Part shown: piece after piece, positions 1 through 64,000 of the stretch
How the letters are laid out: every line of letters begins with the position of its first letter
Numbering within the stretch: the first letter of the stretch is position 1
Source: Flavobacterium taihuense
GTDB taxonomy: Bacteria; Bacteroidota; Bacteroidia; Flavobacteriales; Flavobacteriaceae
Assembly: GCF_019351435.1 (NCBI RefSeq)
Contig: NZ_JAHWYN010000007.1
Location: forward strand, 1 to 64,000
Direction: 5' to 3'
Length of the DNA stretch: 64,000 nt
Notes under the pieces: model-generated
What the model was told of the DNA's origin: nothing
What the model saw: the letters and a program-made list of their open reading frames with translations, nothing else
The model's database searches: none
Translations under genes and position numbers: made by a program

Positions 1-31
1 AATCATAACTATGTAATTTTAAAAATAGCAA

Positions 32-99
32 AAAAGTTATTTCCAAAAAATATTTTTGAGCTTTTTAAATTAGCTCAAATATTTTTCAGAATAACTTTT
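32..99. repeat. Long imperfect inverted repeat (stem-loop)
   Basis: AAAAGTTATT (32-41) and GAGCT (58-62) are mirrored by AGCTC (72-76) and AATAACTTTT (90-99), giving arms of about 30 bases around a 9-base AT loop with a few mismatches. It lies just beyond the 3' end of the minus-strand sensor kinase, so it may act as its terminator or be a small intergenic palindrome. No other gene is visible in bases 1-192. Confidence 0.5.
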
Positions 100-192
100 C
101 AACTTACACACTTAGTGAGACACTACCTAAAAAAAAGCACACATTGAATTGACTAACATTCAAGAGTAATTAAAACGATATTCATTATCAAA

Positions 193-3100
193 TCAATTAA
201 TCATTTTTGGTAACCATTTATGAATTATTACATCCAGATCATCTTCTATTATTGGCTTTGAAACATAATCATTCATACCATATTCTATGCATTTATCTTT
301 TTCACCAACCATAATTCCCGCTGTCAGAGCGATAATAGGTACTATGTCTCCTTTACTCATATTTCTAATTTCAACGGTTGCTTCGTAACCATTTTTTATT
401 GGCATTTGAATATCCATTAAAATCAAATCAGGGCTGTTAATTCCAAACTGTTCGACTCCTTCTTCTCCATCATAAGCTTCCAAAATAACAGCATTTGGAA
501 TAATTCTTTTCACTAAAGTTTTGGCTAAAAACATATTAATTTTATTGTCTTCTACAATTAAAACACGAAGCGTATCTAAATTTTTTGCTTTACTTATTTT
601 TTGAATTTTTCTTGAACTACTTGGCTCTACAAAAGTTTCTTTTAAAGGTACTGCTTTCCTGAATTTTATTTCAAAGAAAAAATCACTCCCGTCTCCATAT
701 TTACTTTTCAGTTGTAAACTACTGTCCATTAATTCTAACAATAAATTGGATATAGCCAATCCTAAACCAGTTCCGCCAAATTTTCTCGAAGTAGCATTAT
801 CCTCCTGTACAAATGAATTGAAAATTTTCTTTTGATTGTATTGCTTAATTCCAATACCTGTATCCTTGATGGAAAATTTAATTGTCGATTTTTTGTTCCC
901 TTCTTTTATTTGCTCCACATCTAACCTTATATATCCAAAAGAAGTAAACTTTAAAGCATTACTAATTAAGTTCACTAATATTTGTTTTAACCGAATCGAA
1001 TCAGCATAAATATATTGCGGAACGCTTTCTTCTATAGTAAGCGATAAATCAATGTTTTTTAAATTAGCTTGATGTTTAAACAAGTCTATAACTTGGTGTA
1101 ATAATCTAAAAAGGTCAATGTCTTCAATATGCAATTCTAATTTACCAGATTCAATTTTGGAGAAATCGAGAATATCATTAATAATTTCCATTAATGAATT
1201 GGCCGAAACATTTACGGTTGACATGTATTCCAATTGATTTTTTTCGAGATTTGTTTTCATCAACAAATCGGTAAAGCCTACAATTCCGTTTAACGGAGTT
1301 CGAATCTCGTGACTCATATTGGATAGGAAATCAGACTTGGCTTTATTGGCTTCATCTGCCTGAATTTTAGCTTTTTTTAGTTCCTTATTGGTTTGTTTTA
1401 ATTGCTCATTAATCTCTTCATATTCAATGTATTTTACATACAAATCTTTTTCATTCTCTTCCGCTTTTTCTTTGGCTCTTATTAATTCTAATTCTAATAA
1501 TTTACGATCAGTAATATCTCGAATAGTACCAACAACAACGGAAGGATTGTTCCCTTCGTCCCATTTTAAAGTTCCTATCCCATGTACCCAACGTTCGGCA
1601 TTATCGTTAACTCTTATGATTTTATATTCCTTATTGAATTGTTTTCTCTTGGTTACTACCTCTTCTTGAAAATAAACAGCCAGCTCTTCTCTCCACGCTG
1701 GATGAACTAAAGCAGTCCATGTTTCTTCATTCAAATCATAATCTGCATCTATTCCCAAAATGGTATTCAATAAATCGGTTCGTGTCCATTTTCCGTTATA
1801 CATATTAATGCTATAAGTTCCCAATTGGCCTATAATCTGTGTCTCTTTTAGAAAAAGTTCGCTTTCTTTGAGTTTGGCTTCGGCTTTTTTTCTTTCGGTT
1901 ATATCAATAATACTGGCACGAATCAATACTTTATTTTCAGCGGGTAATCGTACCAATCGCACATCACAAAAAAGATAATTTCCTTCACTATCGACATGAA
2001 TCCATTCAAAAGAAGGTTTTCCTCCTGCTATTGCTTCTCCAAATTTTTCATCTGCCATGTCAACAGATAATCGTCCATTGGCCTGGTATTTTGGGCTTAA
2101 ATTTATAGGTCCAATTTCTAGCAGTTCTTCCTCTGTCATTTTAAACAATGCCAATGCGCTTTGACTGACACTAACAAATTTTTGTTCTTCAAAATCGATA
2201 ACAACAAGAGCTTCTGGTGCGTTTTCTACCAATACTCTAAAACGCTCTTCTTTCTCCTTCAATGCATCCATTGTTTGAATTTGTTCGGTAACGTCTTTCA
2301 CAAACAACAAAATTTCTTTTTCTGATAATTTAACTGCATCAATTGACCAGCAACGGATAACACCATTTTTATGAATAAAAGGAACAATATCGTTTGAAGT
2401 CCCCTTCAAAAAAAGGGCTTCAAAAATAAATTCTATCTTTTTTATAGCATCAGGAGGTGTTATATCTCGAAGCGCTTTTTTTAGCAATTTATTTTTTGCA
2501 TAACCCGTAATCATAGTTGCTGCTGGATTTACTTCAAGAAAATATCCCTCTTTATTAACTACCATTACACCATCTGGTGCATTCTCGACATAGTTTCTAA
2601 ATTTAGCGTTACTGAGTCGCTCTATTTCTTTCTCTTTAATAGCTGCAACTTCATTTTCTTTAGCTAAAATTTCACTTTCTATTCTTTTCTTTTCTGTTAT
2701 ATCTTGAGCAACTCCTCGTAAAGCTATAATTTTACCTTTATCATTTAGTATCGGAATTCCTGTTCCATATATCCATTTGAAGTTATTGTTGGGTAATTGC
2801 ATTTTATGGGTGATTTCATAAGGCAAACCAGTTTTGATAGATTCATCTATCATTTTGTTGATGATTTCCTTTTCTTCTTCTGTAAAATGTTCCAAATACC
2901 GTTCATATAAACTTTTATTACTACTATCGGGCATTTCAAAAACATGAAACAATTCTTTGGACCAAATCAATTCCTTCGTCGCTAAATTGAATTCCCAACT
3001 ACCAATTTTGGCAATCCTTTGGGCATCGTTCAACAAGGTCTCACTAGCAATTAATTTCTCTTGAATTTTTCTGATTTCGGTAATATCTCTTCCTATCGAA

Positions 3101-3501
3101 TACACAAGATTTTTGGAAGGATTTATAATCGATGTCCATTGCACCGACACCAATTTTCCCTCTTTGGTAACAATTCTATTTTCGAAGATAACAGGGGAAT
3201 TTCCTTTTAAAAGTTCCTGTAAAGCATCCCTTGTTTTGGGTACATCATCTGGGTAAATGTATTTGATATAAGTATTTAAGAGCAACTCTCTTTTAGAATA
3301 GCCTAATTTAGTGATAAATACCTGATTAAATTCTTTGAAATAACTATTCAAATCACTAACACAAATAAAATCTGAAGTTTCTCTGGTGAAAAATTCAAAA
3401 TTAGCAATAGAATCTATTTTCTTTTGCAATAACGAAATATTATGCTCTTGTCTTTTTACTTTTTGCAACAATTCCTCAACCGATAGTATAGTTTCTTTCA
3501 T
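193..3501 (-). CDS. Hybrid sensor histidine kinase with five PAS domains and a receiver domain
   Basis: A cytoplasmic hybrid two-component kinase of 1,102 residues with no membrane segment or signal peptide. In order it has a short coiled coil (about 1-33), five PAS/PAC repeats (about 35-145, 150-280, 296-415, 418-546, 548-675; each PAC ends in a DITE/DVTE-like motif), a coiled coil (675-725), a HisKA domain with the H-box SHEIRTPLNG (phospho-acceptor His731), a HATPase domain with GTGLGLAIS, and a C-terminal receiver with LILMDIQMP (phospho-acceptor Asp1030). The start is the ATG at 3501; a GTG two codons upstream is possible but less likely. PAS ligands (heme, flavin, other) cannot be told from sequence, and no DNA-binding output domain or partner regulator is adjacent. 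It is a paralogue of the next gene. Confidence 0.93.
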   Translation of the reverse strand: MKETILSVEELLQKVKRQEHNISLLQKKIDSIANFEFFTRETSDFICVSDLNSYFKEFNQVFITKLGYSKRELLLNTYIKYIYPDDVPKTRDALQELLKGNSPVIFENRIVTKEGKLVSVQWTSIINPSKNLVYSIGRDITEIRKIQEKLIASETLLNDAQRIAKIGSWEFNLATKELIWSKELFHVFEMPDSSNKSLYERYLEHFTEEEKEIINKMIDESIKTGLPYEITHKMQLPNNNFKWIYGTGIPILNDKGKIIALRGVAQDITEKKRIESEILAKENEVAAIKEKEIERLSNAKFRNYVENAPDGVMVVNKEGYFLEVNPAATMITGYAKNKLLKKALRDITPPDAIKKIEFIFEALFLKGTSNDIVPFIHKNGVIRCWSIDAVKLSEKEILLFVKDVTEQIQTMDALKEKEERFRVLVENAPEALVVIDFEEQKFVSVSQSALALFKMTEEELLEIGPINLSPKYQANGRLSVDMADEKFGEAIAGGKPSFEWIHVDSEGNYLFCDVRLVRLPAENKVLIRASIIDITERKKAEAKLKESELFLKETQIIGQLGTYSINMYNGKWTRTDLLNTILGIDADYDLNEETWTALVHPAWREELAVYFQEEVVTKRKQFNKEYKIIRVNDNAERWVHGIGTLKWDEGNNPSVVVGTIRDITDRKLLELELIRAKEKAEENEKDLYVKYIEYEEINEQLKQTNKELKKAKIQADEANKAKSDFLSNMSHEIRTPLNGIVGFTDLLMKTNLEKNQLEYMSTVNVSANSLMEIINDILDFSKIESGKLELHIEDIDLFRLLHQVIDLFKHQANLKNIDLSLTIEESVPQYIYADSIRLKQILVNLISNALKFTSFGYIRLDVEQIKEGNKKSTIKFSIKDTGIGIKQYNQKKIFNSFVQEDNATSRKFGGTGLGLAISNLLLELMDSSLQLKSKYGDGSDFFFEIKFRKAVPLKETFVEPSSSRKIQKISKAKNLDTLRVLIVEDNKINMFLAKTLVKRIIPNAVILEAYDGEEGVEQFGINSPDLILMDIQMPIKNGYEATVEIRNMSKGDIVPIIALTAGIMVGEKDKCIEYGMNDYVSKPIIEDDLDVIIHKWLPKMIN

Positions 3502-3640
3502 AATCACAAAATAAAATTGAATTAATAGATAAAACCAAGTAACAAAAACAGGAAACTAAAGATATGAAAATTATCTCATATACCACACTAACAACCTAAT
3601 AATTAGAAGATAAGCCGTTCACAATGGGTATATTCAAAAA

Positions 3641-3677
3641 AAAATCTTCCTTTATAAATTCTATAAAGGAAGATTTT
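3641..3677. terminator. Bidirectional intrinsic terminator between the two kinases
   Basis: A perfect 16-base-pair stem, AAAATCTTCCTTTATA (3641-3656) with its complement at 3662-3677, closes a 5-base loop. A and T tracts flank it on both strands, as in a factor-independent terminator. It should end the transcript of the kinase at 3732-5747 and separate the two paralogues into independent transcripts. Confidence 0.8.
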
Positions 3678-3731
3678 TCGTAACTGTAAAAAATCACTTA
3701 AAAAAGACAAAAAATAACTAGCATTTATCTG

Positions 3732-5747
3732 TCATTTTTTTAACCATTTCAGTACTATTTTTTCTAATTCTTTTTGGACAATAGGCTTTGTGATATAATC
3801 AGACATTCCGTGTTCCAGACACTTTTCTTTTTCACCGTTCAAAACGCCAGCCGTTAAGGCAATCACTGGAATATTCTTGGTTTTTTCTGATTTTTTAATT
3901 TCTAAAGTAGCATCATAACCATTTTGTATTGGCATTTGAATATCCATTAAAATCAGATCCGGTAAATTTTGCTCAGCCAAAAATACTACGTCATGTCCAT
4001 TAGAGGTTTCTATTATAGTACAATTATTTATGATTTTATGAATCAGAGTTTTTGCCAAAAGCATATTTATCTTATTATCCTCGGCAATTAATATTTTAAA
4101 ATCGGACAGAGAATTTGATATATTTGATGAATAATCGTCAATCAAATCATTTATAACAACCTTCGCATTTGGTTTATAAGCAGTTTTTTCGAATGCAACG
4201 GTAAAAAAGAATTCGCTTCCTACTCCAAAGGTACTAGACAATTGCAATTCACTATTTTTTAGAGCCAAAAGCTGACTTGATATTGCCAATCCCAATCCTG
4301 TCCCTCCGTACTTTCTGGTAGTCGTATTATCAGCTTGAATAAAGGAATGAAAAATTTTCTTTTGGTTTTTCATTTTAATTCCTATTCCGGTATCAATTAC
4401 CGAAAATTTAATTTTTGAAGCAACTTCATCCCCATCAATCTGAGCCACATTCAATTTGATATGTCCCGAAAAGGTGAATTTCATTGCATTACTTAACAAA
4501 TTTACCAATACTTGTTTTAGCCTAAATGAATCGCCTATTATAAACTGCGGAACATCTTCATCAATATTTAGTATCAGTTTAATGTTTTTATGATTGGCCT
4601 CATGCTTGAATAAATTTATAATTTGATTCGTCAATTCGTACACATCAATTTCTTCAAAATTTAATTCTAATTTACCCGATTCAATTTTAGAAAAATCAAG
4701 AATATTATTAATGATTTCCATTAAGGTATTTGCAGATTCATTGACCGTTTTAAGATATTCCAATTGATCATTATCAATTTTGGTTTTCAATAATAAATCG
4801 GTAAAACCAACAATTCCATTTAGCGGCGTTCGAATTTCATGACTCATATTGGCCAAGAAATCGGATTTGGCTTTATTAGCCGCTTCAGCTCTATCTTTGG
4901 CTTTAATAGTGTCTCCAATTTGTTTTTTCTGGGTAATATCTTGGACGACCCCTTTTAGCTCCACTACATTATCATTCTTATCCAATATGGGAACTCCTGT
5001 ACAAAAAACCCATTTTTCTTTGTTGTTTTCCAATATAATCCGATGTTCCATTTCATAAGGAATCTTATTAGAAATTGTATTGTAAATGTTTTTATTTAAT
5101 TCTTCTGCATCTTCGGGTAAAAAACAGGACAGATATTTGGGATAGAGTTGCGCATCATTTGCAATATTTTCAATTTCAAATATTTCATACAATTCATTTG
5201 ACCAATTCAATTCCTGGGTAATTAAATTAAAGTCCCAACTTCCAATTTTAGCGATTTTTTGTGCTTCATTGAGCGATTTTTCACTAGATAAAAGTTTTTC
5301 TTGCGTTTTTCTAATATCGGTTACATCTCTGGCAATGGCGTAAATTAAGTTATTGATGCTATTTAAGTTAGCCCTCCATTGCAAAAAAACCAATTCTCCA
5401 TTTTTTTTTACATACCTATTTTCAAAATCAATAGTAGGGCTGTTTTTGCTTAAAAGCTTTACTTCTTCAAAGGTTTTTTCTAAATCATCAGGGTGGACAA
5501 ATTCAACAAAAGGTCTGGATAACAATTCTTCTTTTGAATAGCCCAACATTTTTACAAATCGATCATTTACTACTTTGTAATAGCTATTGGTATCTGCAAT
5601 ACATACTAAATCTGGAGATTCATTGACGAAATACTCAAAATTAGTTATTGCATTTTTTTCATCATTTAACTCTTTGATAAGTTCTTCTTGCTCCTTTACT
5701 TTCTGGAGTAATTCTTCGTAAGTAAACTGCTTTTTTGCCTTTTCCAT
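3732..5747 (-). CDS. Hybrid sensor histidine kinase with two PAS domains and a receiver domain
   Basis: A cytoplasmic hybrid kinase of 671 residues. Domains: N-terminal coiled coil (about 1-33), PAS/PAC 1 (35-150), PAS/PAC 2 (155-280), HisKA with SHEIRTPLNG (phospho-acceptor His303), HATPase with GTGLGLAIS, and a receiver with LILMDIQMP (phospho-acceptor Asp602). The N terminus (YEELLQKVKEQE) and the whole HisKA-HATPase-receiver half closely match the neighbouring kinase at 193-3501, but the three middle PAS domains of that protein are absent. The likely history is tandem duplication followed by PAS gain or loss. The start is the ATG at 5747. Signal and target are unknown. Confidence 0.92.
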   Translation of the reverse strand: MEKAKKQFTYEELLQKVKEQEELIKELNDEKNAITNFEYFVNESPDLVCIADTNSYYKVVNDRFVKMLGYSKEELLSRPFVEFVHPDDLEKTFEEVKLLSKNSPTIDFENRYVKKNGELVFLQWRANLNSINNLIYAIARDVTDIRKTQEKLLSSEKSLNEAQKIAKIGSWDFNLITQELNWSNELYEIFEIENIANDAQLYPKYLSCFLPEDAEELNKNIYNTISNKIPYEMEHRIILENNKEKWVFCTGVPILDKNDNVVELKGVVQDITQKKQIGDTIKAKDRAEAANKAKSDFLANMSHEIRTPLNGIVGFTDLLLKTKIDNDQLEYLKTVNESANTLMEIINNILDFSKIESGKLELNFEEIDVYELTNQIINLFKHEANHKNIKLILNIDEDVPQFIIGDSFRLKQVLVNLLSNAMKFTFSGHIKLNVAQIDGDEVASKIKFSVIDTGIGIKMKNQKKIFHSFIQADNTTTRKYGGTGLGLAISSQLLALKNSELQLSSTFGVGSEFFFTVAFEKTAYKPNAKVVINDLIDDYSSNISNSLSDFKILIAEDNKINMLLAKTLIHKIINNCTIIETSNGHDVVFLAEQNLPDLILMDIQMPIQNGYDATLEIKKSEKTKNIPVIALTAGVLNGEKEKCLEHGMSDYITKPIVQKELEKIVLKWLKK

Positions 5748-6105
5748 TATCAAAAATTAAATAATTATGTCTTTAATGTCACCAAAATTTTTATAAATAT
5801 AGCACAGTCTTTCAGAAAAAAAAACACCTAATGAAAAAAGAAAAAAATTATTAATTTTTCAGAGATTAATCAATTATGAATAAAAATTCGCTTTGAACCC
5901 TGTTTTTAAAACCTGATTAGACTTCTTTTAGCAAAAAAAAACAATCCTTTGCAGACTACTAAAAACAAGTCCACCTAAAATTAGTTTCGACATCTTGAAT
6001 GGTGTTTTTTATTTTTTTCTTCATTCTAATTGGTCATTGTGACAATTGTTACTGACTATCGTTTTTCATCATTCTAAATTTGCCTCATAATTTAGAAAAA
6101 CAATT
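5748..6105. other. Intergenic region without a gene, divergent promoters
   Basis: About 358 AT-rich bases separate the minus-strand kinase from the plus-strand efflux operon. I see no coding sequence. The right part holds the likely promoter and a near-palindrome described separately; the left part contains only A/T homopolymer runs that may include the kinase promoter. Confidence 0.6.
6039..6082 (+). promoter_or_regulatory. Likely promoter and near-palindromic operator of the RND efflux operon
   Basis: TAAATTTG at 6075-6082 fits the Bacteroidetes -7 box TAnnTTTG and lies 23 bases before the tolC-like ATG. Upstream, GTGACAATTGTTAC (6039-6052) is a 14-base near-palindrome with one mismatched pair, placed roughly where a regulator could block the -33 region. 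No -33 TTTG at ideal spacing is evident. The regulator is unknown. Confidence 0.45.
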
Positions 6106-7416
6106 ATGAAGAAAATCAATTTTATACTACTAGGAATTATTTCAATCACCCATTTTGGATATAGTCAAGATACAATAGCAATTTCCAAAAAGGATATTTG
6201 GGCAAAAGCTACTGACAAGAACCTGCAAATCAAAATGGCGAATCAAGATTTCAAATCGGCTCAGGCTGATTATCGTCAATCAAATTCGTTGTTCTTGCCG
6301 AATATCTCGGCTTCGCATACTTCTATGGCGACGACCAATCCATTGATGGCTTTTGGTTCCAAATTGAATCAGGGGATTTTAACACCATCTGACTTTGATC
6401 CTGCAAAACTGAACAATCCGTCACAAACCCAAAATTTTGCGACCAGAATTGATGTTTTGCAACCACTTATCAACGTTGATGGATTGTATGGACGACAAGC
6501 GGCCAAATCGAAAATGGACGCTTATCAATTGCAAACCGAAAGAACCAAAGAGTATTTGGAACTCGAAATCAACAAGGCTTTTATGCAGTTGCAAATGAGT
6601 TACAAAGCCGTTAAAGTGATTGAAAAAGCAAAAGCCACGGCGGAAGCCAATTTGAAATTGATACAAAATTATTTCAATCAGGGAATTTTACAAAAAACCG
6701 ATTTGTTATCGATGCAAGTGCGTGTCAATGAAGTTCAAAATCAATTGCAATACGCCAAAAGTAACGTACAAAACGCCTCGGATTATTTGGCTTTTCTTTT
6801 AGATGACGGTATCGCAAACAAAGTGTACAAACCTATTGAAGAATTGGATAATGTGATCATAATTGATGCTTTTAACACTTCCTTATCTGATAATCGAAAA
6901 GACATTCAGGCGATGAACAAAACAACCGAATCGTATGGCAAAATGTTACAATCGAGTAAAATGAATTTCTTGCCAAGATTGAACGCTTTTGGAAGTTACG
7001 AAATGTATGCTCAGCAACTTTTCGGATCCAATTCGAATGGATATGTCGTGGGTGCGCAATTATCTTGGAATGCTTTTGACGGCTATAAATCGATTGGTAA
7101 AATGGAAAAAGCAAAAGCTGATTTTCAAAAATCGGAAATAGAAACACAACAATACAAAGCGCAAAGCCAAATGGAATTGAGCAAAGCCAACAGACAACTT
7201 AGAGATGCCGAAAATAAAGTGAATTTAGAAAAACTGGCTTTGGAACAATCCAAAGAAGCGTATAGAATAAGAAGCAATCGTTTCACACAAGGGCTAGAAA
7301 AAACTACGGATTTATTGCTCACAGAAACGCAGATGTATCAAAAAGAATTGGAGTATTTACAAGCCGTTTTTGAATACAATTACACACAGGAATACTTGCA
7401 GTTTTTGACAAAATAA
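6106..7416 (+). CDS. TolC-family outer-membrane efflux protein
   Basis: 436 residues with a cleavable signal peptide (about 1-20, ending YSQ) and two repeats of the outer-membrane efflux protein fold. These are long amphipathic helices rich in Ala, Lys, Gln and Asn (for example NQGILQKTDLL near 192 and TQGLEKTTDLLL near 400, the mirrored positions of the two OEP repeats). It would trimerise to form the outer-membrane duct for the pump encoded downstream. First gene of the operon tolC-like, adaptor, RND pump; the adaptor follows after 55 bases. A second, separate TolC paralogue is at 47726-49045. Confidence 0.92.
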   Translation: MKKINFILLGIISITHFGYSQDTIAISKKDIWAKATDKNLQIKMANQDFKSAQADYRQSNSLFLPNISASHTSMATTNPLMAFGSKLNQGILTPSDFDPAKLNNPSQTQNFATRIDVLQPLINVDGLYGRQAAKSKMDAYQLQTERTKEYLELEINKAFMQLQMSYKAVKVIEKAKATAEANLKLIQNYFNQGILQKTDLLSMQVRVNEVQNQLQYAKSNVQNASDYLAFLLDDGIANKVYKPIEELDNVIIIDAFNTSLSDNRKDIQAMNKTTESYGKMLQSSKMNFLPRLNAFGSYEMYAQQLFGSNSNGYVVGAQLSWNAFDGYKSIGKMEKAKADFQKSEIETQQYKAQSQMELSKANRQLRDAENKVNLEKLALEQSKEAYRIRSNRFTQGLEKTTDLLLTETQMYQKELEYLQAVFEYNYTQEYLQFLTK

Positions 7417-7471
7417 AATTTCAATAGCAAAAATCAATTTCAATTTTAAAATCAATTATAAAAAATATACA

Positions 7472-8590
7472 ATGAAGAATATCTTATTTAAATCAGCCAT
7501 AATCACTCCCCTATTCGTTTTACTGCTTTCCTCTTGTAATGGCGACAAGAAAGAAGCTGTAATTAAAGAACCTGCTATCGCGGTAAAAGTTAGTGGTGCG
7601 TCTGAAAACAACAATGGACAATTTGTAACAGCAAGCGGTAAAATTGAAGCCGAAAACTCCGCCAATTTAAGCACTCGAATGATGGGTTATGTAACCAAAC
7701 TTCACGTTCAGATGGGTCAAAAAGTTGGTGCGGGACAATTATTGGTCAGCATCAACAACACCGATTTGCAAGCCAAAAAAGCGCAAGTGGATGCCAGTAT
7801 TCTACAAGCAACAGCTGGCTACAACAATGCAAAAAAAGATTACGATCGTTTTGTGAATTTGTTCAAACAACAAAGCGCTTCCCAAAAAGAATTGGATGAT
7901 ATGACTGCTCGTTATGAAATGGCAAAAGCAGGTCTGGAAGGCGCCAAACAAATGCGCAACGAAGTGATAGCGCAATTCTCCTACTCTAATATCACAGCTC
8001 CGTTTGCGGGTGTGGTGACCAATACTTTTGTAAAAGAAGGCGATATGGCCAATCCAGGAATGCCATTGGTAAGTATAGAAGGTGCTTCAAGATTGCAAGT
8101 AACGGCTATGGTTTCAGAAAATGACATTGCTGCTATCAAAAAAGGAATGGCGGTAAAAGTTTTGGTAAAATCATCTAATGCAATTCTGAACGGAAAAGTA
8201 AGCGAAGTAAGTTTATCGGCAAAAAATACGGGTGGGCAATATTTGGTAAAAATCAATTTGGACAAAACCGACAATACAGTATTATCTGGAATGTTCGTAA
8301 ACGTTCAGTTTCCTGTTGCCAATACCATACACCCGAGCGATAGCGAACAGGCGAAGCAAACGAAAACAAGCGAAAAAGTTTTGGTTCCTGAAAGCGCTTT
8401 GGTGCAACAAGGACAGTTAACTGGAATTTATACCATTGGAACTGGAAATATCGCCATATTAAGATGGTTGCGCATTGGTAAAAACTTTGGAAATCAAGTA
8501 GAAGTTTTGTCTGGTTTATCGGCAAATGAGCAATATATCGTTTCGGCTGAAGGGAAATTGTATAATGGAGCTTTAGTTAGTGTCCAGTAA
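7472..8590 (+). CDS. RND efflux periplasmic adaptor (membrane fusion lipoprotein)
   Basis: 372 residues. The N terminus is a lipoprotein signal with lipobox LSSC (acylated Cys22). It then has the membrane-fusion-protein layout: first biotinyl-lipoyl half (about 50-85, GYVTKLHVQMGQKVGAGQLL), an alpha-hairpin (about 90-165, KAQVDASILQATAGY onward), the second lipoyl half (SNITAPFAGVVTNTFVKEGDMANPG, about 172-195), a beta-barrel domain and a membrane-proximal domain ending at SAEGKLYNGALVSVQ. It links the RND pump to the TolC-like duct in the periplasm. The gap to the pump gene is 215 bases and holds a REP-like element. Confidence 0.93.
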   Translation: MKNILFKSAIITPLFVLLLSSCNGDKKEAVIKEPAIAVKVSGASENNNGQFVTASGKIEAENSANLSTRMMGYVTKLHVQMGQKVGAGQLLVSINNTDLQAKKAQVDASILQATAGYNNAKKDYDRFVNLFKQQSASQKELDDMTARYEMAKAGLEGAKQMRNEVIAQFSYSNITAPFAGVVTNTFVKEGDMANPGMPLVSIEGASRLQVTAMVSENDIAAIKKGMAVKVLVKSSNAILNGKVSEVSLSAKNTGGQYLVKINLDKTDNTVLSGMFVNVQFPVANTIHPSDSEQAKQTKTSEKVLVPESALVQQGQLTGIYTIGTGNIAILRWLRIGKNFGNQVEVLSGLSANEQYIVSAEGKLYNGALVSVQ

Positions 8591-8665
8591 CCAGATCGCA
8601 GGTTGCAGATTTTAGAATGCAGATTGCGGTAAACTAAATAGGTTCAAATAAATAATGTTAATTCC

Positions 8666-8787
8666 GCGTGAGGGATAATAGTGGAAATCCTTTTTATCTA
8701 TAAATCCCGATAGGGTTTATTAATAAAAAGATTGAAACGGATAGCCCGACCCGATCTCGTCTTTTGGGACGAGAGCAGGTCACGCCC
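8666..8787. repeat. REP-like intergenic palindromic element, type A
   Basis: The spacer between the adaptor and pump genes contains GCGTGAGGG at its left end and GTCACGCCC at its right end (mutually inverted GCGTGA/TCACGC), an inner GGAAATCC...TTTTTA/TAAAAAG inversion, and a small CTCGTC-TTTTG-GGACGAG hairpin. The reverse strand reads GGCGTGACC...GGGCTATCCG, resembling the shorter element after trpB. It has no coding potential and sits inside an operon, as REP-like elements often do. A stretch reading CGCAGGTTGCAGATTTTAG just after the adaptor stop is another repeat-like sequence. Confidence 0.6.
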
Positions 8788-8805
8788 AAATAAATAAAAG
8801 AAATT

Positions 8806-11800
8806 ATGCAAGAAGGAATTTCAGGTAAAATAGCCCATTTTTTCATCAATTCGAAGTTAACAATACTGTTGATGGTGGCTTTGATGATTATAGGAGTGTA
8901 CAGTTCGTTTCTAATCCCAAGGGAGGAAGAACCACAAATAAATGTTCCGATGGCCGACGTAATGGTGGGTTATCCCGGCGCTAATCCAGCCGAAGTAGAG
9001 AGTCGTGTGATCAAGCCTTTGGAGAAAGTAATCTCGAATATCAAAGGAGTTGAACACGTGCACAGTATGGCCATGAACGGTCAGGCGATGTTGATTGTAC
9101 AATTTTTTGTGGGTCAGGATGTGGAGCGTTCGTATGTAAAATTATATGACGAATTGGCGAAACACGAAGATATGTTTCCGCAAGGTGTGTACAAACCGAT
9201 GGTAAAAACCCGCTCGATTGATGATGTGCCGATGCTGGGATTAACGCTTTGGAGCGAGAAACAAGATGCTTTTCAATTGCGTCAGCTTGCCGAAGAAGTG
9301 ACTTCGGAAATTGAGAAAGTAAAGGATGTCGCCATTACTAAGGAAATTGGCGGAAACAATCGTGAACTGAAAGTGATTTTGGACAAAGATAAAATGGCCG
9401 AAAATGGCGTGGATGCTTTGGGCGTTATGCAAATGATTCAGGCGAATAATGGCAGTTCACAATCGGGTAGTTTTGTCAATGCGGACAAAGAATATTTGGT
9501 TACCACGGGACAATTTTTATCGAATGCCGAAGATGTGGAAAACTTGGTGGTCGGTGTGAATAAAAACCTGCCTGTCTATTTAAAACAAGTCGCCAAAGTG
9601 CAAGATGGTCCCTCTACAGCCAAAAGTTATGTGTCATTTGGATATGGCAAAGCCAATGAAAAATTCAAAACTGCTAAATCTGAATATCCTGCCGTGACGA
9701 TCTCTGTGGGGAAAGTGAAAGGTGCTGATGCGATGAAAATATCGGCAAAAATCATTGCCAAAGTAGAACAATTAAAAAAGAGCTTAATTCCAAATGATGT
9801 ACACGTTGAAGTAACCCGAAACTATGGGGAAACGGCTTCAGACAAAGTGGGCGAATTATTGATGCACTTAGGAATTGCAATTATTGCGGTGACCATTTTA
9901 GTAATGCTTGCTATGGGCTGGCGCGGTGGATTGGTGGTTTTCTTTTCGGTTCCTTTGACGTTTGCGCTGACATTATTTGCGTATTATTTGTTGGGTTACA
10001 CCCTGAACAGAATCACACTTTTTGCCTTGGTATTTGTGGTGGGAATTGTAGTCGATGACAGTATTATTATTGCCGAGAATATGCACCGCCATTTCAAAAT
10101 GAAGCGACTGCCATTCAAACAAGCTGCGATTTATGCGATTAACGAAGTGGGAAATCCAACAATTTTGGCAACATTTACCGTAATTGCGGCAATACTTCCT
10201 ATGGCGTTTGTATCTGGAATGATGGGACCTTATATGAGTCCGATGCCAATTGGTGCTTCGATTGCAATGTTATTATCGTTGTTTGTGGCCTTGACGGTTA
10301 CACCATATTTGGGATATCATTTATTACAAGAAAAAGAAGAGCAAGAACACAAAGAATCCGAAGGAATGGAAACGAGTTGGGTGTATAAAATATACAACAA
10401 ACTGGAACGTCCTTTCTTGGAAAGCAGTGCCAAAAGACGCATTCTAGTTGCGGTAACGGTGGTATTGTTATTTGGATCTGTACTGATGTTTTTTACCAAA
10501 TCGGTAGTGGTAAAAATGTTGCCATTCGATAATAAAAATGAGTTTCAAGTGGTGATTGATATGCCCGAAGGAACAACCTTGGAACGCACGGCTGCCGTTA
10601 CCAAAGAAATTGCTCAATATCTTTCGACAAAACCCGAAGTGGTGGATTACCAAAATTATATTGGTACATCGGCCCCGATTACGTTCAACGGTTTGGTGCG
10701 TCACTATGATTTACGTGGCGGTAGCAATATGGCCGACATACAGGTGAATTTATTGCACAAAGAAGACCGTGATTTACAAAGTCACGCTATTGCAAGAGAG
10801 ATGCGTCCTGAGATTAAGAAAATTGCCAAGAAATATGGAGCCAATGTAAAAATCATTGAAGTGCCGCCAGGACCACCTGTTTTATCGACTTTGGTAGCCG
10901 AGATTTATGGGCCAAATTATAAGGAACAAATAAAAGTTGCCAAGCAAGTAAAATCGATTCTGGAAAAGACCATTGATATTGTGGATGTTGACTGGATGGT
11001 TGAAGACAATCAAACGGAATATAAACTGAAAATCGACAAAGAAAAAGCGATGCTAAACGGCATTGCACCTCAACAAGTGGTAGGTAATCTAACGTATTTA
11101 TTGAAAGAATATCCGGTTTCGAATTTGTATGATGAAAACTCCAATGATAATGTAGGCATCGTTCTTTCGCTTGACGACAAAGACAAAACGAGTTTGCAGG
11201 ATATTCAGAATCTAAAAATAAAAGGAAGCCAAGGGAATATGATTCCGGTGAGCGATTTGGTAAAAGTAGAAATAGACACTTTACAAAAAACCATTTACAG
11301 AAAAGACCAAAAACGTGTGGTTTATGTAACCGCTGATATGGCTGGAGCGCTGGAAAGTCCCGTGTATGCCATTTTGGGAATGAATGAAAAACTGGCAAAA
11401 ATGCAATTGCCAAGCGGCTATAAAGTCAACGAACTCTACATGGAACAGCCAACAGACGAAAGTGATTTTACCGTAAAATGGGATGGCGAATGGCAAATTA
11501 CTTTAGAAGTATTCCGTGATTTAGGAGTCGCATTTATGGTGGTTATCGTGATTATTTACATGCTGATTGTGGGTTGGTTCCAAAACTTCAAAACACCAAT
11601 GGTGATGATGTTGGCCATTCCGCTTTCGCTAATAGGCATTGTGTTTGGTCACTGGTTACTGAATGCTTATTTCACAGCTACCTCTTTCATCGGAATGATT
11701 GCATTGGCTGGAGTGATGGTGAGGAACTCGGTATTGCTAATCGATTTTATCGAAATCCGACTCAACGAGGGAGTACCCTTGAAACAAGCCATAATTGAGG

Positions 11801-11997
11801 CTGGTGCGGTACGTACTACTCCTATTTTGTTAACCACAGGTGCCGTAGTTATTGGAGCTTCTATTATTTTGTTTGACCCAATCTTTCAAGGTTTGGCGAT
11901 TTCATTGGTATTTGGAGCCATTGTTTCTACAGTGTTGACCTTGTTGGTAGTGCCTTTGATTTACTATATCACTGAGAGAAAAAAATGGGAGAAATAA
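8806..11997 (+). CDS. RND-family efflux pump inner-membrane subunit (AcrB/AcrF-like)
   Basis: 1,063 residues, the full length of an RND permease, with 12 predicted membrane segments and two large periplasmic loops after TM1 and TM7. The proton-relay motif GIVVDDSIIIAEN in TM4 places Asp417 and Asp418 as the acidic pair. In TM10 the usual Lys is replaced by Arg973 (GVMVRNSVLLIDF), as in one AcrB-like subgroup. These features suggest a proton-driven exporter of hydrophobic or amphiphilic compounds rather than the CusA metal class, but substrates cannot be read from sequence. It is the third gene of the efflux operon and is followed by a large inverted repeat. Confidence 0.93.
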   Translation: MQEGISGKIAHFFINSKLTILLMVALMIIGVYSSFLIPREEEPQINVPMADVMVGYPGANPAEVESRVIKPLEKVISNIKGVEHVHSMAMNGQAMLIVQFFVGQDVERSYVKLYDELAKHEDMFPQGVYKPMVKTRSIDDVPMLGLTLWSEKQDAFQLRQLAEEVTSEIEKVKDVAITKEIGGNNRELKVILDKDKMAENGVDALGVMQMIQANNGSSQSGSFVNADKEYLVTTGQFLSNAEDVENLVVGVNKNLPVYLKQVAKVQDGPSTAKSYVSFGYGKANEKFKTAKSEYPAVTISVGKVKGADAMKISAKIIAKVEQLKKSLIPNDVHVEVTRNYGETASDKVGELLMHLGIAIIAVTILVMLAMGWRGGLVVFFSVPLTFALTLFAYYLLGYTLNRITLFALVFVVGIVVDDSIIIAENMHRHFKMKRLPFKQAAIYAINEVGNPTILATFTVIAAILPMAFVSGMMGPYMSPMPIGASIAMLLSLFVALTVTPYLGYHLLQEKEEQEHKESEGMETSWVYKIYNKLERPFLESSAKRRILVAVTVVLLFGSVLMFFTKSVVVKMLPFDNKNEFQVVIDMPEGTTLERTAAVTKEIAQYLSTKPEVVDYQNYIGTSAPITFNGLVRHYDLRGGSNMADIQVNLLHKEDRDLQSHAIAREMRPEIKKIAKKYGANVKIIEVPPGPPVLSTLVAEIYGPNYKEQIKVAKQVKSILEKTIDIVDVDWMVEDNQTEYKLKIDKEKAMLNGIAPQQVVGNLTYLLKEYPVSNLYDENSNDNVGIVLSLDDKDKTSLQDIQNLKIKGSQGNMIPVSDLVKVEIDTLQKTIYRKDQKRVVYVTADMAGALESPVYAILGMNEKLAKMQLPSGYKVNELYMEQPTDESDFTVKWDGEWQITLEVFRDLGVAFMVVIVIIYMLIVGWFQNFKTPMVMMLAIPLSLIGIVFGHWLLNAYFTATSFIGMIALAGVMVRNSVLLIDFIEIRLNEGVPLKQAIIEAGAVRTTPILLTTGAVVIGASIILFDPIFQGLAISLVFGAIVSTVLTLLVVPLIYYITERKKWEK

Positions 11998-12009
11998 AAA
12001 ATAATTTTT

Positions 12010-12144
12010 AAACACATAGAAACATAGATTATAATAGAAACAAAAAAAGACGCTTTGCTTAAGATAGTTCTCATAGAACTATGAGTAAAATGTATTTTTC
12101 TAAAACATTCTAATTTATAAAAAAATCTATGTTTCTATGTGTTT
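12010..12144. repeat. MITE-like element with 21-bp perfect inverted ends
   Basis: AAACACATAGAAACATAGATT (12010-12030) is the exact reverse complement of 12124-12144, enclosing 93 AT-rich bases. The centre holds two mutually exclusive hairpins: ATAGTTCT-CAT-AGAACTAT (12064-12082) and CTCATAG-AA-CTATGAG (12070-12085). There is no coding potential. The layout suggests a non-autonomous mobile or REP-like element between the pump gene and the PII-like gene. It may also attenuate or stabilise the transcript there. Confidence 0.6.
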
Positions 12145-12169
12145 AATTTTAATCTAATAAACTAAAAAA

Positions 12170-12475
12170 ATGAAATTACTACTCATAACCGCAGTCAAAG
12201 AATTTGAAAAAGAAATCAAGCAATTGCTCAAAAAGGCAGCCGTTCATTCCTTTTCCTATCAAGAGGTAAAAGGATACAAAAACAGTGCAGGAGAAGCAGT
12301 TGAATCTAATTGGTTTGGAAGCGAAATGAATGAAACCGAGTCCATCCTTTTTTATGCTTTTGCAGCAAAAGAAAAAGTAGACACTCTATATGAACTTGTG
12401 GAATATTTCAATAGAGAGCAGGAATCGCTATCACACATTCATATTGCTGTTCTTAACATCGAAAAATCAAATTAA
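12170..12475 (+). CDS. Small PII-like (GlnB-superfamily) protein
   Basis: 101 residues, cytoplasmic. The N terminus MKLLLITAVKEFEKEIKQLLKKA and the C-terminal strand HIAVLNIEK fit the ferredoxin-like fold of PII-like proteins, with a middle segment (SYQEVKGYKNS..., about 29-52) where the T-loop would lie. The classical GlnB uridylylation motif is absent, so this is a divergent member and not GlnB itself. It follows an RND pump gene, a position in which PII-like proteins occur in other bacteria. A role in sensing or modulating efflux is inferred. The small membrane gene downstream starts 18 bases after its stop and is probably co-transcribed. Confidence 0.6.
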   Translation: MKLLLITAVKEFEKEIKQLLKKAAVHSFSYQEVKGYKNSAGEAVESNWFGSEMNETESILFYAFAAKEKVDTLYELVEYFNREQESLSHIHIAVLNIEKSN

Positions 12476-12493
12476 TCTTAAATATAAAAAACA

Positions 12494-12679
12494 ATGAAAA
12501 ATAGAATCGTACGAGCCGTTGCAGGTACTTTCATATTATTAAGTTTGCTATTAGCCCTCTATGTCAATCAAAATTGGTTGTGGTTTACGGCCTTTGTGGG
12601 TGCCAATTTATTACAATCGTCTATTACCAAATGGTGTTTGATGGACCAAATCTTGGATAAATTGGGAGTCAAAGACTAG
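12494..12679 (+). CDS. Small DUF2892-type inner-membrane protein
   Basis: 61 residues. Two hydrophobic stretches (about 8-22 and 28-45) are connected by a short loop (YVNQNW), and the C terminus reads CLMDQILDKLGVKD. This is the pattern of the YgaP-like transmembrane (DUF2892) family, which often has CPL or C...L motifs at the end of the second helix; here a single Cys48. The function of stand-alone members is unknown. It is probably co-transcribed with the PII-like gene and followed by a terminator. Confidence 0.7.
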   Translation: MKNRIVRAVAGTFILLSLLLALYVNQNWLWFTAFVGANLLQSSITKWCLMDQILDKLGVKD

Positions 12680-12700
12680 AAATTCAAACAAAATTTTATA

Positions 12701-12728
12701 AAAAACCGAAGCGAGTGTTTCGGTTTTT
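12701..12728. terminator. Intrinsic terminator between convergent genes
   Basis: AAAAACCGAA (12701-12710) pairs with TTCGGTTTTT (12719-12728) around an 8-base loop and is followed by more T. It closes the efflux/PII-like transcript and may also serve the minus-strand LuxR gene. Confidence 0.8.
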
Positions 12729-12742
12729 TTTATGCTATAAAA

Positions 12743-13483
12743 TCAAAGCATTCCTTGTCCTACAAGATCATGAATCAATTCTGAAACACGAGTTTTTCCT
12801 GATTTTTTAAGGATATTTACCCTATGGGTATTAACTGTATTTAGGCTAACAAATAATTTTTCAGCAATTTGTTCACTACTCAAACCCAATTCTATCAACT
12901 TGATAATCTCCAATTCGCGCTTGCTAAAAACAGTCCCAATTTGCAATAATTTTTCATTGGGAAATTTAAAATAAGACAAATCGTTTCCTACATAATAATG
13001 ATTTCTATTTTTTTTCCACCAATCAATCTGAGTGTGAATTTGAAGAACATAAACCGTTTTGATTGGTTCTTCTCTATAAAACAAATAACATTGAAAAAGT
13101 AAACTTTTATATTTCCCATCAGGTCCCAGTATTTTTAAATTCGATGACAGCATCGTTGTTCCTTCTCTGGCAATAAAGAGTTCCTGAGCCAATTTGAATA
13201 ATTTGGTTCTTCCTAAGCTATGTCTCTCAATATCATCTGGATGTGTAGCTTCAAAAAAATGATATGGCGTAACACTTTCAGGTGCTACTCCAATGATTTT
13301 AGTACTAAGTTTACTGGTAAACAAAATCTTCATTTGAATCAAATCACAGACAAAGAAAAACTGATTATTGATTTCCATACTCTTTTCGAGTTCAATCATT
13401 CGAGAATCATCAAAATTTATCCCCCTGAACCCAATTGGGGAAAAGGTTTTAATGAATTCATGAAATAAAGTATAGTCTGGCAT
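12743..13483 (-). CDS. PAS-domain transcription factor with LuxR-type helix-turn-helix
   Basis: 246 residues. The N-terminal two thirds contain a PAS-like fold (about 38-155; FFVCDLIQMKILFTSKLSTKIIG, then HPDDIERHS, then ILGPDGKYKSLLFQC). The C terminus is a GerE/LuxR helix-turn-helix (about 183-244; FSKRELEIIKLIELGLSSEQIAEKL, then VNTHRVNILKK). There is no receiver domain, so it is probably a one-component sensor regulator that reads a signal through PAS. It is transcribed away from the small secreted-protein genes that start at 13739 and could control them, but no operator is identified. Confidence 0.88.
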   Translation of the reverse strand: MPDYTLFHEFIKTFSPIGFRGINFDDSRMIELEKSMEINNQFFFVCDLIQMKILFTSKLSTKIIGVAPESVTPYHFFEATHPDDIERHSLGRTKLFKLAQELFIAREGTTMLSSNLKILGPDGKYKSLLFQCYLFYREEPIKTVYVLQIHTQIDWWKKNRNHYYVGNDLSYFKFPNEKLLQIGTVFSKRELEIIKLIELGLSSEQIAEKLFVSLNTVNTHRVNILKKSGKTRVSELIHDLVGQGML

Positions 13484-13581
13484 AAAATGAAGTTTAACTT
13501 ATAAAATAGAGCTCTAAAGTTATGTTAAATTAACAAAAAAAATAGTGATTACTAACTATTTTTTTTGTTAAAATAAAAATA

Positions 13582-13589
13582 TAAATTTG
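13582..13589 (+). promoter_or_regulatory. Candidate -7 box upstream of the secreted-protein genes
   Basis: TAAATTTG matches TAnnTTTG. The nearest TTTG (13564-13567) is only 14 bases upstream, short of usual spacing. If used, it would give a leader of about 140 bases before the ATG at 13739. A small AAAAATAG/CTATTTTT inversion overlaps the upstream part (about 13536-13565). Confidence 0.35.
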
Positions 13590-13738
13590 CGATAATTAGT
13601 TTAAAACCAATAAACAGACTTAAATTTTATACAAAATCAATAACCATATCTTATCATATTAACTAGTCTACAATAAAACTTATTTGAAACTTTTTTTCAC
13701 TCCATTTAGAAGATATTTATAAACCTAAAAATATAATT

Positions 13739-14437
13739 ATGAAGAAGATGTATTTATTTCTTATTCTGGCACTATTGATTGTATCAACTAAAGTATCTGC
13801 TCAGACAGAAGATACAAAGAAAAATATAGAAATAATAAAAAAGAATCTTGCTGAAAGTAAAGCGGCAATGAAAAAGTATGAGTGGATTGAAACCACCACT
13901 ACCTTTTTGAATGGAGGACAAAAAGGGGTCACTCAAAAACAATGTTATTATGCATTAGATGGAAAACTCACCAAAGTTGAAACTGGTGGTTCTGCCGAAG
14001 CTAAAAAACCAGGAGGATTGCGTGGCAAAATTGCTGAAAACAAAAAGGCTGAAATGTCTGATTACGCACAAAAAGCCATTGCAAAAATCCAAACTTACTT
14101 ACCCCCCGATTCTCAAAAAATTCAAAAAATTTATTCCGATGGAAAAGTAGCCATTCAAGTACTAGAACCTAATAAAAAATTCAAACTTAGCTTCCCTGAT
14201 TACAATGAAACAGGAGATTTACTTGCTATAAGTCTTGATATGGCTAACCAAAAAATCATTTCTATCACTGTGAGCACCTCTGTGAACACCCCTAATGAAA
14301 AAGTAGTATTCAACATTACTTATAGCAGCCTTCCAGATGGAACACAATACCCAGGAACTACAGTCCTTGATGCGCCAGCAAAAAACTTGAAAATAGAAAT
14401 TTTAAATTCAGGATTTAAAAATGCAGGGGTGAAATAA
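13739..14437 (+). CDS. Secreted hypothetical protein
   Basis: 232 residues with a clear signal peptide (about 1-21, ending VSAQ), so exported to the periplasm or beyond. The mature part is Lys-rich and predicted mixed alpha/beta, with a central helical KKPGGLRGKIAENKKAEMSDY segment and C-terminal beta strands (KVVFNITYSSLPDGTQYPGTTVLD). I do not recognise the family. The gene leads a run of three co-oriented small genes (14481 and 14996 follow) whose spacers are made of tetranucleotide repeats, so the three are probably co-transcribed. Confidence 0.75.
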   Translation: MKKMYLFLILALLIVSTKVSAQTEDTKKNIEIIKKNLAESKAAMKKYEWIETTTTFLNGGQKGVTQKQCYYALDGKLTKVETGGSAEAKKPGGLRGKIAENKKAEMSDYAQKAIAKIQTYLPPDSQKIQKIYSDGKVAIQVLEPNKKFKLSFPDYNETGDLLAISLDMANQKIISITVSTSVNTPNEKVVFNITYSSLPDGTQYPGTTVLDAPAKNLKIEILNSGFKNAGVK

Positions 14438-14452
14438 TTTTCATTAAAACAA

Positions 14453-14476
14453 AAACAAACAAACAAACAAACAAAC
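14453..14476 (+). repeat. (AAAC)6 tetranucleotide repeat before a start codon
   Basis: Six perfect AAAC units end four bases before the ATG at 14481 (then AATT ATG). The tract forms most of the spacer after the previous gene. It supplies the unstructured A-rich leader favoured for translation starts in Bacteroidetes, and as a slippage-prone repeat it could vary in length. Confidence 0.9.
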
Positions 14477-14480
14477 AATT

Positions 14481-14992
<512 letters not shown>

Positions 14993-14995
14993 ATT

Positions 14996-15607
14996 ATGAA
15001 AAATATCAGCTTAATACTAGTTGCTTTTTTATTCTCTGTAAGTATGAGTGCTCAGGAGAAAGGGTCAGTAGTACTTGATGTTTACGGAAGTTATATTTTT
15101 TCTGACAAAGTGGATTTTGATTATGGAAATATATACATTGGAGATGGTTTTGAATACGGAATTGGATTAGAATTTTTTCCTCAAAAATCGTCTTCTGTCG
15201 AAATTAAATACTTAAGAGTTGACAGTTCAATGAAAATTGATGTACCAGGAACTATCGACGATAGAAATGGAAACGGAGCTATGAACTACATTCTATTAGG
15301 AGGAAATCATTATTTTGACAATGGTAATAATGCAGTTCCATATTTAGGTGGAGGAATTGGTATGGGTATTGCAGAAGGTCCTTCTGGAGGAAGCGATACT
15401 AACTTTGCGTGGGAGATTAAAGGTGGTGTTAAAATAAAAACTAAATCTATTGTTTCTGTAAGCCTACAAGCGACACTTCAATCTATGATTGCAGCCGCAG
15501 GTACCGATACTTATTGGGGATATTATGGCCCTATAACGGTACAAGACTATGCTTACTCTTATCAATTTGGTTTGGGTGCTGTAATTGGGTTTAACTTCAA
15601 AAAATAA
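14996..15607 (+). CDS. Outer-membrane beta-barrel protein
   Basis: 203 residues: signal peptide (about 1-19, ending MSAQ), then alternating amphipathic strands rich in Gly, Tyr and Ser (VVLDVYGSYIFSDKVDF, YLGGGIGMGIAEG, GGVKIKTKSIVSVSLQATL). The C terminus FGLGAVIGFNFKK ends in an aromatic residue near the terminus, as in outer-membrane barrels. The size suggests an 8-stranded OmpW/OmpA-like barrel. The substrate is unknown. It is the last gene of the three-gene run and is followed by a terminator. Confidence 0.8.
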   Translation: MKNISLILVAFLFSVSMSAQEKGSVVLDVYGSYIFSDKVDFDYGNIYIGDGFEYGIGLEFFPQKSSSVEIKYLRVDSSMKIDVPGTIDDRNGNGAMNYILLGGNHYFDNGNNAVPYLGGGIGMGIAEGPSGGSDTNFAWEIKGGVKIKTKSIVSVSLQATLQSMIAAAGTDTYWGYYGPITVQDYAYSYQFGLGAVIGFNFKK

Positions 15608-15620
15608 GATCAACAACAAT

Positions 15621-15656
15621 AAAAAGAGGCTGTCTGATAAAGTACAGCCTCTTTTT
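15621..15656 (+). terminator. Intrinsic terminator after the beta-barrel gene
   Basis: AAAAAGAGGCTGT (15621-15633) pairs with ACAGCCTCTTTTT (15644-15656) around a 10-base loop, followed by T-rich sequence. Confidence 0.88.
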
Positions 15657-15799
15657 ATTTCTCTAAAAGTAATTTCATTACTGTTTCACAAGATAAAACT
15701 CACTAATATACTTTAAACATTTTTTAAAATGGAAAAAAATGGTTAAATTTAGAGACTTTATTTTTTTTCTAGTAAATATTAACTTACACCAAATAACCA

Positions 15800-18157
15800 A
15801 TGAAAGTAAAACAAAAACTAAGAAAAATTTACACTATTCACTTTTGTATTTTACTGATGGCAATAGTATCGGGAAAAGCACAAAACACGACAAGTGAACT
15901 TGATCGTTCCATACTTCCCATAAAAGAGCCAGTACGAAAAACCTACACAGAACTTGATGTACGTAATGCCACACCACCAGCCCGATTTAATGTTACTGCG
16001 CCAAAAGGAGCTCCAAATGTAGTTGTAATACTAATTGACGATATGGGGTTTGGAGTTTCCGAAGCTTTTGGAGGCCCTGTTACTACTCCAAACATGGATA
16101 AATTGGCTGATAATGGATTAAAATACAACAGATTCCATACTACATCACTTTGTTCACCAACAAGAGTAGCATTACTTACAGGATACAATCATCACAGTAA
16201 TAATATGGGGTGCATTGGAGAGGCTGCAACCACCTTTACTGGATATACATCTGTAAGACCACAAACCATTACTCCAATGGCCGAAGTGCTTCGCCAAAAT
16301 GGGTATAATACCGCTGCTTTTGGTAAATACCATGAAACTCCACCATGGGAAATCTCCAATTCAGGTCCACAAGACCGTTGGCCAACCCGTTCTGGATTTG
16401 AAAAATTCTATGGTTTTATAGGCGGAGAGACCAATCAGTGGGCACCTTTAGTTTATGATGGAGTAACACTAGTTGAAACACCCGAAGATCCTAAATATCA
16501 CTTTACAACCGATATGACCAACCAAGCTATTTCTTGGGTACGTTTTCAGCAAGCATTATCACCAGATAAGCCATTTTTTATGTATTATGCACCAGGAGCT
16601 ACTCATGCACCGCATCACGTTCCTGCAGAATGGATCGAAAAATACAAAGGAAAATTTGACCAAGGTTGGGATAAAGTAAGACAACAAACCTTAGAGCGTC
16701 AAATTAAATTAGGTGTTGTACCACCAGATACTAAACTTGCTCCAAAACCTGCAGCTATAAAAGATTGGGATAAACTTTCGGCCGATGAGAAGAAATTATT
16801 TTCACGTCAAATGGAAGTCTACGCAGGATTTGCAGAACAAACCGATTATGAAGCCGGAAGACTTATTTCCAGTCTTGAAAAATTAGGTGTTTTAGACAAT
16901 ACCATAATCGTATTCATAGCCGGTGATAACGGTGCTAGTGCCGAAGGACAAATGAACGGGATGTTTAGTGAAATGACTTATTTTAGTGGAATTCCTGAAA
17001 CCGTTCCAGATATGTTGAAACATTATGACGAATGGGGTTCTGAAAGTACGTATCCACACTTTTCAGCGGGGTGGGCAGTTGCTATGGACGCTCCTTTTTC
17101 TTACACAAAACAAGTAGCATCTGATTTTGGGGGTACAAGAAACGGAATGATCATTCAATGGCCAGCAGGAATCAAAACTAAAGGTGAAGTATGTTCACAA
17201 TTTGGACATGTTATAGACATCGCTCCAACTATTTATGAGGCAACAAAAATACCTGCCCCAAAAATGGTAAATGGTATTCAACAAGATCCTATAGAAGGAA
17301 CTAGCCTATATTATACTTTTAATGACGTTAAAGCAAAAGAACAACACACAGTACAATACTTTGAAATGTTTGGTAACAGAGGAATATACCAAGATGGATG
17401 GTTTGCACGTACCGTTCACAGACCTGCTTGGCAACAAAAACCTAATAGCACACTTCAAGAAGACAAATGGGAATTATATAACACCATACAGGACTTTAGT
17501 TTGAATGTTGATTTAGCTTCTAAAAATGATAAAAAACTCAAAACAATGCAGGAATTATTCATGAAAGAAGCCGAAAAATTCCATGTCTTACCTCTTGATG
17601 ACCGTTTGTTGGAGAGAACCAACGCCGAATTAATGGGCAGACCAACAGTAATGGGCAATAGAAATACCGTAACTTATGGCGAGGGCATGAAAGGAATGGG
17701 AGTTGATATTTTTATCGATTTGAGAAATACAGCCTATACGATCACTTCAGAAGTAGCAGTAGATACTAACGGTAACGGTGTTATTGTATGTCAAGGAGGA
17801 CGATTTGGCGGTCTGTCTTTTTACATAAAAGATGGAAAACCTGCTTTTAGTTATAATTATTTGGGAATGGAATCAACCCAAATAATAGCTCCTGAAGCTC
17901 TGAAACCTGGAAATTATAAATTGGAATATGATTTCAAATATGATGGAGGAGGAATGGGTAAAGGAGGTATTGGAACTATTTCCGTAAACGGAAAAAAAGT
18001 TGCGGAAAAAAGAATTGAAAAAACACAGCCTGGACTATTCTCTGTTGACGACTTAGCTGATATCGGTGTAGACGATGGTACTCACGTCGCTGATTATGGC
18101 AAGTCCTCAAAATTCAATGGTAAAATTGAGTACGTAACTATTGAAAAAAGAAAATAA
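15800..18157 (+). CDS. Secreted arylsulfatase
   Basis: 785 residues with an N-terminal hydrophobic signal (about 8-27, ending GKAQ). The sulfatase fold begins at NVVVILIDDMGFG (metal-binding Asp pair). The active-site signature LCSPTRVALLTG has Cys118 in the C-x-P-x-R context that is converted to formylglycine. Other family motifs are HETPPWEIS, GDNGAS and TRNGMIIQWP. After the catalytic part (to about 600) a C-terminal beta-rich region (about 630-785) completes the long arylsulfatase type. It would hydrolyse sulfate esters outside the cytoplasm; the substrate is unknown. No formylglycine-generating enzyme, polysaccharide lyase or SusCD pair is adjacent, so this is not a typical polysaccharide utilisation locus. 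Confidence 0.92.
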   Translation: MKVKQKLRKIYTIHFCILLMAIVSGKAQNTTSELDRSILPIKEPVRKTYTELDVRNATPPARFNVTAPKGAPNVVVILIDDMGFGVSEAFGGPVTTPNMDKLADNGLKYNRFHTTSLCSPTRVALLTGYNHHSNNMGCIGEAATTFTGYTSVRPQTITPMAEVLRQNGYNTAAFGKYHETPPWEISNSGPQDRWPTRSGFEKFYGFIGGETNQWAPLVYDGVTLVETPEDPKYHFTTDMTNQAISWVRFQQALSPDKPFFMYYAPGATHAPHHVPAEWIEKYKGKFDQGWDKVRQQTLERQIKLGVVPPDTKLAPKPAAIKDWDKLSADEKKLFSRQMEVYAGFAEQTDYEAGRLISSLEKLGVLDNTIIVFIAGDNGASAEGQMNGMFSEMTYFSGIPETVPDMLKHYDEWGSESTYPHFSAGWAVAMDAPFSYTKQVASDFGGTRNGMIIQWPAGIKTKGEVCSQFGHVIDIAPTIYEATKIPAPKMVNGIQQDPIEGTSLYYTFNDVKAKEQHTVQYFEMFGNRGIYQDGWFARTVHRPAWQQKPNSTLQEDKWELYNTIQDFSLNVDLASKNDKKLKTMQELFMKEAEKFHVLPLDDRLLERTNAELMGRPTVMGNRNTVTYGEGMKGMGVDIFIDLRNTAYTITSEVAVDTNGNGVIVCQGGRFGGLSFYIKDGKPAFSYNYLGMESTQIIAPEALKPGNYKLEYDFKYDGGGMGKGGIGTISVNGKKVAEKRIEKTQPGLFSVDDLADIGVDDGTHVADYGKSSKFNGKIEYVTIEKRK

Positions 18158-18524
18158 TTATTCAAAGAGGTCAAACCTTATCAGGTTATATTAAAAAATA
18201 ACAGTTAAAAACCGAAACAAAAGTTTCGGTTTTTTTTTGCCTTGAATTAAAAAAAACAATTCGTTTTATGTTTTTTTAACCAATATTTACTTGTGTATTG
18301 TAAATGGATTTTTTCATGAAAAAAGAAAAAAATTATTAAAAAAAAACATATTAAAACACTAATTATCAGTATATTTATACATGCATTTTTTTTCTGTTTA
18401 AAAACAGAAAAAAACAACTATTCCTAGACTTTAGCACTAATTAATACTTAGAATTTTGAAACAAGTTTAAAATTTAAAGTATTTAAAGACAGACAGACAA
18501 CTTAAATATTAAAATCATTAAGCG
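18158..18524. other. Intergenic region without a gene
   Basis: 367 bases between the arylsulfatase and MarC-like genes. It holds the terminator described next, a small AACCT-TATC-AGGTT hairpin just after the stop, and otherwise A/T runs. No ORF or confident promoter is visible. Confidence 0.6.
18207..18234 (+). terminator. Intrinsic terminator after arylsulfatase
   Basis: AAAAACCGAAAC (18207-18218) pairs with GTTTCGGTTTTT (18223-18234) around a 4-base loop, followed by a T tract. Confidence 0.88.
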
Positions 18525-19076
18525 ATGTCATTTGAAATGCAAATATTTTCTTTTTTATTTCTGATGCTTGGGCCTTTCAAAGTTATCGTTCCATTCATTA
18601 AAATCACTATGAATGCAACTCCAGAACTTTCTCGGAATATTGAATTTCGAGCAATCATTTTTTCAAGTGTAGTCTTGTTAATTACGGCTTTTCTCAGTCA
18701 AAGGATTATGTCCACTTACAGCATTCCCTTGTCATTTATGACTTTATCTAGTGGAATCATCTTTTTTGTTGTTGCACTCCTTAACGGTATTAAGCAGTTT
18801 GAACTTCCGACGAAAAAAAAGGATTTTGCAACAACTCCATCATTAAATACGGCATTAAATTCGCTTACTTTCCCTGCTATATTTGTTCCTTACAGAATTA
18901 CTGCCCTTATTGTTTTTGTTTCCATCGGCCCAAATTTAAATTCAAAAATAACTCTTAGTGTAATCGTTATAGGGATTATGACTTTAAATTTAATTATAAT
19001 CCTTTTAGCTAAGAGATTCTTTAGGCCCCCATCTTTGATTCTTGCTTTACTTGGTGTAATTGTCTGGATAATTTAA
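18525..19076 (+). CDS. MarC-family integral membrane protein
   Basis: 183 residues with about six hydrophobic segments and little soluble sequence. The start MSFEMQIFSFLFLMLGPFKVIVPF, with its GPFK motif in the first helix, and the later SLNTALNSLTFPAIFVPYRITALIVF segment fit the MarC family. The protein lies in the inner membrane. MarC proteins were once linked to multiple antibiotic resistance, but their function is not established. It stands alone on the plus strand; no MarR or MarA partner is adjacent (the MarR gene is 2 kb away and has its own promoter). Confidence 0.8.
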   Translation: MSFEMQIFSFLFLMLGPFKVIVPFIKITMNATPELSRNIEFRAIIFSSVVLLITAFLSQRIMSTYSIPLSFMTLSSGIIFFVVALLNGIKQFELPTKKKDFATTPSLNTALNSLTFPAIFVPYRITALIVFVSIGPNLNSKITLSVIVIGIMTLNLIIILLAKRFFRPPSLILALLGVIVWII

Positions 19077-19272
19077 GTAGCATTAGGCTCATGATTATTA
19101 CTTTAACCCAAGATAATCTTGACCTTATAACACACTATAAAATGGTTTCAACCCACAAAAATATAGTTTTTATTGATTGATTTATTCCGCTTTTGTTAAC
19201 CTACTCTTTAACGTTAGAAATCAAAAAACAAGGTTAAAATGTAAATGTATAAAATTAATAAAGAACAAAATC

Positions 19273-20670
19273 ATGGATAAAAAGACCATAAATTACTTCA
19301 AATCAAAACAAAAAACGATTGAAGAACGCTTTACAGAAGGCAAAGCCCTACGCGATAAATTTCCAAGAAAAGAGCAAGGAGATTACAAACCCGATCCCAA
19401 GCGTGCCGATCCTATCTCTATTTTAGAAGAACAAGCAAAAACCCGTCTCACTGAATTGGTACCAATACGATATGCCCGAATGCTCACTTCTCCTTTCGCT
19501 TTTCTACGAGGAGGCGCTGCGATAATGGCAGCTGATCTTGCAGCTGGCTCTAAACCTACAGGAATATTTGTACAGACTTGTGGCGACATGCATGTGGCTA
19601 ATTTTGGCTTATTTGCATCAGCGGAACGCACCCTGATTTTTGGCATCAATGATTTTGACGAAACTTTGCCAGGACCTTGGGAATGGGACATAAAAAGACT
19701 TGTGGCAAGCATTGTTGCATCTGGAAGGTTTCTGGGCGCTAAAAAGAATTTATGCACCGAGAGCGTTTTGTTAGCAGTAAGTTCTTATAAAAAAAGCATG
19801 AGAGACTATTCCGCAATGGGACACATCGAATTAGTTTACGCCACTATGACCGAAAAAGATCTGCAGAAAAAACTACCACCATCGGTACAAAAAGGACTAA
19901 AAAAAATCACTGACAAAGCCCGTGAACGAACCCACTTTCAGGTACTTGATAAACTCGCAAATATAGTGCATGATAAATATCGCCTACGGGATGATGCTCC
20001 TTTTATTGTGCACGAAACACATACGCAAAGTGGCAGACCAATTGACGAAGCATTAGGATTACTTCTCGAATCCTACATGCTCTCGCTTGCTGACGACCGT
20101 ATCCACTTGTTGAAACAGTACCGCATTGTTGATGTAGCGCGTAAGGTTGTTGGAGTGGGAAGTGTAGGTACACGATGCTGGATTATTTTTATGTTAGGAA
20201 ACAATTCTGAGGATCCTTTGTTCTTACAAGTTAAAGAAGCTCAACCTTCTGTTTTCGAACCCTATGTTTCAAAATCGGCTTATTCAAATCACGGACATCG
20301 TGTTGTTGCAGGACAACGGTTACTGCAAGCCGCACCTGATATTTTCATCGGTTGGGGCGAGCAGGATGGTATTCATTTTTATGTGCGTCAATTGCGAGAT
20401 ATGAAAGGGGGTGTCGAGTTTGATCCTGATAAAGTAAACATTGAAAACTTTCCTGAATACTGCAAGCTTTGCGGAGAGGTCTTAGCATTGGCTCATGCCA
20501 AATCAGGCAATGCCGCCATGATTTCTGGATATCTTGGAAAAAGTGATGAATTTGATCAAGCCATGGTTCAGTTTGCCTTTGCTTATGCTGATCAGACCGA
20601 GCAAGATTATCAAGCATTGGTAGCAGCAGCTGCTAGCGGACGAATTAAAGTAGCAAGGGCAGAATCCTAA
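19273..20670 (+). CDS. DUF2252-family protein
   Basis: 465 residues from the ATG at 19273; an in-frame upstream start at 19177 would add 32 Lys-rich residues coded by apparent spacer and is rejected. The family pattern is clear: RYARMLTSPFAFLRGGAAIMAADLA, then CGDMHVANFGLFAS (HxxNFG), then NDFDETLPGPWEWDIKRLVAS. These resemble a kinase-like phosphotransferase core, with GDxHxxN and DFDE as possible catalytic and metal residues. Later come GVGSVGTRCW and VKEAQPS. No experimental function is known to me for this family. Cytoplasmic, single gene. Confidence 0.88.
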   Translation: MDKKTINYFKSKQKTIEERFTEGKALRDKFPRKEQGDYKPDPKRADPISILEEQAKTRLTELVPIRYARMLTSPFAFLRGGAAIMAADLAAGSKPTGIFVQTCGDMHVANFGLFASAERTLIFGINDFDETLPGPWEWDIKRLVASIVASGRFLGAKKNLCTESVLLAVSSYKKSMRDYSAMGHIELVYATMTEKDLQKKLPPSVQKGLKKITDKARERTHFQVLDKLANIVHDKYRLRDDAPFIVHETHTQSGRPIDEALGLLLESYMLSLADDRIHLLKQYRIVDVARKVVGVGSVGTRCWIIFMLGNNSEDPLFLQVKEAQPSVFEPYVSKSAYSNHGHRVVAGQRLLQAAPDIFIGWGEQDGIHFYVRQLRDMKGGVEFDPDKVNIENFPEYCKLCGEVLALAHAKSGNAAMISGYLGKSDEFDQAMVQFAFAYADQTEQDYQALVAAAASGRIKVARAES

Positions 20671-21056
20671 AAGCTCTATTTAACCAGATTCCTTATAATC
20701 AAAAAACATCAACAACACTTAATGTTTTTTTTAGCCACAACTTCCTTAGTTTTTTGGAGAGTTAATTGCTGTCTACTATAATTTATCTGCCATTATATCG
20801 AAGAACTCATAGTTCAAAACAGAGATCTTCCAGTAACAACAAAAATTAAGTTTTAACCCAAACAAGTCTTATATGTCCATTAAAAAATCTTTTTCTCTTT
20901 TTACATTTCATTATTATGCTTTACTATAGTTATTTTAACTACACTTGAAAAAGGAAATTCATTATTACTTAACCCCCTATTATAATAGATATTTTATTAT
21001 TAAACTCCATTGCAAATCGTTGCTTCCTAATTTATTTAACAAAAAAATAACATAAC
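20671..21056. other. Intergenic region without a gene
   Basis: The spacer between the DUF2252 gene and the MarR promoter. AAAAAACAT (20701-20709) and ATGTTTTTT (20722-20730) make a weak AT-rich terminator-like hairpin with a 12-base loop. I see no ORF in the rest. The MarR control region begins at 21057. Confidence 0.55.
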
Positions 21057-21102
21057 ATTTGTATATACAAATATAAATAATACTACATTTGTACCAACAA
21101 AT
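21057..21102 (+). promoter_or_regulatory. Two MarR operators overlapping the -33 and -7 promoter boxes
   Basis: ATTTGTATATACAAAT (21057-21072) is a perfect 16-base palindrome. ATTTGTACCAACAAAT (21087-21102) is a second copy of the same ATTTGT-N4-ACAAAT pattern, centred 30 bases further on. The TTTG of copy 1 (21058-21061) is placed as the -33 box and the TTTG of copy 2 completes a -7 box, TACATTTG (21084-21091), with a 22-base gap. A dimer on either site would block the promoter, so autorepression of the marR-nitroreductase operon starting at 21118 is likely. Confidence 0.8.
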
Positions 21103-21117
21103 AAGATACCTACAAAT

Positions 21118-21579
21118 ATGAAGATTGAAGATGAATTAAAAAGTACGGTTGATTATAATAAATCAACAAGAGTGGTTTTAAATTTGATGTACACACAAAA
21201 TGTTATCGCTGATAGTTTTAATGAAATCATAAAACCGTATGATATTTCAGGTGAACAATATAACGTTTTAAGAATATTGAGAGGACAAAAAGGACATCCT
21301 GCCAATATGTGCATCATACAGGAAAGAATGCTGGCCAGAACAAGTAATACAACTCGGTTAGTTGACAAATTATTATTAAAAAATTTGGTCACTCGAAATG
21401 TTTGTCCAGAAAACAGAAGAAAAATTGAAGTTTTAATTACGCAAAAAGGTTTGGATCTATTAACTGAACTCGACCCCAAAGTAAAAGAACATGAAGAATC
21501 TTTCTCGAAAAATCTGAATGAAGAAGAATTAATACAACTAAATACCTTATTAGAAAAATACAGAACTAAAATAAATTAA
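21118..21579 (+). CDS. MarR-family transcriptional regulator
   Basis: 153 residues with the MarR winged-helix layout: dimerisation helices at both ends, HTH around SGEQYNVLRILRGQKG...MCIIQERMLARTSNTTRLVDKLL (about 42-83) and the wing VTRNVCPENRRKIEVLITQKGLDLL. Cys59 and Cys98 could be redox-sensitive, but this is not shown. It is the first gene of a unit with a nitroreductase 7 bases downstream and a YceI gene next. The promoter carries two palindromes that are probably its own operators. The inducer may be a quinone or nitro compound, by analogy with other MarR-nitroreductase pairs. Confidence 0.92.
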   Translation: MKIEDELKSTVDYNKSTRVVLNLMYTQNVIADSFNEIIKPYDISGEQYNVLRILRGQKGHPANMCIIQERMLARTSNTTRLVDKLLLKNLVTRNVCPENRRKIEVLITQKGLDLLTELDPKVKEHEESFSKNLNEEELIQLNTLLEKYRTKIN

Positions 21580-21586
21580 TACTATT

Positions 21587-22219
21587 ATGAGCAATTTTTT
21601 AAATAACCAAAATTGGAGATATGCAACAAAGAAATTTGATGCTACAAAAAAAATCTCAACAGAAGACTTGAATACTTTAAAAGAAGCGATTCGTTTGAGC
21701 TCTTCTTCTTATGGATTACAACCATACAAAGTTATTATTGTTGAAAATCAAGAATTAAGAGCACAATTACAACAAGCCGCTTGGGGACAATCACAAATAG
21801 TAGATGCTTCACATCTATTCATTTTTGCCAATGACACTAATATCGGTGATGAGGCAATCGATGAATATTTGAATACAATAAGCGTTACCAGAGAAACTCC
21901 TATGGAATCATTGGCAGGATACGGCGATTTCATGAAATCTAAAATATCAACTTTGGAACCAGCTGTCAAAAATGTTTGGACATCAAAACAAACCTATTTA
22001 GCATTAGGCAATTTGTTGAATGCTGCTGCAGAACTTAAAATAGACGTAACACCAATGGAAGGATTTGTTCCTGCTCAAGTAAACGAAATTTTAGGATTAG
22101 ACAAACTAAATCTTAATGCGTCACTTATTGCAACTGTTGGATACCGTCACGAAGAAGACGCTACACAATTTTACAAAAAAGTTAGAAAATCTCAGGAAGA
22201 CTTATTTATCACTTTATAA
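21587..22219 (+). CDS. NAD(P)H-dependent nitroreductase-family oxidoreductase
   Basis: 210 residues, the size of NfsB/YdgI-type FMN enzymes. WRYATKKFDATKKIS near the N terminus (FMN phosphate contact), SSSSYGLQPYKVIIVEN, and GNLLNAAAELKIDVTPMEGF are the usual family blocks. It would be a cytoplasmic homodimer that reduces nitro-aromatics, quinones or similar compounds with NAD(P)H. Seven bases separate it from the MarR gene, so it is co-transcribed and presumably derepressed with it. Confidence 0.9.
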   Translation: MSNFLNNQNWRYATKKFDATKKISTEDLNTLKEAIRLSSSSYGLQPYKVIIVENQELRAQLQQAAWGQSQIVDASHLFIFANDTNIGDEAIDEYLNTISVTRETPMESLAGYGDFMKSKISTLEPAVKNVWTSKQTYLALGNLLNAAAELKIDVTPMEGFVPAQVNEILGLDKLNLNASLIATVGYRHEEDATQFYKKVRKSQEDLFITL

Positions 22220-22270
22220 TAATTACTAATTCAAATTAAAATCAATTAAATCAAATTAAACAAATTACAC

Positions 22271-22837
22271 ATGAAAAATTTAAAATCAATTGCATTGGCG
22301 TTCGTAGTGGCTTTATCTACATTAGCAGTAACTGCTCAAACTAAAAAAGTAGACGTATCAAAAAGTACCATCAACTGGGTTGGAAAAAAAGTGACAGGAG
22401 AACATTCTGGAACTGTAGCCTTAAAAAGTGGTGCTTTAGTTTTCAAGAAAAAAGCATTAACAGGTGGAACTTTCACAGTTGATATGACAACACTTACTTC
22501 TACAGATCTTACAGGTGAATACCTTGGAAAATTAAACGGTCACTTGAAAGCTGATGATTTCTTTGGAACAGACAAATTCCCAACTTCAACTTTAGTTTTC
22601 AAAACTATCGCCGCTAAAGGAAATGACTTATATACTGTTACCGCTGATTTAACAATCAAAGGAAAAACAAATCCTGTTACTTTTGACATCGCTGTAAAAG
22701 GGAATACTGCTACTACATCATTCAAAGTTGACAGAACTAAATATGATATCAAATACGGTTCAAAAAGTTTCTTCGAAGGTTTAGGTGACAAAACTATCTA
22801 TGATGATTTCGACTTAACAGTGAACTTGAAATTTTAA
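22271..22837 (+). CDS. Secreted YceI-family lipid-binding protein (copy 1)
   Basis: 188 residues: signal peptide (about 1-22, ending TAQ), then a YceI lipocalin-like barrel (KVDVSKSTINWVGKKVTGEHSGTVALKSG; LKADDFFGTDKFPTSTLVFKTI; DLTIKGKTNPVTFDIAVKG; YGSKSFFEGLGDKTIYDDFDL). YceI proteins bind isoprenoid or other long lipids in the periplasm. It is the third gene after MarR and the nitroreductase and is followed by a strong terminator. A paralogue of the same length lies at 24666-25232. Confidence 0.92.
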   Translation: MKNLKSIALAFVVALSTLAVTAQTKKVDVSKSTINWVGKKVTGEHSGTVALKSGALVFKKKALTGGTFTVDMTTLTSTDLTGEYLGKLNGHLKADDFFGTDKFPTSTLVFKTIAAKGNDLYTVTADLTIKGKTNPVTFDIAVKGNTATTSFKVDRTKYDIKYGSKSFFEGLGDKTIYDDFDLTVNLKF

Positions 22838-22860
22838 TTTTAGAAATCTTAGTTGAAAGT

Positions 22861-22886
22861 ACCCTCAGCATTTTTTTGCTGAGGGT
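22861..22886 (+). terminator. Strong intrinsic terminator after the MarR operon
   Basis: ACCCTCAGCA (22861-22870) pairs perfectly with TGCTGAGGGT (22877-22886) around six T, followed by GC and eight T. It ends the marR-nitroreductase-yceI transcript. Confidence 0.93.
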
Positions 22887-23090
22887 GCTTTTTTTTTATT
22901 AAGAAACTGCAAACTTGTACTTTGATGGTCACCAAAAGCATTTTTTTATAGTAATCATTACCCGTTCCCACTCTCCTTCACCTATCTAATTCTTAACTTA
23001 AAAGTCATAAATAGATAATATTAAGAAAATACGCTTAAAACATTGTAATGGTAATTTTGAAAAAAAGAAAAACCCACAATTACTAGCGTT

Positions 23091-24368
23091 ATGAAAAAAA
23101 AACTATTCGTTGTCATTATAATTCTCCTTTCGAATATAGCCTTAAATGCACAACAAATAAAAGGAATTACAGGAGAAACCAATTGGTTAACAGGATGGAC
23201 TAATTTTAAACCAGCCACAACAGATTATAACGATGCCAACCAAATATTGACAGGCACAATAGATAGGGACTTAAAACTAACAAGAGACAACACCTATCGA
23301 TTAATTGGGACAGTATATGTAATCAATAAAGCAGTTCTAACTATTGAGCCAGGAACAGTAATTAGAGGTGACAAAGAATCTTGTGGAACGCTTGTGATTA
23401 CCAAAGGCAGCAAAATTATTGCTGAAGGTACACCATCAAATCCAATAGTTTTTACTTCAAACAATAATATTTCAGAAAGAAGACCTGGAGATTGGGGTGG
23501 AATTGTTATACTTGGAGAAGCACCTATAAATAAAATTGGAGGCGTTGGTTTTCTGGATTTTAACTTTGATCCTGCCGTGAGTTATTACGGTGGACAAGAT
23601 CCAACTAACAATTCCGGAATTTTAAAATACGTACGCATTGAATACTCTGGTCGAAAAATAAATGCACTCAAAGAACTAAACGGTTTATCGATGGCTGGTG
23701 TTGGAAGAGGCACTAAATTCGAATACATCCAAATAAGTTTTTCTAATGATGATTCATTTGAGTCCTATGGAGGCGATGTTGTTTTCAATAACTTGATTTC
23801 TTACAGAGCAACCGACGATGATTTTGATTATACCCAAGGAGTTCAATGCACGATATCAAATAGTATAGCGATTCGTAATCCATATTCTTCCGATATTTCA
23901 GGTTCTCGTTGTTTTGAAATTGATTCTTATGATAAAATAGAAAATGCCGATGTGAACAAAAAGTTAACCAAAATTACAGCCAATAACATCACATTGGTCA
24001 ATACCGAAGACAATAATCAAGGATTGGTAAGAGAGGCCGTTTACATCAAAGAAAAAAGTTATTTCAATATCAACAACAGTATTATAGATGGCTTTAGCAG
24101 CTGTGTTTTACTCGAAAACAAAATAGGGGTTTTACCGGCCAATTTAGCCAAAATTAATATTCAAGGATTGCAAATTAATAGATGCAACGGAGTGGTCCAA
24201 AGCGAAAATGCTACAGTAAATCCAGAGCTATCAAACTGGTACAATAGCGATACATTCTCATTAGAATTCTCTAAATTTAATAATGCAGAATTATTCATGC
24301 AGTCGGATGTCAAAAAATCGCCCGATTTTAGAGCAAAAAACACTAGCACTTTGGCCAGTGTCAAATAA
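23091..24368 (+). CDS. Secreted right-handed beta-helix-like protein
   Basis: 425 residues with a signal peptide (about 1-20, ending NAQ). After a short N-terminal segment (GETNWLTGWTNFKPATTDYND) the chain has repeated short strands typical of parallel beta-helix surface proteins: IGTVYVINKAVLTIEPGTVIRGD, LVITKGSKIIAEGTPSNPIVFTS, DWGGIVILGEAPIN, then YVRIEYSG and IQISFSNDDSFESYGG. Flavobacterial homologues of this start are exported proteins of unknown role. No C-terminal T9SS sorting domain is visible. It lies between two YceI paralogues and has its own terminator. Confidence 0.8.
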   Translation: MKKKLFVVIIILLSNIALNAQQIKGITGETNWLTGWTNFKPATTDYNDANQILTGTIDRDLKLTRDNTYRLIGTVYVINKAVLTIEPGTVIRGDKESCGTLVITKGSKIIAEGTPSNPIVFTSNNNISERRPGDWGGIVILGEAPINKIGGVGFLDFNFDPAVSYYGGQDPTNNSGILKYVRIEYSGRKINALKELNGLSMAGVGRGTKFEYIQISFSNDDSFESYGGDVVFNNLISYRATDDDFDYTQGVQCTISNSIAIRNPYSSDISGSRCFEIDSYDKIENADVNKKLTKITANNITLVNTEDNNQGLVREAVYIKEKSYFNINNSIIDGFSSCVLLENKIGVLPANLAKINIQGLQINRCNGVVQSENATVNPELSNWYNSDTFSLEFSKFNNAELFMQSDVKKSPDFRAKNTSTLASVK

Positions 24369-24390
24369 ATTGTTCCCGACTCAAAACACA

Positions 24391-24414
24391 AAGTCTGATA
24401 TTTCTATCAGACTT
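24391..24414 (+). terminator. Intrinsic terminator after the beta-helix gene
   Basis: AAGTCTGATA (24391-24400) pairs with TATCAGACTT (24405-24414) around TTTC and is followed by T5. The remaining 250 bases before the next gene are AT-rich, with no visible ORF. Confidence 0.88.
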
Positions 24415-24665
24415 TTTTTGCGCAAAAAAATCACACAAACTATTGTGAAAAGGTTTTTCCTTTATTAACAATTGAAAACACAACAGCATTTAAATAAATA
24501 ATTTGAAATTAATTAAAATACAAAATTTTGAACTAACTTTATAAATCTTTTACAATTAGCTTATCATCATTTAAGATTCCATTTCAAATAGATTTCCTGT
24601 TTTTTATCAAAATGAAATCAACCTACGTTTTATTAATTGTTTTACTAACTTAATTACTAAAAAAT

Positions 24666-25232
24666 ATGAGAAACTTAAAGTCAGTCAGTATTATTCTACT
24701 TGTTCTTTTTTCCTTACACAAAGGAATTGCACAAACCTATAAAATTGATGTTAGTAAAAGCATCATTAATTGGGAAGGAAAAAAAATAACAGGCCAACAT
24801 GAGGGCACCATCAACTTCAAAGATGGTTATCTGGTTTTCAAAGACAAAAAAGTAGCTGGTGGTAGTTTTACTGCAAATATGACAACTTTGTCTAATACAG
24901 ACCAAACAGGCAGTTCAAAACTAAAACTCGAAGGTCATTTAAAATCAGAAGATTTTTTTAGTATTGATAATTTCCCAACATCTACTTTAATATTTAAGAG
25001 TATCGCCAATAAAGGAAACAACACCTACCTCATCAATGCCGACTTAACCATTAAAGGAATTACAAACTCCATACAATTTGATTTGGTTGTCAACGGAAAC
25101 AAGGCCACGGCAGCATTAAAAGTAAATCGTACCAAATATGACATACGATATGGCTCAGGCAGTTATTTTGATGATTTGGGAGATAAAACCATTTACGATG
25201 ATTTCGAATTAAACGTAGTTCTAGTTTTTTAA
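24666..25232 (+). CDS. Secreted YceI-family lipid-binding protein (copy 2)
   Basis: 188 residues, the same length as the YceI gene 1.8 kb upstream and alignable over the full chain (YKIDVSKSIINWEGKKITGQHEGTINF; LKSEDFFSIDNFPTSTLIFKSI; YGSGSYFDDLGDKTIYDDFEL). A signal peptide covers about residues 1-22. The extent of divergence suggests an older duplication. It would be a periplasmic lipid binder of unknown ligand, here as an independent transcript separated from the MarR unit by two terminators. Confidence 0.9.
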   Translation: MRNLKSVSIILLVLFSLHKGIAQTYKIDVSKSIINWEGKKITGQHEGTINFKDGYLVFKDKKVAGGSFTANMTTLSNTDQTGSSKLKLEGHLKSEDFFSIDNFPTSTLIFKSIANKGNNTYLINADLTIKGITNSIQFDLVVNGNKATAALKVNRTKYDIRYGSGSYFDDLGDKTIYDDFELNVVLVF

Positions 25233-25287
25233 CTTTTAAAATTTAACAAAAAAATAAAAAAAATATCTTTTTTTTTATTTTTTTGTT

Positions 25288-25318
25288 TTTGTCAGACCAA
25301 ATATCATTTATATATTTG
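25288..25318 (+). promoter_or_regulatory. trp operon promoter
   Basis: TTTG (25288-25291) and TATATTTG (25311-25318) match the -33 and -7 boxes of Bacteroidetes promoters with a 19-base gap. Transcription would start near 25324-25326, some 11-13 bases before the leader peptide ATG, leaving little room for any other leader element. Confidence 0.75.
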
Positions 25319-25336
25319 CATACAACAAAACAAAAC

Positions 25337-25393
25337 ATGAAAACAATAACAAACAATACTTGGTGGTGGAATAATTTACGTCAATCGTCGTGA
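25337..25393 (+). CDS. trpL: trp leader peptide with three consecutive Trp codons
   Basis: An 18-codon ORF, MKTITNNTWWWNNLRQSS, with Trp at positions 9, 10 and 11 followed by TGA at 25391. It sits between a good promoter and an intrinsic terminator ahead of trpE, the arrangement of ribosome-mediated attenuation. When charged Trp-tRNA is scarce the ribosome should stall on the TGG run and prevent the terminator from forming. Three adjacent Trp codons in such a short ORF are very unlikely by chance. Confidence 0.88.
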   Translation: MKTITNNTWWWNNLRQSS

Positions 25394-25430
25394 ACTAAGC
25401 TCCTATAGTATTATTTGAACTATAAATATA

Positions 25431-25464
25431 AAAGGCTTGTCATCACGACAGGCCTTTTTTTTAT
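25431..25464 (+). terminator. trp attenuator terminator
   Basis: AAAGGCTTGTC (25431-25441) pairs with GACAGGCCTTT (25447-25457) around ATCAC, with one G-U pair, followed by a T tract. It lies 37 bases after the leader stop and 60 bases before trpE. A clear antiterminator is not obvious; TATAGT (25404-25409) with ACTATA, and AAGCT (25397-25401) with GGCTT of the terminator, are weak candidates. Confidence 0.88.
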
Positions 25465-25524
25465 TTCAAAATGAAGCTAATAACTAAAGAAAAGAATTCA
25501 TTGTATCAAAAAGCAACATAAAGT

Positions 25525-26925
25525 ATGAAAACCTATAAACTACAAACCAACTACAAACAAATCCTCGCCGATACCATCACGCCGGTGAGTATTTATTTCA
25601 AAATCAGAGATAAATTTCCTAATAGTTTATTGCTCGAAAGTAGTGATTACCACGGAAACGATAACAGTTTTTCCTATATCTGTTGCAATCCAATTGCTTC
25701 GATAAAAATAGAAAACGAAACCATCCATAAAACATACCCTGATGGAACTTCCGAAACTATTGCCATTGAGACAAACACCAATATTCCTCAAATCATTCAA
25801 GATTTTTCAGGGCAATTTCAATCGAATAAAACAGATTTTAAATTCATCAACAATGGTTTATTTGGTTATATTTCTTATGATGCCGTACGTTATTTCGAAA
25901 AAGTAACCATCGCCAAAAAAGAGAACAGCAACTCGATTCCCGATGTGTATTATGCGGTTTACCAAAACATCATTGCCATCAACCATTTCAAAAACGAAGC
26001 CTATATTTTTTGTCACAGTCTGGACGGAAAAAACAACATATCCGAAATTGAACAATTATTACAATCCAGAAACATAGCTTCTTATAAATTCTCCAAAGAA
26101 GGTGAAGGTTTTTCAAATCTAACCGATGAAGAATTCAAAGAAAATGTGGCTTTGGCCAAAAAGCATTGTTTCCGTGGTGATGTGTTTCAACTGGTTTTAT
26201 CCAGAAGATTTACGCAAGGATTCAAAGGTGATGAATTCAATGTTTACAGAGCTTTGAGAAGTATCAATCCATCTCCTTACCTATTCTTTTTTGATTATGG
26301 TGATTTCAAGATATTTGGTTCTTCGCCCGAAGCTCAAATTATTGTCAAAAATCGTAAAGCCGAAATTCATCCTATTGCAGGAACTTTCAAAAGAACAGGC
26401 AATGACGAGAAAGATGCAGTTCTGGCCAAAAATTTATCCGAAGACAAAAAAGAAAATAGCGAACATGTGATGCTAGTTGATTTGGCTCGAAATGATTTAA
26501 GTCGACACGGACATGGTGTAGAAGTAGAAAAATACAGAGAAGTTCAATTTTTTTCTCATGTCATTCATTTGGTTTCTAAAGTGACAGGACATTTACACGA
26601 AAAAGCGACTACGATGCAAGTGGTTGCAGACACTTTCCCTGCAGGAACTTTGAGTGGAGCACCAAAACACAGAGCGATGCAATTGATCGAAGATTACGAA
26701 AAAACAAACCGTAATTTTTATGGAGGTGCTATTGGTTTTATGGATTTTGAAGGTAACTTTAATCACGCTATTATGATTAGAACTTTCTTGAGTAAAAATC
26801 ACCAATTGCACTCCCAAGCTGGCGCTGGAATTGTAGCCAGCTCAAACGAAGAAAGCGAAATGCAAGAGGTCTATAATAAATTGCTGGCATTGAATAAAGC
26901 GTTGGATTTGGCAGAAACTATATAA
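25525..26925 (+). CDS. trpE: Anthranilate synthase component I
   Basis: 466 residues. It makes anthranilate from chorismate using ammonia supplied by TrpG, the first step of tryptophan synthesis. The N-terminal LLLESSD (35-41) is the motif involved in Trp feedback inhibition. The chorismate-binding core has FQLVLSRRF, GSSPEAQI, IHPIAGTFKRTG, HVMLVDLARNDL, FPAGTLSGAPKHRAM and HSQAGAGIV, all typical. It is the first structural gene behind the trp attenuator, with trpG 78 bases downstream. Confidence 0.97.
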   Translation: MKTYKLQTNYKQILADTITPVSIYFKIRDKFPNSLLLESSDYHGNDNSFSYICCNPIASIKIENETIHKTYPDGTSETIAIETNTNIPQIIQDFSGQFQSNKTDFKFINNGLFGYISYDAVRYFEKVTIAKKENSNSIPDVYYAVYQNIIAINHFKNEAYIFCHSLDGKNNISEIEQLLQSRNIASYKFSKEGEGFSNLTDEEFKENVALAKKHCFRGDVFQLVLSRRFTQGFKGDEFNVYRALRSINPSPYLFFFDYGDFKIFGSSPEAQIIVKNRKAEIHPIAGTFKRTGNDEKDAVLAKNLSEDKKENSEHVMLVDLARNDLSRHGHGVEVEKYREVQFFSHVIHLVSKVTGHLHEKATTMQVVADTFPAGTLSGAPKHRAMQLIEDYEKTNRNFYGGAIGFMDFEGNFNHAIMIRTFLSKNHQLHSQAGAGIVASSNEESEMQEVYNKLLALNKALDLAETI

Positions 26926-27003
26926 AAAAGTAAACAGTGTTCAGATTTCAGTATTCAGTTGAAAAACCTGAAAATTAAAACTTTAAACAAAAAATTAAAT
27001 AAA

Positions 27004-27570
27004 ATGAAAAAAATACTAGTCATAGACAATTATGATAGTTTCACTTATAATTTAGTGCATTATCTGGAAGATTTAGATTGCGAAGTTACCGTTTTCAGAA
27101 ACGATGAATTTGATATTGACGAAATAGCATTTTTTGATAAAATTTTGCTTTCACCTGGACCAGGAATCCCAGACGAAGCCGGACTATTGAAAGCTGTTAT
27201 CCAAAAATATGCGCCAACCAAAAGCATTTTCGGCGTATGTCTTGGACAACAAGCCATAGGAGAAGTTTTTGGAGGAACACTTTCTAATTTAGACAAAGTA
27301 TATCACGGAGTGGCAACACTAGTAAAAACATCTGTTAATGACGAACTTCTATTCGAAGGTTTGGGAAATGAATTTGAAGTGGGACGCTACCATTCGTGGG
27401 TGGTGGATGCCAATTTACCCGATGTATTGGAAGCCACTTCCTTTGATGAAAACGGTCAGGTAATGTCTTTGAGACATAGAACTTACGATGTAAGAGGCGT
27501 ACAATTTCATCCTGAAAGTGTATTGACTCCCAATGGGAAAAAGATATTGGAAAACTGGTTGAAGAACTAG
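27004..27570 (+). CDS. trpG: Anthranilate synthase component II (glutamine amidotransferase)
   Basis: 188 residues from the ATG at 27004; the in-frame ATG at 26959 would add 15 Lys/Asn residues from spacer and is rejected because MKKILVIDNYDSFTYNLVHYL is the canonical start. Class I amidotransferase triad: Cys79 in GVCLGQQAIGE, His169 and Glu171 in VQFHPESVL. It supplies ammonia to TrpE, and may also serve aminodeoxychorismate synthase if no separate PabA exists, which cannot be judged here. Confidence 0.96.
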   Translation: MKKILVIDNYDSFTYNLVHYLEDLDCEVTVFRNDEFDIDEIAFFDKILLSPGPGIPDEAGLLKAVIQKYAPTKSIFGVCLGQQAIGEVFGGTLSNLDKVYHGVATLVKTSVNDELLFEGLGNEFEVGRYHSWVVDANLPDVLEATSFDENGQVMSLRHRTYDVRGVQFHPESVLTPNGKKILENWLKN

Positions 27571-27610
27571 TATTCAGTGTTCAATTATTTATAATGATGA
27601 GTCAGAAAGT

Positions 27611-28450
27611 ATGAAAACAGTTAAAATCAATTTTTTTGTTTCTTGCCTTTTTATTTTTTTTCTTATTTCTTGTAACAAGCAGCAAGAGGAAAAAACACCA
27701 CCAATAGTTAATCAACCCGAAATGGAAATTGATTTATTGGCTTTGCAAGCAAAAAACAAACTAGGAAAAGATACCGTTGTCAATATCAGTAATGACCCCG
27801 TTTATCATAAAACAAAGAAATATCATGCTGTAAATGCATTGCTTCTTTTAAAAAATGAAATTGATTTATCAAAAGTTGACATAAAAAATACGCTAATTGT
27901 TTTTGAATGTATTGATGGTTACAAACCTGAAATGTCTTTACAATTATTCTTAAACGCAAAACCCTATTTGGCATTCAAAGATGTTGATGCCCCAAAAGGT
28001 TCAAATTGGGAAAAAATTATCAAAAATGGAAACGAGATGAATGCCGATCCGTTTTATCTGGTTTACACATCTGTTTCACCAGATGATCAGGAATACAAAT
28101 GGCCTTATAATGTTATTAAATTTAGATTACAATCGAAAAATAAAAACAGTGAAGCTTTACAGCCAAAAGACGATGAAAAAGCTATGAAAGGCTTTGCATT
28201 ATTTCAAAAACAATGCATCACTTGTCATGCTATAAACGGAATTGGAGGAGAAATGGGACCTGAATTAAATTATCCCAAAAGCGTAACTGAGTATTGGAAA
28301 GAAACGGAATTAGTCAATTACATTGTCAATCCAGCATCTTTTCGACACAAAGTAAAAATGCCGACACTGGGAATTACAAAACAGGAATCGCAGCAAATCG
28401 TTGAGTACCTGAAATACATGTCAGACCATAAAAAAGTGAATAGCAATTAG
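27611..28450 (+). CDS. Cytochrome c lipoprotein with sulfite-oxidase-like N-terminal region
   Basis: 279 residues. A lipoprotein signal with lipobox LISC (acylated Cys21) is followed by a Gln/Glu linker. A region at about 75-180 (LIVFECIDGYKPEMSLQLFL; ADPFYLVYTSVSPDDQEYKWPYNVIKFRL) resembles the molybdopterin-oxidoreductase/sulfite-oxidase-like domain without cofactor residues I can identify. The C-terminal cytochrome c domain has QCITCHAI (Cys202, Cys205, His206) and a distal Met candidate in KMPTLGI. It would be a membrane-anchored periplasmic electron carrier. No link to tryptophan is known, so it is an insertion between trpG and trpD. Confidence 0.85.
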   Translation: MKTVKINFFVSCLFIFFLISCNKQQEEKTPPIVNQPEMEIDLLALQAKNKLGKDTVVNISNDPVYHKTKKYHAVNALLLLKNEIDLSKVDIKNTLIVFECIDGYKPEMSLQLFLNAKPYLAFKDVDAPKGSNWEKIIKNGNEMNADPFYLVYTSVSPDDQEYKWPYNVIKFRLQSKNKNSEALQPKDDEKAMKGFALFQKQCITCHAINGIGGEMGPELNYPKSVTEYWKETELVNYIVNPASFRHKVKMPTLGITKQESQQIVEYLKYMSDHKKVNSN

Positions 28451-28495
28451 TGAATAGTATTAAGTCATAATTTTCAATTTAAAATAAAAACTAAA

Positions 28496-28903
28496 ATGAA
28501 CATTACAATTTCCGAGACAAGGGAGCTAAACATTGAAGATATAATAAGTCTTTATCGCGCAAACGAATGAAGCTCTGCTAATAAACCGACACTATTATAC
28601 AATGGTCTTTTGAATTCCGAAACATTGATAACTGCTTGGGAAGGCAAAAAACTAGTCGGACTTGGAAATGCTATTTCTGATGGCTATTTAACGGTCTATT
28701 ATCCGCATTTATTGATCCTTCCGGAATATCAAGGAAAGGGAATTGGAAAAATGATTGTTGACAAAATGCAGGAGAAATACAATCACTTCCATATGCAAAT
28801 GCTTACTGCCGATGGAAAAGCAGTAGATTTTTACAAAAAAAATGGTTTTGAACGTGCCGGAAATACCGAACCAATGTGGATTTATCAAGGAAATGAACAC
28901 TAA
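28496..28903 (+). pseudogene. GNAT acetyltransferase gene broken by an in-frame TGA
   Basis: Reading from ATG 28496 gives MNITISETRELNIEDIISLY then RANE, a TGA at 28568-28570, and then SSANKPTLLYNGLL and a GNAT fold (LPEYQGKGIGKMIVDKM; FYKKNGFERAG) to the stop at 28903, all in one frame of 135 codons. Family members typically read NEWSSA at this point, so the TGA most likely replaces a TGG Trp codon by one base. The C-terminal 97 residues could still be made from the ATG at 28610, but lack the first strand and helix. It is either a recent nonsense mutation or a sequencing error. Confidence 0.8.
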
Positions 28904-29013
28904 AAAAGTAGACAGTCTTCAGTATTTAGTTAGCAGTCAAATTTAGAAACAAAAAACTCAGTCCCGATAGTTATCGGGGTCGTCACTCAGAATCTTAGCA
29001 TCTATATAAAAAA

Positions 29014-30006
29014 ATGAAAAATATATTAAACAGATTAATCAATCACGAAATTCTTTCGAAAGAAGAATCCAAAGATGTATTGGTAAATATCTCCAGCGGA
29101 AGTTATAATCCAAGTCAGATTTCGGCTTTTTTGACCGTATATATGATGCGAAGCATTAGTATCGAAGAGTTGGCAGGATTTAGGGAAGCACTTTTAGAAT
29201 TATGCATTCGAGTAGATTTGTCCGATTACAACACCATCGATTTATGCGGTACAGGAGGTGACGGAAAAGACACTTTCAACATATCGACCTTAGCTTCATT
29301 TGTTGCCGCTGGAGCTGGAATAAAAGTCGCCAAACACGGTAATTACGGAGTCTCTTCTATTTCGGGCTCCAGTAACGTGATGGAGAAATTGGGAGTAAAA
29401 TTCAGTAACGACAAAGATTTTCTGGAAAAATGCATTGACAAAGCCGGGATTGCTATTTTACATGCCCCTTTGTTTCACCCTGCCATGAAAAATGTGGGAC
29501 CTATCCGAAAAGAATTGGGAGTTAAAACCTTTTTCAATATGTTGGGTCCAATGGTAAATCCATCGTTTCCACAGAATCAATTGGTTGGTGTATTCAATCT
29601 TGAATTGGCAAGAATGTATAGTTATTTGTACCAAAATACCCCTGTCAATTTTACAATTTTACATTCCTTAGATGGTTATGATGAAGTTTCTTTGACTGGT
29701 CCAACAAAAATGATAACCAGTACCAAGGAAGGAATGCTAAATCCCGCTGATTTTGGAGTACGTCTTTTAGAACAAAACGAAATCGAAGGCGGAAAAACCA
29801 TCGAAGAATCGGCTGAAATGTTTATGGATATCATCTCCGGAAACGGGAATGAAGCCCAAAACAATGTAGTATGTGCCAATGCCGGAATAGCAATTGCTAC
29901 TGTTACAAAATGTTCTACTCTAGAAGGATTTCAAATAGCGAGAGAAAGTTTATTATCCGGAAAAGGTTTTCTAGCTTTGAAAACAGTACAAGAACTAAGT
30001 AAATAA
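29014..30006 (+). CDS. trpD: Anthranilate phosphoribosyltransferase
   Basis: 330 residues. It transfers phosphoribose from PRPP to anthranilate. DLCGTGGDGKDTFNIST (GTGGD at 79-83) is the PRPP-binding loop; KHGNYGVSSISGSSNVMEKLG and FHPAMKNVGPIRKELGVKTFFNMLGPM are the other family blocks. It is preceded by a small CCCGATA-GT-TATCGGG hairpin (28963-28978) in the spacer after the broken GNAT gene. Confidence 0.96.
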   Translation: MKNILNRLINHEILSKEESKDVLVNISSGSYNPSQISAFLTVYMMRSISIEELAGFREALLELCIRVDLSDYNTIDLCGTGGDGKDTFNISTLASFVAAGAGIKVAKHGNYGVSSISGSSNVMEKLGVKFSNDKDFLEKCIDKAGIAILHAPLFHPAMKNVGPIRKELGVKTFFNMLGPMVNPSFPQNQLVGVFNLELARMYSYLYQNTPVNFTILHSLDGYDEVSLTGPTKMITSTKEGMLNPADFGVRLLEQNEIEGGKTIEESAEMFMDIISGNGNEAQNNVVCANAGIAIATVTKCSTLEGFQIARESLLSGKGFLALKTVQELSK

Positions 30007-30085
30007 AACAGGTTTAAGGCTTAAAGTTGTTGGAATGTTGCGCTACTTTAAACCTTAAAACAAATAAAACTTTAAACAAAAATTA

Positions 30086-30865
30086 ATGAATATTTTAGAT
30101 AAAATCATATTTGACAAAAAAAGAGAAGTTATTCTCAAAAAATCCATCATTCCAGTTTCACAATTGGAGGCTTCGGTTTTATTTGGAAAAAAGACCATTT
30201 CTTTAAGTCAAAATTTGCGAAACAGTAACTCCGGAATCATTGCCGAACACAAACGCCGTTCACCTTCCAAAGCTGAAATTAATTATAGTTTCACTGTGGA
30301 AGAAGTGGTCAAAGGATACGAAAGTGCCGGTGCTTGCGGTATTTCGGTTTTGACAGACGGAAAATATTTTGGTGGTTCTTTAGACGATTTACTTTTGGCA
30401 AGAGCCTCGGTAAACATTCCGCTTTTGCGAAAAGAATTTATCGTAGATGAATATCAAATTCTGGAAGCCAAAGCCCACGGAGCCGATTTGATTTTGCTGA
30501 TTGCAGCAGTTTTGACAAGAGACGAAATTAAATCATTATCCGAATTTGCTAAAAGTTTAGGATTAGAAGTATTATTGGAAGTTCATAATTTAGAAGAATT
30601 GGAAAAATCAATTATGCCTACGTTGGACATGATTGGCGTCAACAACAGAAACCTGAAAACTTTCGAAGTGAGTTTGGATTTCAGCAAAGAACTAGCCTCA
30701 AAAATCCCAAATGATTTTGTAAAAGTTTCCGAAAGTGGAATCAGCTCCGTCGAAGCTATCAACGAACTAAAACCATATGGATACAAAGGATTTTTAATTG
30801 GAGAAAACTTTATGAAAACCGACAATGCAGGAAAAGCGGCAACGGAATTTATTAATCAGCTTTGA
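30086..30865 (+). CDS. trpC: Indole-3-glycerol phosphate synthase
   Basis: 259 residues, a TIM barrel with the characteristic MNILDKIIFDKKREVILKK start, IIAEHKRRSPSKAEIN (catalytic Lys), SVLTDGKYFGGSLDDL, LLRKEFIVDEYQI, GVNNRNLKTFEV and SESGISS. It closes the indole ring from CdRP. It is a separate protein from TrpF, not fused as in enterobacteria. The 79-base spacer after trpD contains a near-perfect inverted repeat (GTTTAAGGCTTAAAGT and ACTTTAAACCTTAAAAC). Confidence 0.96.
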   Translation: MNILDKIIFDKKREVILKKSIIPVSQLEASVLFGKKTISLSQNLRNSNSGIIAEHKRRSPSKAEINYSFTVEEVVKGYESAGACGISVLTDGKYFGGSLDDLLLARASVNIPLLRKEFIVDEYQILEAKAHGADLILLIAAVLTRDEIKSLSEFAKSLGLEVLLEVHNLEELEKSIMPTLDMIGVNNRNLKTFEVSLDFSKELASKIPNDFVKVSESGISSVEAINELKPYGYKGFLIGENFMKTDNAGKAATEFINQL

Positions 30866-30938
30866 GCTGTGGGCAATGAGCAATGGGCTATCAGCTCAAA
30901 GCCCAAAGCCCAAAGCTGAGAGCCTCAAAAAAACAAAT

Positions 30939-31574
30939 ATGAAACTCAAAATCTGCGGAATGAAATACCCCGACAATATACTCGAAGTAGGCTCGCTTCT
31001 ACCCGATTATATGGGATTTATATTTTGGCAAAAATCGGCTCGCTATTTTGAAGGAGAAATGCCTGAATTACCAAAATCAATTAAAAAAACAGGCGTTTTT
31101 GTCAATGAAAGCATTCCAATAATTGAAGAGAAAATTGCGAAATACAATTTACAGGCCATTCAATTGCACGGTCAGGAATCGGTTGAATTTTGTTTGGAAT
31201 TAAAAACTAAATTTGGTGCTGCAATTGAAGTTATCAAGGTGTTTTCGGCGGACGAAAATTTTGATTTTAGCGTTTTAAAACCCTATGAATCTATTTGTAA
31301 TTATTTTCTTTTTGACACCAAAGGAAAATTACCCGGTGGAAACGGAACCACTTTTGATTGGAAAATATTAAGCAACTATCCATCGACAAAGCCATTCTTC
31401 CTTAGTGGTGGAATTGGAATCGAGGAATTGGACAACATAAAGGAAATTTCAAAAACCAATTTACCACTATATGCCATCGATATAAACAGTAAATTTGAAA
31501 CTGAACCAGGGTTAAAAGATATTAAAAGATTGAATGATTTAAAAATTGAAATAATCGATGCATTTAAAATTTAA
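30939..31574 (+). CDS. trpF: Phosphoribosylanthranilate isomerase
   Basis: 211 residues from ATG 30939, where the canonical start [14 protein letters not shown] begins. An in-frame ATG at 30825 lies inside trpC and is rejected. TIM-barrel motifs: KICGMK (catalytic Cys), [47 protein letters not shown] (catalytic Asp) and FFLSGGIG. It converts PRA to CdRP. Confidence 0.96.
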
Positions 31575-31597
31575 ATTCATCATTTAAAATAAAAAAA

Positions 31598-32779
31598 ATG
31601 AGTTACAACGTCAACGAAAAAGGATATTACGGAGAATTTGGAGGAGCCTATATTCCCGAAATGTTATATCCAAATGTAGAAGAATTACGTCAACAGTATT
31701 TAAAAATCACTGCCGAGCCCGATTTTATTAAAGAATTTGAACAACTGCTCAAAGATTATGTAGGTCGTCCAAGCCCTTTGTATTTTGCCAAAAGGTTATC
31801 TGAAAAATATGGAACCAAAGTCTATCTAAAAAGAGAAGACCTCAACCATACCGGTGCACACAAAATCAACAACACCATTGGTCAAATATTAGTAGCCCAA
31901 AAACTAGGCAAAAAACGGATCATCGCCGAAACTGGCGCAGGTCAGCACGGTGTAGCTACAGCAACGGTTTGTGCCTTGATGGGATTGGAATGCATTGTAT
32001 ATATGGGTGAAATCGACATCCAGCGTCAAGCACCAAATGTAGCCCGTATGAAAATGCTTGGTGCTTCTGTAAGACCTGCGCTTTCTGGATCTCGAACCTT
32101 GAAAGATGCCACCAACGAGGCCATTCGGGATTGGATTAACAATCCTGTCGATACTCATTACATCATCGGTTCGGCCATCGGACCACACCCATATCCTGAT
32201 ATGGTAACCCGTTTTCAAAGCATCATTTCCGAAGAAATCAAATGGCAGTTACATGAAAAAGAAGGCCGTGAAAACCCTGATTATGTAGTGGCTTGCATCG
32301 GCGGAGGAAGCAATGCCGCAGGAACATTTTATCATTTTCTTGACCAAGAGCAAGTTGGCATCATAGCCGTCGAAGCCGCTGGTAAAGGTGTCAATAGCGG
32401 TCACAGCGCTGCCACCAGCAAACTAGGTAAAGTAGGTATCATTCACGGTTGCAAAACCCTGTTGATGCAAACACTCGATGGACAAATAACAGAGCCCTAC
32501 TCCATTTCGGCTGGACTCGATTACCCAGGTGTAGGCCCAATGCACTCTCACTTAGCACAAACCGGTCGTGCCGAATTCTATTCCGTAACCGACGATGATG
32601 CTATGGAATCCGGACTCGAATTATGCCAGCTAGAAGGCATCATTCCAGCTATAGAATCCTCTCATGCATTAGCTGTCCTAAAAGAAAAGAAATTCAAACC
32701 AACCGATATTGTTGTTATCAGCCTATCGGGTCGTGGTGATAAGGATTTAAACACATATATTGATTATTTTAAATTATAG
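31598..32779 (+). CDS. trpB: Tryptophan synthase beta chain
   Basis: 393 residues. It is the PLP enzyme joining indole and serine. The family start [18 protein letters not shown], the PLP lysine Lys89 in [23 protein letters not shown], the phosphate-binding GGGSNAAG and the SLSGRGDKD tail are all present. It pairs with TrpA, which here lies 1.2 kb downstream beyond two unrelated genes instead of being adjacent. Confidence 0.97.
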
Positions 32780-32780
32780 T

Positions 32781-32832
32781 TGGGCGTTGCCACTATACCG
32801 ATAGCTATCGGAAGGGCAATCCGCTATATTCA
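32781..32832. repeat. Short REP-like element, type A remnant
   Basis: Immediately after the trpB stop, GGGCGTTGCC...GGGCAATCCGCTAT flanks the perfect palindrome CCGATAGCTATCGG (32798-32811). The flanks resemble the reverse strand of the element at 8666-8787 (GGGCGTGACC...GGGCTATCCG). It marks the junction where trpB-trpA contiguity is broken. Confidence 0.5.
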
Positions 32833-32870
32833 CCGTATAACCACTATTGACTAAACCAAAAATAGAATCT

Positions 32871-33191
32871 ATGCAAAAATTATTCGCCTACGGAACTTTA
32901 CAAGAAAAAGATGTTCAAGAAAGCCTTTTTGGGCGTGTTCTTGAAGGAACTCCAGAAACATTAGTCGGCTATGAATTGAGTGAAATTCAAATCGAAGAAG
33001 AATTTGGAATAGTACACTATCCTATCATTATGGAAACCAATGATTCAAACGATACCATTAGCGGAATAGTATATGAAGTTTCAGTAAACGAACTTCATCA
33101 AGCCGATCTATATGAAGGTAAGCATTATAAAAGAGTCGAAGTACAATTGCAATCAAATCAAAAAGCTTGGGCTTATAGCGCGGCTATATAG
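32871..33191 (+). CDS. Gamma-glutamylcyclotransferase-like (GGCT/AIG2 fold) protein
   Basis: 106 residues from ATG 32871; an in-frame TTG at 32847 is possible but weaker. The start QKLFAYGTLQEKDVQESLFG carries the YGTL substrate-binding motif of the GGCT/AIG2 fold, and ISGIVYEVSVNELHQADLYEG is the second family block, with Glu near the usual catalytic position. It probably acts on gamma-glutamyl amino acids or a related small amide. The gene lies between trpB and trpA, 30 bases before the C-N hydrolase gene. Confidence 0.82.
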   Translation: MQKLFAYGTLQEKDVQESLFGRVLEGTPETLVGYELSEIQIEEEFGIVHYPIIMETNDSNDTISGIVYEVSVNELHQADLYEGKHYKRVEVQLQSNQKAWAYSAAI

Positions 33192-33221
33192 AAAACAGTT
33201 AAAGAAATTTAAAATAAAAAA

Positions 33222-33959
33222 ATGATTTTAGCAGCCGCTCAAACAAAACCAAAACGTGGGGATATCGACACCAATCTTTTGGACCATTATCGTCTAATCA
33301 AATTGGCAGCAATAAATGGAGCTCAATTAATCGTGTTTCCGGAATTGTCCATTACTGGTTATGAAAGAGAAGATGCCGTACGATTGGCTTTTAACAAAAA
33401 TGATTTCAGATTGAATCATTTAAAAGAATTAGCGACCGAAAATAAAATAACCATCATCGCTGGAGCGCCGATACGCATACAATCAGATTTATTTTTGGGT
33501 GAATTTTGTATTGCCCCAAACGATTCGGTTTCCATATATACTAAACAATTTCTCCATACAGGTGAAGAAGTGTATTACCAACCTTCTTTTGATTACAATC
33601 CCGTAATCGAAATAGAAGATGAACGCATTGCCTGTGCCATTTGTGCCGATATCGATCATCCGAAACATCCTGAAAATGCAAGGAAAAGAAATAGTTCCAC
33701 TTATATTGCCAGTATTTTCTTTTCGCCAAACGGTATTCCGCAAGCACATCAATCGCTACAGAACTATGCTTACCAATTTCAAATGAATGTCCTAATGGCT
33801 AACTTTGGTGGAGACTCTTACGGGAGTCCGTCAGGCGGTCGTTCTGCTTTTTGGAATAACAAAGGGGAATTGATTGTCCAAATGAAAGATTCAGGTTCTG
33901 GATTATTACTTGTACAAAAACAGCATTCTGGTTGGACAAGCAAAATACTCAACGATTAA
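33222..33959 (+). CDS. Carbon-nitrogen hydrolase (nitrilase superfamily)
   Basis: 245 residues with the complete Glu-Lys-Cys triad: Glu41 in IVFPELSITGYE, Lys108 in YTKQFLHTGE and Cys141 in CAICADI. It is cytoplasmic with no extra domains, so a free-standing amidase or carbamoylase type rather than NAD synthetase or Lnt. It lies between trpB and trpA next to a GGCT-like gene. Both neighbours act on amides in general, but no link to tryptophan synthesis is known. Confidence 0.88.
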   Translation: MILAAAQTKPKRGDIDTNLLDHYRLIKLAAINGAQLIVFPELSITGYEREDAVRLAFNKNDFRLNHLKELATENKITIIAGAPIRIQSDLFLGEFCIAPNDSVSIYTKQFLHTGEEVYYQPSFDYNPVIEIEDERIACAICADIDHPKHPENARKRNSSTYIASIFFSPNGIPQAHQSLQNYAYQFQMNVLMANFGGDSYGSPSGGRSAFWNNKGELIVQMKDSGSGLLLVQKQHSGWTSKILND

Positions 33960-34016
33960 TAAAATATAAAAACAAAACTACAGGATTTTAAAATCCAAAG
34001 ATAAAATACATTAAAA

Positions 34017-34778
34017 ATGAACCGAATAAATCAAAAATTACAAGAAGACAAAAAGATACTTTCCATATACTTTTCGGCTGGATATCCTAACTTGAATGAC
34101 ACCGTACAAATCATTCAAGATTTAGAGAAAAATGGCGTAGATATGATCGAAATTGGATTGCCCTTTAGCGATCCTTTGGCGGATGGTCCAACCATTCAAG
34201 CAAGTTCAACACAAGCTTTGCATAACGGAATGACCTCACAAATTTTGTTTGAACAGTTAACAGCCATTCGCCAAAGCGTAACAATTCCGTTGGTGATTAT
34301 GGGCTATTTCAATCCGATTTTGCAATATGGAGTCGAGAGTTTCTGTGAAAAATGTGCCGAAATAGGTATCGATGGTTTAATCATTCCCGATCTTCCCGTA
34401 GATGTGTATGCGGAACAATACAAAGCCACTTTCAATAAATACGGATTAATCAATGTGTTCTTGATTACACCACAAACTTCAGACGAACGCATCCAGTTTA
34501 TAGATAGTGTTTCGAATGGTTTTATTTATATGGTGAGCTCGGCGAGCGTAACAGGTTCACAATCCGGTTTTGGTAGTACCCAAGAAGATTATTTTAAACG
34601 CATAGCCGACATGAATCTAAAAAACCCACAAGTGATTGGATTTGGAATTAATAATGCGGAAACCTTTAATCAAGCGACTCAGTTTGCCAAAGGAGCCATT
34701 ATTGGAAGTGCCTTTATCACGCATTTAACTGAGAATGGAACTGGTAAAATTGGGGAGTTTGTGAAAGCTATTAGATAG
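34017..34778 (+). CDS. trpA: Tryptophan synthase alpha chain
   Basis: 253 residues. MIEIGLPFSDPLADGPTIQAS contains the catalytic Glu45 and the Asp of the active site; GYFNPILQYG, LIIPDLPVDVY, VSSASVTGS and GFGI are the other family motifs. It cleaves indole-3-glycerol phosphate and passes indole to TrpB. It is the last trp gene, and no strong intrinsic terminator follows. Confidence 0.96.
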   Translation: MNRINQKLQEDKKILSIYFSAGYPNLNDTVQIIQDLEKNGVDMIEIGLPFSDPLADGPTIQASSTQALHNGMTSQILFEQLTAIRQSVTIPLVIMGYFNPILQYGVESFCEKCAEIGIDGLIIPDLPVDVYAEQYKATFNKYGLINVFLITPQTSDERIQFIDSVSNGFIYMVSSASVTGSQSGFGSTQEDYFKRIADMNLKNPQVIGFGINNAETFNQATQFAKGAIIGSAFITHLTENGTGKIGEFVKAIR

Positions 34779-35686
34779 TATAACTTTACAAGTAAAACAT
34801 GATTAGTTACTTAAACAAGAGCATTTTACCTTAATTTTTTTTTAAGCAAATAACTTAAAGACTACTGCAAAAAGATTTACCATATAAGATATACAAGTTG
34901 GTGATTTTTTAATTACTCAAATAACTATATAACTTATATGGTATAATTTTCAAACTAAAATACATTTCACAAGACGCATATAATTCTAATCCAAATCGAT
35001 TATATCACATCTGAATCAATTTGTTAAAACTCAAAACAAAGATTATCAGACAAACTGAAATACATCACAAAAAATAGCACAAAATCCAATATTTGTGTAC
35101 TATACGAACAGTAGAAATAAAAACTCATTATTTTCTCAAAACTGTCAGATTTTAAAAAAACAACCTACTCTGTACTCATAACCCTAATTATCTTCTTTAT
35201 GACTTAATACTAAGTGCTAATGATAATTTTTTCAAATCCAATAAATCATTTCATCAACTTTGAAATACTAAACGTTATCAATTAGGATTAAAACATTTGG
35301 ATTGCTATTTTATTAAAACGAGAACTGAACAAAAACAATTCATTTACTGGCCATAAAAATAGAACATCTGAATTATTTGAGCGCCCAAAAAGAAGAAGCT
35401 ATCATAAAGAAATTGGCGTACTGTTTTTTGAGCAAATTTTCAATGTATTTATATAAAATTTCACGAATAAAAGCTCAATTTTAAATGGCAATCATTAATT
35501 ACCAAATAGTTACTGTTATTATAAAAAAAATATAACAAATTAAGTTTATTTTAAAAATTAAATCTATTATTTACAAAATAAATTATTATTATAAGTTAAA
35601 TAATATATATTTACAGAACTGTAATTTTTTTATTTCAAAAAACAAAAGAATTATTGAGACCTAATTGCTGAAAAACTATTTGCTCT
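34779..35686. other. 908-base stretch without a gene
   Basis: The largest non-coding gap in the window, strongly AT-rich. I see no ORF over 60 codons on either strand and no RNA gene. It contains an inverted repeat TACCATATAAG (34878-34888) with CTTATATGGTA (34933-34943), and many A/T runs near 35500-35640. The final 100 bases probably include the promoter of the dehydrogenase gene, but no exact TAnnTTTG box is evident. Degraded coding sequence cannot be excluded. Confidence 0.6.
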
Positions 35687-38600
35687 ATGACAAAAAATCT
35701 AACCAAATCCTCTAAGACAAACATGAAAAATTCTGTAAATTTTTTTCTGAATGGAAAATCAATAACTATCGAAAACCCTTCACCAGATTTACTTTTAATT
35801 GATTATTTGCGTTCGCCAGAAGTGGCTCTTTCTGGACCAAAAAAACCATGCGGACAAGGAGGATGCGGAGGATGTACAGTAATCCTTTCAGAATGGAACG
35901 GCAAAAAAAATGAAGCTGAACATCGTGCAATCAACTCTTGTCTTAGACCAATATGTGCTATAGGTGGACTCTCTGTAACTACGATTGAAGGAACTGGAGC
36001 CACTCGTAAACCAGATCCTGAATTTCTGATGCAAAAATCCAGTTCAACACGCAGTAGTGTCCCTATTGATGAAGACAAATCTCCCGTATTAGACACTGCA
36101 AAAAAAGAAGCCGAGGTCAAACGTATGGCTGTTCAGGAAGAAATCTCAAAAAATCTTCAAAATGGATCTTGTACTGCTGAATTAGAGATTGTAACAGAAA
36201 TTTCGGAATTCCCTTCAGAACTGACCCACACTGGTATGAATCCAGTGGCATACCAACTTGCGCTAAACAACGGAAGCCAATGCGGATATTGCAGTGTGGG
36301 ATTTGTAATGAATATGTCAGAATTCATACATAATAACCCAAAAGCGACAAAAAAAGAAATCGAACAAGCGTTTGATGGAAATTTATGCCGTTGCACAGGG
36401 TATCGATCAATACTTACCGGAATGAAGACCTTTGCATCAGACTGGAGTGCTACCGATGAAAAAAACAGAATGCCATGTCTACTGGATCCAGCTACAAAAG
36501 CACAGCTTCCTTCCAATGTGGAGATTCCATTTCCTATTGGCGCTCAACAGCCTGCTTCGGGAGTTTCAACAAATCGTTGGGTAACTCCAACATCACTATC
36601 AGAACTGGCCGAAATTCTCAAAAACAACAAAAATGCCCGGCTTGTGCATGCCAATACCTCATATGGAATTTATAAAAATGAGTATTTAGACACAACTTCT
36701 TTTGTTGATATACGATTTATACCCGAATTAAATACTGGCTTCGAATTAACCAATGGATACCTCCAAATAGCAGCTAGCACAACATACAGTGAACTTATCG
36801 AAATTCTCTCTGAAGGTATCAATAGATTTAAATACATTAATAAAAAGCCATCTCAATCTGATATATCAATCTTAAAAGCATTAGACTATATGGCGCGCCG
36901 TACTGCTGGTCGCATAGTTCGTAATGCAGCTACAATTGGAGGTAACACCATGCTGGTACTAAAACATATCCCATTAGGCAAAGGAGAGCCATTCCCTTCT
37001 GATCTCTTTACCGCTCTTTTTGCCGTAGAAACAAGAATTACTTATTTCCAATTAGAAAAAAATGGCAGTTTCAAGGAGCATACAAAAACAGCCGAAGCCC
37101 TTGTTGAGGCAGTAAAAAATGACCCAAAACTGGCAGACGAAATTGTACTTGCTTCCTATGAAATTCCGTTGAAGGATATAAACGATGTTGTTCTTGCACA
37201 AAAAGTAGCCCTTCGCGAAGTAAACGCTCACAGTATAGTTAATGCAACTACCAATTTAAACATTAATGATGAATGCATCGTCAAATCGGCAATGCTTGTA
37301 TTTGGTGGTATTGCACCATATCCTTGGAGAGCGACAGAAACGGAGATGGCGTTGAAGAATAAAAAACTAACCTTAGCAGAAGCCGAAAACCTTTCAAAAA
37401 TACTCGAAAAGGAAGTCTCCAAAGAACTTGATGCCCAAAAAGAAAGAATGAAAGAGGTTCCAAACGAAGACTTTACTTCGGAATACCGTACACAACTAGC
37501 CGTTTCTTTTTTCTATAAAGCAATAGTGAGCACCTTAAAGATCAAAGGTGCTTCCATACCTGAGAACCTGATTTCAACAGCTGAAGTCAAATGGGGCAAC
37601 TGGCCTGTAAGTGACGGAATACAAACTTACAAAAATCAGGATTATAAAGCTCCAGTAGCGCAACCTTATATCAAAGTCACCGCTATGTACCAGACTTCTG
37701 GACAGACACATTACACACATGAACTTGCTGTACCGCCACTCACTTTAAACGGTGCATTTGTACAAAGCCAAAGTGCTCTGATGAACTATACTTTTATAAA
37801 TCCAAAGGATAAAAATACAATTACAATAGCAGAACTAAGAGTATATCTAAAAGAACAATTCCCAACCTTTGCAGATATTATCACCCATGAAAACATTAAA
37901 AATGGAGGTCGTAACAATCAAGGAATGGGAAATGACCAGCCTCTCTTTGCTGAACAATTGATTAGTTATGTTGGCCAATCTATTGCTATGGTGCTTGCTC
38001 CAACCGAGCAGGATGCAATTAAGATAGCGGCATACGTATCCTCAGAATGCATTCAGTACTCGAAGCCTGGAAGCCCTTGGACAGATCAATGGAGTGAACC
38101 TATTATCGATTTACTTGATGCTATTAAAAAAGGAAGTATTTTCCCTGACGCACCGGTTTCCGCTTCTTATGCTACTCACATCTGGAAGATAACCCGCCCC
38201 GGCAGCCAATTTGAATGGGCAACCAATGATGATTCTATTGCCCCTAAAGTTCTTTTGCGTGATCAAGAAATTGACACCAAAGAAGTTACTGTAGACAGCG
38301 TTCCATGTACTATGGTTAGTTCCTCACAGCTTTGCGGAGGGCAAGCCCATTTTTATATGGAACCGCAAGCTTGTATTGTAACACCAATTGATGAGCACCG
38401 CATCAAAGTACAGCCATCTGTGCAGAGTCCTGGAGGAATGCATGATACTGTTGCCACAGCATTAGGTATGTATTACAATCAAATTGAAGTGGAAGTACCT
38501 CCAGTGGGAGGAGGTTTTGGAGGAAAAACGGAACAAACCCGTTTTATTGCAGGACCAACAGCTGTTGCAGCAAAAGCAACCAAAAGACCTGTCCGACTTG

Positions 38601-40315
38601 CAGTACCTCGTGATGAAGATACGGCAATGATTGGAAAACGCCATGCCTACTACGGTGAATATCAAATTGCTGTTGATACTGGTTTACATAATAAAAATAA
38701 TAAAGGAATTATCCACGGATTCCAGCTAAAAATGTGGGGAGATGGTGGTGCTTTCTACGACTGTTCGTTTATCGTATCCAACTGTATTCAATTGCGAACG
38801 GACAATGCCTACAAAATCAAAAATTTTGAAAGTCAAATTGATGTATGCCGAACCAATACAGCTCCAAGTACAGCAATGCGTGCTTTTGGTGATGTACAAG
38901 GCAAAAATATAGTCGAAAATGCTATTGACGATGCCGCAATTGCATTAGAAATGACACCCGAAGATTTACGTGAAAAAAACCTTTACGAACGTGGCGATGC
39001 TACACCATTTGGCCAAGCACTCTCGTATTGCTATATGAAACAAGTATGGGCTTATGCTAAGAAAGTCTCTAATTTCGAAGCCAAGAGCCTAGAGGTAAAA
39101 AAATTCAACAAAGAAAACAAATGGCATAAAAGAGGTATTTCGATGATACCCGTAAAATATGGTTCCGGATACAATTTGCTTGCATTAGAACAATCTGCCG
39201 CTATCGTGGTTATACAGCCAGGTGACGGAACTGTTGTTATTCATCAAGGTGGTGTCGAAATTGGACAGGGCTTGGTCACTCAGGTGCAACAAGTCGCAGC
39301 TTATGTATTGGGAATTCCAATGGAAATGATATTCATTGACAATGTAAACACAAGTGTTACTCCAAATCCAACAAGCACCGGTGGCTCAACCGGAACACCC
39401 TATTCTTGTGAAGCAGTGAAACAAACTTGCGAAGAAATGCGATCCAGACTTATGGAATTTGGTTACCAAATGCTTAAAGAAAATGGTGAAAAGTGGTGCA
39501 TTGACAAAAAAATAGACTTTTGGAACTACGGTGCAGGAGAAGGTAAAGGCTGGGCTAAAAAAATAAAAGGAAGTGATGGAAAAGAATCAATGATTTGGCA
39601 AAACTTAATCAATCAAGCAGCCTCACAAAGAGTTAATCTTATTGCTTCTTTTAATGCTAAAATAAAAGGCGGTGAAGTTCAAATACCGGCAATGACATTC
39701 AAAACCGAAGCCGATCAGCCTAATATCCCTGGTATAGAACGTCTGAAAGACGTGAAACTTAGTGGTGGTGTTGATTCCTTTGTTGGTTTCACTTATTCCG
39801 TGGCTTGTTCTGTTACAGAAGTTGACATCCTTACTGGTGAAGTAAAAATAATTAGTTCTGATATTATTTACGATATGGGATGGAGCATGAATCCAGCCAT
39901 AGACATAGGGCAAATAGAAGGTGCTTTTGTTCAAGGCATTGGATATTTATTGACCGAAAAATTAGTTTCAGAAACAGAAGGCGTTAATAAAGGCAGACTG
40001 AATTCTACCAATACTTGGCGTTACAAGATTCCTGCAATTACAACCATTCCGCTGGAAATGAATACTTATCTTTTCCCTAGAAATGAGGAATCTGTAATAA
40101 ATATTCCTGAGGATTCTAATGAAATATTTTCGGCAAAAGAGGTCGGTGAACCTCCCCTAGTTTTGGCTAACAGTGTTTTCTTTGCTATCAAAGCTGCCAT
40201 AAGAGCTTCCAGAAAAGAACGCAAACTAAACCCTCTTTTTCGCTTCGATGCACCAGCAACAGTTCAGGAAGTACGCAGAGCTTGTGAAGTAACTGCAAAA
40301 AATCTTGGCGAATAA
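35687..40315 (+). CDS. Single-chain xanthine dehydrogenase-type molybdo-iron-sulfur flavoprotein
   Basis: 1,542 residues, fusing all parts that bacteria usually encode as two or three subunits. First [2Fe-2S] cluster Cys55, 60, 63 and 85; second cluster Cys199, 202, 234 and 236; FAD domain about 290-560 (GRIVRNAATIGGN); molybdopterin domains about 690-1542 with GGQAHFYME (Gln near 885), GGGFGGKTEQTR (near 941), AMRAFG (substrate-site Arg near 1065) and the catalytic Glu in EVGEPPL (near 1487). About 75 extra residues separate the two cluster domains (about 107-182). The FFPGYRKT motif that binds NAD in bovine enzyme is not found before LASYEIPL. It probably hydroxylates a purine or aldehyde. 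The start may be Met13 (35723). Confidence 0.88.
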   Translation: MTKNLTKSSKTNMKNSVNFFLNGKSITIENPSPDLLLIDYLRSPEVALSGPKKPCGQGGCGGCTVILSEWNGKKNEAEHRAINSCLRPICAIGGLSVTTIEGTGATRKPDPEFLMQKSSSTRSSVPIDEDKSPVLDTAKKEAEVKRMAVQEEISKNLQNGSCTAELEIVTEISEFPSELTHTGMNPVAYQLALNNGSQCGYCSVGFVMNMSEFIHNNPKATKKEIEQAFDGNLCRCTGYRSILTGMKTFASDWSATDEKNRMPCLLDPATKAQLPSNVEIPFPIGAQQPASGVSTNRWVTPTSLSELAEILKNNKNARLVHANTSYGIYKNEYLDTTSFVDIRFIPELNTGFELTNGYLQIAASTTYSELIEILSEGINRFKYINKKPSQSDISILKALDYMARRTAGRIVRNAATIGGNTMLVLKHIPLGKGEPFPSDLFTALFAVETRITYFQLEKNGSFKEHTKTAEALVEAVKNDPKLADEIVLASYEIPLKDINDVVLAQKVALREVNAHSIVNATTNLNINDECIVKSAMLVFGGIAPYPWRATETEMALKNKKLTLAEAENLSKILEKEVSKELDAQKERMKEVPNEDFTSEYRTQLAVSFFYKAIVSTLKIKGASIPENLISTAEVKWGNWPVSDGIQTYKNQDYKAPVAQPYIKVTAMYQTSGQTHYTHELAVPPLTLNGAFVQSQSALMNYTFINPKDKNTITIAELRVYLKEQFPTFADIITHENIKNGGRNNQGMGNDQPLFAEQLISYVGQSIAMVLAPTEQDAIKIAAYVSSECIQYSKPGSPWTDQWSEPIIDLLDAIKKGSIFPDAPVSASYATHIWKITRPGSQFEWATNDDSIAPKVLLRDQEIDTKEVTVDSVPCTMVSSSQLCGGQAHFYMEPQACIVTPIDEHRIKVQPSVQSPGGMHDTVATALGMYYNQIEVEVPPVGGGFGGKTEQTRFIAGPTAVAAKATKRPVRLAVPRDEDTAMIGKRHAYYGEYQIAVDTGLHNKNNKGIIHGFQLKMWGDGGAFYDCSFIVSNCIQLRTDNAYKIKNFESQIDVCRTNTAPSTAMRAFGDVQGKNIVENAIDDAAIALEMTPEDLREKNLYERGDATPFGQALSYCYMKQVWAYAKKVSNFEAKSLEVKKFNKENKWHKRGISMIPVKYGSGYNLLALEQSAAIVVIQPGDGTVVIHQGGVEIGQGLVTQVQQVAAYVLGIPMEMIFIDNVNTSVTPNPTSTGGSTGTPYSCEAVKQTCEEMRSRLMEFGYQMLKENGEKWCIDKKIDFWNYGAGEGKGWAKKIKGSDGKESMIWQNLINQAASQRVNLIASFNAKIKGGEVQIPAMTFKTEADQPNIPGIERLKDVKLSGGVDSFVGFTYSVACSVTEVDILTGEVKIISSDIIYDMGWSMNPAIDIGQIEGAFVQGIGYLLTEKLVSETEGVNKGRLNSTNTWRYKIPAITTIPLEMNTYLFPRNEESVINIPEDSNEIFSAKEVGEPPLVLANSVFFAIKAAIRASRKERKLNPLFRFDAPATVQEVRRACEVTAKNLGE

Positions 40316-40367
40316 AGAAAATAAACATCTATTCTTAAACCAATTAACATAAACTAATTATAAACCT

Positions 40368-41801
40368 ATGAAACAGTTAAAACCACTCATTATTGCAGCT
40401 TCCGTCTTTTTCGTCTCTTGTTCTGAAAAGACTAAAAACCAAGACACACAACTAGAATCCCCAAATAAAATGACCCTATTAGAGAGTCAAAATTATGAGG
40501 AAAATGGATTCCCTGATTTCGGTTATATGGTAAGTCCTGAGGAATACAATGAAAAATATTCGGATCAACCGATATTTCGACTAAAAGCAGATTTTCCAAC
40601 AGAAATGCCAAAAGATATGCCTGCTTTTCTTGATATAGACTTCAAAAAAGAGCCCTTAAAATACATTGAAGCTGTTCGTGATTATGGTTTTGAAGGAAAT
40701 ACAGAAGAATGGAATCCATACCAAAATAAGGTACGCAATTGGTATCATATTCCATGGTTACATCCTAGTGTTGAAGGAGAGGGAGCCTATCCGCCAAACG
40801 GCGGTACGGAAGGTTTTCATGGTCTTATAAAAGAAGCACCATTAGGACCTTACCAATTAGGACTTGGACTTAAAGGAGTCGACGGTGATTATTCTGTATA
40901 TGCCATTACTTTAATTAATGATAAAGCGGGTTATGCAATGGGTAGAATGTGGAAAGACCCTGAAAATCCTAATCTAAAAACATTGGATAAACGATACAAA
41001 GATGGTGGATTTCCAGTTGGAACCGTTTTTGTAAAATTACTTTTTACCGATGCACCAAAAGGAACTGACTTTGTAGATTATCTCGTAAATCCATTGACAT
41101 GGAAGGCATATATTACTGAAAATTTCTGGAAATCAAGCAAAAGAGTTGTTTCCGATGTGCATTTGTTGCAAATGGATATTTCTGTTCGTGATCAAAGAGC
41201 AGACAGAAGTCCAAGCAATCCTGAAGGAACTGGCTGGGTATTTGGAACTTTTTGTTACAACGGAAAATTAAATAAGAAAAACAAACTCATGAACCTTGTG
41301 CCTGTTGGTCTTATGTGGGGGAATGATCCTAAAAACAGAATCAACAAAACGTCTCCATATCCACCAATTAAAACCGAAGTCAACAAAGAACTAAAAGAAA
41401 CTGTAATTTTCGAAAGTCCAAATCTTCCACCTCAACATCTTGGTTGGAATGGAAGATTAGATGGACCAGCAGATTTAAATACTGTTTCTTGTATGTCATG
41501 CCATAATGCAGCCGAGTATCCTGCAGTAACATCTCTTGTTCCGCCTAATGCGGCGCCTGATGGAGGCAAAACTCCGCCTGAAGGAGGTGGAAATGACGAA
41601 TGGATGAAATGGTTTCAAAATATAGAATGTGGCACATCTATGAATCAGACTGTGTATTCAACCGATTTTTCCTTTCAGGTTGCAATTGCTTTGCAAAACT
41701 TTTTTACAGCAAAGGAAGCAGCAGAAAAAGGAAGTTTTTCATCCGAATACAAGGCTATTCCAGTTGCTATTCGCCGTGGAGATATTGCTCCAAATAAATA
41801 A
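40368..41801 (+). CDS. Heme-binding lipoprotein next to the molybdo-enzyme
   Basis: 477 residues. A lipoprotein signal with lipobox FVSC (acylated Cys18) anchors it outside the inner membrane. Only one CxxCH is present, Cys375-Met-Ser-Cys378-His379, near the C terminus. The long middle part (about 60-370; GLGLKGVDGDYSVYAITLINDKAGYAMG, VDYLVNPLTWKAYITENFWKSSKR) is of a family I do not recognise. It starts 52 bases after the molybdo-enzyme gene, so a periplasmic electron acceptor for that enzyme or its products is plausible. The two would sit on opposite sides of the membrane unless the enzyme is exported, which its sequence does not show. Confidence 0.75.
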   Translation: MKQLKPLIIAASVFFVSCSEKTKNQDTQLESPNKMTLLESQNYEENGFPDFGYMVSPEEYNEKYSDQPIFRLKADFPTEMPKDMPAFLDIDFKKEPLKYIEAVRDYGFEGNTEEWNPYQNKVRNWYHIPWLHPSVEGEGAYPPNGGTEGFHGLIKEAPLGPYQLGLGLKGVDGDYSVYAITLINDKAGYAMGRMWKDPENPNLKTLDKRYKDGGFPVGTVFVKLLFTDAPKGTDFVDYLVNPLTWKAYITENFWKSSKRVVSDVHLLQMDISVRDQRADRSPSNPEGTGWVFGTFCYNGKLNKKNKLMNLVPVGLMWGNDPKNRINKTSPYPPIKTEVNKELKETVIFESPNLPPQHLGWNGRLDGPADLNTVSCMSCHNAAEYPAVTSLVPPNAAPDGGKTPPEGGGNDEWMKWFQNIECGTSMNQTVYSTDFSFQVAIALQNFFTAKEAAEKGSFSSEYKAIPVAIRRGDIAPNK

Positions 41802-41841
41802 TCTTACAATAGATTCGGTTATCCAAAACCAATGAATAAGA

Positions 41842-41886
41842 AGTATACCGATTCAAGTCCTGAAAAGAAACTTGAATCGGTATACT
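41842..41886. other. Long perfect stem-loop without a T tract
   Basis: AGTATACCGATTCAAG (41842-41857) pairs perfectly with 41871-41886 around a 13-base loop. No run of T follows on either strand, so it is not a classical terminator. It lies between the heme lipoprotein and nuclease genes and could be an mRNA-stabilising hairpin, a processing site or a protein-binding palindrome. Confidence 0.7.
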
Positions 41887-41924
41887 ATATACTTACTTAT
41901 TAGAAAACTTAAAAAAAAAATAAA

Positions 41925-42974
41925 ATGGCTAATACAATTTCAGCATTGGATGAGAGTGGTAAACCAGTAGATTGGTGGTTCGCCTATAAAGTTCCAAAAC
42001 TTGGCAAAACAGCAAACGAACCTACAGCCACTGGTTACGAATACATTTACTATGATCCTAATATAAAAAAGGTTGTCCAATCCCCTAATTTGTTGACAGA
42101 CGGAAAAGAAGCACTTGATCTTACACTTAAGTCCATTTTTGATACACCAGCTCCAACTACGGGATGGATTCTTTATAATGATGAAATGCCTCCCGATACA
42201 AATAAAACTGACAGCAGTTCTTATGGGCATACAAAAGGTGTACTTGCCTTTGATACCGATACCAAAACAGCATTATGGTTGCTCCACTCATGGCCTAAGT
42301 TTTCAGATCCTGGAGCAACATCAATGCCTACTCCGGAATATGGGCAAACTTATCTTTGCATCTCAATAGACATCGAAACTGCGAGCAAAATTGCTGCTCA
42401 AATGGCAATCCATCAAGTGCCACAAGTATATTTGCCACGCATACCAGCTTCATTGGATAAAAATGATCCACTTAATATTCTTAGTCAAACCCTAAATTCA
42501 AATCCTGTAGCCGATTCAGATGTAATAGACTATAAATCTCGAGGCGGATTTGATTTTAAAGTTATTGCAAAGAACAAAACATGGAACAAAGATTTCTGGA
42601 ATGATCTCGTTGGCCCTGCCCTTGGAACAGATATTAATGTTGAAACCTGGATACGAGGTAAAATCCCGCCTACACTTGACAGTGACGGCATACACAAAAC
42701 ATTTGATGTTAAATATATTGACCTAAGCCCTCTTGGAGTGCCATGGAACTGGCCAGAAACACACGACCATGCCAAATGGGCGGTTAGCGTCGACTCAGAC
42801 TGGGTTTGTGTTGGTGATATCAATCGTATGATTTCTCAGGAAAAACGCGGTGGTGGCACCATTGCATTTCAGGACAATATATTATGGACTGCTTTATCAA
42901 AAACAGACCTTATTGTGGCGCCCCCAGGACATACAAGAGTTGATGCTCAGAACTTAATTAAGGCAACACAATAA
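41925..42974 (+). CDS. DNase II-family nuclease
   Basis: 349 residues with the hallmark features of DNase II (a family best known as the animal lysosomal acid nuclease, with scattered bacterial members). These are an N-terminal ESGKPVDWWFAYKVPK, the first catalytic block HTKGVLAFD (His102) followed by LLHSWPKF and YGQTYLCIS, and the second catalytic block HDHAKWAVS (His282). The 180-residue spacing of the two catalytic His is like that of the animal enzyme. It would cut DNA without a metal ion to leave 3'-phosphates. No signal peptide is visible, which is odd for this family. It is embedded in the molybdo-enzyme cluster. Confidence 0.88.
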   Translation: MANTISALDESGKPVDWWFAYKVPKLGKTANEPTATGYEYIYYDPNIKKVVQSPNLLTDGKEALDLTLKSIFDTPAPTTGWILYNDEMPPDTNKTDSSSYGHTKGVLAFDTDTKTALWLLHSWPKFSDPGATSMPTPEYGQTYLCISIDIETASKIAAQMAIHQVPQVYLPRIPASLDKNDPLNILSQTLNSNPVADSDVIDYKSRGGFDFKVIAKNKTWNKDFWNDLVGPALGTDINVETWIRGKIPPTLDSDGIHKTFDVKYIDLSPLGVPWNWPETHDHAKWAVSVDSDWVCVGDINRMISQEKRGGGTIAFQDNILWTALSKTDLIVAPPGHTRVDAQNLIKATQ

Positions 42975-43049
42975 TGAACGGCAATGAGCCTGAAGCCATT
43001 GGACTAAAACATAGTAATCAATGGGACTTAGAAGCTTCCAAAAATTCCT

Positions 43050-43185
43050 AATAATGGCTTTTTAGCCCCGACAGAAGGGATAAACCTTATGCGCCTCGTC
43101 TCGTCTCCAAAGACGAGATGAGACTCATAAGTTTAGGAATGATGGCGGGAACTATACTGGCTGATAATGCCTAATTTTTCGCTCC
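43050..43185. repeat. REP-like intergenic element, type B (reverse orientation)
   Basis: Read on the minus strand this element begins GGAGCGAAAAATTAGGC and ends GTCGGGGCTAAAAAGCC. It matches the forward element at 51832-51950 at both ends (GGAGCAGAAAAATTAGGC and TATCGGGGCTAAAGG) and in its TTCCCGC core. The centre differs: here CTTATG...CTCGTCT-CCAA-AGACGAG...CATAAG forms a large hairpin (43086-43130). It fills most of the 281-base gap before the phosphoesterase gene. Confidence 0.7.
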
Positions 43186-43255
43186 AAATTCTTTAGCACA
43201 CCATTTCTTTCCATATCTAAACAAAGCGCTATTCACTAGCAAAAAACCAAATAAG

Positions 43256-44782
43256 ATGAACCAATACCTATCACCAAATAGAGATAAATTACAACAAACA
43301 ATTAAGCACGTCGTGGTACTAATGTTGGAAAACAGATCTTTCGACAATTTATTAGGTTGGTTGTATAGTGATGAAGAACCTCCACATAATCAGCAATTTG
43401 AAGGACTGACAAAAGACCTTTGGAATCCGCTTGACAATATAGACTCCGATGGTATTCCTTTTATTGAGAAAGTAATGATTGAGAAAAACGGTCAGCCCAA
43501 AAAACGTAGAGGCGAGGCTATCCCCAATCCAGTGGATTTTACCCTTCCAAATCCAGATCCAGGAGAGGGTTTTAAAGACACCAATCACCAATTGTACCTA
43601 AAATATGATGTAGCACAGCAATATGCGCCTCCAGCAATTAACATGGGATTTGTTCAAAACTATCAAAACGCTATGTTGTATGGAGCCTTCAGTTTTGGTG
43701 ATGATCCTACAAACCCTCGCAACATTATGAAGTGTTATACTCCTGAACAAACTCCTGTACTAAGCGAGTTGGCTAGGAGTTTTGCTGTTTGTGATCATTA
43801 TCATTGCTCAGTGCCTAGCCAGACTATTCCTAATCGTGACTTTGTACATGCGGCAACATCAACGGGACATGTAAACAACAGTCCAGTTGCACAATGTGAT
43901 GCACGAACCATTTTTAATCAGATACAAGAAGCCATAGATGGAGGAAGAAACGATCTTAGTTGGGGGATTTTTGGCAATAATGATTTCGCTAGCGCAAAGG
44001 ATGAAGACGGTAAATTTGGAAACAATCATTTCTCACTTACGCGACTTATAATGAAACAATTACACGATTTAAAATATAACAATAATTTTGGGACACTGAC
44101 CGATTTTGAAGCAAAATGTAAAGAGGGCAATTTGCCTAGTTACTCCTTCCTAGAACCAAATTACGGCGGAGAAGGGCAAAATGACCAGCATCCGCCTACC
44201 GACATTCGAGCAGGTGAAAAGCTCATTGCGGATATTTACAATATAATAAAATCGTCGCCAGTTTTTGACAATACTATGTTTATTATTACTTATGATGAAC
44301 ATGGCGGTACCTACGATCACGTTCCGCCTCCAAGCGGTGCCAAAAACCCTCATGAAGACAATCAAGCAGGACAGGATGGATTCCTCTTCAATCGTTTTGG
44401 GATACGCGTTCCTTGTGTAGTGATTAATCCATACATAAAAAAAGGGCTTATTGCAAGACCAGCTGGCTATACTCCATTTGATCACTCGTCCATCATCAAG
44501 ACCGTTCAAAATTGTTTTAATCTTGAAGGTAACCTTACCGAAAGAGATAAAGCGGCACCCGATTTTTCGTGCTTGCTGGAACTGGAATATGCCCGTAAGG
44601 ATGATATTCCAATTGTGAAACCATTAGAATGGGATTTGAAATCTGGAGTAACACACATAAATGATCTCCACAATTTGATCGCTACTGTTCTCGAAGACAT
44701 GACTGGCAATCCAAAACCTTCATCAAGTGACCTTTTCGAATACATTCAATTAAACTATAAAAATCTTTTCGGGAATAATTAA
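43256..44782 (+). CDS. AcpA/phospholipase C-type phosphoesterase
   Basis: 508 residues of the phosphoesterase family that includes bacterial phospholipase C and the acid phosphatase AcpA. Metal and nucleophile blocks are IKHVVVLMLENRSFDNLLGW (near 17-36), CDHYHCSVPSQTIPNRDFVHAATSTG (near 180-205), FIITYDEHGGTYDHVPPP and RFGIRVPCVVINPYIKKG followed by FDHSSIIKTV. It would hydrolyse a phosphomonoester or diester. No Sec or Tat signal is seen at the N terminus (MNQYLSPNRDKLQQ), although many relatives are exported. Like its DNase II neighbour it lies between the molybdo-enzyme and XdhC. Confidence 0.9.
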   Translation: MNQYLSPNRDKLQQTIKHVVVLMLENRSFDNLLGWLYSDEEPPHNQQFEGLTKDLWNPLDNIDSDGIPFIEKVMIEKNGQPKKRRGEAIPNPVDFTLPNPDPGEGFKDTNHQLYLKYDVAQQYAPPAINMGFVQNYQNAMLYGAFSFGDDPTNPRNIMKCYTPEQTPVLSELARSFAVCDHYHCSVPSQTIPNRDFVHAATSTGHVNNSPVAQCDARTIFNQIQEAIDGGRNDLSWGIFGNNDFASAKDEDGKFGNNHFSLTRLIMKQLHDLKYNNNFGTLTDFEAKCKEGNLPSYSFLEPNYGGEGQNDQHPPTDIRAGEKLIADIYNIIKSSPVFDNTMFIITYDEHGGTYDHVPPPSGAKNPHEDNQAGQDGFLFNRFGIRVPCVVINPYIKKGLIARPAGYTPFDHSSIIKTVQNCFNLEGNLTERDKAAPDFSCLLELEYARKDDIPIVKPLEWDLKSGVTHINDLHNLIATVLEDMTGNPKPSSSDLFEYIQLNYKNLFGNN

Positions 44783-44813
44783 TCATTCTCAAAAAGCCTA
44801 AATCGTAGAATAA

Positions 44814-45824
44814 ATGACGCACGAATTTCTTAAAATAATAGACTCATACAAAAGGGCTAGCAAAAAGAATTTTCGAACAGTTCTTGCTACAATTGTTCAT
44901 GTAGAGGGCTCATCCTATCGCAAGGAAGGAACCCAAATGCTTATTGATGAATGTCAAAACATTACAGGCGCCTTAAGCGGTGGTTGTGTAGAACAAGAAG
45001 TTATCAGGCAATCCAGCAGCGTCTTTTCTTCCAATTGTCCAAAGGTTTTTAAATACGATGGACGTTTTCGATTAGGCTGCGAAGGAAGTATTTATATTTT
45101 AATTGAATTATTTCATCCAAACGAAAAACTCCTCAATTTAATAGAAGATGCTATCCAGCAAAGACAACCGTTTTTTTTGTCCTGCTCTTTCGTGAAAGAT
45201 GAAATAAGTAAACCAGGTTTTGGAACTTCTTTTAAATTCAAAGACACTATAATTTATAATTCCGATTATGAGGAACGCTCAAATAATCAAGTTTTTGAAC
45301 AAAAAATACAACCTCTAAACAGATTATGCCTCTTTGGAATAGAACATGATTCGAATAAATTAAGCCAATTGGCAGCATTCTTAGGTTGGGAAGTCATAGT
45401 CATAGGTTCTGAATATAGTACTGTAAATAGTAGCGATTTTCCATTTGCAAAATCGGTTTTGACAGTCAAACCAGAAGATCTGGATCAAGGTTTATTTTGC
45501 AAGAACACTGCCGTTGTAGTCATGAGCCATAATTACTCGAAAGATTTACGCTTTTTACTCCATATTATAAGTTCAAAAGTGAGATATATTGGTCTTCTTG
45601 GCCCAGTTCACCGCAGGGAAAAACTTCTCAATGCAATCCTTGATACTGATACGCTTCTTGATGATAGTATCTTTGACAAAATTCACGGACCGGTTGGATT
45701 ACCTATTGGAAGTCAAACCCCAGAAGAAATAGCATTATCGATAATGGCAGAAATCACCAGTGTTTTTAAAATCAACTTAAAAAATAGCACTGAGAATCAA
45801 GGACTCAAATGTACTGTTGAATAG
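44814..45824 (+). CDS. xdhC: XdhC-family molybdenum cofactor insertion protein
   Basis: 336 residues. The N-terminal XdhC/CoxI domain (TVLATIVHVEGSSYRKEGTQMLID; GALSGGCVEQEVI) and C-terminal Rossmann part (LFGIEHDSNKLSQLAAFLGWEVIVIG; YIGLLGPVHRREKLL; IHGPVGLPIGSQTPEEIALSIMAEI) match XdhC, which binds molybdopterin and inserts the sulfurated cofactor into xanthine dehydrogenase-type enzymes. Its presence 31 bases behind the phosphoesterase gene supports one functional cluster from 35687 to 45824 and supports a Moco-bearing enzyme upstream. Confidence 0.92.
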   Translation: MTHEFLKIIDSYKRASKKNFRTVLATIVHVEGSSYRKEGTQMLIDECQNITGALSGGCVEQEVIRQSSSVFSSNCPKVFKYDGRFRLGCEGSIYILIELFHPNEKLLNLIEDAIQQRQPFFLSCSFVKDEISKPGFGTSFKFKDTIIYNSDYEERSNNQVFEQKIQPLNRLCLFGIEHDSNKLSQLAAFLGWEVIVIGSEYSTVNSSDFPFAKSVLTVKPEDLDQGLFCKNTAVVVMSHNYSKDLRFLLHIISSKVRYIGLLGPVHRREKLLNAILDTDTLLDDSIFDKIHGPVGLPIGSQTPEEIALSIMAEITSVFKINLKNSTENQGLKCTVE

Positions 45825-45950
45825 CTGGAATAATCTGATAATTTGTTTAAATTTGTAACCAAAAAATATAAGGACTACATTGCAGACAAGACATTCAAAA
45901 TTATCTAAATTAATTTAGTCCGAAAACCAGTTTAAGCAAATTCTCAAAAT

Positions 45951-46403
45951 ATGCCCACCATTAGACGAACAACTTCCGAAAATACCGATTTTAAAAACCT
46001 AGTTGTTTTACTCGATGTAGATTTGAAAATAAAAGATGGCGAAGAACATGATTTTTATTCGCAATACAACAAATTGGACACCATCAACAATGTTGTAGTT
46101 TGTTATCAAGATGAAATAGCCATTGGGTGTGGTGCTTTCAAGGAATTTGATTTGAATACTGTCGAAATAAAAAGAATGTTCGTTCATTCAAATTTTCGAG
46201 GAAAAGGAGTTGCCCGTACAGTCTTGGCAGCATTAGAAGTCTGGGCTAGTGAACTTAATTATACAGATTGTGTTCTGGAAACCGGCACAAACAATCCCCA
46301 AGCCATTGCATTGTACCACAAATCAGGTTATGAGATAATCCCTAATTATGGCCAATATGAAAATATTAAGAACAGTGTTTGCTTAAAAAAATCCATTCGA
46401 TAA
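45951..46403 (+). CDS. GNAT-family N-acetyltransferase
   Basis: 150 residues with the acetyl-CoA binding block FVHSNFRGKGVARTVLAALE (near 82-101) and a C-terminal IALYHKSGYEIIPNYGQY. It is a cytoplasmic enzyme; the substrate is unknown. The effector-binding gene starts 9 bases after its stop, so the two are likely co-transcribed. Confidence 0.9.
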   Translation: MPTIRRTTSENTDFKNLVVLLDVDLKIKDGEEHDFYSQYNKLDTINNVVVCYQDEIAIGCGAFKEFDLNTVEIKRMFVHSNFRGKGVARTVLAALEVWASELNYTDCVLETGTNNPQAIALYHKSGYEIIPNYGQYENIKNSVCLKKSIR

Positions 46404-46412
46404 ATAATTAAA

Positions 46413-46886
46413 ATGAGCCCCCGAATTGAAATTTTATCCGAAAAAAAATTAATTGGAAAACATATTAAAACGTCGCTTGCAAATAACAAAACTTCAGAGT
46501 TATGGCAAAGTTTCATGCCAAAACGTGGCGAAATTCAAAATATCATAAGTTCAGATCTATTCGCAATACAAGTATACAACCCAACCTATTTTGAAGCGTT
46601 CAATCCCATTTCTGTATTTGAAAAATGGGCTACACTTGAGGTTACTGACTTTGAAAATATTCCTATTGAGATGGAATCTTTCACTTTGTCGGGTGGACTT
46701 TATGCCATTTTCGAACATAAAGGGCATAGTATTGAAATTTTTGATCATATATTCAGAGATTGGATTCCCAATTCAAAATATGATTTAGACCATAGACCCC
46801 ATTTTGAAATTTTGGGAGCTAAATATAAAAAAGAAGACCCAAACTCAGAAGAAGAAATTTGGATTCCAATTAAAGAGAAATTATAA
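46413..46886 (+). CDS. GyrI-like/AraC effector-binding-domain protein
   Basis: 157 residues of the SOUL/GyrI-like small-molecule-binding fold: a start MSPRIEILSEKKLIGKHIKTSLANNKTSELWQSFMPKRGEI, a middle KWATLEVTDFENIPIEMESFTLSGGLYAIFEHKG, and a C-terminal DHRPHFEILGAKYKKEDPNSEEEIWIPI. No DNA-binding domain is attached. Such stand-alone proteins bind hydrophobic or cationic compounds, and some hydrolyse them. It lies upstream of the TetR efflux operon on the same strand but is separated from it by 223 bases with a separate promoter. Confidence 0.85.
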   Translation: MSPRIEILSEKKLIGKHIKTSLANNKTSELWQSFMPKRGEIQNIISSDLFAIQVYNPTYFEAFNPISVFEKWATLEVTDFENIPIEMESFTLSGGLYAIFEHKGHSIEIFDHIFRDWIPNSKYDLDHRPHFEILGAKYKKEDPNSEEEIWIPIKEKL

Positions 46887-47050
46887 CGCTTAACCAAAAA
46901 TAAAGACTCTTTTTTTGTTGAATTATTTCTAAAAAAACTAAAAAAACATTTCTTCTTCAAAATTCAAATTCCCATTTATTTTAGTCTAAACCTCAAGTTT
47001 AACTGCAACTCATCTCTGTTATTAATTGTTAAAAATAAGTTAAAATAAAA

Positions 47051-47088
47051 TTAAACAATCGTTTAATTTAAACAGTTGTTTAATTTTG
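47051..47088 (+). promoter_or_regulatory. Tandem TetR operators overlapping the -7 box
   Basis: TTAAACAATCGTTTAA (47051-47066) and TTAAACAGTTGTTTAA (47068-47083) are two copies of TTAAAC-N4-GTTTAA one base apart, centred 17 bases apart. The second overlaps the -7 box TAATTTTG (47081-47088). Binding would block transcription of the tetR-tolC-hlyD-mfs operon. The promoter position also shows that the TTG at 47086 cannot be the start of the TetR protein, because it lies upstream of the transcription start. Confidence 0.8.
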
Positions 47089-47109
47089 TTTCGAATTAAA
47101 AAGACACCA

Positions 47110-47736
47110 TTGAAAACGGATTTTAACGAAAAACAAATTCAAATTTTGCAAGTGGCCGAAAAGCTATTTGCTGAAAAAGGATTTGACGGGACATCGATAC
47201 GAGACATTGCCAAGGAAGCCAAAATAAATATTGCCATGGTTTCCTATTATTTTGGTTCCAAGGAACAATTATTGGAATCCATTATTTTAAACCGCATCAC
47301 AGATATTAAATTGCAGTTGGACATTTTGACTCTAGAAAAATTAGATCCACTTGAAAAAATACATAAGCTTATAGCTCTTTATATAGATAAAATTAACAGC
47401 AATAGATGCATCTACAAAATCATGCATTTTGAATTTTCCTCAAGCCAAAGAGTTATCAACCTTCAAGCTTTTACAGATTTAAAGAAAGGAAATTTAAAAT
47501 CAATAGAATCCATTATCCAAGATGGACAAGAAAAGGGAATTTTCAAGAAAGACATTGTTGTTCCACTCCTTACGACAACTATTCTAGGCACCTATTTCCA
47601 TTTTCATTTGAATAGACCATTTTATGAAAATCTTTTACACTTGAACACCGAAGAAGAATACAATACCTATATAAAAACAACTCTTACAATGCACATTCAA
47701 CAAACCATTAAAGCCCTCTTGACATATGAAAGTTAG
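47110..47736 (+). CDS. TetR-family transcriptional repressor
   Basis: 208 residues from a TTG start at 47110 (KTDFNEKQIQILQVAEKLF follows), chosen because the promoter -7 box occupies 47081-47088 and no ATG exists in frame before residue 40. The N-terminal HTH is standard TetR (GFDGTSIRDIAKEAKINIAMVSYYFGSKEQLL, about 22-53), with a C-terminal helical ligand domain. It heads a drug-efflux operon whose tolC-like gene overlaps its 3' end by 11 bases, and probably represses it from the tandem operators upstream. Confidence 0.88.
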   Translation: MKTDFNEKQIQILQVAEKLFAEKGFDGTSIRDIAKEAKINIAMVSYYFGSKEQLLESIILNRITDIKLQLDILTLEKLDPLEKIHKLIALYIDKINSNRCIYKIMHFEFSSSQRVINLQAFTDLKKGNLKSIESIIQDGQEKGIFKKDIVVPLLTTTILGTYFHFHLNRPFYENLLHLNTEEEYNTYIKTTLTMHIQQTIKALLTYES

Positions 47737-49045
47737 TTATTTTATGCTATTTGGAGGTTTCCTTATTGGGATCTCATCCATAAATGCCCAAGACAAAACC
47801 AATTTAAAGCTGGAAGAGGCTATACAATTGGCTTGGACAAAAAGTAATGAAATTTCATTGGCCAACACCAAAGTGGAAACCAAGAAACAAGAATTACAAT
47901 CGGCTAAGAACAATCAATACCCCGATTTTAAAATTACAGGACAATATCTTCGTTTAACAAAAGCAACTGTGGACTTAAAAATTGATGCAGGGTCGGCAGT
48001 TCTGCCAGTTCCTGATCAATTGCTTATTGGTCAAGCGAGTTTGAAAGTACCTGTATTTGTAGGAATGAAAATTCAAAATGGCATAAAACTTCAGGATAAT
48101 TTGTACCAAGCTGAAAATGCGATGGCCTCTCAAACCAAAGAAGATGTGACAATGAGAGTCATAGACTATTATGCAAATTTATACAAAGCACAAAGAACGA
48201 TCGAATTATTAAAGGAAAATCAAAAAAGTGCCGAACAACGTGTAACTGACTTTACAGCTTTAGAAAAAAACGGAATCATCCCTAGAAATGATTTATTGAA
48301 GTCTCAACTTCAAGTTTCTAAAATTCAGTTGACACTTGATGAAGCCTTAAACAATGAAAAAATAATCAATTACTATCTGGTTACTTTGTTGAAACTACCA
48401 ACAGAAACAAAACTAGTAGTATACGAAAATGATTTGATTAACTTTCCTAAAAACGCTATTCCTACTGATGAGCAGCCTGCTTTTCAAAATCGCAAAGATT
48501 TGGCAGCAATGCAATATCAAGAAAAAGCAACTCAAAACAATATTAAAATGGCCAAAGGTGACTACTACCCTAATGTTGCTTTGGTAGGAGGCTATGCTGC
48601 TTTGAACCTAAACAATATTATTACGTTAGAAAACGCAATGTTTTTTGGAGTTGGTTTATCCTATGATATTAGTGGTATTCTTAAAAATGGTACTCAAGTA
48701 AAAATTGCTGAAAGTAAAGCAATTGAGGTAAAAACTTCAGAAGAACTATTAAAAGATAATATTAGAGTTCAAGTACAACAAGCGATTACCAATTATGATT
48801 TGGCCGTTAAACAAAATATTGTTTACAACCAAGCTGTTGAACAAGCTTCGGAAAATTACCGAATTGTAAAAGACAAATACGAAAACGGACTTTCGGATAC
48901 TAATGATTTACTGGAAGCTGATGTAGAGCAGCTGAAATCAAAAATAAGCGAAACCATTGCTAAAGTTGATGTTATTCAAAAATATTACGAGTTACTTTCA
49001 GTCACTGGTCAACTATCACAAACCTTCAACCTTTCAAAAATATAA
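47726..49045 (+). CDS. TolC-family outer-membrane efflux protein
   Basis: 439 residues: signal peptide (about 1-21, ending INAQ), then the two OEP repeats with long helices (KLEEAIQLAWTKSNEISLANTKVE; GIIPRNDLLKSQLQVSKIQLTL; YENGLSDTNDLLEADVEQLKS). It overlaps the TetR gene by 11 bases and is followed after 14 bases by the HlyD-like gene. It would be the outer-membrane duct of a tripartite MFS pump and is paralogous in fold to the gene at 6106. Confidence 0.93.
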   Translation: MKVSYFMLFGGFLIGISSINAQDKTNLKLEEAIQLAWTKSNEISLANTKVETKKQELQSAKNNQYPDFKITGQYLRLTKATVDLKIDAGSAVLPVPDQLLIGQASLKVPVFVGMKIQNGIKLQDNLYQAENAMASQTKEDVTMRVIDYYANLYKAQRTIELLKENQKSAEQRVTDFTALEKNGIIPRNDLLKSQLQVSKIQLTLDEALNNEKIINYYLVTLLKLPTETKLVVYENDLINFPKNAIPTDEQPAFQNRKDLAAMQYQEKATQNNIKMAKGDYYPNVALVGGYAALNLNNIITLENAMFFGVGLSYDISGILKNGTQVKIAESKAIEVKTSEELLKDNIRVQVQQAITNYDLAVKQNIVYNQAVEQASENYRIVKDKYENGLSDTNDLLEADVEQLKSKISETIAKVDVIQKYYELLSVTGQLSQTFNLSKI

Positions 49046-49059
49046 CCACTACCAATATC

Positions 49060-50139
49060 ATGGAAAAGAAAAAAACAAACGCCAAATTCATTATAATCCT
49101 ATTGGTTTTGATCCTAGCAGGAGGAACTTACGGAATTTCAAAATACATCCATTCTCAAGGACATGAAGAAACAGATGATGCCCAGATAGAGAAAAACATG
49201 AATCCGATAATCCCGAGGGTTTCGGGATATATCAGCAAAGTGTATGTTAAAGACAATGACTATGTAAAAAAAGGAGATACTTTATTTACTATCGACAAAA
49301 GAGACTACCAATTAAAAATAGAAGAAGCAAGTGCTGCTTTTATAGCTGCAGAAGGTGGATTTGAAGTAGCCAAAGAAGATATTGGAAGTTCATTAGCAAG
49401 TATTGCTGTTTCGGATGCCAATGTACAATCAGCAGGAGGAAATATTGAAACTGCAAAAATTAGATTGGGAAGAGCAACCAGTGATTATGTTCGCTACGAA
49501 AATTTATACAAAAATCATTCAATTACCAAACAACAGTACGAACAAGCATTGGCAGCCAAACAAGAAGCGGAAAGCCAAGTACGTATTTTACAACAACAAG
49601 AAAAAGCAAGTGCTTTTCAAAAAACAGTAATTGAAGCAAAATCAAGAGTTTCTAACAAACAAACAGATGTTGCTGCCGCCAATATCAAAAAAGCAAAAGC
49701 ATTACTTGAAGTAGCTCAGTTAAACTTGACTTACACAGTTGTAACCGCAGCTATTGACGGACAAGTTTCAAAAATAGACATTCAACCAGGACAATTGGTT
49801 CAACAAGGGCAATCTTTATTTTATATCATCAATAACAATGAAGCATGGGTTGTGGCGAATTTTAAAGAAACACAATTAAACAAAATGGTTATCGGTCAAA
49901 AAGTAACGGTAAAAGTAGATGCTTATCCTGATTACGATTTTGAAGGAACGCTTACTTCATTTTCACCAGCAACTGGATCTCGTTTTTCATTGCTTCCGCC
50001 TGACAATGCAACAGGAAATTTTGTAAAAACAATTCAAAGATTGCCTGTCAAAATAAGTTTGAATGCCTCAAACGATCCTGAAAAAATTAAATTGCTTCGC
50101 CCAGGTATGAACGCTGATGTAGATGTTCATTTGAAATAA
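49060..50139 (+). CDS. HlyD/EmrA-family membrane fusion protein
   Basis: 359 residues. One N-terminal membrane anchor (about 7-25) is followed by a lipoyl half (NPIIPRVSGYISKVYVKDNDYVKKGDTLF), a long coiled-coil hairpin (about 80-200), the second lipoyl half (LTYTVVTAAIDGQVSKIDIQPGQLVQQGQSL) and a beta-barrel (VVANFKETQLNKMVIGQKVTVKVDAYPDYDFEGTLTSFSPATGS, a block typical of EmrA). It links the MFS pump to the TolC-like protein. Confidence 0.93.
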   Translation: MEKKKTNAKFIIILLVLILAGGTYGISKYIHSQGHEETDDAQIEKNMNPIIPRVSGYISKVYVKDNDYVKKGDTLFTIDKRDYQLKIEEASAAFIAAEGGFEVAKEDIGSSLASIAVSDANVQSAGGNIETAKIRLGRATSDYVRYENLYKNHSITKQQYEQALAAKQEAESQVRILQQQEKASAFQKTVIEAKSRVSNKQTDVAAANIKKAKALLEVAQLNLTYTVVTAAIDGQVSKIDIQPGQLVQQGQSLFYIINNNEAWVVANFKETQLNKMVIGQKVTVKVDAYPDYDFEGTLTSFSPATGSRFSLLPPDNATGNFVKTIQRLPVKISLNASNDPEKIKLLRPGMNADVDVHLK

Positions 50140-50197
50140 TAAGTTTTAGAAAAAACTTATTAAAGGAATTTAAACCATTACTTATTAAAAATTCAAA

Positions 50198-51781
50198 ATG
50201 GTACAAAACCAAGAAGACGATTTAGTAGAATACGGCATCAATAGGGTCATCATCACGATAACCTGTATCATGTGTGCTTTGCTCGAAATTGTAGACACTA
50301 CGATTGTAAACGTAGCCCTAAATAATATGAGAGGTAGCCTCGGTGCTACCTTAACCGATGTGGCTTGGGTAATTACTGCGTATGCTATTGCAAACGTAAT
50401 TGTAATCCCAATGACGAGTTGGTTGTCACAGCAATTTGGACGACGCAATTACTTTGCAACATCCATTGTTATTTTTACAGTGGCTTCCTTTTTGTGCGGA
50501 AATGCCACCAATATTTGGGAGTTGGTAGCTTTTCGATTCATACAAGGTTTGGGAGGAGGTGCTTTGTTAGTAACCGCACAAACCATTATCACTGAAAGTT
50601 ATCCCGTTGCCAAAAGAGGAATGGCACAGGCCATTTACGGAATGGGAGTTATTGTTGGACCAACATTGGGACCGCCATTAGGAGGTTATATTGTGGATCA
50701 TTTTTCATGGCCTTTCATTTTTTACATCAACATTCCAATTGGTATTATTGCTACTTTACTAACCATTGGCTATGTAAAGAGCCCAAAATATGGAGACAAA
50801 CTAAAAGCAAACCAAGTTGATTGGTGGGGAATTGCACTCTTGGCCACTTTCATAGGTTCTTTACAATTTGTTTTAGAACACGGGCAACAGGACGATTGGT
50901 TCAATGATAGCTTAATTGTGACCTTAAGTGTAGTTTTTGTCTTTGGTTTAGTGCTTTTTATATGGCGAGAACTTGTCTATAAACATCCTATCGTGAATTT
51001 AAAAGTATTAAAAGACACCAACCTTAGAATTGGAACCGTCATGTCTTTTATTATGGGATTCGGATTGTATGGATCGACATTTATCATTCCAATATACACC
51101 CAATCTATATTAGGATGGACAGCTACAGATGCCGGTTTATTGTTAATCCCAAGTTCGATAACAACGGGTATTATGATGCCTTTTATAGGTAAAATGATTC
51201 AGCGTGGCATCCCACAAGCTTATATGGTTGCAGTAGGATTCCTGATATTTTTCCTTTTTACCTTTTTGATGCGTGGTGTAATGACACCAGACACTGGCGT
51301 TGAACACATGTTTTGGCCATTAATTCTGAGAGGTGTAGGTTTGGGATTACTATTTGTACCTATTACCACTTTGTCATTGTCTACTCTAAAAGGGAAACAT
51401 ATTGGTGAAGGTGCTGCCTTTACAGGAATGATGAGACAATTGGGAGGTTCTTTCGGTATTGCCATCATTACCACTTATCTCACTAGACTTAATCAGGAAC
51501 ATCGCGTGAATTTAATATCCTATCTTGACCAGTCATCTTATAAAGTACAACAAACAGTTCATCAATTACAAATGGGTTTTATGTCCAAAGGATATACTGC
51601 CAATGAAGCGTTGTCTAAAGCTTACAAAGTACTTGAACTGAAAGTAATGTCACAAAGCTCCGTATTATCATTTATGGATATTTTTATGTATCTCGGGATT
51701 CTATTCTTACTGTGTATTCCTTTTATCCTTTTGATCAAAAAAGGAAAAAATAAAATTGATCCATCCGAGGCAATGCATTAA
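50198..51781 (+). CDS. DHA2-family MFS drug exporter (EmrB-like)
   Basis: 527 residues with 14 predicted membrane segments, the DHA2 topology. DTTIVNVALNNMRGSLGAT in helix 1 (family motif D1), SWLSQQFGRRNYFATS (motif A) and YGMGVIVGPTLGPPLGGYIVDHFSWPFIFYINIPIG (motif C region) are clear. It forms an EmrAB-TolC type tripartite pump with the two genes upstream. Substrates are unknown but probably amphipathic compounds that induce the TetR regulator. Confidence 0.95.
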   Translation: MVQNQEDDLVEYGINRVIITITCIMCALLEIVDTTIVNVALNNMRGSLGATLTDVAWVITAYAIANVIVIPMTSWLSQQFGRRNYFATSIVIFTVASFLCGNATNIWELVAFRFIQGLGGGALLVTAQTIITESYPVAKRGMAQAIYGMGVIVGPTLGPPLGGYIVDHFSWPFIFYINIPIGIIATLLTIGYVKSPKYGDKLKANQVDWWGIALLATFIGSLQFVLEHGQQDDWFNDSLIVTLSVVFVFGLVLFIWRELVYKHPIVNLKVLKDTNLRIGTVMSFIMGFGLYGSTFIIPIYTQSILGWTATDAGLLLIPSSITTGIMMPFIGKMIQRGIPQAYMVAVGFLIFFLFTFLMRGVMTPDTGVEHMFWPLILRGVGLGLLFVPITTLSLSTLKGKHIGEGAAFTGMMRQLGGSFGIAIITTYLTRLNQEHRVNLISYLDQSSYKVQQTVHQLQMGFMSKGYTANEALSKAYKVLELKVMSQSSVLSFMDIFMYLGILFLLCIPFILLIKKGKNKIDPSEAMH

Positions 51782-51831
51782 GATTACAGAATTTAGATTG
51801 CAGAAGGCAGAATTGAGTTTTCTAATAATTA

Positions 51832-51950
51832 GGAGCAGAAAAATTAGGCGTTTTCAGTCGGCATTGGTCCCGCTATTAGCTTCAATCTTGTAAGCCGAAC
51901 ACCGGCTCACAAGGATTTCCACTGCTATCGGGGCTAAAGGACAAGATTTT
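51832..51950. repeat. REP-like intergenic element, type B (forward orientation)
   Basis: GGAGCAGAAAAATTAGGC at the left and TATCGGGGCTAAAGG at the right match the reverse strand of 43050-43185. The centre carries a different hairpin (TTGTAAGCCG-AACAC-CGGCTCACAA, about 51888-51912). Its GGATTTCCACTGCTATC also resembles the minus strand of 8666-8787 (GGATTTCCACTATTATC), so types A and B are related. A sequence of GCAGA-type short repeats (51782-51820) precedes it. Confidence 0.7.
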
Positions 51951-52000
51951 GCTTTTTTGCGAACTTTAGGAACGAAAAAAATTAACAACTTCAAATTATA

Positions 52001-52048
52001 AAAAAACTCTGAATTTCACTTATTAATCAGTGAAATTCAGAGTTTTTT
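52001..52048. terminator. Bidirectional terminator between convergent genes
   Basis: AAAAAACTCTGAATTTCACT (52001-52020) pairs perfectly over 20 bases with 52029-52048 around an 8-base loop, with A and T tracts on both sides. It serves both the efflux operon and the convergent yaaA gene. Confidence 0.93.
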
Positions 52049-52099
52049 TTGCTTTCTCTATAATCTGAAATCTGTTACCTGCTAACTGCTAACTAAATT

Positions 52100-52858
52100 C
52101 TATCTCGTAAAAACCAAGTTATTCCCTTTCGACAAATTAGCATCAAACTGATATCCTTCATAATTGAATCCTTTTAAATCGTCAAGGGTTTGTGCATTGG
52201 TGTCCAAAATATAGCGTACCATCAATCCCCTAGCCTTCTTAGCAAAAAAGCTGATTATTTTCAGATTCCCATCCTTATAATCCTTAAATTCCGGAGTAAT
52301 AACAGGAACTTTCAAAGCCTTCACATCCACTGCCGAGAAATATTCGTTGCTCGCCAAATTGATAAACAACTCCCCTTTTTTAAGTTCTTTGTTCAGTGAA
52401 CTGGTGATGTTTTTTTTCCAAAACTCATATAAGTTTTTGCTTTCGCCAATAGGCAGTTTCGTTCCCATTTCAAGACGATAAGGTTGAATTAAATCCAATG
52501 GTTTCAAATAACCATACAAACCTGATAAAATTCGTAAACTATCTTGAAGCTGTTCTAATTTATCTATCGGAATCGAGTAAGCATCCAATCCTGTATAGAC
52601 ATCGCCATCAAAAGCATATACTGCCGGACGCGCATTTTCGGGAGTAAAAGGAGTTTTCCAATCCTGGTTGCGTTTCCAATTCAAATCGGCTAATTTATCT
52701 GAAATCGACATCAATTCCGATAAGCTTTTAGGTGATTGTTGTTTCAAAACTTTATGAACCTGTCTGGATTCCTTTAAAAAAGAAGAGGCTGTATGTTGGG
52801 TTGTTGGTAATTCTTGTTCGAAGTTTAACGATTTGGCAGGAGAGAGTACAATTTTCAT
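52100..52858 (-). CDS. yaaA: Peroxide stress protein YaaA (UPF0246)
   Basis: 252 residues from the ATG at 52858, where the canonical MKIVLSPAKSLNFE begins; a start 25 codons earlier is rejected. Other family blocks are RPAVYAFDGDVYTGLDAYSI, LRILSGLYGYLKPLDLIQPYRLEMGTKL, NLASNEYFSAVD and FFAKKARGLMVRYI. In E. coli YaaA limits free iron and protects DNA during peroxide stress. It stands alone, convergent with the efflux operon. Confidence 0.94.
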   Translation of the reverse strand: MKIVLSPAKSLNFEQELPTTQHTASSFLKESRQVHKVLKQQSPKSLSELMSISDKLADLNWKRNQDWKTPFTPENARPAVYAFDGDVYTGLDAYSIPIDKLEQLQDSLRILSGLYGYLKPLDLIQPYRLEMGTKLPIGESKNLYEFWKKNITSSLNKELKKGELFINLASNEYFSAVDVKALKVPVITPEFKDYKDGNLKIISFFAKKARGLMVRYILDTNAQTLDDLKGFNYEGYQFDANLSKGNNLVFTR

Positions 52859-53027
52859 ATTGGATATGGGCTTTCGAATTCTTTTTATTAGCAATTTCAA
52901 AAGTACAAATTGAAATCTAGAATTCGGAAACAATGAATTGAATTGTTTAATGCAATCATAGATTTTTAAAATGAATGCTATTTATTTTCCTTATTTTTGA
53001 TTTTATAAAGAAATAAAACAGATTGCA

Positions 53028-53552
53028 ATGATTGAAATCAAAAGAGCCCATTTAGAAGACCTTATCACAATACAAAACATAGGCATACAGTGTTTCACCG
53101 AAACTTTCTCGGAGATAAATACTCCAGAAAATATGCAGAAATACCTTCAGGAAAATTTCAACACATCACAATTAACTTTAGAAATAAACAATCCTGATTC
53201 TCCTTTTTACATCGCCTTTTGTGATAACGAACCCGTTGGTTACCTTAAATTAAACCTAAGAAATGCACAAACCGAAACAATAAAAGACGAAACAATCGAA
53301 ATCCAACGCATTTATGTTTTAAAAGCTTTTCACGGAAAAAAAATAGGACAACTATTACTCGACCAAGCCATAAAAGTTGCAGAAGAATATCGTGTCGATT
53401 ATATTTGGCTAGGCGTTTGGGAAGAAAACCATAAGGCTTTACAATTTTATGCCAAAAATGGTTTTGTCACATTCGACAAACATATTTTCATTCTAGGCAA
53501 TGACCAACAAACCGATTTATTAATGAAACTAGCCATAAAAACCAAATTCTAA
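53028..53552 (+). CDS. GNAT-family N-acetyltransferase
   Basis: 174 residues with the acetyl-CoA loop VLKAFHGKKIGQLLLDQAIKVAEE (near 103-126) and the usual C-terminal NHKALQFYAKNGFVTFDKH. Closest in layout to the RimI/spermidine-type GNATs; the substrate is unknown. Its TAA stop shares the final A with the ATG of the MFS gene (TAATG), so the two are translationally coupled. Confidence 0.92.
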   Translation: MIEIKRAHLEDLITIQNIGIQCFTETFSEINTPENMQKYLQENFNTSQLTLEINNPDSPFYIAFCDNEPVGYLKLNLRNAQTETIKDETIEIQRIYVLKAFHGKKIGQLLLDQAIKVAEEYRVDYIWLGVWEENHKALQFYAKNGFVTFDKHIFILGNDQQTDLLMKLAIKTKF

Positions 53553-54829
53553 TGAATAGCATTCCTACACCTATAACAAGAAACTCGAAATCCATTCTCA
53601 ATGCTGCCGTAATTGTAGCTGCGCTAGGGTATTTTGTTGACATTTACGATTTGTTACTTTTTGGAATTGTTCGTACCGATAGTCTCAAAGATCTTGGAAT
53701 AACAGGAGATGCCATTCGAAATCAAGGGGAATATCTTATCAGTATGCAAATGTTTGGTATGCTGTTCGGGGGAATTCTTTGGGGAGTTTTAGGAGATAAA
53801 AAGGGGCGAATATCCGTTTTGTTCGGTTCGATTTTACTTTATTCTGTAGCAAATATTGCCAACGGAATGGTAACTACTGTTGATGGCTATGCGTTTTGGA
53901 GATTGGTTGCAGGGATTGGGCTTGCAGGAGAATTAGGAGCTGGTATCACATTGGTTGCCGAATCCCTGCCCAAAGACAAACGCGGCTACGGAACCATGAT
54001 TGTAGCTTCAGTTGGAGTTTCAGGAGCAGTTGCGGCCTATTTAGTCTATCAAATTTTTCAGGACTGGCGTTTTTGCTATTATGCTGGTGGAGGTCTAGGT
54101 ATTTTGTTATTGTTTTTAAGAATCAGCATCGCCGAATCGGGGATGTTCAAGCAAGTACAACAAAGTGATGAAAAGAAAGGAGACTTTTTTTCTTTGTTTA
54201 CCAACTCCAAAAGATTTACAAAATACATTCAATGTATTCTGATTGGGATTCCACTTTGGTTTTTGGTTGGTGTTTTGATAACTTTTTCACCTGAATTTGC
54301 AAAAGCGCTTGGCGTACAGCAAGCCGAAACCATTGCCGCTGGAAAAGCTATTGCCTTTTGCTATACGGGTTTGGTCTTTGGAGACATAGCCAGCGGATTA
54401 TTGAGCCAATGGCTTAAAAGCAGGAAAAAAATCATGGGCTTGTTTTTAATTTTTAATCTAATCATGGTTTTTGTTTACTTAAATGCATACGGAATATCTG
54501 CAGCAACATTCTATTTGCTTTGCTTTACAATGGGATTCTCAGTTGGTTATTGGGTTCTATTTGTAACCATAGCTGCCGAACAATTTGGAACCAACATCAG
54601 AGCAACTGTAACAACCACTGTTCCTAATTTTGTGCGAGGTTCGCTTCCTTTGATTATTTTAATTTATAGTTTTTTTAGAGACAGTTTCTTTGACGGTGAT
54701 ATTCTCAAATCAGGAATGATTGTTGGCTCCCTATTGTCTATCGTTTCGTTATTGGCACTTAGGAAAATGAAAGAAACTTTTCATACCGACCTAGATTATA
54801 CCGAAAATAATAATGAAAATTTCATTTAA
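53552..54829 (+). CDS. MFS transporter, sugar/organic-acid type
   Basis: 425 residues with 12 predicted membrane segments. WGVLGDKKGRISVLFGSILLYS (motif A, G-x-x-x-D-K-x-G-R) and GELGAGITLVAESLPKDKRGYGTM are typical of the metabolite:proton symporter branch of the MFS. It is translationally coupled to the GNAT gene (one-base overlap). The substrate cannot be inferred. Confidence 0.92.
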   Translation: MNSIPTPITRNSKSILNAAVIVAALGYFVDIYDLLLFGIVRTDSLKDLGITGDAIRNQGEYLISMQMFGMLFGGILWGVLGDKKGRISVLFGSILLYSVANIANGMVTTVDGYAFWRLVAGIGLAGELGAGITLVAESLPKDKRGYGTMIVASVGVSGAVAAYLVYQIFQDWRFCYYAGGGLGILLLFLRISIAESGMFKQVQQSDEKKGDFFSLFTNSKRFTKYIQCILIGIPLWFLVGVLITFSPEFAKALGVQQAETIAAGKAIAFCYTGLVFGDIASGLLSQWLKSRKKIMGLFLIFNLIMVFVYLNAYGISAATFYLLCFTMGFSVGYWVLFVTIAAEQFGTNIRATVTTTVPNFVRGSLPLIILIYSFFRDSFFDGDILKSGMIVGSLLSIVSLLALRKMKETFHTDLDYTENNNENFI

Positions 54830-55023
54830 AAAAATGTCTTTATTGAAGCATATTTCGGAAATACATTATTCAAAAAAGCCTCCCTCCGAAACCTTGAAAA
54901 TTTAGTAGAGGTAATTCTGCATCTTTTTTTGAGCGCTAAATTAGAGTGCCTTCCAAAAAAATTTCAGAGTTACCAATTTTTATTTCAATTATATTTGAAT
55001 TATATTTGAATGAAATTTATACC

Positions 55024-56442
55024 ATGAAGATATTTTTCATCCTACTTTTTTTTCCCTTATTCCAAGCAGGATTTGCCCAATCGGCCGAAACGTATTTTGA
55101 AAAAATCAGAAATAACGAGGCCGAACTTACCGCTTTCTTTTCCCAAATGCCTAAAGGGGGTGATTTACACCACCATTATTCTGGTTCTATTTATGCTGAA
55201 CCATTATTAACTCACGCCATTTCCGAAGATTTTTATCTCAACACTCAAACCATGACTGTTAGCCAAGAAAAACAGAATGGAAGTGACTGGGTGTTATTTT
55301 CTACCTTGCAAAAAAATGGTGAATTGGATGTCTACAAACAAAAAATAATGCATAAATGGTCTGTCAAAGATTATAATAATGTTGACTACCCTTCGGATAA
55401 ATTATTTTTTGAATCCTTTATGAAGTTTGAACCTGCCACAAAAAATAATTTTGAAGCCGGTTTATTGGAACTAAAAAACAGGGCTATCAAAGAAAATGTA
55501 AGCTATATCGAAACCCAATTATCGACTATTCCCTGCGCCATAAAAACGGATGATTTAACTAAATACAACACTCATTTAAGAAAAATGATGGCTAACAAAA
55601 ATGAAAAAGCCGTTATGCAATCTTTAGATTCCTTGTATAACCTTTTCATTCAAAAAGAGGCTAAAAAATACGCCTCCGATTTTAATGTAAACTTCGTTGC
55701 CAAAATGCACGCAGCACTTAAAATAGATGACAATCAATTCACGATGCGCTACCAAAATTTTGTTTTGCGCTTCATGGAACCAGTTGATTTATTTAAAAAT
55801 CTAGTCGTTGCTTTTATGTCATCCGATAACAGTCTATTGATGGCTGGAGTAAATATTGTATCTCCCGAAGATGGTGAAACATCTATGAAAGATTATGGCT
55901 TGCACATGCTAATGTTCAAGTATTGCCACAGCCGTTTTCCTAAAGTTAAATATGCAATGCATGCCGGAGAACTTACCTTAGGACTTGTGCGCCCAGAAGA
56001 ATTATCTTGGCATATTAACGCCGCCGTTTATACCGCTGGTGCCAATAGAATTGGACATGGAGTTGATATTGCTTATGAAGAGAAAAGCTATGATTTAATG
56101 CGGTATATGGCTAAAAATAACATTCCGATCGAAATCAACCTGACTAGTAATGAGTTCATTTTGAAAATAAAAGAAAACCGCCATCCTATTCTATTGTACA
56201 AAGAATTTGGTGTACCCATCGTTATCAGTACTGATGATGCCGGAATATTACGAACCAATATGACTGAACAATATGTATTATTAGCCAAAAGATACAAAAC
56301 CATTTCCTATACCGATATCAAACAATTTGTGTACAATAGCATCAACTATAGTTTTATTCAAGATCCTGTATTGAAAAAACAATTAGTGCAGGATTTAGAC
56401 AATAGATTTAAGACTTTTGAGGCTAATTTTACGATGAAATAA
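55024..56442 (+). CDS. Secreted adenosine deaminase-like hydrolase
   Basis: 472 residues from ATG 55024, where the signal peptide MKIFFILLFFPLFQAGFAQ begins; an in-frame start 26 codons earlier is rejected because it would bury that signal. The complete metal-dependent deaminase set is present: His49 and His51 in LHHHYSG, HAGE (His313, Glu316), GHG (His345) and TDD (Asp404, Asp405). The long insertion between the HxH and HAGE motifs resembles the secreted ADA growth-factor group. It would deaminate adenosine or a related purine in the periplasm or outside. The protein may cooperate with purine-oxidising enzymes, but it is 9 kb from xdhC. Confidence 0.88.
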   Translation: MKIFFILLFFPLFQAGFAQSAETYFEKIRNNEAELTAFFSQMPKGGDLHHHYSGSIYAEPLLTHAISEDFYLNTQTMTVSQEKQNGSDWVLFSTLQKNGELDVYKQKIMHKWSVKDYNNVDYPSDKLFFESFMKFEPATKNNFEAGLLELKNRAIKENVSYIETQLSTIPCAIKTDDLTKYNTHLRKMMANKNEKAVMQSLDSLYNLFIQKEAKKYASDFNVNFVAKMHAALKIDDNQFTMRYQNFVLRFMEPVDLFKNLVVAFMSSDNSLLMAGVNIVSPEDGETSMKDYGLHMLMFKYCHSRFPKVKYAMHAGELTLGLVRPEELSWHINAAVYTAGANRIGHGVDIAYEEKSYDLMRYMAKNNIPIEINLTSNEFILKIKENRHPILLYKEFGVPIVISTDDAGILRTNMTEQYVLLAKRYKTISYTDIKQFVYNSINYSFIQDPVLKKQLVQDLDNRFKTFEANFTMK

Positions 56443-56699
56443 TTCGAATTAAAATAGCCTCTTTCAAAATTCAAGCAATTGAATTAAATCATTTAAAGCC
56501 AATTTTTGAACAGCAATTGCCTATCATCCTAATCAAACTCTTACATGATTTGTTTAAAAAAAGACAATTTGTGTTGATTTTAAAAAAATTTGAAAAATAT
56601 AACTTTTATTAAAAACAAAAGTTATATTTGAAAAATAAATAGTCCTTTGACTACTTTTTAAAAAAAAAATTAACCAAACCTTTTAACCAACAGATCAAA

Positions 56700-57674
56700 A
56701 TGAAGAAAACTACTTTAACTATTATTTCTTGTTTACTCACTTTTATCATGTATTCTCAAGAAGAAGAAATGCACAAGAAAATAGATTCCATTGAAAAAAC
56801 TTTCAGATATGAACATGGCTCCATTAATTTAAAAAATGGAATTGGAAAAATAAACATCCCAAATGGTTTTAAATATTTGAACCCAGTTCAGGCGGAAAGA
56901 GTTTTGGTTGACTTATGGGGAAATCCTAAAGGGGAGAATCTTACTTTAGGTTTATTATTACCAGAAAATCAAGGTGTAATGAGCCAAAACGGTTATGTTT
57001 TTAATATTCAATACGATGAAATTGGTCATGTTGAGGACGATGATGCAGATGATGTAGATTATGATGATTTGTTAGCCGAAATGCAAAAGGAAACAGTAGA
57101 AGAAAACAAAGAGAGACAAAAAGGAGGATATGATCCAGTAACAATTGTAGGGTGGGCGGCAAAACCGTTTTATGATAAAGACAGGAAAATATTGCATTGG
57201 GCCAAAGAAATAAAATTTGGAAAAAGTTCAATAAATACGCTAAACTATAATATTAGAATCTTGGGCAGAAAAGGAGTTTTGGTGTTAAATGCTATTGCAA
57301 CCGAAAATGAATTGCCTCTTGTACAAAAAGACATTAGTAAAGTACTTGATATTGTACAATTTAATGATGGCTATAAATACGAAGATTTTGATTCCAATGT
57401 GGATGAAGTTGCTGCTTGGACCATTGGAGGCCTTGTAGCTGGAAAGGTTTTAGCCAAAGTTGGCCTCTTTGCTGTTATTGCTAAATTTGGAAAACTAATT
57501 GTACTTGGTCTTTTAGGTTTCTTTGGTGCTTTCAAGAACAAAGTAAAAGGGTGGTTTTCTAAAAGAAAGAATACTGAAAATGAAGAAGAACCAAGAGAAC
57601 TGGAAGAACCATTAGCTCAAATTGAAGAAACAACAGAAATAGAAGAACCTGAAACTGTAGACAAAGGACTTTAA
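56700..57674 (+). CDS. DUF2167-family membrane protein
   Basis: 324 residues: signal peptide (about 1-19, ending YSQ), then the DUF2167 body with GKINIPNGFKYLNPVQAERVLVDLWGNP and GGYDPVTIVGWAAKPFYDKDRKILHWAKEIKFG. A hydrophobic region (about 243-280, AAWTIGGLVAGKVLAKVGLFAVIAKFGKLIVLGLLGFFG) is followed by a Lys-rich and then a Glu-rich C-terminal tail. It is exported and then anchored by the C-terminal segment. The family function is unknown. The gene is monocistronic, with its own terminator. Confidence 0.88.
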   Translation: MKKTTLTIISCLLTFIMYSQEEEMHKKIDSIEKTFRYEHGSINLKNGIGKINIPNGFKYLNPVQAERVLVDLWGNPKGENLTLGLLLPENQGVMSQNGYVFNIQYDEIGHVEDDDADDVDYDDLLAEMQKETVEENKERQKGGYDPVTIVGWAAKPFYDKDRKILHWAKEIKFGKSSINTLNYNIRILGRKGVLVLNAIATENELPLVQKDISKVLDIVQFNDGYKYEDFDSNVDEVAAWTIGGLVAGKVLAKVGLFAVIAKFGKLIVLGLLGFFGAFKNKVKGWFSKRKNTENEEEPRELEEPLAQIEETTEIEEPETVDKGL

Positions 57675-57704
57675 CAAATATCCATTTTATTCAAAACAAT
57701 TATG

Positions 57705-57722
57705 AGCCCCTATTTTGGGGCT
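57705..57722 (+). terminator. Intrinsic terminator after the DUF2167 gene
   Basis: AGCCCC (57705-57710) pairs with GGGGCT (57717-57722) around TATTTT and is followed by seven T. Confidence 0.88.
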
Positions 57723-57827
57723 TTTTTTCATAAAAAACAATGCTTAAAATTAAAATTTAAGACTCTCCCAATTTTAAATTCCCATTATAATGTCTAATTT
57801 CACCAAATATGATTTTCTACATTCAAT

Positions 57828-59078
57828 ATGCACAAAATGAAACATTGGGACATTCTTTTATCCAATCAAGTTGATAAAAAAACCTTTATCGATACTATAT
57901 TATCAGGAGAAATTCAAGGAGAATTATCCGTGTTTAATATGCTAAGCGGAATTCTGTATTCGGACATTTCCATTCAAAAATTAATCGAAGAAGAATACCA
58001 ACATGATTCGATTAAAGCTACAAAAGAACCCCACCGAAACTTACGTAGTTTTTCATCTGGAGAACGAAAAAAAGAGTTTTTAAAGTATTGTCTTAAACAA
58101 AATCCGGATTATATCATTCTGGACAATCCTTTGGATCATCTGGATCAAAATTCCCGAATTGAAGTAACAATCGCAATCGAAAATATTTCAAATTCAGTAC
58201 GCATTATTCAATTGGTTAATCGAACTGCCGATTTGCTTTCTTTTATTACAAATAAAGCAATCATAAAGGATAATTCGTTTGAATTGAAAAACATAAATGC
58301 AATCGAAAATAATTTGTTTGAAAACGACAGCTATAAAATACCCATTCACAAAGAAATTTTCAATGATCGTGTTCTTGTAAAAATGAACGCTATATCCGTT
58401 AGCTATGATGAAAAACCAATTATCGACTCCCTTTCTTGGACGATAAAACAAGGAGAATTCTGGCAACTTATTGGGCCTAATGGTTCTGGAAAGAGCACCC
58501 TATTATCGCTAATTTCTGGAGATAACACTAAAGCTTATGGACAAGATATAGAACTCTTTGGCAGAAAAAAAGGAAGCGGGGAAAGCATCTGGGAAATCAA
58601 AAAACAAATTGGTATTTTCAACACTTCCATGACCGATTTATTTAACAAAAGTTACAGCTTGGAAGAAATGATCCTCTCTGGTTTCTTTGATTCCATCGGA
58701 TTATACACTAAACCTACAACATTACAGCGAAGAATCGTTGCACAATGGCTGGAAGTAATTGAAATGAGCCATCTGAAAAACAAAATTTTCAATCGCCTTT
58801 CTGTAGGTCAACAAAGAGTAGCACTTATCACTCGTGCAGTTATCAAACATCCTCCTTTATTAATTCTAGACGAACCTGTTGAAGGACTAGATGATCATAA
58901 CGTAGCCATGGTCATACAACTAATAAATACGATTAGAAAAGAAACAAACATTACAATTCTATTTGTTTCTCATCGAGTGGAGCCTAATCTTTCTCCAAAT
59001 TTTGTTTTGGAATTAACCCCAAGCCAAACAGGTTCTAAGGGAGTGATAAAACATCATTTAGGAACTGAAATAAAGTAA
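57828..59078 (+). CDS. ModF-like double ABC ATPase with degenerate first half
   Basis: 416 residues, two ABC ATPase domains in one soluble chain. The second is intact: Walker A GPNGSGKS (216-223), signature LSVGQQR (near 324) and Walker B LLILDEPVEGLD (near 345). The first retains a signature (SFSSGERKK) and a Walker B-like YIILDNPLDHLD, with Asn for the catalytic Glu, but its Walker A is lost (LSNQVDKKTF in place of the P-loop). This is the layout of ModF/PhrA, which is linked to molybdate uptake genes in E. coli but of unclear role. No membrane partner is adjacent. An ATG three codons downstream is an alternative start. Confidence 0.82.
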   Translation: MHKMKHWDILLSNQVDKKTFIDTILSGEIQGELSVFNMLSGILYSDISIQKLIEEEYQHDSIKATKEPHRNLRSFSSGERKKEFLKYCLKQNPDYIILDNPLDHLDQNSRIEVTIAIENISNSVRIIQLVNRTADLLSFITNKAIIKDNSFELKNINAIENNLFENDSYKIPIHKEIFNDRVLVKMNAISVSYDEKPIIDSLSWTIKQGEFWQLIGPNGSGKSTLLSLISGDNTKAYGQDIELFGRKKGSGESIWEIKKQIGIFNTSMTDLFNKSYSLEEMILSGFFDSIGLYTKPTTLQRRIVAQWLEVIEMSHLKNKIFNRLSVGQQRVALITRAVIKHPPLLILDEPVEGLDDHNVAMVIQLINTIRKETNITILFVSHRVEPNLSPNFVLELTPSQTGSKGVIKHHLGTEIK

Positions 59079-59089
59079 CCGTAATTCAT

Positions 59090-59120
59090 AAAAAAGCCCC
59101 GCAAAATGCGGGGCTTTTTT
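59090..59120. terminator. Bidirectional terminator
   Basis: AAAAAAGCCCCGCA (59090-59103) pairs perfectly with TGCGGGGCTTTTTT (59107-59120) around a 3-base loop. It serves both the ABC gene and the convergent rluD gene. Confidence 0.95.
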
Positions 59121-59129
59121 ATTCTATCT

Positions 59130-60170
59130 TTAATCTTCTTCGGCATGATGTGATTTGGAATAACCTCTCCATTTTTCGATACAATCCTTAAAATCCTGAG
59201 GCAATTCGGTGTCAAAACGCATCATTTCTCCAGTATTTGGATGTACAAAACCAAGTGTTTTGGCGTGCAATGCCTGACGTGGCAATGCTTTGAAACAATT
59301 CTCAATAAACTGTTTGTATTTCGTAAACGTAGTTCCTTTCAAAATCAAGTGACCACCATAACGCTCATCATTAAAAAGCGGATGACCAATATGTTTCAAG
59401 TGTGCCCGAATCTGGTGTGTTCTTCCTGTTTCTAATCGGCATGAAATCAATGTCACATACCCAAAACGTTCCAAAACCTTATAATGGGTTATGGCAGGCT
59501 TACCTATTTCAGGATCAGCAAAAACAGCCATTTGCATGCGATCTTTCAAGTGTCGCGCCAAGTTCCCTTCAATAGTTCCTTGTTCTTGAGCTACATTTCC
59601 CCAAACTAAAGCAATATATTCTCTTTCGGAGGTTTTGGCTTCAAATTGCTTGGCCAAATGCGTCATAGCAGCTTCGGTTTTGGCAATAACCAATAAGCCT
59701 GAAGTGTCTTTATCAATTCTATGAACCAATCCTGGACGCTCACTGCTGTTCATTGGCAAATTCTCAAAATGAAATGCAAGCGCATTCACTAGGGTTCCTG
59801 TATAATTTCCGTGCCCCGGATGCACTACCAATCCCGGCGGTTTATTGATTAGCAAAAGTGCATCATCTTCATAAACAATCTCTAACGGAATATCCTCTGG
59901 ATCAACCCTGTTTTCAAAAGGAGGATGTGACAGCATTACCTGAACAACGTCAAAAGGCTTTACTTTATAATTCGACTTTACCGTAGCATCATTCACAAAA
60001 ATATTCCCTTCGGTGGCTGCGTTCTGAATTTTATTACGAGTGGCATTTGGAATCAAACCCATCAAGTATTTATCTATTCTCAAAATCGCTTGACCCTTGG
60101 GAACCTCAAATTTGTAATGTTCAAATAATTCTTCGTCTAAATCTTCTATTGGTTCACTATTATTGTTCAT
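59130..60170 (-). CDS. rluD: RluD-type 23S rRNA pseudouridine synthase
   Basis: 346 residues. An N-terminal S4 RNA-binding domain (about 28-75, ILRIDKYLMGLIPNATRNKIQNA) is followed by the RluA-family catalytic domain with HRIDKDTSG (catalytic Asp153), ALVWG, RLETGRTHQIRAHLKHIGHPLFNDERYGG and KTLGFVHP. It is expected to modify helix 69 of 23S rRNA by analogy with RluD; among RluA-family enzymes the exact sites cannot be fixed from sequence alone. Its start overlaps the PASTA gene by 11 bases, so the two form one transcript. Confidence 0.93.
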   Translation of the reverse strand: MNNNSEPIEDLDEELFEHYKFEVPKGQAILRIDKYLMGLIPNATRNKIQNAATEGNIFVNDATVKSNYKVKPFDVVQVMLSHPPFENRVDPEDIPLEIVYEDDALLLINKPPGLVVHPGHGNYTGTLVNALAFHFENLPMNSSERPGLVHRIDKDTSGLLVIAKTEAAMTHLAKQFEAKTSEREYIALVWGNVAQEQGTIEGNLARHLKDRMQMAVFADPEIGKPAITHYKVLERFGYVTLISCRLETGRTHQIRAHLKHIGHPLFNDERYGGHLILKGTTFTKYKQFIENCFKALPRQALHAKTLGFVHPNTGEMMRFDTELPQDFKDCIEKWRGYSKSHHAEED

Positions 60171-60780
60171 TTGTTGGTGTTTGTTCTTGTGTTGAAGCAG
60201 CTGAACTGTCCACTACTTCTTCTTGATAACTCTCTTTTCCATCGCCCAAAACCAAATCAATTTTAGAGGCTTTCAATACTCTGTCTCCTACTTTCAAATT
60301 TCTGCCTTTATAACGCATTTCCAATACCATATCTTTACCTAAATTAGGCACATACGTAATTGTTCCTGCTTCAAGTCCCAACGCCTTAAGTGTTGGCACT
60401 GCCTCACGATATGTTTTATCAATTAAATCTGGAATTCGAACAGACGAAAACCCAGATGAATTAATCTTAATATATACTTTTCTACCTACTTTTACTTTTG
60501 TACCTGGCATCGGATCCTGCTCTACTACACTGTATTTTGGAAAATCACCTCGAAAATCAACACTATCCAAAAGTTCATAATCCAAATCCAATTCATCCAG
60601 CTTATCTTCCACTTGTTCTTCAGTCAATTTTCTCAAATCGGGAACGGTTATTTCATGACCATGATCGGTTGTAAAAGTCAACCAATGCATGAATAAATAA
60701 CCCAAAACTGCAATAATAGCAAGTGCAATAGCCACTTGTCCAAAAAATACACGACTCGTAAGATATTTTTTTAAGCTCAT
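60160..60780 (-). CDS. PASTA-domain membrane protein
   Basis: 206 residues from the ATG at 60780; a start 7 codons upstream is possible. One membrane segment (about 11-34, VFFGQVAIALAIIAVLGYLFMHWL) is followed by two PASTA domains (about 44-110, ITVPDLRKLTEEQVEDKLDELDLDYELL; and 113-180, VRIPDLIDKTYREAVPTLKALGLEAGT) and a Ser/Thr/Gln-rich tail. PASTA domains bind peptidoglycan fragments, but there is no kinase or transpeptidase domain here. It forms an operon with rluD and is divergent from D-Ala-D-Ala ligase, so a cell-wall role is plausible. Confidence 0.9.
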   Translation of the reverse strand: MSLKKYLTSRVFFGQVAIALAIIAVLGYLFMHWLTFTTDHGHEITVPDLRKLTEEQVEDKLDELDLDYELLDSVDFRGDFPKYSVVEQDPMPGTKVKVGRKVYIKINSSGFSSVRIPDLIDKTYREAVPTLKALGLEAGTITYVPNLGKDMVLEMRYKGRNLKVGDRVLKASKIDLVLGDGKESYQEEVVDSSAASTQEQTPTNEQ

Positions 60781-60861
60781 AAATATTTTTATTTCCCGCA
60801 AAGATAAACCTATTTCGTTTCAAAAAAAATGATAATTTTGTTTAGAATACGTTTAATCGGC

Positions 60862-60887
60862 TAATCGGTTAAACGTTTAACCGATTA
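60862..60887. promoter_or_regulatory. 26-bp perfect palindrome just upstream of ddl
   Basis: TAATCGGTTAAAC (60862-60874) is followed directly by its exact reverse complement (to 60887). GTTTAATCGG at 60851-60860 is in turn the reverse complement of 60881-60890, so a second, offset pairing is possible. The palindrome ends 10 bases before the ddl ATG in the divergent PASTA/ddl interval, where it could be an operator or an mRNA hairpin limiting ddl translation. Confidence 0.7.
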
Positions 60888-60897
60888 AACTTATAAA

Positions 60898-61869
60898 ATG
60901 AAAAACATTGCCATCATCATGGGCGGCTATTCAAGCGAATACAAGATCTCACTTATTAGCGGAAACGTAGTTTACCAATTCTTGGACAAAAACAAATACA
61001 AAGCCTTCCGCATCCACATTTTTAAAGAAAAATGGGTGTATGTAGACGCAAATGATGCCGAATTCCCTATTGACAGAAATGATTTTTCGGTAAACATAAA
61101 CGGAGCCAAACAAACTTTTGATTGTGTTTTCAATGCCATTCACGGAACACCAGGTGAAGACGGACTGATGCAAGCTTATTTCGAATTATTAAACATTCCG
61201 CAAACCGCCTGCGATTATTACCAAGCCGCATTAACATTTAATAAACGTGATTTATTATCGGTATTAAAACCATACGGAATCAAAACAGCCGCTTCCTATT
61301 ACCTAAACAAAGGGGACATTATCAAGACGGACGAAATTGTACAAAAATTAGGTTTGCCTTGTTTTGTAAAACCCAACAAAGCCGGCTCAAGCTTTGGGAT
61401 TTCAAAAGTAAAAACCGTTGCCGAATTGCCAATTGCCATTGAAGTAGCCTACAAAGAAGACAATGAAATAATCATAGAAAGTTTCCTTGACGGTATCGAA
61501 GTTTCAGTTGGAGTCATCAACTATAAGGGAGAAATAATTGTTTTGCCTATCACCGAGATTGTTTCCGAAAATGATTTCTTTGATTATGAAGCCAAATACG
61601 AAGGAAAATCACAGGAAATAACTCCTGCCAGAATCTCCGAAGAAATGACTCAAAAAGTAAGTGAAGCAGCAAAACGTGCCTACGAAGTACTCAAAATGAA
61701 AGGATTCTCCAGAAGCGAATTCATCTTTGTAGATGGCGAACCGCACATGCTCGAAATGAACACTATTCCTGGTCTTACCACCGAAAGTTTAATCCCGCAA
61801 CAAGCCAAGGCAGCTGGAATTTCTCTGGAAGATTTATTCACAAACGCTATTGAGTTAACACTTAATTAA
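60898..61869 (+). CDS. ddl: D-alanine--D-alanine ligase
   Basis: 323 residues with ATP-grasp layout: MKNIAIIMGGYSSEYKISLISG at the start (dipeptide-binding region), HGTPGEDGLMQAYFELL, PCFVKPNKAGSSFGISKV (ATP-binding Lys), ESFLDGIEVSVGV and a metal-binding end around LEMNTIPGLTTESLIPQQ. It makes the D-Ala-D-Ala dipeptide for peptidoglycan. It stands directly behind a 26-base palindrome. Confidence 0.96.
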   Translation: MKNIAIIMGGYSSEYKISLISGNVVYQFLDKNKYKAFRIHIFKEKWVYVDANDAEFPIDRNDFSVNINGAKQTFDCVFNAIHGTPGEDGLMQAYFELLNIPQTACDYYQAALTFNKRDLLSVLKPYGIKTAASYYLNKGDIIKTDEIVQKLGLPCFVKPNKAGSSFGISKVKTVAELPIAIEVAYKEDNEIIIESFLDGIEVSVGVINYKGEIIVLPITEIVSENDFFDYEAKYEGKSQEITPARISEEMTQKVSEAAKRAYEVLKMKGFSRSEFIFVDGEPHMLEMNTIPGLTTESLIPQQAKAAGISLEDLFTNAIELTLN

Positions 61870-61945
61870 GTTGCTAAGCAGCTAGGAATCTAAGACACTA
61901 AGTTCATAGAGCCCTAGCTACTTAGAATCTTAGAATCTTAAAACA

Positions 61946-62518
61946 ATGAATAAAACCAGAATCGAAGCCTTTAGCGATGGTGTATTAGCCATTATCATTA
62001 CCATAATGGTTCTAGAAATAAAAGCACCAGAAAAAGATAGTTTTGAATCTTTGAATCATTTGATCCCAGTTTTCTTAAGTTATGTTCTGAGTTTCATTTA
62101 CGTCGGGATCTATTGGAACAACCATCATCATATGTTTCAAGTGGTTAAAAAAGTGAATGGTTCTATTTTGTGGGGCAATCTTTTTTTACTCTTTTGGCTG
62201 TCCTTGATCCCGTTTGCAACAAGTTGGATCGGAGAACATCATTTTGCTGCAACACCTATGAGTATTTATGGTTTTGTTTTATTGATGTGCGCTATTGCTT
62301 ATAATTTGCTCCAAAATAAAATCATAAAATTAGAAGGCAAAGATTCGATTTTGCACCGCGCAGTCGAGAAGGACTTAAAAGGTAAAATATCAGCATTAGC
62401 GTATCTTTTGGCAATTCCCTTAGCTTTTGTCTCGCCTTGGATTTCTGGTTTACTTTATATTGCAGTAGCGATGCTCTGGATTATTCCAGATTCAAGAATT
62501 GAAAAACAACTAAACTAA
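61946..62518 (+). CDS. TMEM175-family potassium channel subunit
   Basis: 190 residues with about six membrane segments and the family signature FSDG (9-12) in RIEAFSDGVLAIIITIMVLEIK. Bacterial TMEM175 proteins assemble as tetramers of one such repeat and conduct K+. The segment SYVLSFIYVGIYWNNHHHMF is the usual second helix with a His-rich loop. The 76-base gap from ddl is filled with short TTAGAATC-type repeats (61865-61945). Channel function is inferred from family. Confidence 0.9.
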   Translation: MNKTRIEAFSDGVLAIIITIMVLEIKAPEKDSFESLNHLIPVFLSYVLSFIYVGIYWNNHHHMFQVVKKVNGSILWGNLFLLFWLSLIPFATSWIGEHHFAATPMSIYGFVLLMCAIAYNLLQNKIIKLEGKDSILHRAVEKDLKGKISALAYLLAIPLAFVSPWISGLLYIAVAMLWIIPDSRIEKQLN

Positions 62519-62529
62519 ATTGAAATGAA

Positions 62530-62994
62530 ATGAAGAAAGCTATATTTCCAGGATCGTTTGACCCTATCACCTTAGGGCATGAAGACATCATCAACAGAGG
62601 TGTTTCACTTTTTGATGAAATTGTAATTGCAATTGGGGTAAATGCTGAAAAAAAATACATGTTCACGCTCGAAGAAAGAAAACGCTTCATAGAAGAAACC
62701 TTCAAAAACGAACCCAAAGTTACCGTTATCACTTATGAAGGTTTAACTATTGACTTGTGTCATAAAATCAAAGCCGATTTTATACTCAGGGGACTTCGCA
62801 ACCCCGCCGATTTTGAATTCGAAAAAGCCATCGCACACACCAACAGACGATTGTCAAAAATAGAAACCGTCTTTTTACTGACCGCAGCTCGAACTTCCTA
62901 TATCAGTTCCAGCATAGTGAGAGACGTTATCCGAAATTTTGGGGAATACGAAATGCTGGTTCCTGAAGCGGTTAGAGTCAAGTTGCATAAATAG
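62530..62994 (+). CDS. coaD: Phosphopantetheine adenylyltransferase
   Basis: 154 residues, the standard CoaD size. MKKAIFPGSFDPITLGHEDII carries the nucleotidyltransferase TxGH motif (TLGH, 14-17), with RGLRNPADFEFE and SYISSSIVRDVIRNFGEYEMLVPE as the other family blocks. It makes dephospho-CoA from phosphopantetheine and ATP. It starts 11 bases after the channel gene. Confidence 0.97.
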   Translation: MKKAIFPGSFDPITLGHEDIINRGVSLFDEIVIAIGVNAEKKYMFTLEERKRFIEETFKNEPKVTVITYEGLTIDLCHKIKADFILRGLRNPADFEFEKAIAHTNRRLSKIETVFLLTAARTSYISSSIVRDVIRNFGEYEMLVPEAVRVKLHK

Positions 62995-63133
62995 TTTTTG
63001 TTTGTCATTTTGAGAAACTAAACCACTACAATTGATAGATATTTGCAAAATGATAACCTCACCCTTAAAAACAAAACTTGCAAAACCTACTTAATAACCG
63101 TAATTTCGCAACCTAAAATAACACACACCTATA

Positions 63134-63712
63134 ATGAGTTTTGAAAGAGAATTAAATAAACGCAGTGGTTCCCAATGTGAATTATGTGCTGCTACCGAAA
63201 ACTTAAAAGAATTCCAAGTACTACCTACTAAAAAGGGAGGATTGGACGAAAGTATTTTTGCTTGTGCCACTTGCATCGATCAAATAGAAAATCCTGGTCA
63301 TGAAGATTTAAACCACTGGAGATGTTTGAACGACAGCATGTGGAGTGAACATACTCCCGTACAAGTTGTTGCATGGAGAATATTAAGTCGTTTGCGCAAA
63401 AATGGTTGTCCACAAGAATTATTGGAACAAATGTATTTTGACGAAGACACCTTGGCGTGGGCTCAAGCCACAGGAGAAGGTGAAGATGACGAAAACAAAA
63501 TTATCCACCGTGATGTGAATGGGGTGATTCTAACTCATGGAGATTCAGTCGTGTTAATCAAAGATCTAAAAGTAAAAGGATCTAGTATGGTTGCCAAACA
63601 AGGAACTTCGGTACGTAACATCCGATTAGACCATGAAAATGCTGAATACATTGAAGGAAAAGTAGATGGCCAACAAATTGTAATTATCACACAATACGTG
63701 AAGAAAATATAG
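63134..63712 (+). CDS. PhnA/YjdM-family zinc-ribbon protein
   Basis: 192 residues. An N-terminal zinc ribbon with Cys15, Cys18, Cys44 and Cys47 (QCELC, CATC) is followed by a C-terminal beta-barrel (about 125-192; DVNGVILTHGDSVVLIKDLKVKGSSMVAKQGTSVRNIRL). The barrel is the PhnA/YjdM domain, despite the name not tied to phosphonate breakdown. The middle has a helical stretch (YFDEDTLAWAQATGEGEDDENK). Its function is unknown. Confidence 0.9.
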   Translation: MSFERELNKRSGSQCELCAATENLKEFQVLPTKKGGLDESIFACATCIDQIENPGHEDLNHWRCLNDSMWSEHTPVQVVAWRILSRLRKNGCPQELLEQMYFDEDTLAWAQATGEGEDDENKIIHRDVNGVILTHGDSVVLIKDLKVKGSSMVAKQGTSVRNIRLDHENAEYIEGKVDGQQIVIITQYVKKI

Positions 63713-63734
63713 ATTTCAGATTTAACAAAAAAAA

Positions 63735-63758
63735 TCCGATTCGCCAAGGTGAATCGGA
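63735..63758. terminator. Bidirectional terminator
   Basis: TCCGATTCGCC (63735-63745) pairs with GGTGAATCGGA (63748-63758) with one G-U pair around AA, with an A tract before and a T tract after. It separates the PhnA-like gene from the convergent gene at the right end. Confidence 0.88.
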
Positions 63759-63808
63759 CTTTTTTTTACTTCAATTTTTTCTGAAATCTGAAATCTGACT
63801 TCTAGCTT

Positions 63809-64000
63809 TTAGCTTTTCTGAAATAATTTTTCAACTTGTTCTTTAGACAATGGCTCAGAAATATGAGTAGAAGTCGCCTCTTTGTTAGAAACCATAAACT
63901 GTACCGTTGTTTTATCAGAGCTGGCAATATAATGTAACCAGACAAAATTATTAGGTAATTCCAATTTTACATCATTCAAAGGACTAGACGTAAATCCTTT
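63809..64000 (-). CDS. C-terminal part of an unidentified protein (cut by window edge)
   Basis: Only the last 63 codons are inside the window: the frame is open from 64000 to a TAA at 63809-63811, with no internal stop, ending LSKEQVEKLFQKS. The visible part has WLHYIASSDKTTVQFMVSNKEATS. I cannot assign a family from this piece. It is transcribed toward the PhnA-like gene, with the terminator between them. Confidence 0.6.
   Translation of the reverse strand, partial: KGFTSSPLNDVKLELPNNFVWLHYIASSDKTTVQFMVSNKEATSTHISEPLSKEQVEKLFQKS

Follow-up and report, generated by a model that had tools for sequence, protein, structure and literature searches.

The window analysed here, a stretch of 64,000 nucleotides from Flavobacterium taihuense, carries between positions 35687 and 45824 five open reading frames, all on one strand and located as in the initial annotation, and the families named there agree with the Pfam assignments. 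These genes, together with two intergenic features, are listed in Table 1 under the names MOX (oxidase), CYT (haem lipoprotein), DN2 (DNase II), PE (phosphoesterase) and XDHC (XdhC).

Table 1. Genes and intergenic features of the five-gene locus.
Feature	Position	Strand	Description	Basis or remark
MOX	35723..40315	+	single-chain molybdenum hydroxylase, 1530 aa	Pfam; start from relatives; active-site residues
CYT	40368..41801	+	lipoprotein, one CXXCH (Cys375-His379), probable P460-like domain	lipobox Cys18 invariant in 7 aligned Bacteroidota rows
Hairpin	41842..41886	+	19-pair hairpin in the CYT/DN2 interval	stems also seen at this position in seven further Flavobacterium loci
DN2	41925..42974	+	DNase II-family nuclease, no visible leader; HxK motifs His102/Lys104 and His282/Lys284	
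DN2-PE spacer	42975..43255	+	281 bp, contains a strong hairpin; partly similar to other sites in the genome	
PE	43256..44782	+	PF04185 phosphoesterase, no visible leader	best solved-structure match: plant non-specific phospholipase C4
XDHC	44814..45824	+	XdhC-family molybdenum-cofactor insertion protein	Pfam XdhC_CoxI and XdhC_C; adjoins MOX in 8/14 Bacteroidota loci

The longest frame of MOX begins at 35687, and since the Bacteroidota relatives begin at MKN.V.FFLNG, its start probably lies at 35723; the MOX frame of locus L073 was called longer, with this motif internal. The Pfam domains MoCoBD_1/2, Fer2, Fer2_2, FAD_binding_5 and CO_deh_flav_C are arranged within one chain in the order 2Fe2S, 2Fe2S, FAD and Moco, the same as in rat xanthine dehydrogenase (PDB 1wyg; NCBIfam TIGR02963 and TIGR02965) and aldehyde oxidase. 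Eight of the 15 MOX sequences (window, L003, L006, L007, L008, L073, L075 and L104) were aligned with the rat enzyme. All eight retain Gln767, Arg912 and the GEPP glutamate, and seven retain Phe914. In contrast, Glu802 is replaced by Thr, Arg880 by Cys and Phe1009 by Tyr in every one of the eight, Thr936 and Cys1021 of the window protein (1530-residue numbering) occupying the Glu802 and Arg880 sites. Glu802 and Arg880 are the purine-binding residues of xanthine dehydrogenase. Because these two are replaced while other pocket residues are retained, MOX is likely to be a molybdenum hydroxylase and xanthine is an unlikely substrate. The scores against the NCBIfam XdhB and XdhA equivalog models fell below the cut-offs (431.5 against 849.5 bits and 242.6 against 467 bits, respectively). 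MOX further differs from the rat enzyme in an extra insert in the Fe/S region between residues 111 and 184, which is absent from its Methylobacterium relative, and in its haem-protein neighbour. Judged from these sequence features, MOX likely belongs to the xanthine oxidase superfamily and has a pocket different from the one in xanthine dehydrogenase.

CYT scored 21 bits against Pfam Cytochrome_P460 (PF16694), under the cut-off of 27, and nine of the 12 members of its family match the same model at E<=0.1. The CXXCH motif and Lys223 are invariant in all 12, and Lys223 may or may not correspond to the lysine-haem crosslink that marks the P460 family. A profile search with CYT gave no significant match in the PDB. 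The AlphaFold model, built with seven sequences, was poor (pLDDT 43.5); its first 15 Foldseek matches were all P460 or cytochrome c'-beta, at E 0.05-0.5 and with TM about 0.12 by query length. These matches of sequence and model suggest that CYT probably carries a P460-type haem domain. Unlike cytochrome P460 and cytochrome c'-beta (PDB 6amg, 2je2 and 7s5o), which are about 160 residues long, CYT is a lipoprotein of 477 residues with extra N- and C-terminal regions, and its CXXCH lies after the stretch matched, below the cut-off, to P460. Of 395 sampled genomes of the phylum Bacteroidota, four contain CYT, all of them Flavobacterium.

DN2 matches Pfam DNase_II (PF03265) with 272.3 bits against a cut-off of 23. 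Over residues 5-348 it gave 503.6 bits with the close solved relative 5i3e/5unb, deposited in the PDB as deoxyribonuclease-2. The organism of these two entries is presumably Burkholderia thailandensis. The HxK motif regions of both proteins align, and the two motifs of DN2 are invariant in all 11 aligned sequences. The HxK motifs of DNase II are catalytic, and from their conservation we infer nuclease catalysis by DN2. It differs from 5i3e/5unb in its context, lying beside a PF04185 phosphoesterase and a molybdoenzyme. The DNase II family, which includes the lysosomal enzyme, belongs to the PLD superfamily, and we know of no role for a bacterial DNase II. DNase II is present in 4 of 398 Flavobacterium genomes and in 2 of 395 sampled genomes of the order. 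A pattern-based scan of viral contigs yielded 16 stretches and no DNase II relative, and a phage origin of DN2 was rejected.

PE matches Pfam Phosphoesterase (PF04185) with 237.4 bits against a cut-off of 23, and aligns over the motif regions with plant phospholipase NPC4 (PDB 8hav) and, as a PF04185-type match, with acid phosphatase 2d1g. The motifs of NPC4-type enzymes have catalytic roles, and their conservation suggests that PE is an active phosphoesterase. It differs from PC-PLC and the Burkholderia acid phosphatase in scoring below the cut-offs of their NCBIfam models (115.3 against 580.25 and 90.4 against 362.75, respectively) and in having no visible leader. PF04185 was detected in 17 of 199 Flavobacterium genomes. 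Around the PE relatives in genomes G490 and G483, the 19.5 kb examined contain neither DN2 nor MOX nor CYT. In Mucilaginibacter (L022), a protein of 912 residues directly before DN2 matches PF04185 as another subfamily than the window-type PE, and a protein of 911 residues in L026 clusters with it.

In agreement with the initial annotation, no signal peptide was recognised by eye on the oxidase, the nuclease or the phosphoesterase, nor on their relatives with the N-terminus shown. The DN2 rows of this kind begin close to the conserved domain; a few further frames were called too long or are cut by contig ends, and the N-terminus of the L031 fusion lies outside the rows inspected. For PE, 11 rows were inspected, two of them repeats of named genomes. 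This topology bears on the transfer of electrons from MOX to the haem protein, which had been suggested before. A redox link between the two is plausible, but direct transfer is doubtful, because MOX is leaderless and CYT is exported.

XDHC scored 73 bits, below the cut-off of 161.6, against the NCBIfam model for the XdhC of xanthine dehydrogenase (TIGR02964). At least one XdhC copy was found in all 10 genomes tested, and two copies in seven. The view of XDHC as the dedicated maturation factor of the oxidase does not hold in a strict sense: XDHC is absent beside MOX in 6 of 14 Bacteroidota loci, and in the window genome a second XdhC follows a separate molybdoenzyme (C2:33-36 kb).

Stems comparable to the hairpin after CYT were found 3' of CYT in L003-L006 and also in L073, L075 and L076, which are without DN2; folding covered these seven other Flavobacterium loci and left out L072, L074, L077 and L124. 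The two groups have different stem sequences, and since stems are present in both despite this difference, their position after CYT is kept. Outside Flavobacterium, L007 has no comparable stem and L008 has a long one. The hairpin at 41842-41886 is possibly a terminator, an attenuator or an mRNA-stability element; inspected by eye, the stems lack a tail that is clearly a T-run, which leaves these three roles indistinguishable. The DN2-PE gap, 281 bp in the window, is 35-42 bp in L003-L006, 1 bp in L007 and 131 bp in L008. The window spacer gave five short partial matches to its own genome besides itself and no full copy. Because of the hairpin before DN2 and the enlarged DN2-PE spacer, co-transcription of all five genes is uncertain.

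The order MOX-CYT-DN2-PE was found in at least eight Bacteroidota genomes, one of them a Saprospiraceae MAG, and the full five-gene locus in six Flavobacterium genomes: the window, HJJ (probably Flavobacterium sp. HJJ), aquicola, 270, hungaricum and G498. A MOX orthologue is present in 9 of 398 Flavobacterium genomes, the window included, the relatives matching at 77-86%. All four DNase II-bearing genomes among the 398 belong to these nine (P = 1.2e-7, uncorrected for kinship). The recurrent order rules out chance neighbours, which are likewise rejected by the co-occurrence of DNase II and MOX. The initial annotation had supposed a grouping other than by chance, and had staked this on the nuclease and phosphoesterase adjoining the oxidase and XdhC elsewhere, as they indeed do in other genomes. 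The gene combination is thus a real, conserved and old grouping, and no description of this gene set was found in those parts of the literature that were accessible to our search.

Pattern-based scanning of the species-genome collection for DN2 gave 37 loci, of which 34 contain a DN2 match (tblastn, 1e-5). Among these 34, MOX and CYT adjoin DN2 in six (L003-L008), the window-type PE in eight (L003-L008, L011 and L032), and XDHC lies near DN2 in four (L003-L006), all three counts being lower bounds since the Pfam scan covered a part only and several contigs are short. With the same short contigs included, the window-type PE was not found in the DNA examined at the other 26 loci. L032 is itself a contig of 3.5 kb, and MOX may lie beyond its ends.

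Two pairs of genes emerge from this comparison. MOX adjoins CYT in all 15 loci found, namely 12 of Flavobacterium, L007, L008 and a Methylobacterium plasmid (L104). DN2 adjoins PE in all eight MOX loci that have either gene, and also in L011 and on the short contig L032. The two pairs are separable: the Chitinophagaceae genome of L011 carries DN2-PE without MOX, its only xanthine dehydrogenase-type match being at 32%, and six Flavobacterium loci (L072-L076 and L124) carry MOX-CYT without DN2-PE. XDHC directly follows CYT in L075 and L076, is missing beside MOX-CYT in L072-L074 and L124, and is missing beside MOX-CYT-DN2-PE in L007 and L008. Among 15 genomes or records of other DNase II bearers (a survey that left out L029), a MOX orthologue was found only in L007, L008 and the Methylobacterium plasmid; four others of the 15 have only xanthine dehydrogenase-type matches at 32-36%, and in eight no match was obtained at E 1e-30.

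Five of the loci without DN2-PE group in one clade of the MOX tree (100/100), adjacent to the DN2-PE bearer F. hungaricum, while L124 branches separately, just outside this clade. Given this tree and the lack of XDHC beside the other four genes in L007 and L008, the simplest reading is that an early MOX-CYT-DN2-PE unit later acquired XDHC and that DN2-PE was lost at least twice; horizontal exchange may also have played a part.

We therefore put forward, with a probability of roughly one half, that the locus consists of two linked and separable modules, MOX-CYT (here with XDHC), which would act as a non-purine hydroxylase, and DN2-PE, which would not feed purines to it. MOX, loaded with its cofactor by an XdhC, would most likely act in the cytoplasm and hydroxylate an aldehyde or N-heterocycle that is not a purine. 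CYT might receive electrons indirectly, for instance by way of the quinone pool, or handle a small product outside. DN2 and PE, the latter of the phospholipase C/acid-phosphatase type, would cut phosphodiesters of DNA and phospholipid, or each other's products. As to a joint biological role of both modules, we can only infer one.

A toxic or self-destructive pair is another explanation, which we regard as rather unlikely. Here a cytosolic nuclease and a membrane-directed phospholipase would serve suicide, anti-phage action or antagonism, with the oxidoreductases as a trigger or a source of additional oxidative damage. The leaderless state of the nuclease and the lipase-type enzyme and the patchy spread over several phyla and plasmids are consistent with such a pair, as are some neighbours in other genomes: an HD-PycTM protein, TIR proteins close to a relative of CYT and, next to PLD-like and PGM-like genes, a patatin and a DNA/RNA endonuclease. 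However, all of these defence-like neighbours lie outside the window, no immunity gene is evident, and DNase II relatives are lacking in the viral contigs scanned. A known defence system was rejected, as no PADLOC family matched DN2, PE, MOX or CYT at E 0.01. Delivery by T6SS-iii was also rejected: TssD, the tube protein of this system, was not found in four of the five DN2-bearing genomes tested, the window's included (G000, G143, G402 and G498), and was found in G478.

Loci in other phyla raise a wider interpretation. On a conjugative plasmid of Methylobacterium indicum (L104), MOX is 41% identical over 1384 columns and the CYT relative 28%; one strand carries in order CYT, MOX, a second CXXCH protein, a metallophosphoesterase, a PLD-like protein, a PGM-like protein and DUF2278. 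As DNase II belongs to the PLD superfamily, this plasmid can be read as a parallel arrangement built from other genes. A member of the PGM-like family also directly precedes a PE relative in Caballeronia, and PLD-like genes occur with PGM-like ones in Rhizobium and Mesorhizobium. In a Chitinophagaceae MAG (L024), DN2 is followed by DUF2278 and by a protein related to the second CXXCH protein. In L011, genes for GMC, ferritin-like and berberine-type proteins precede DN2-PE; in Burkholderia pyrrocinia, tyrosinase, metallophosphoesterase and ferritin-like genes accompany DN2, the part after DN2 being common to an Acidobacteriia MAG (L030). In Rhizobium L086, a CYT relative is accompanied by GMC and ferritin-like genes; proteins related to the second CXXCH protein lie with GMC in Azospirillum L121 and near metallophosphoesterase and ferritin-like genes in Bradyrhizobium L119. 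The two GMC loci L121 and L086 resemble MOX-CYT in that a haem-protein relative is close to an oxidoreductase, and differ in that a flavin GMC enzyme replaces the molybdoenzyme. Other loci are counter-examples, in which the matched gene has no partner of this kind as its direct neighbour: Variovorax L084 (amidohydrolase after CYT), Rhizobium L085 (carboxypeptidase), Agrobacterium L087, Sinorhizobium L088, Bradyrhizobium L089, Komagataeibacter L106 (PE) and Beijerinckiaceae L120 (PGM-like). When the Methylobacterium MOX was searched against 170 genomes of Pseudomonadota, two single-chain matches at 35% were obtained (L117 and L118); no CYT, DN2 or PE relative was found around them, so they are probably other xanthine dehydrogenase-type enzymes.

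By extension, MOX-CYT with DN2-PE could be one variant of a so far undescribed class of mix-and-match loci, which plasmids would in part have carried across several phyla. Each would combine an oxidoreductase (molybdoenzyme, GMC, berberine-bridge type or tyrosinase), a single-haem or ferritin-like protein and phosphodiester hydrolases (DNase II, PLD-like, NPC-type, metallophosphoesterase or PGM-like) into a redox-linked system for the destruction of nucleic acid and membrane. Since the examples were picked from search lists and are uncounted against a background, this class is a hypothesis, and we consider it unlikely.

Recycling of phosphate and phospholipid is quite unlikely. DN2 and PE would leave the cell by lysis or an unknown route and free phosphate from environmental DNA and lipid, as the substrate classes of both families and the deposition of 5i3e/5unb as a deoxyribonuclease would permit, but neither DN2 nor the window-type PE has a signal peptide recognisable by eye in rows with the N-terminus shown.

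Very improbable is the stepwise breakdown of internal DNA proposed in the initial annotation, in which the nuclease yields oligonucleotides, the phosphoesterase strips phosphate and MOX oxidises the purine, passing electrons to the haem protein: the conserved order of nuclease, phosphoesterase and XdhC beside a xanthine dehydrogenase-type enzyme and the retained motifs of both hydrolases speak for it, but the purine-binding residues are replaced in all eight MOX proteins checked, the xanthine dehydrogenase models score far below their cut-offs, the cluster lacks a nucleosidase, a phosphorylase and a transporter, and six loci have MOX-CYT without DN2-PE.

For Flavobacterium, the six loci with and the six without DN2-PE make the dependence of one module on the other directly testable. 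MOX points to a subfamily of molybdenum hydroxylases in which a non-xanthine pocket is conserved and a haem protein is the constant neighbour, and homology-based naming of such proteins as xanthine dehydrogenase needs care. Bacterial DNase II, for its part, gains a recurrent and testable partner.

The spacer between the DNase II and phosphoesterase genes of the window is 281 bp long, against 35-42 bp in four other Flavobacterium loci with all five genes (L003-L006). It holds a strong hairpin, and parts of it are similar to other sites of the same genome. Elsewhere in the window, a gene for a mono-haem c-type lipoprotein (haem motif CITCH) lies within the trp genes, flanked by trpG-like and trpD-like ORFs, which were named by eye. 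The genome of the window also carries a second molybdoenzyme, which is accompanied by a small Fe/S subunit and an XdhC of its own.

In the Bacteroidota locus L007, a second haem lipoprotein, a paralogue of the first (41% identity), is located 3' of the phosphoesterase gene, the slot held by xdhC in Flavobacterium, and is followed by a TPR histidine kinase and then a LytTR regulator.

DNase II was also found in other settings. The 942-aa ORF of L031 includes the DNase II domain (residues 429-786) plus long additional regions, with an alpha/beta hydrolase adjoining and a GMC oxidoreductase nearby. In Mucilaginibacter, HD-PycTM and PGM-like proteins are encoded 5' of DNase II. Burkholderia and Acidobacteriia have in common an adjoining gene block that encodes a large unknown protein, which in Burkholderia matches PNP_UDP_1 weakly, two unknowns paralogous to each other, a metallophosphoesterase and a ferritin-like protein.

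Coordinates of the features described
Locus	Position	Feature
Window	27611-28450	CITCH lipoprotein gene
Window	42975-43255	DNase II-phosphoesterase spacer
L103 (G000, contig C2)	33-36 kb	Second molybdoenzyme
L007	12738-14135	Second haem lipoprotein
L031	7468-10296	942-aa ORF
L016 (Mucilaginibacter)	5475-9883	HD-PycTM and PGM-like proteins
L090 (Burkholderia)	8998-18442	Common block
L030 (Acidobacteriia)	9995-19643	Common block
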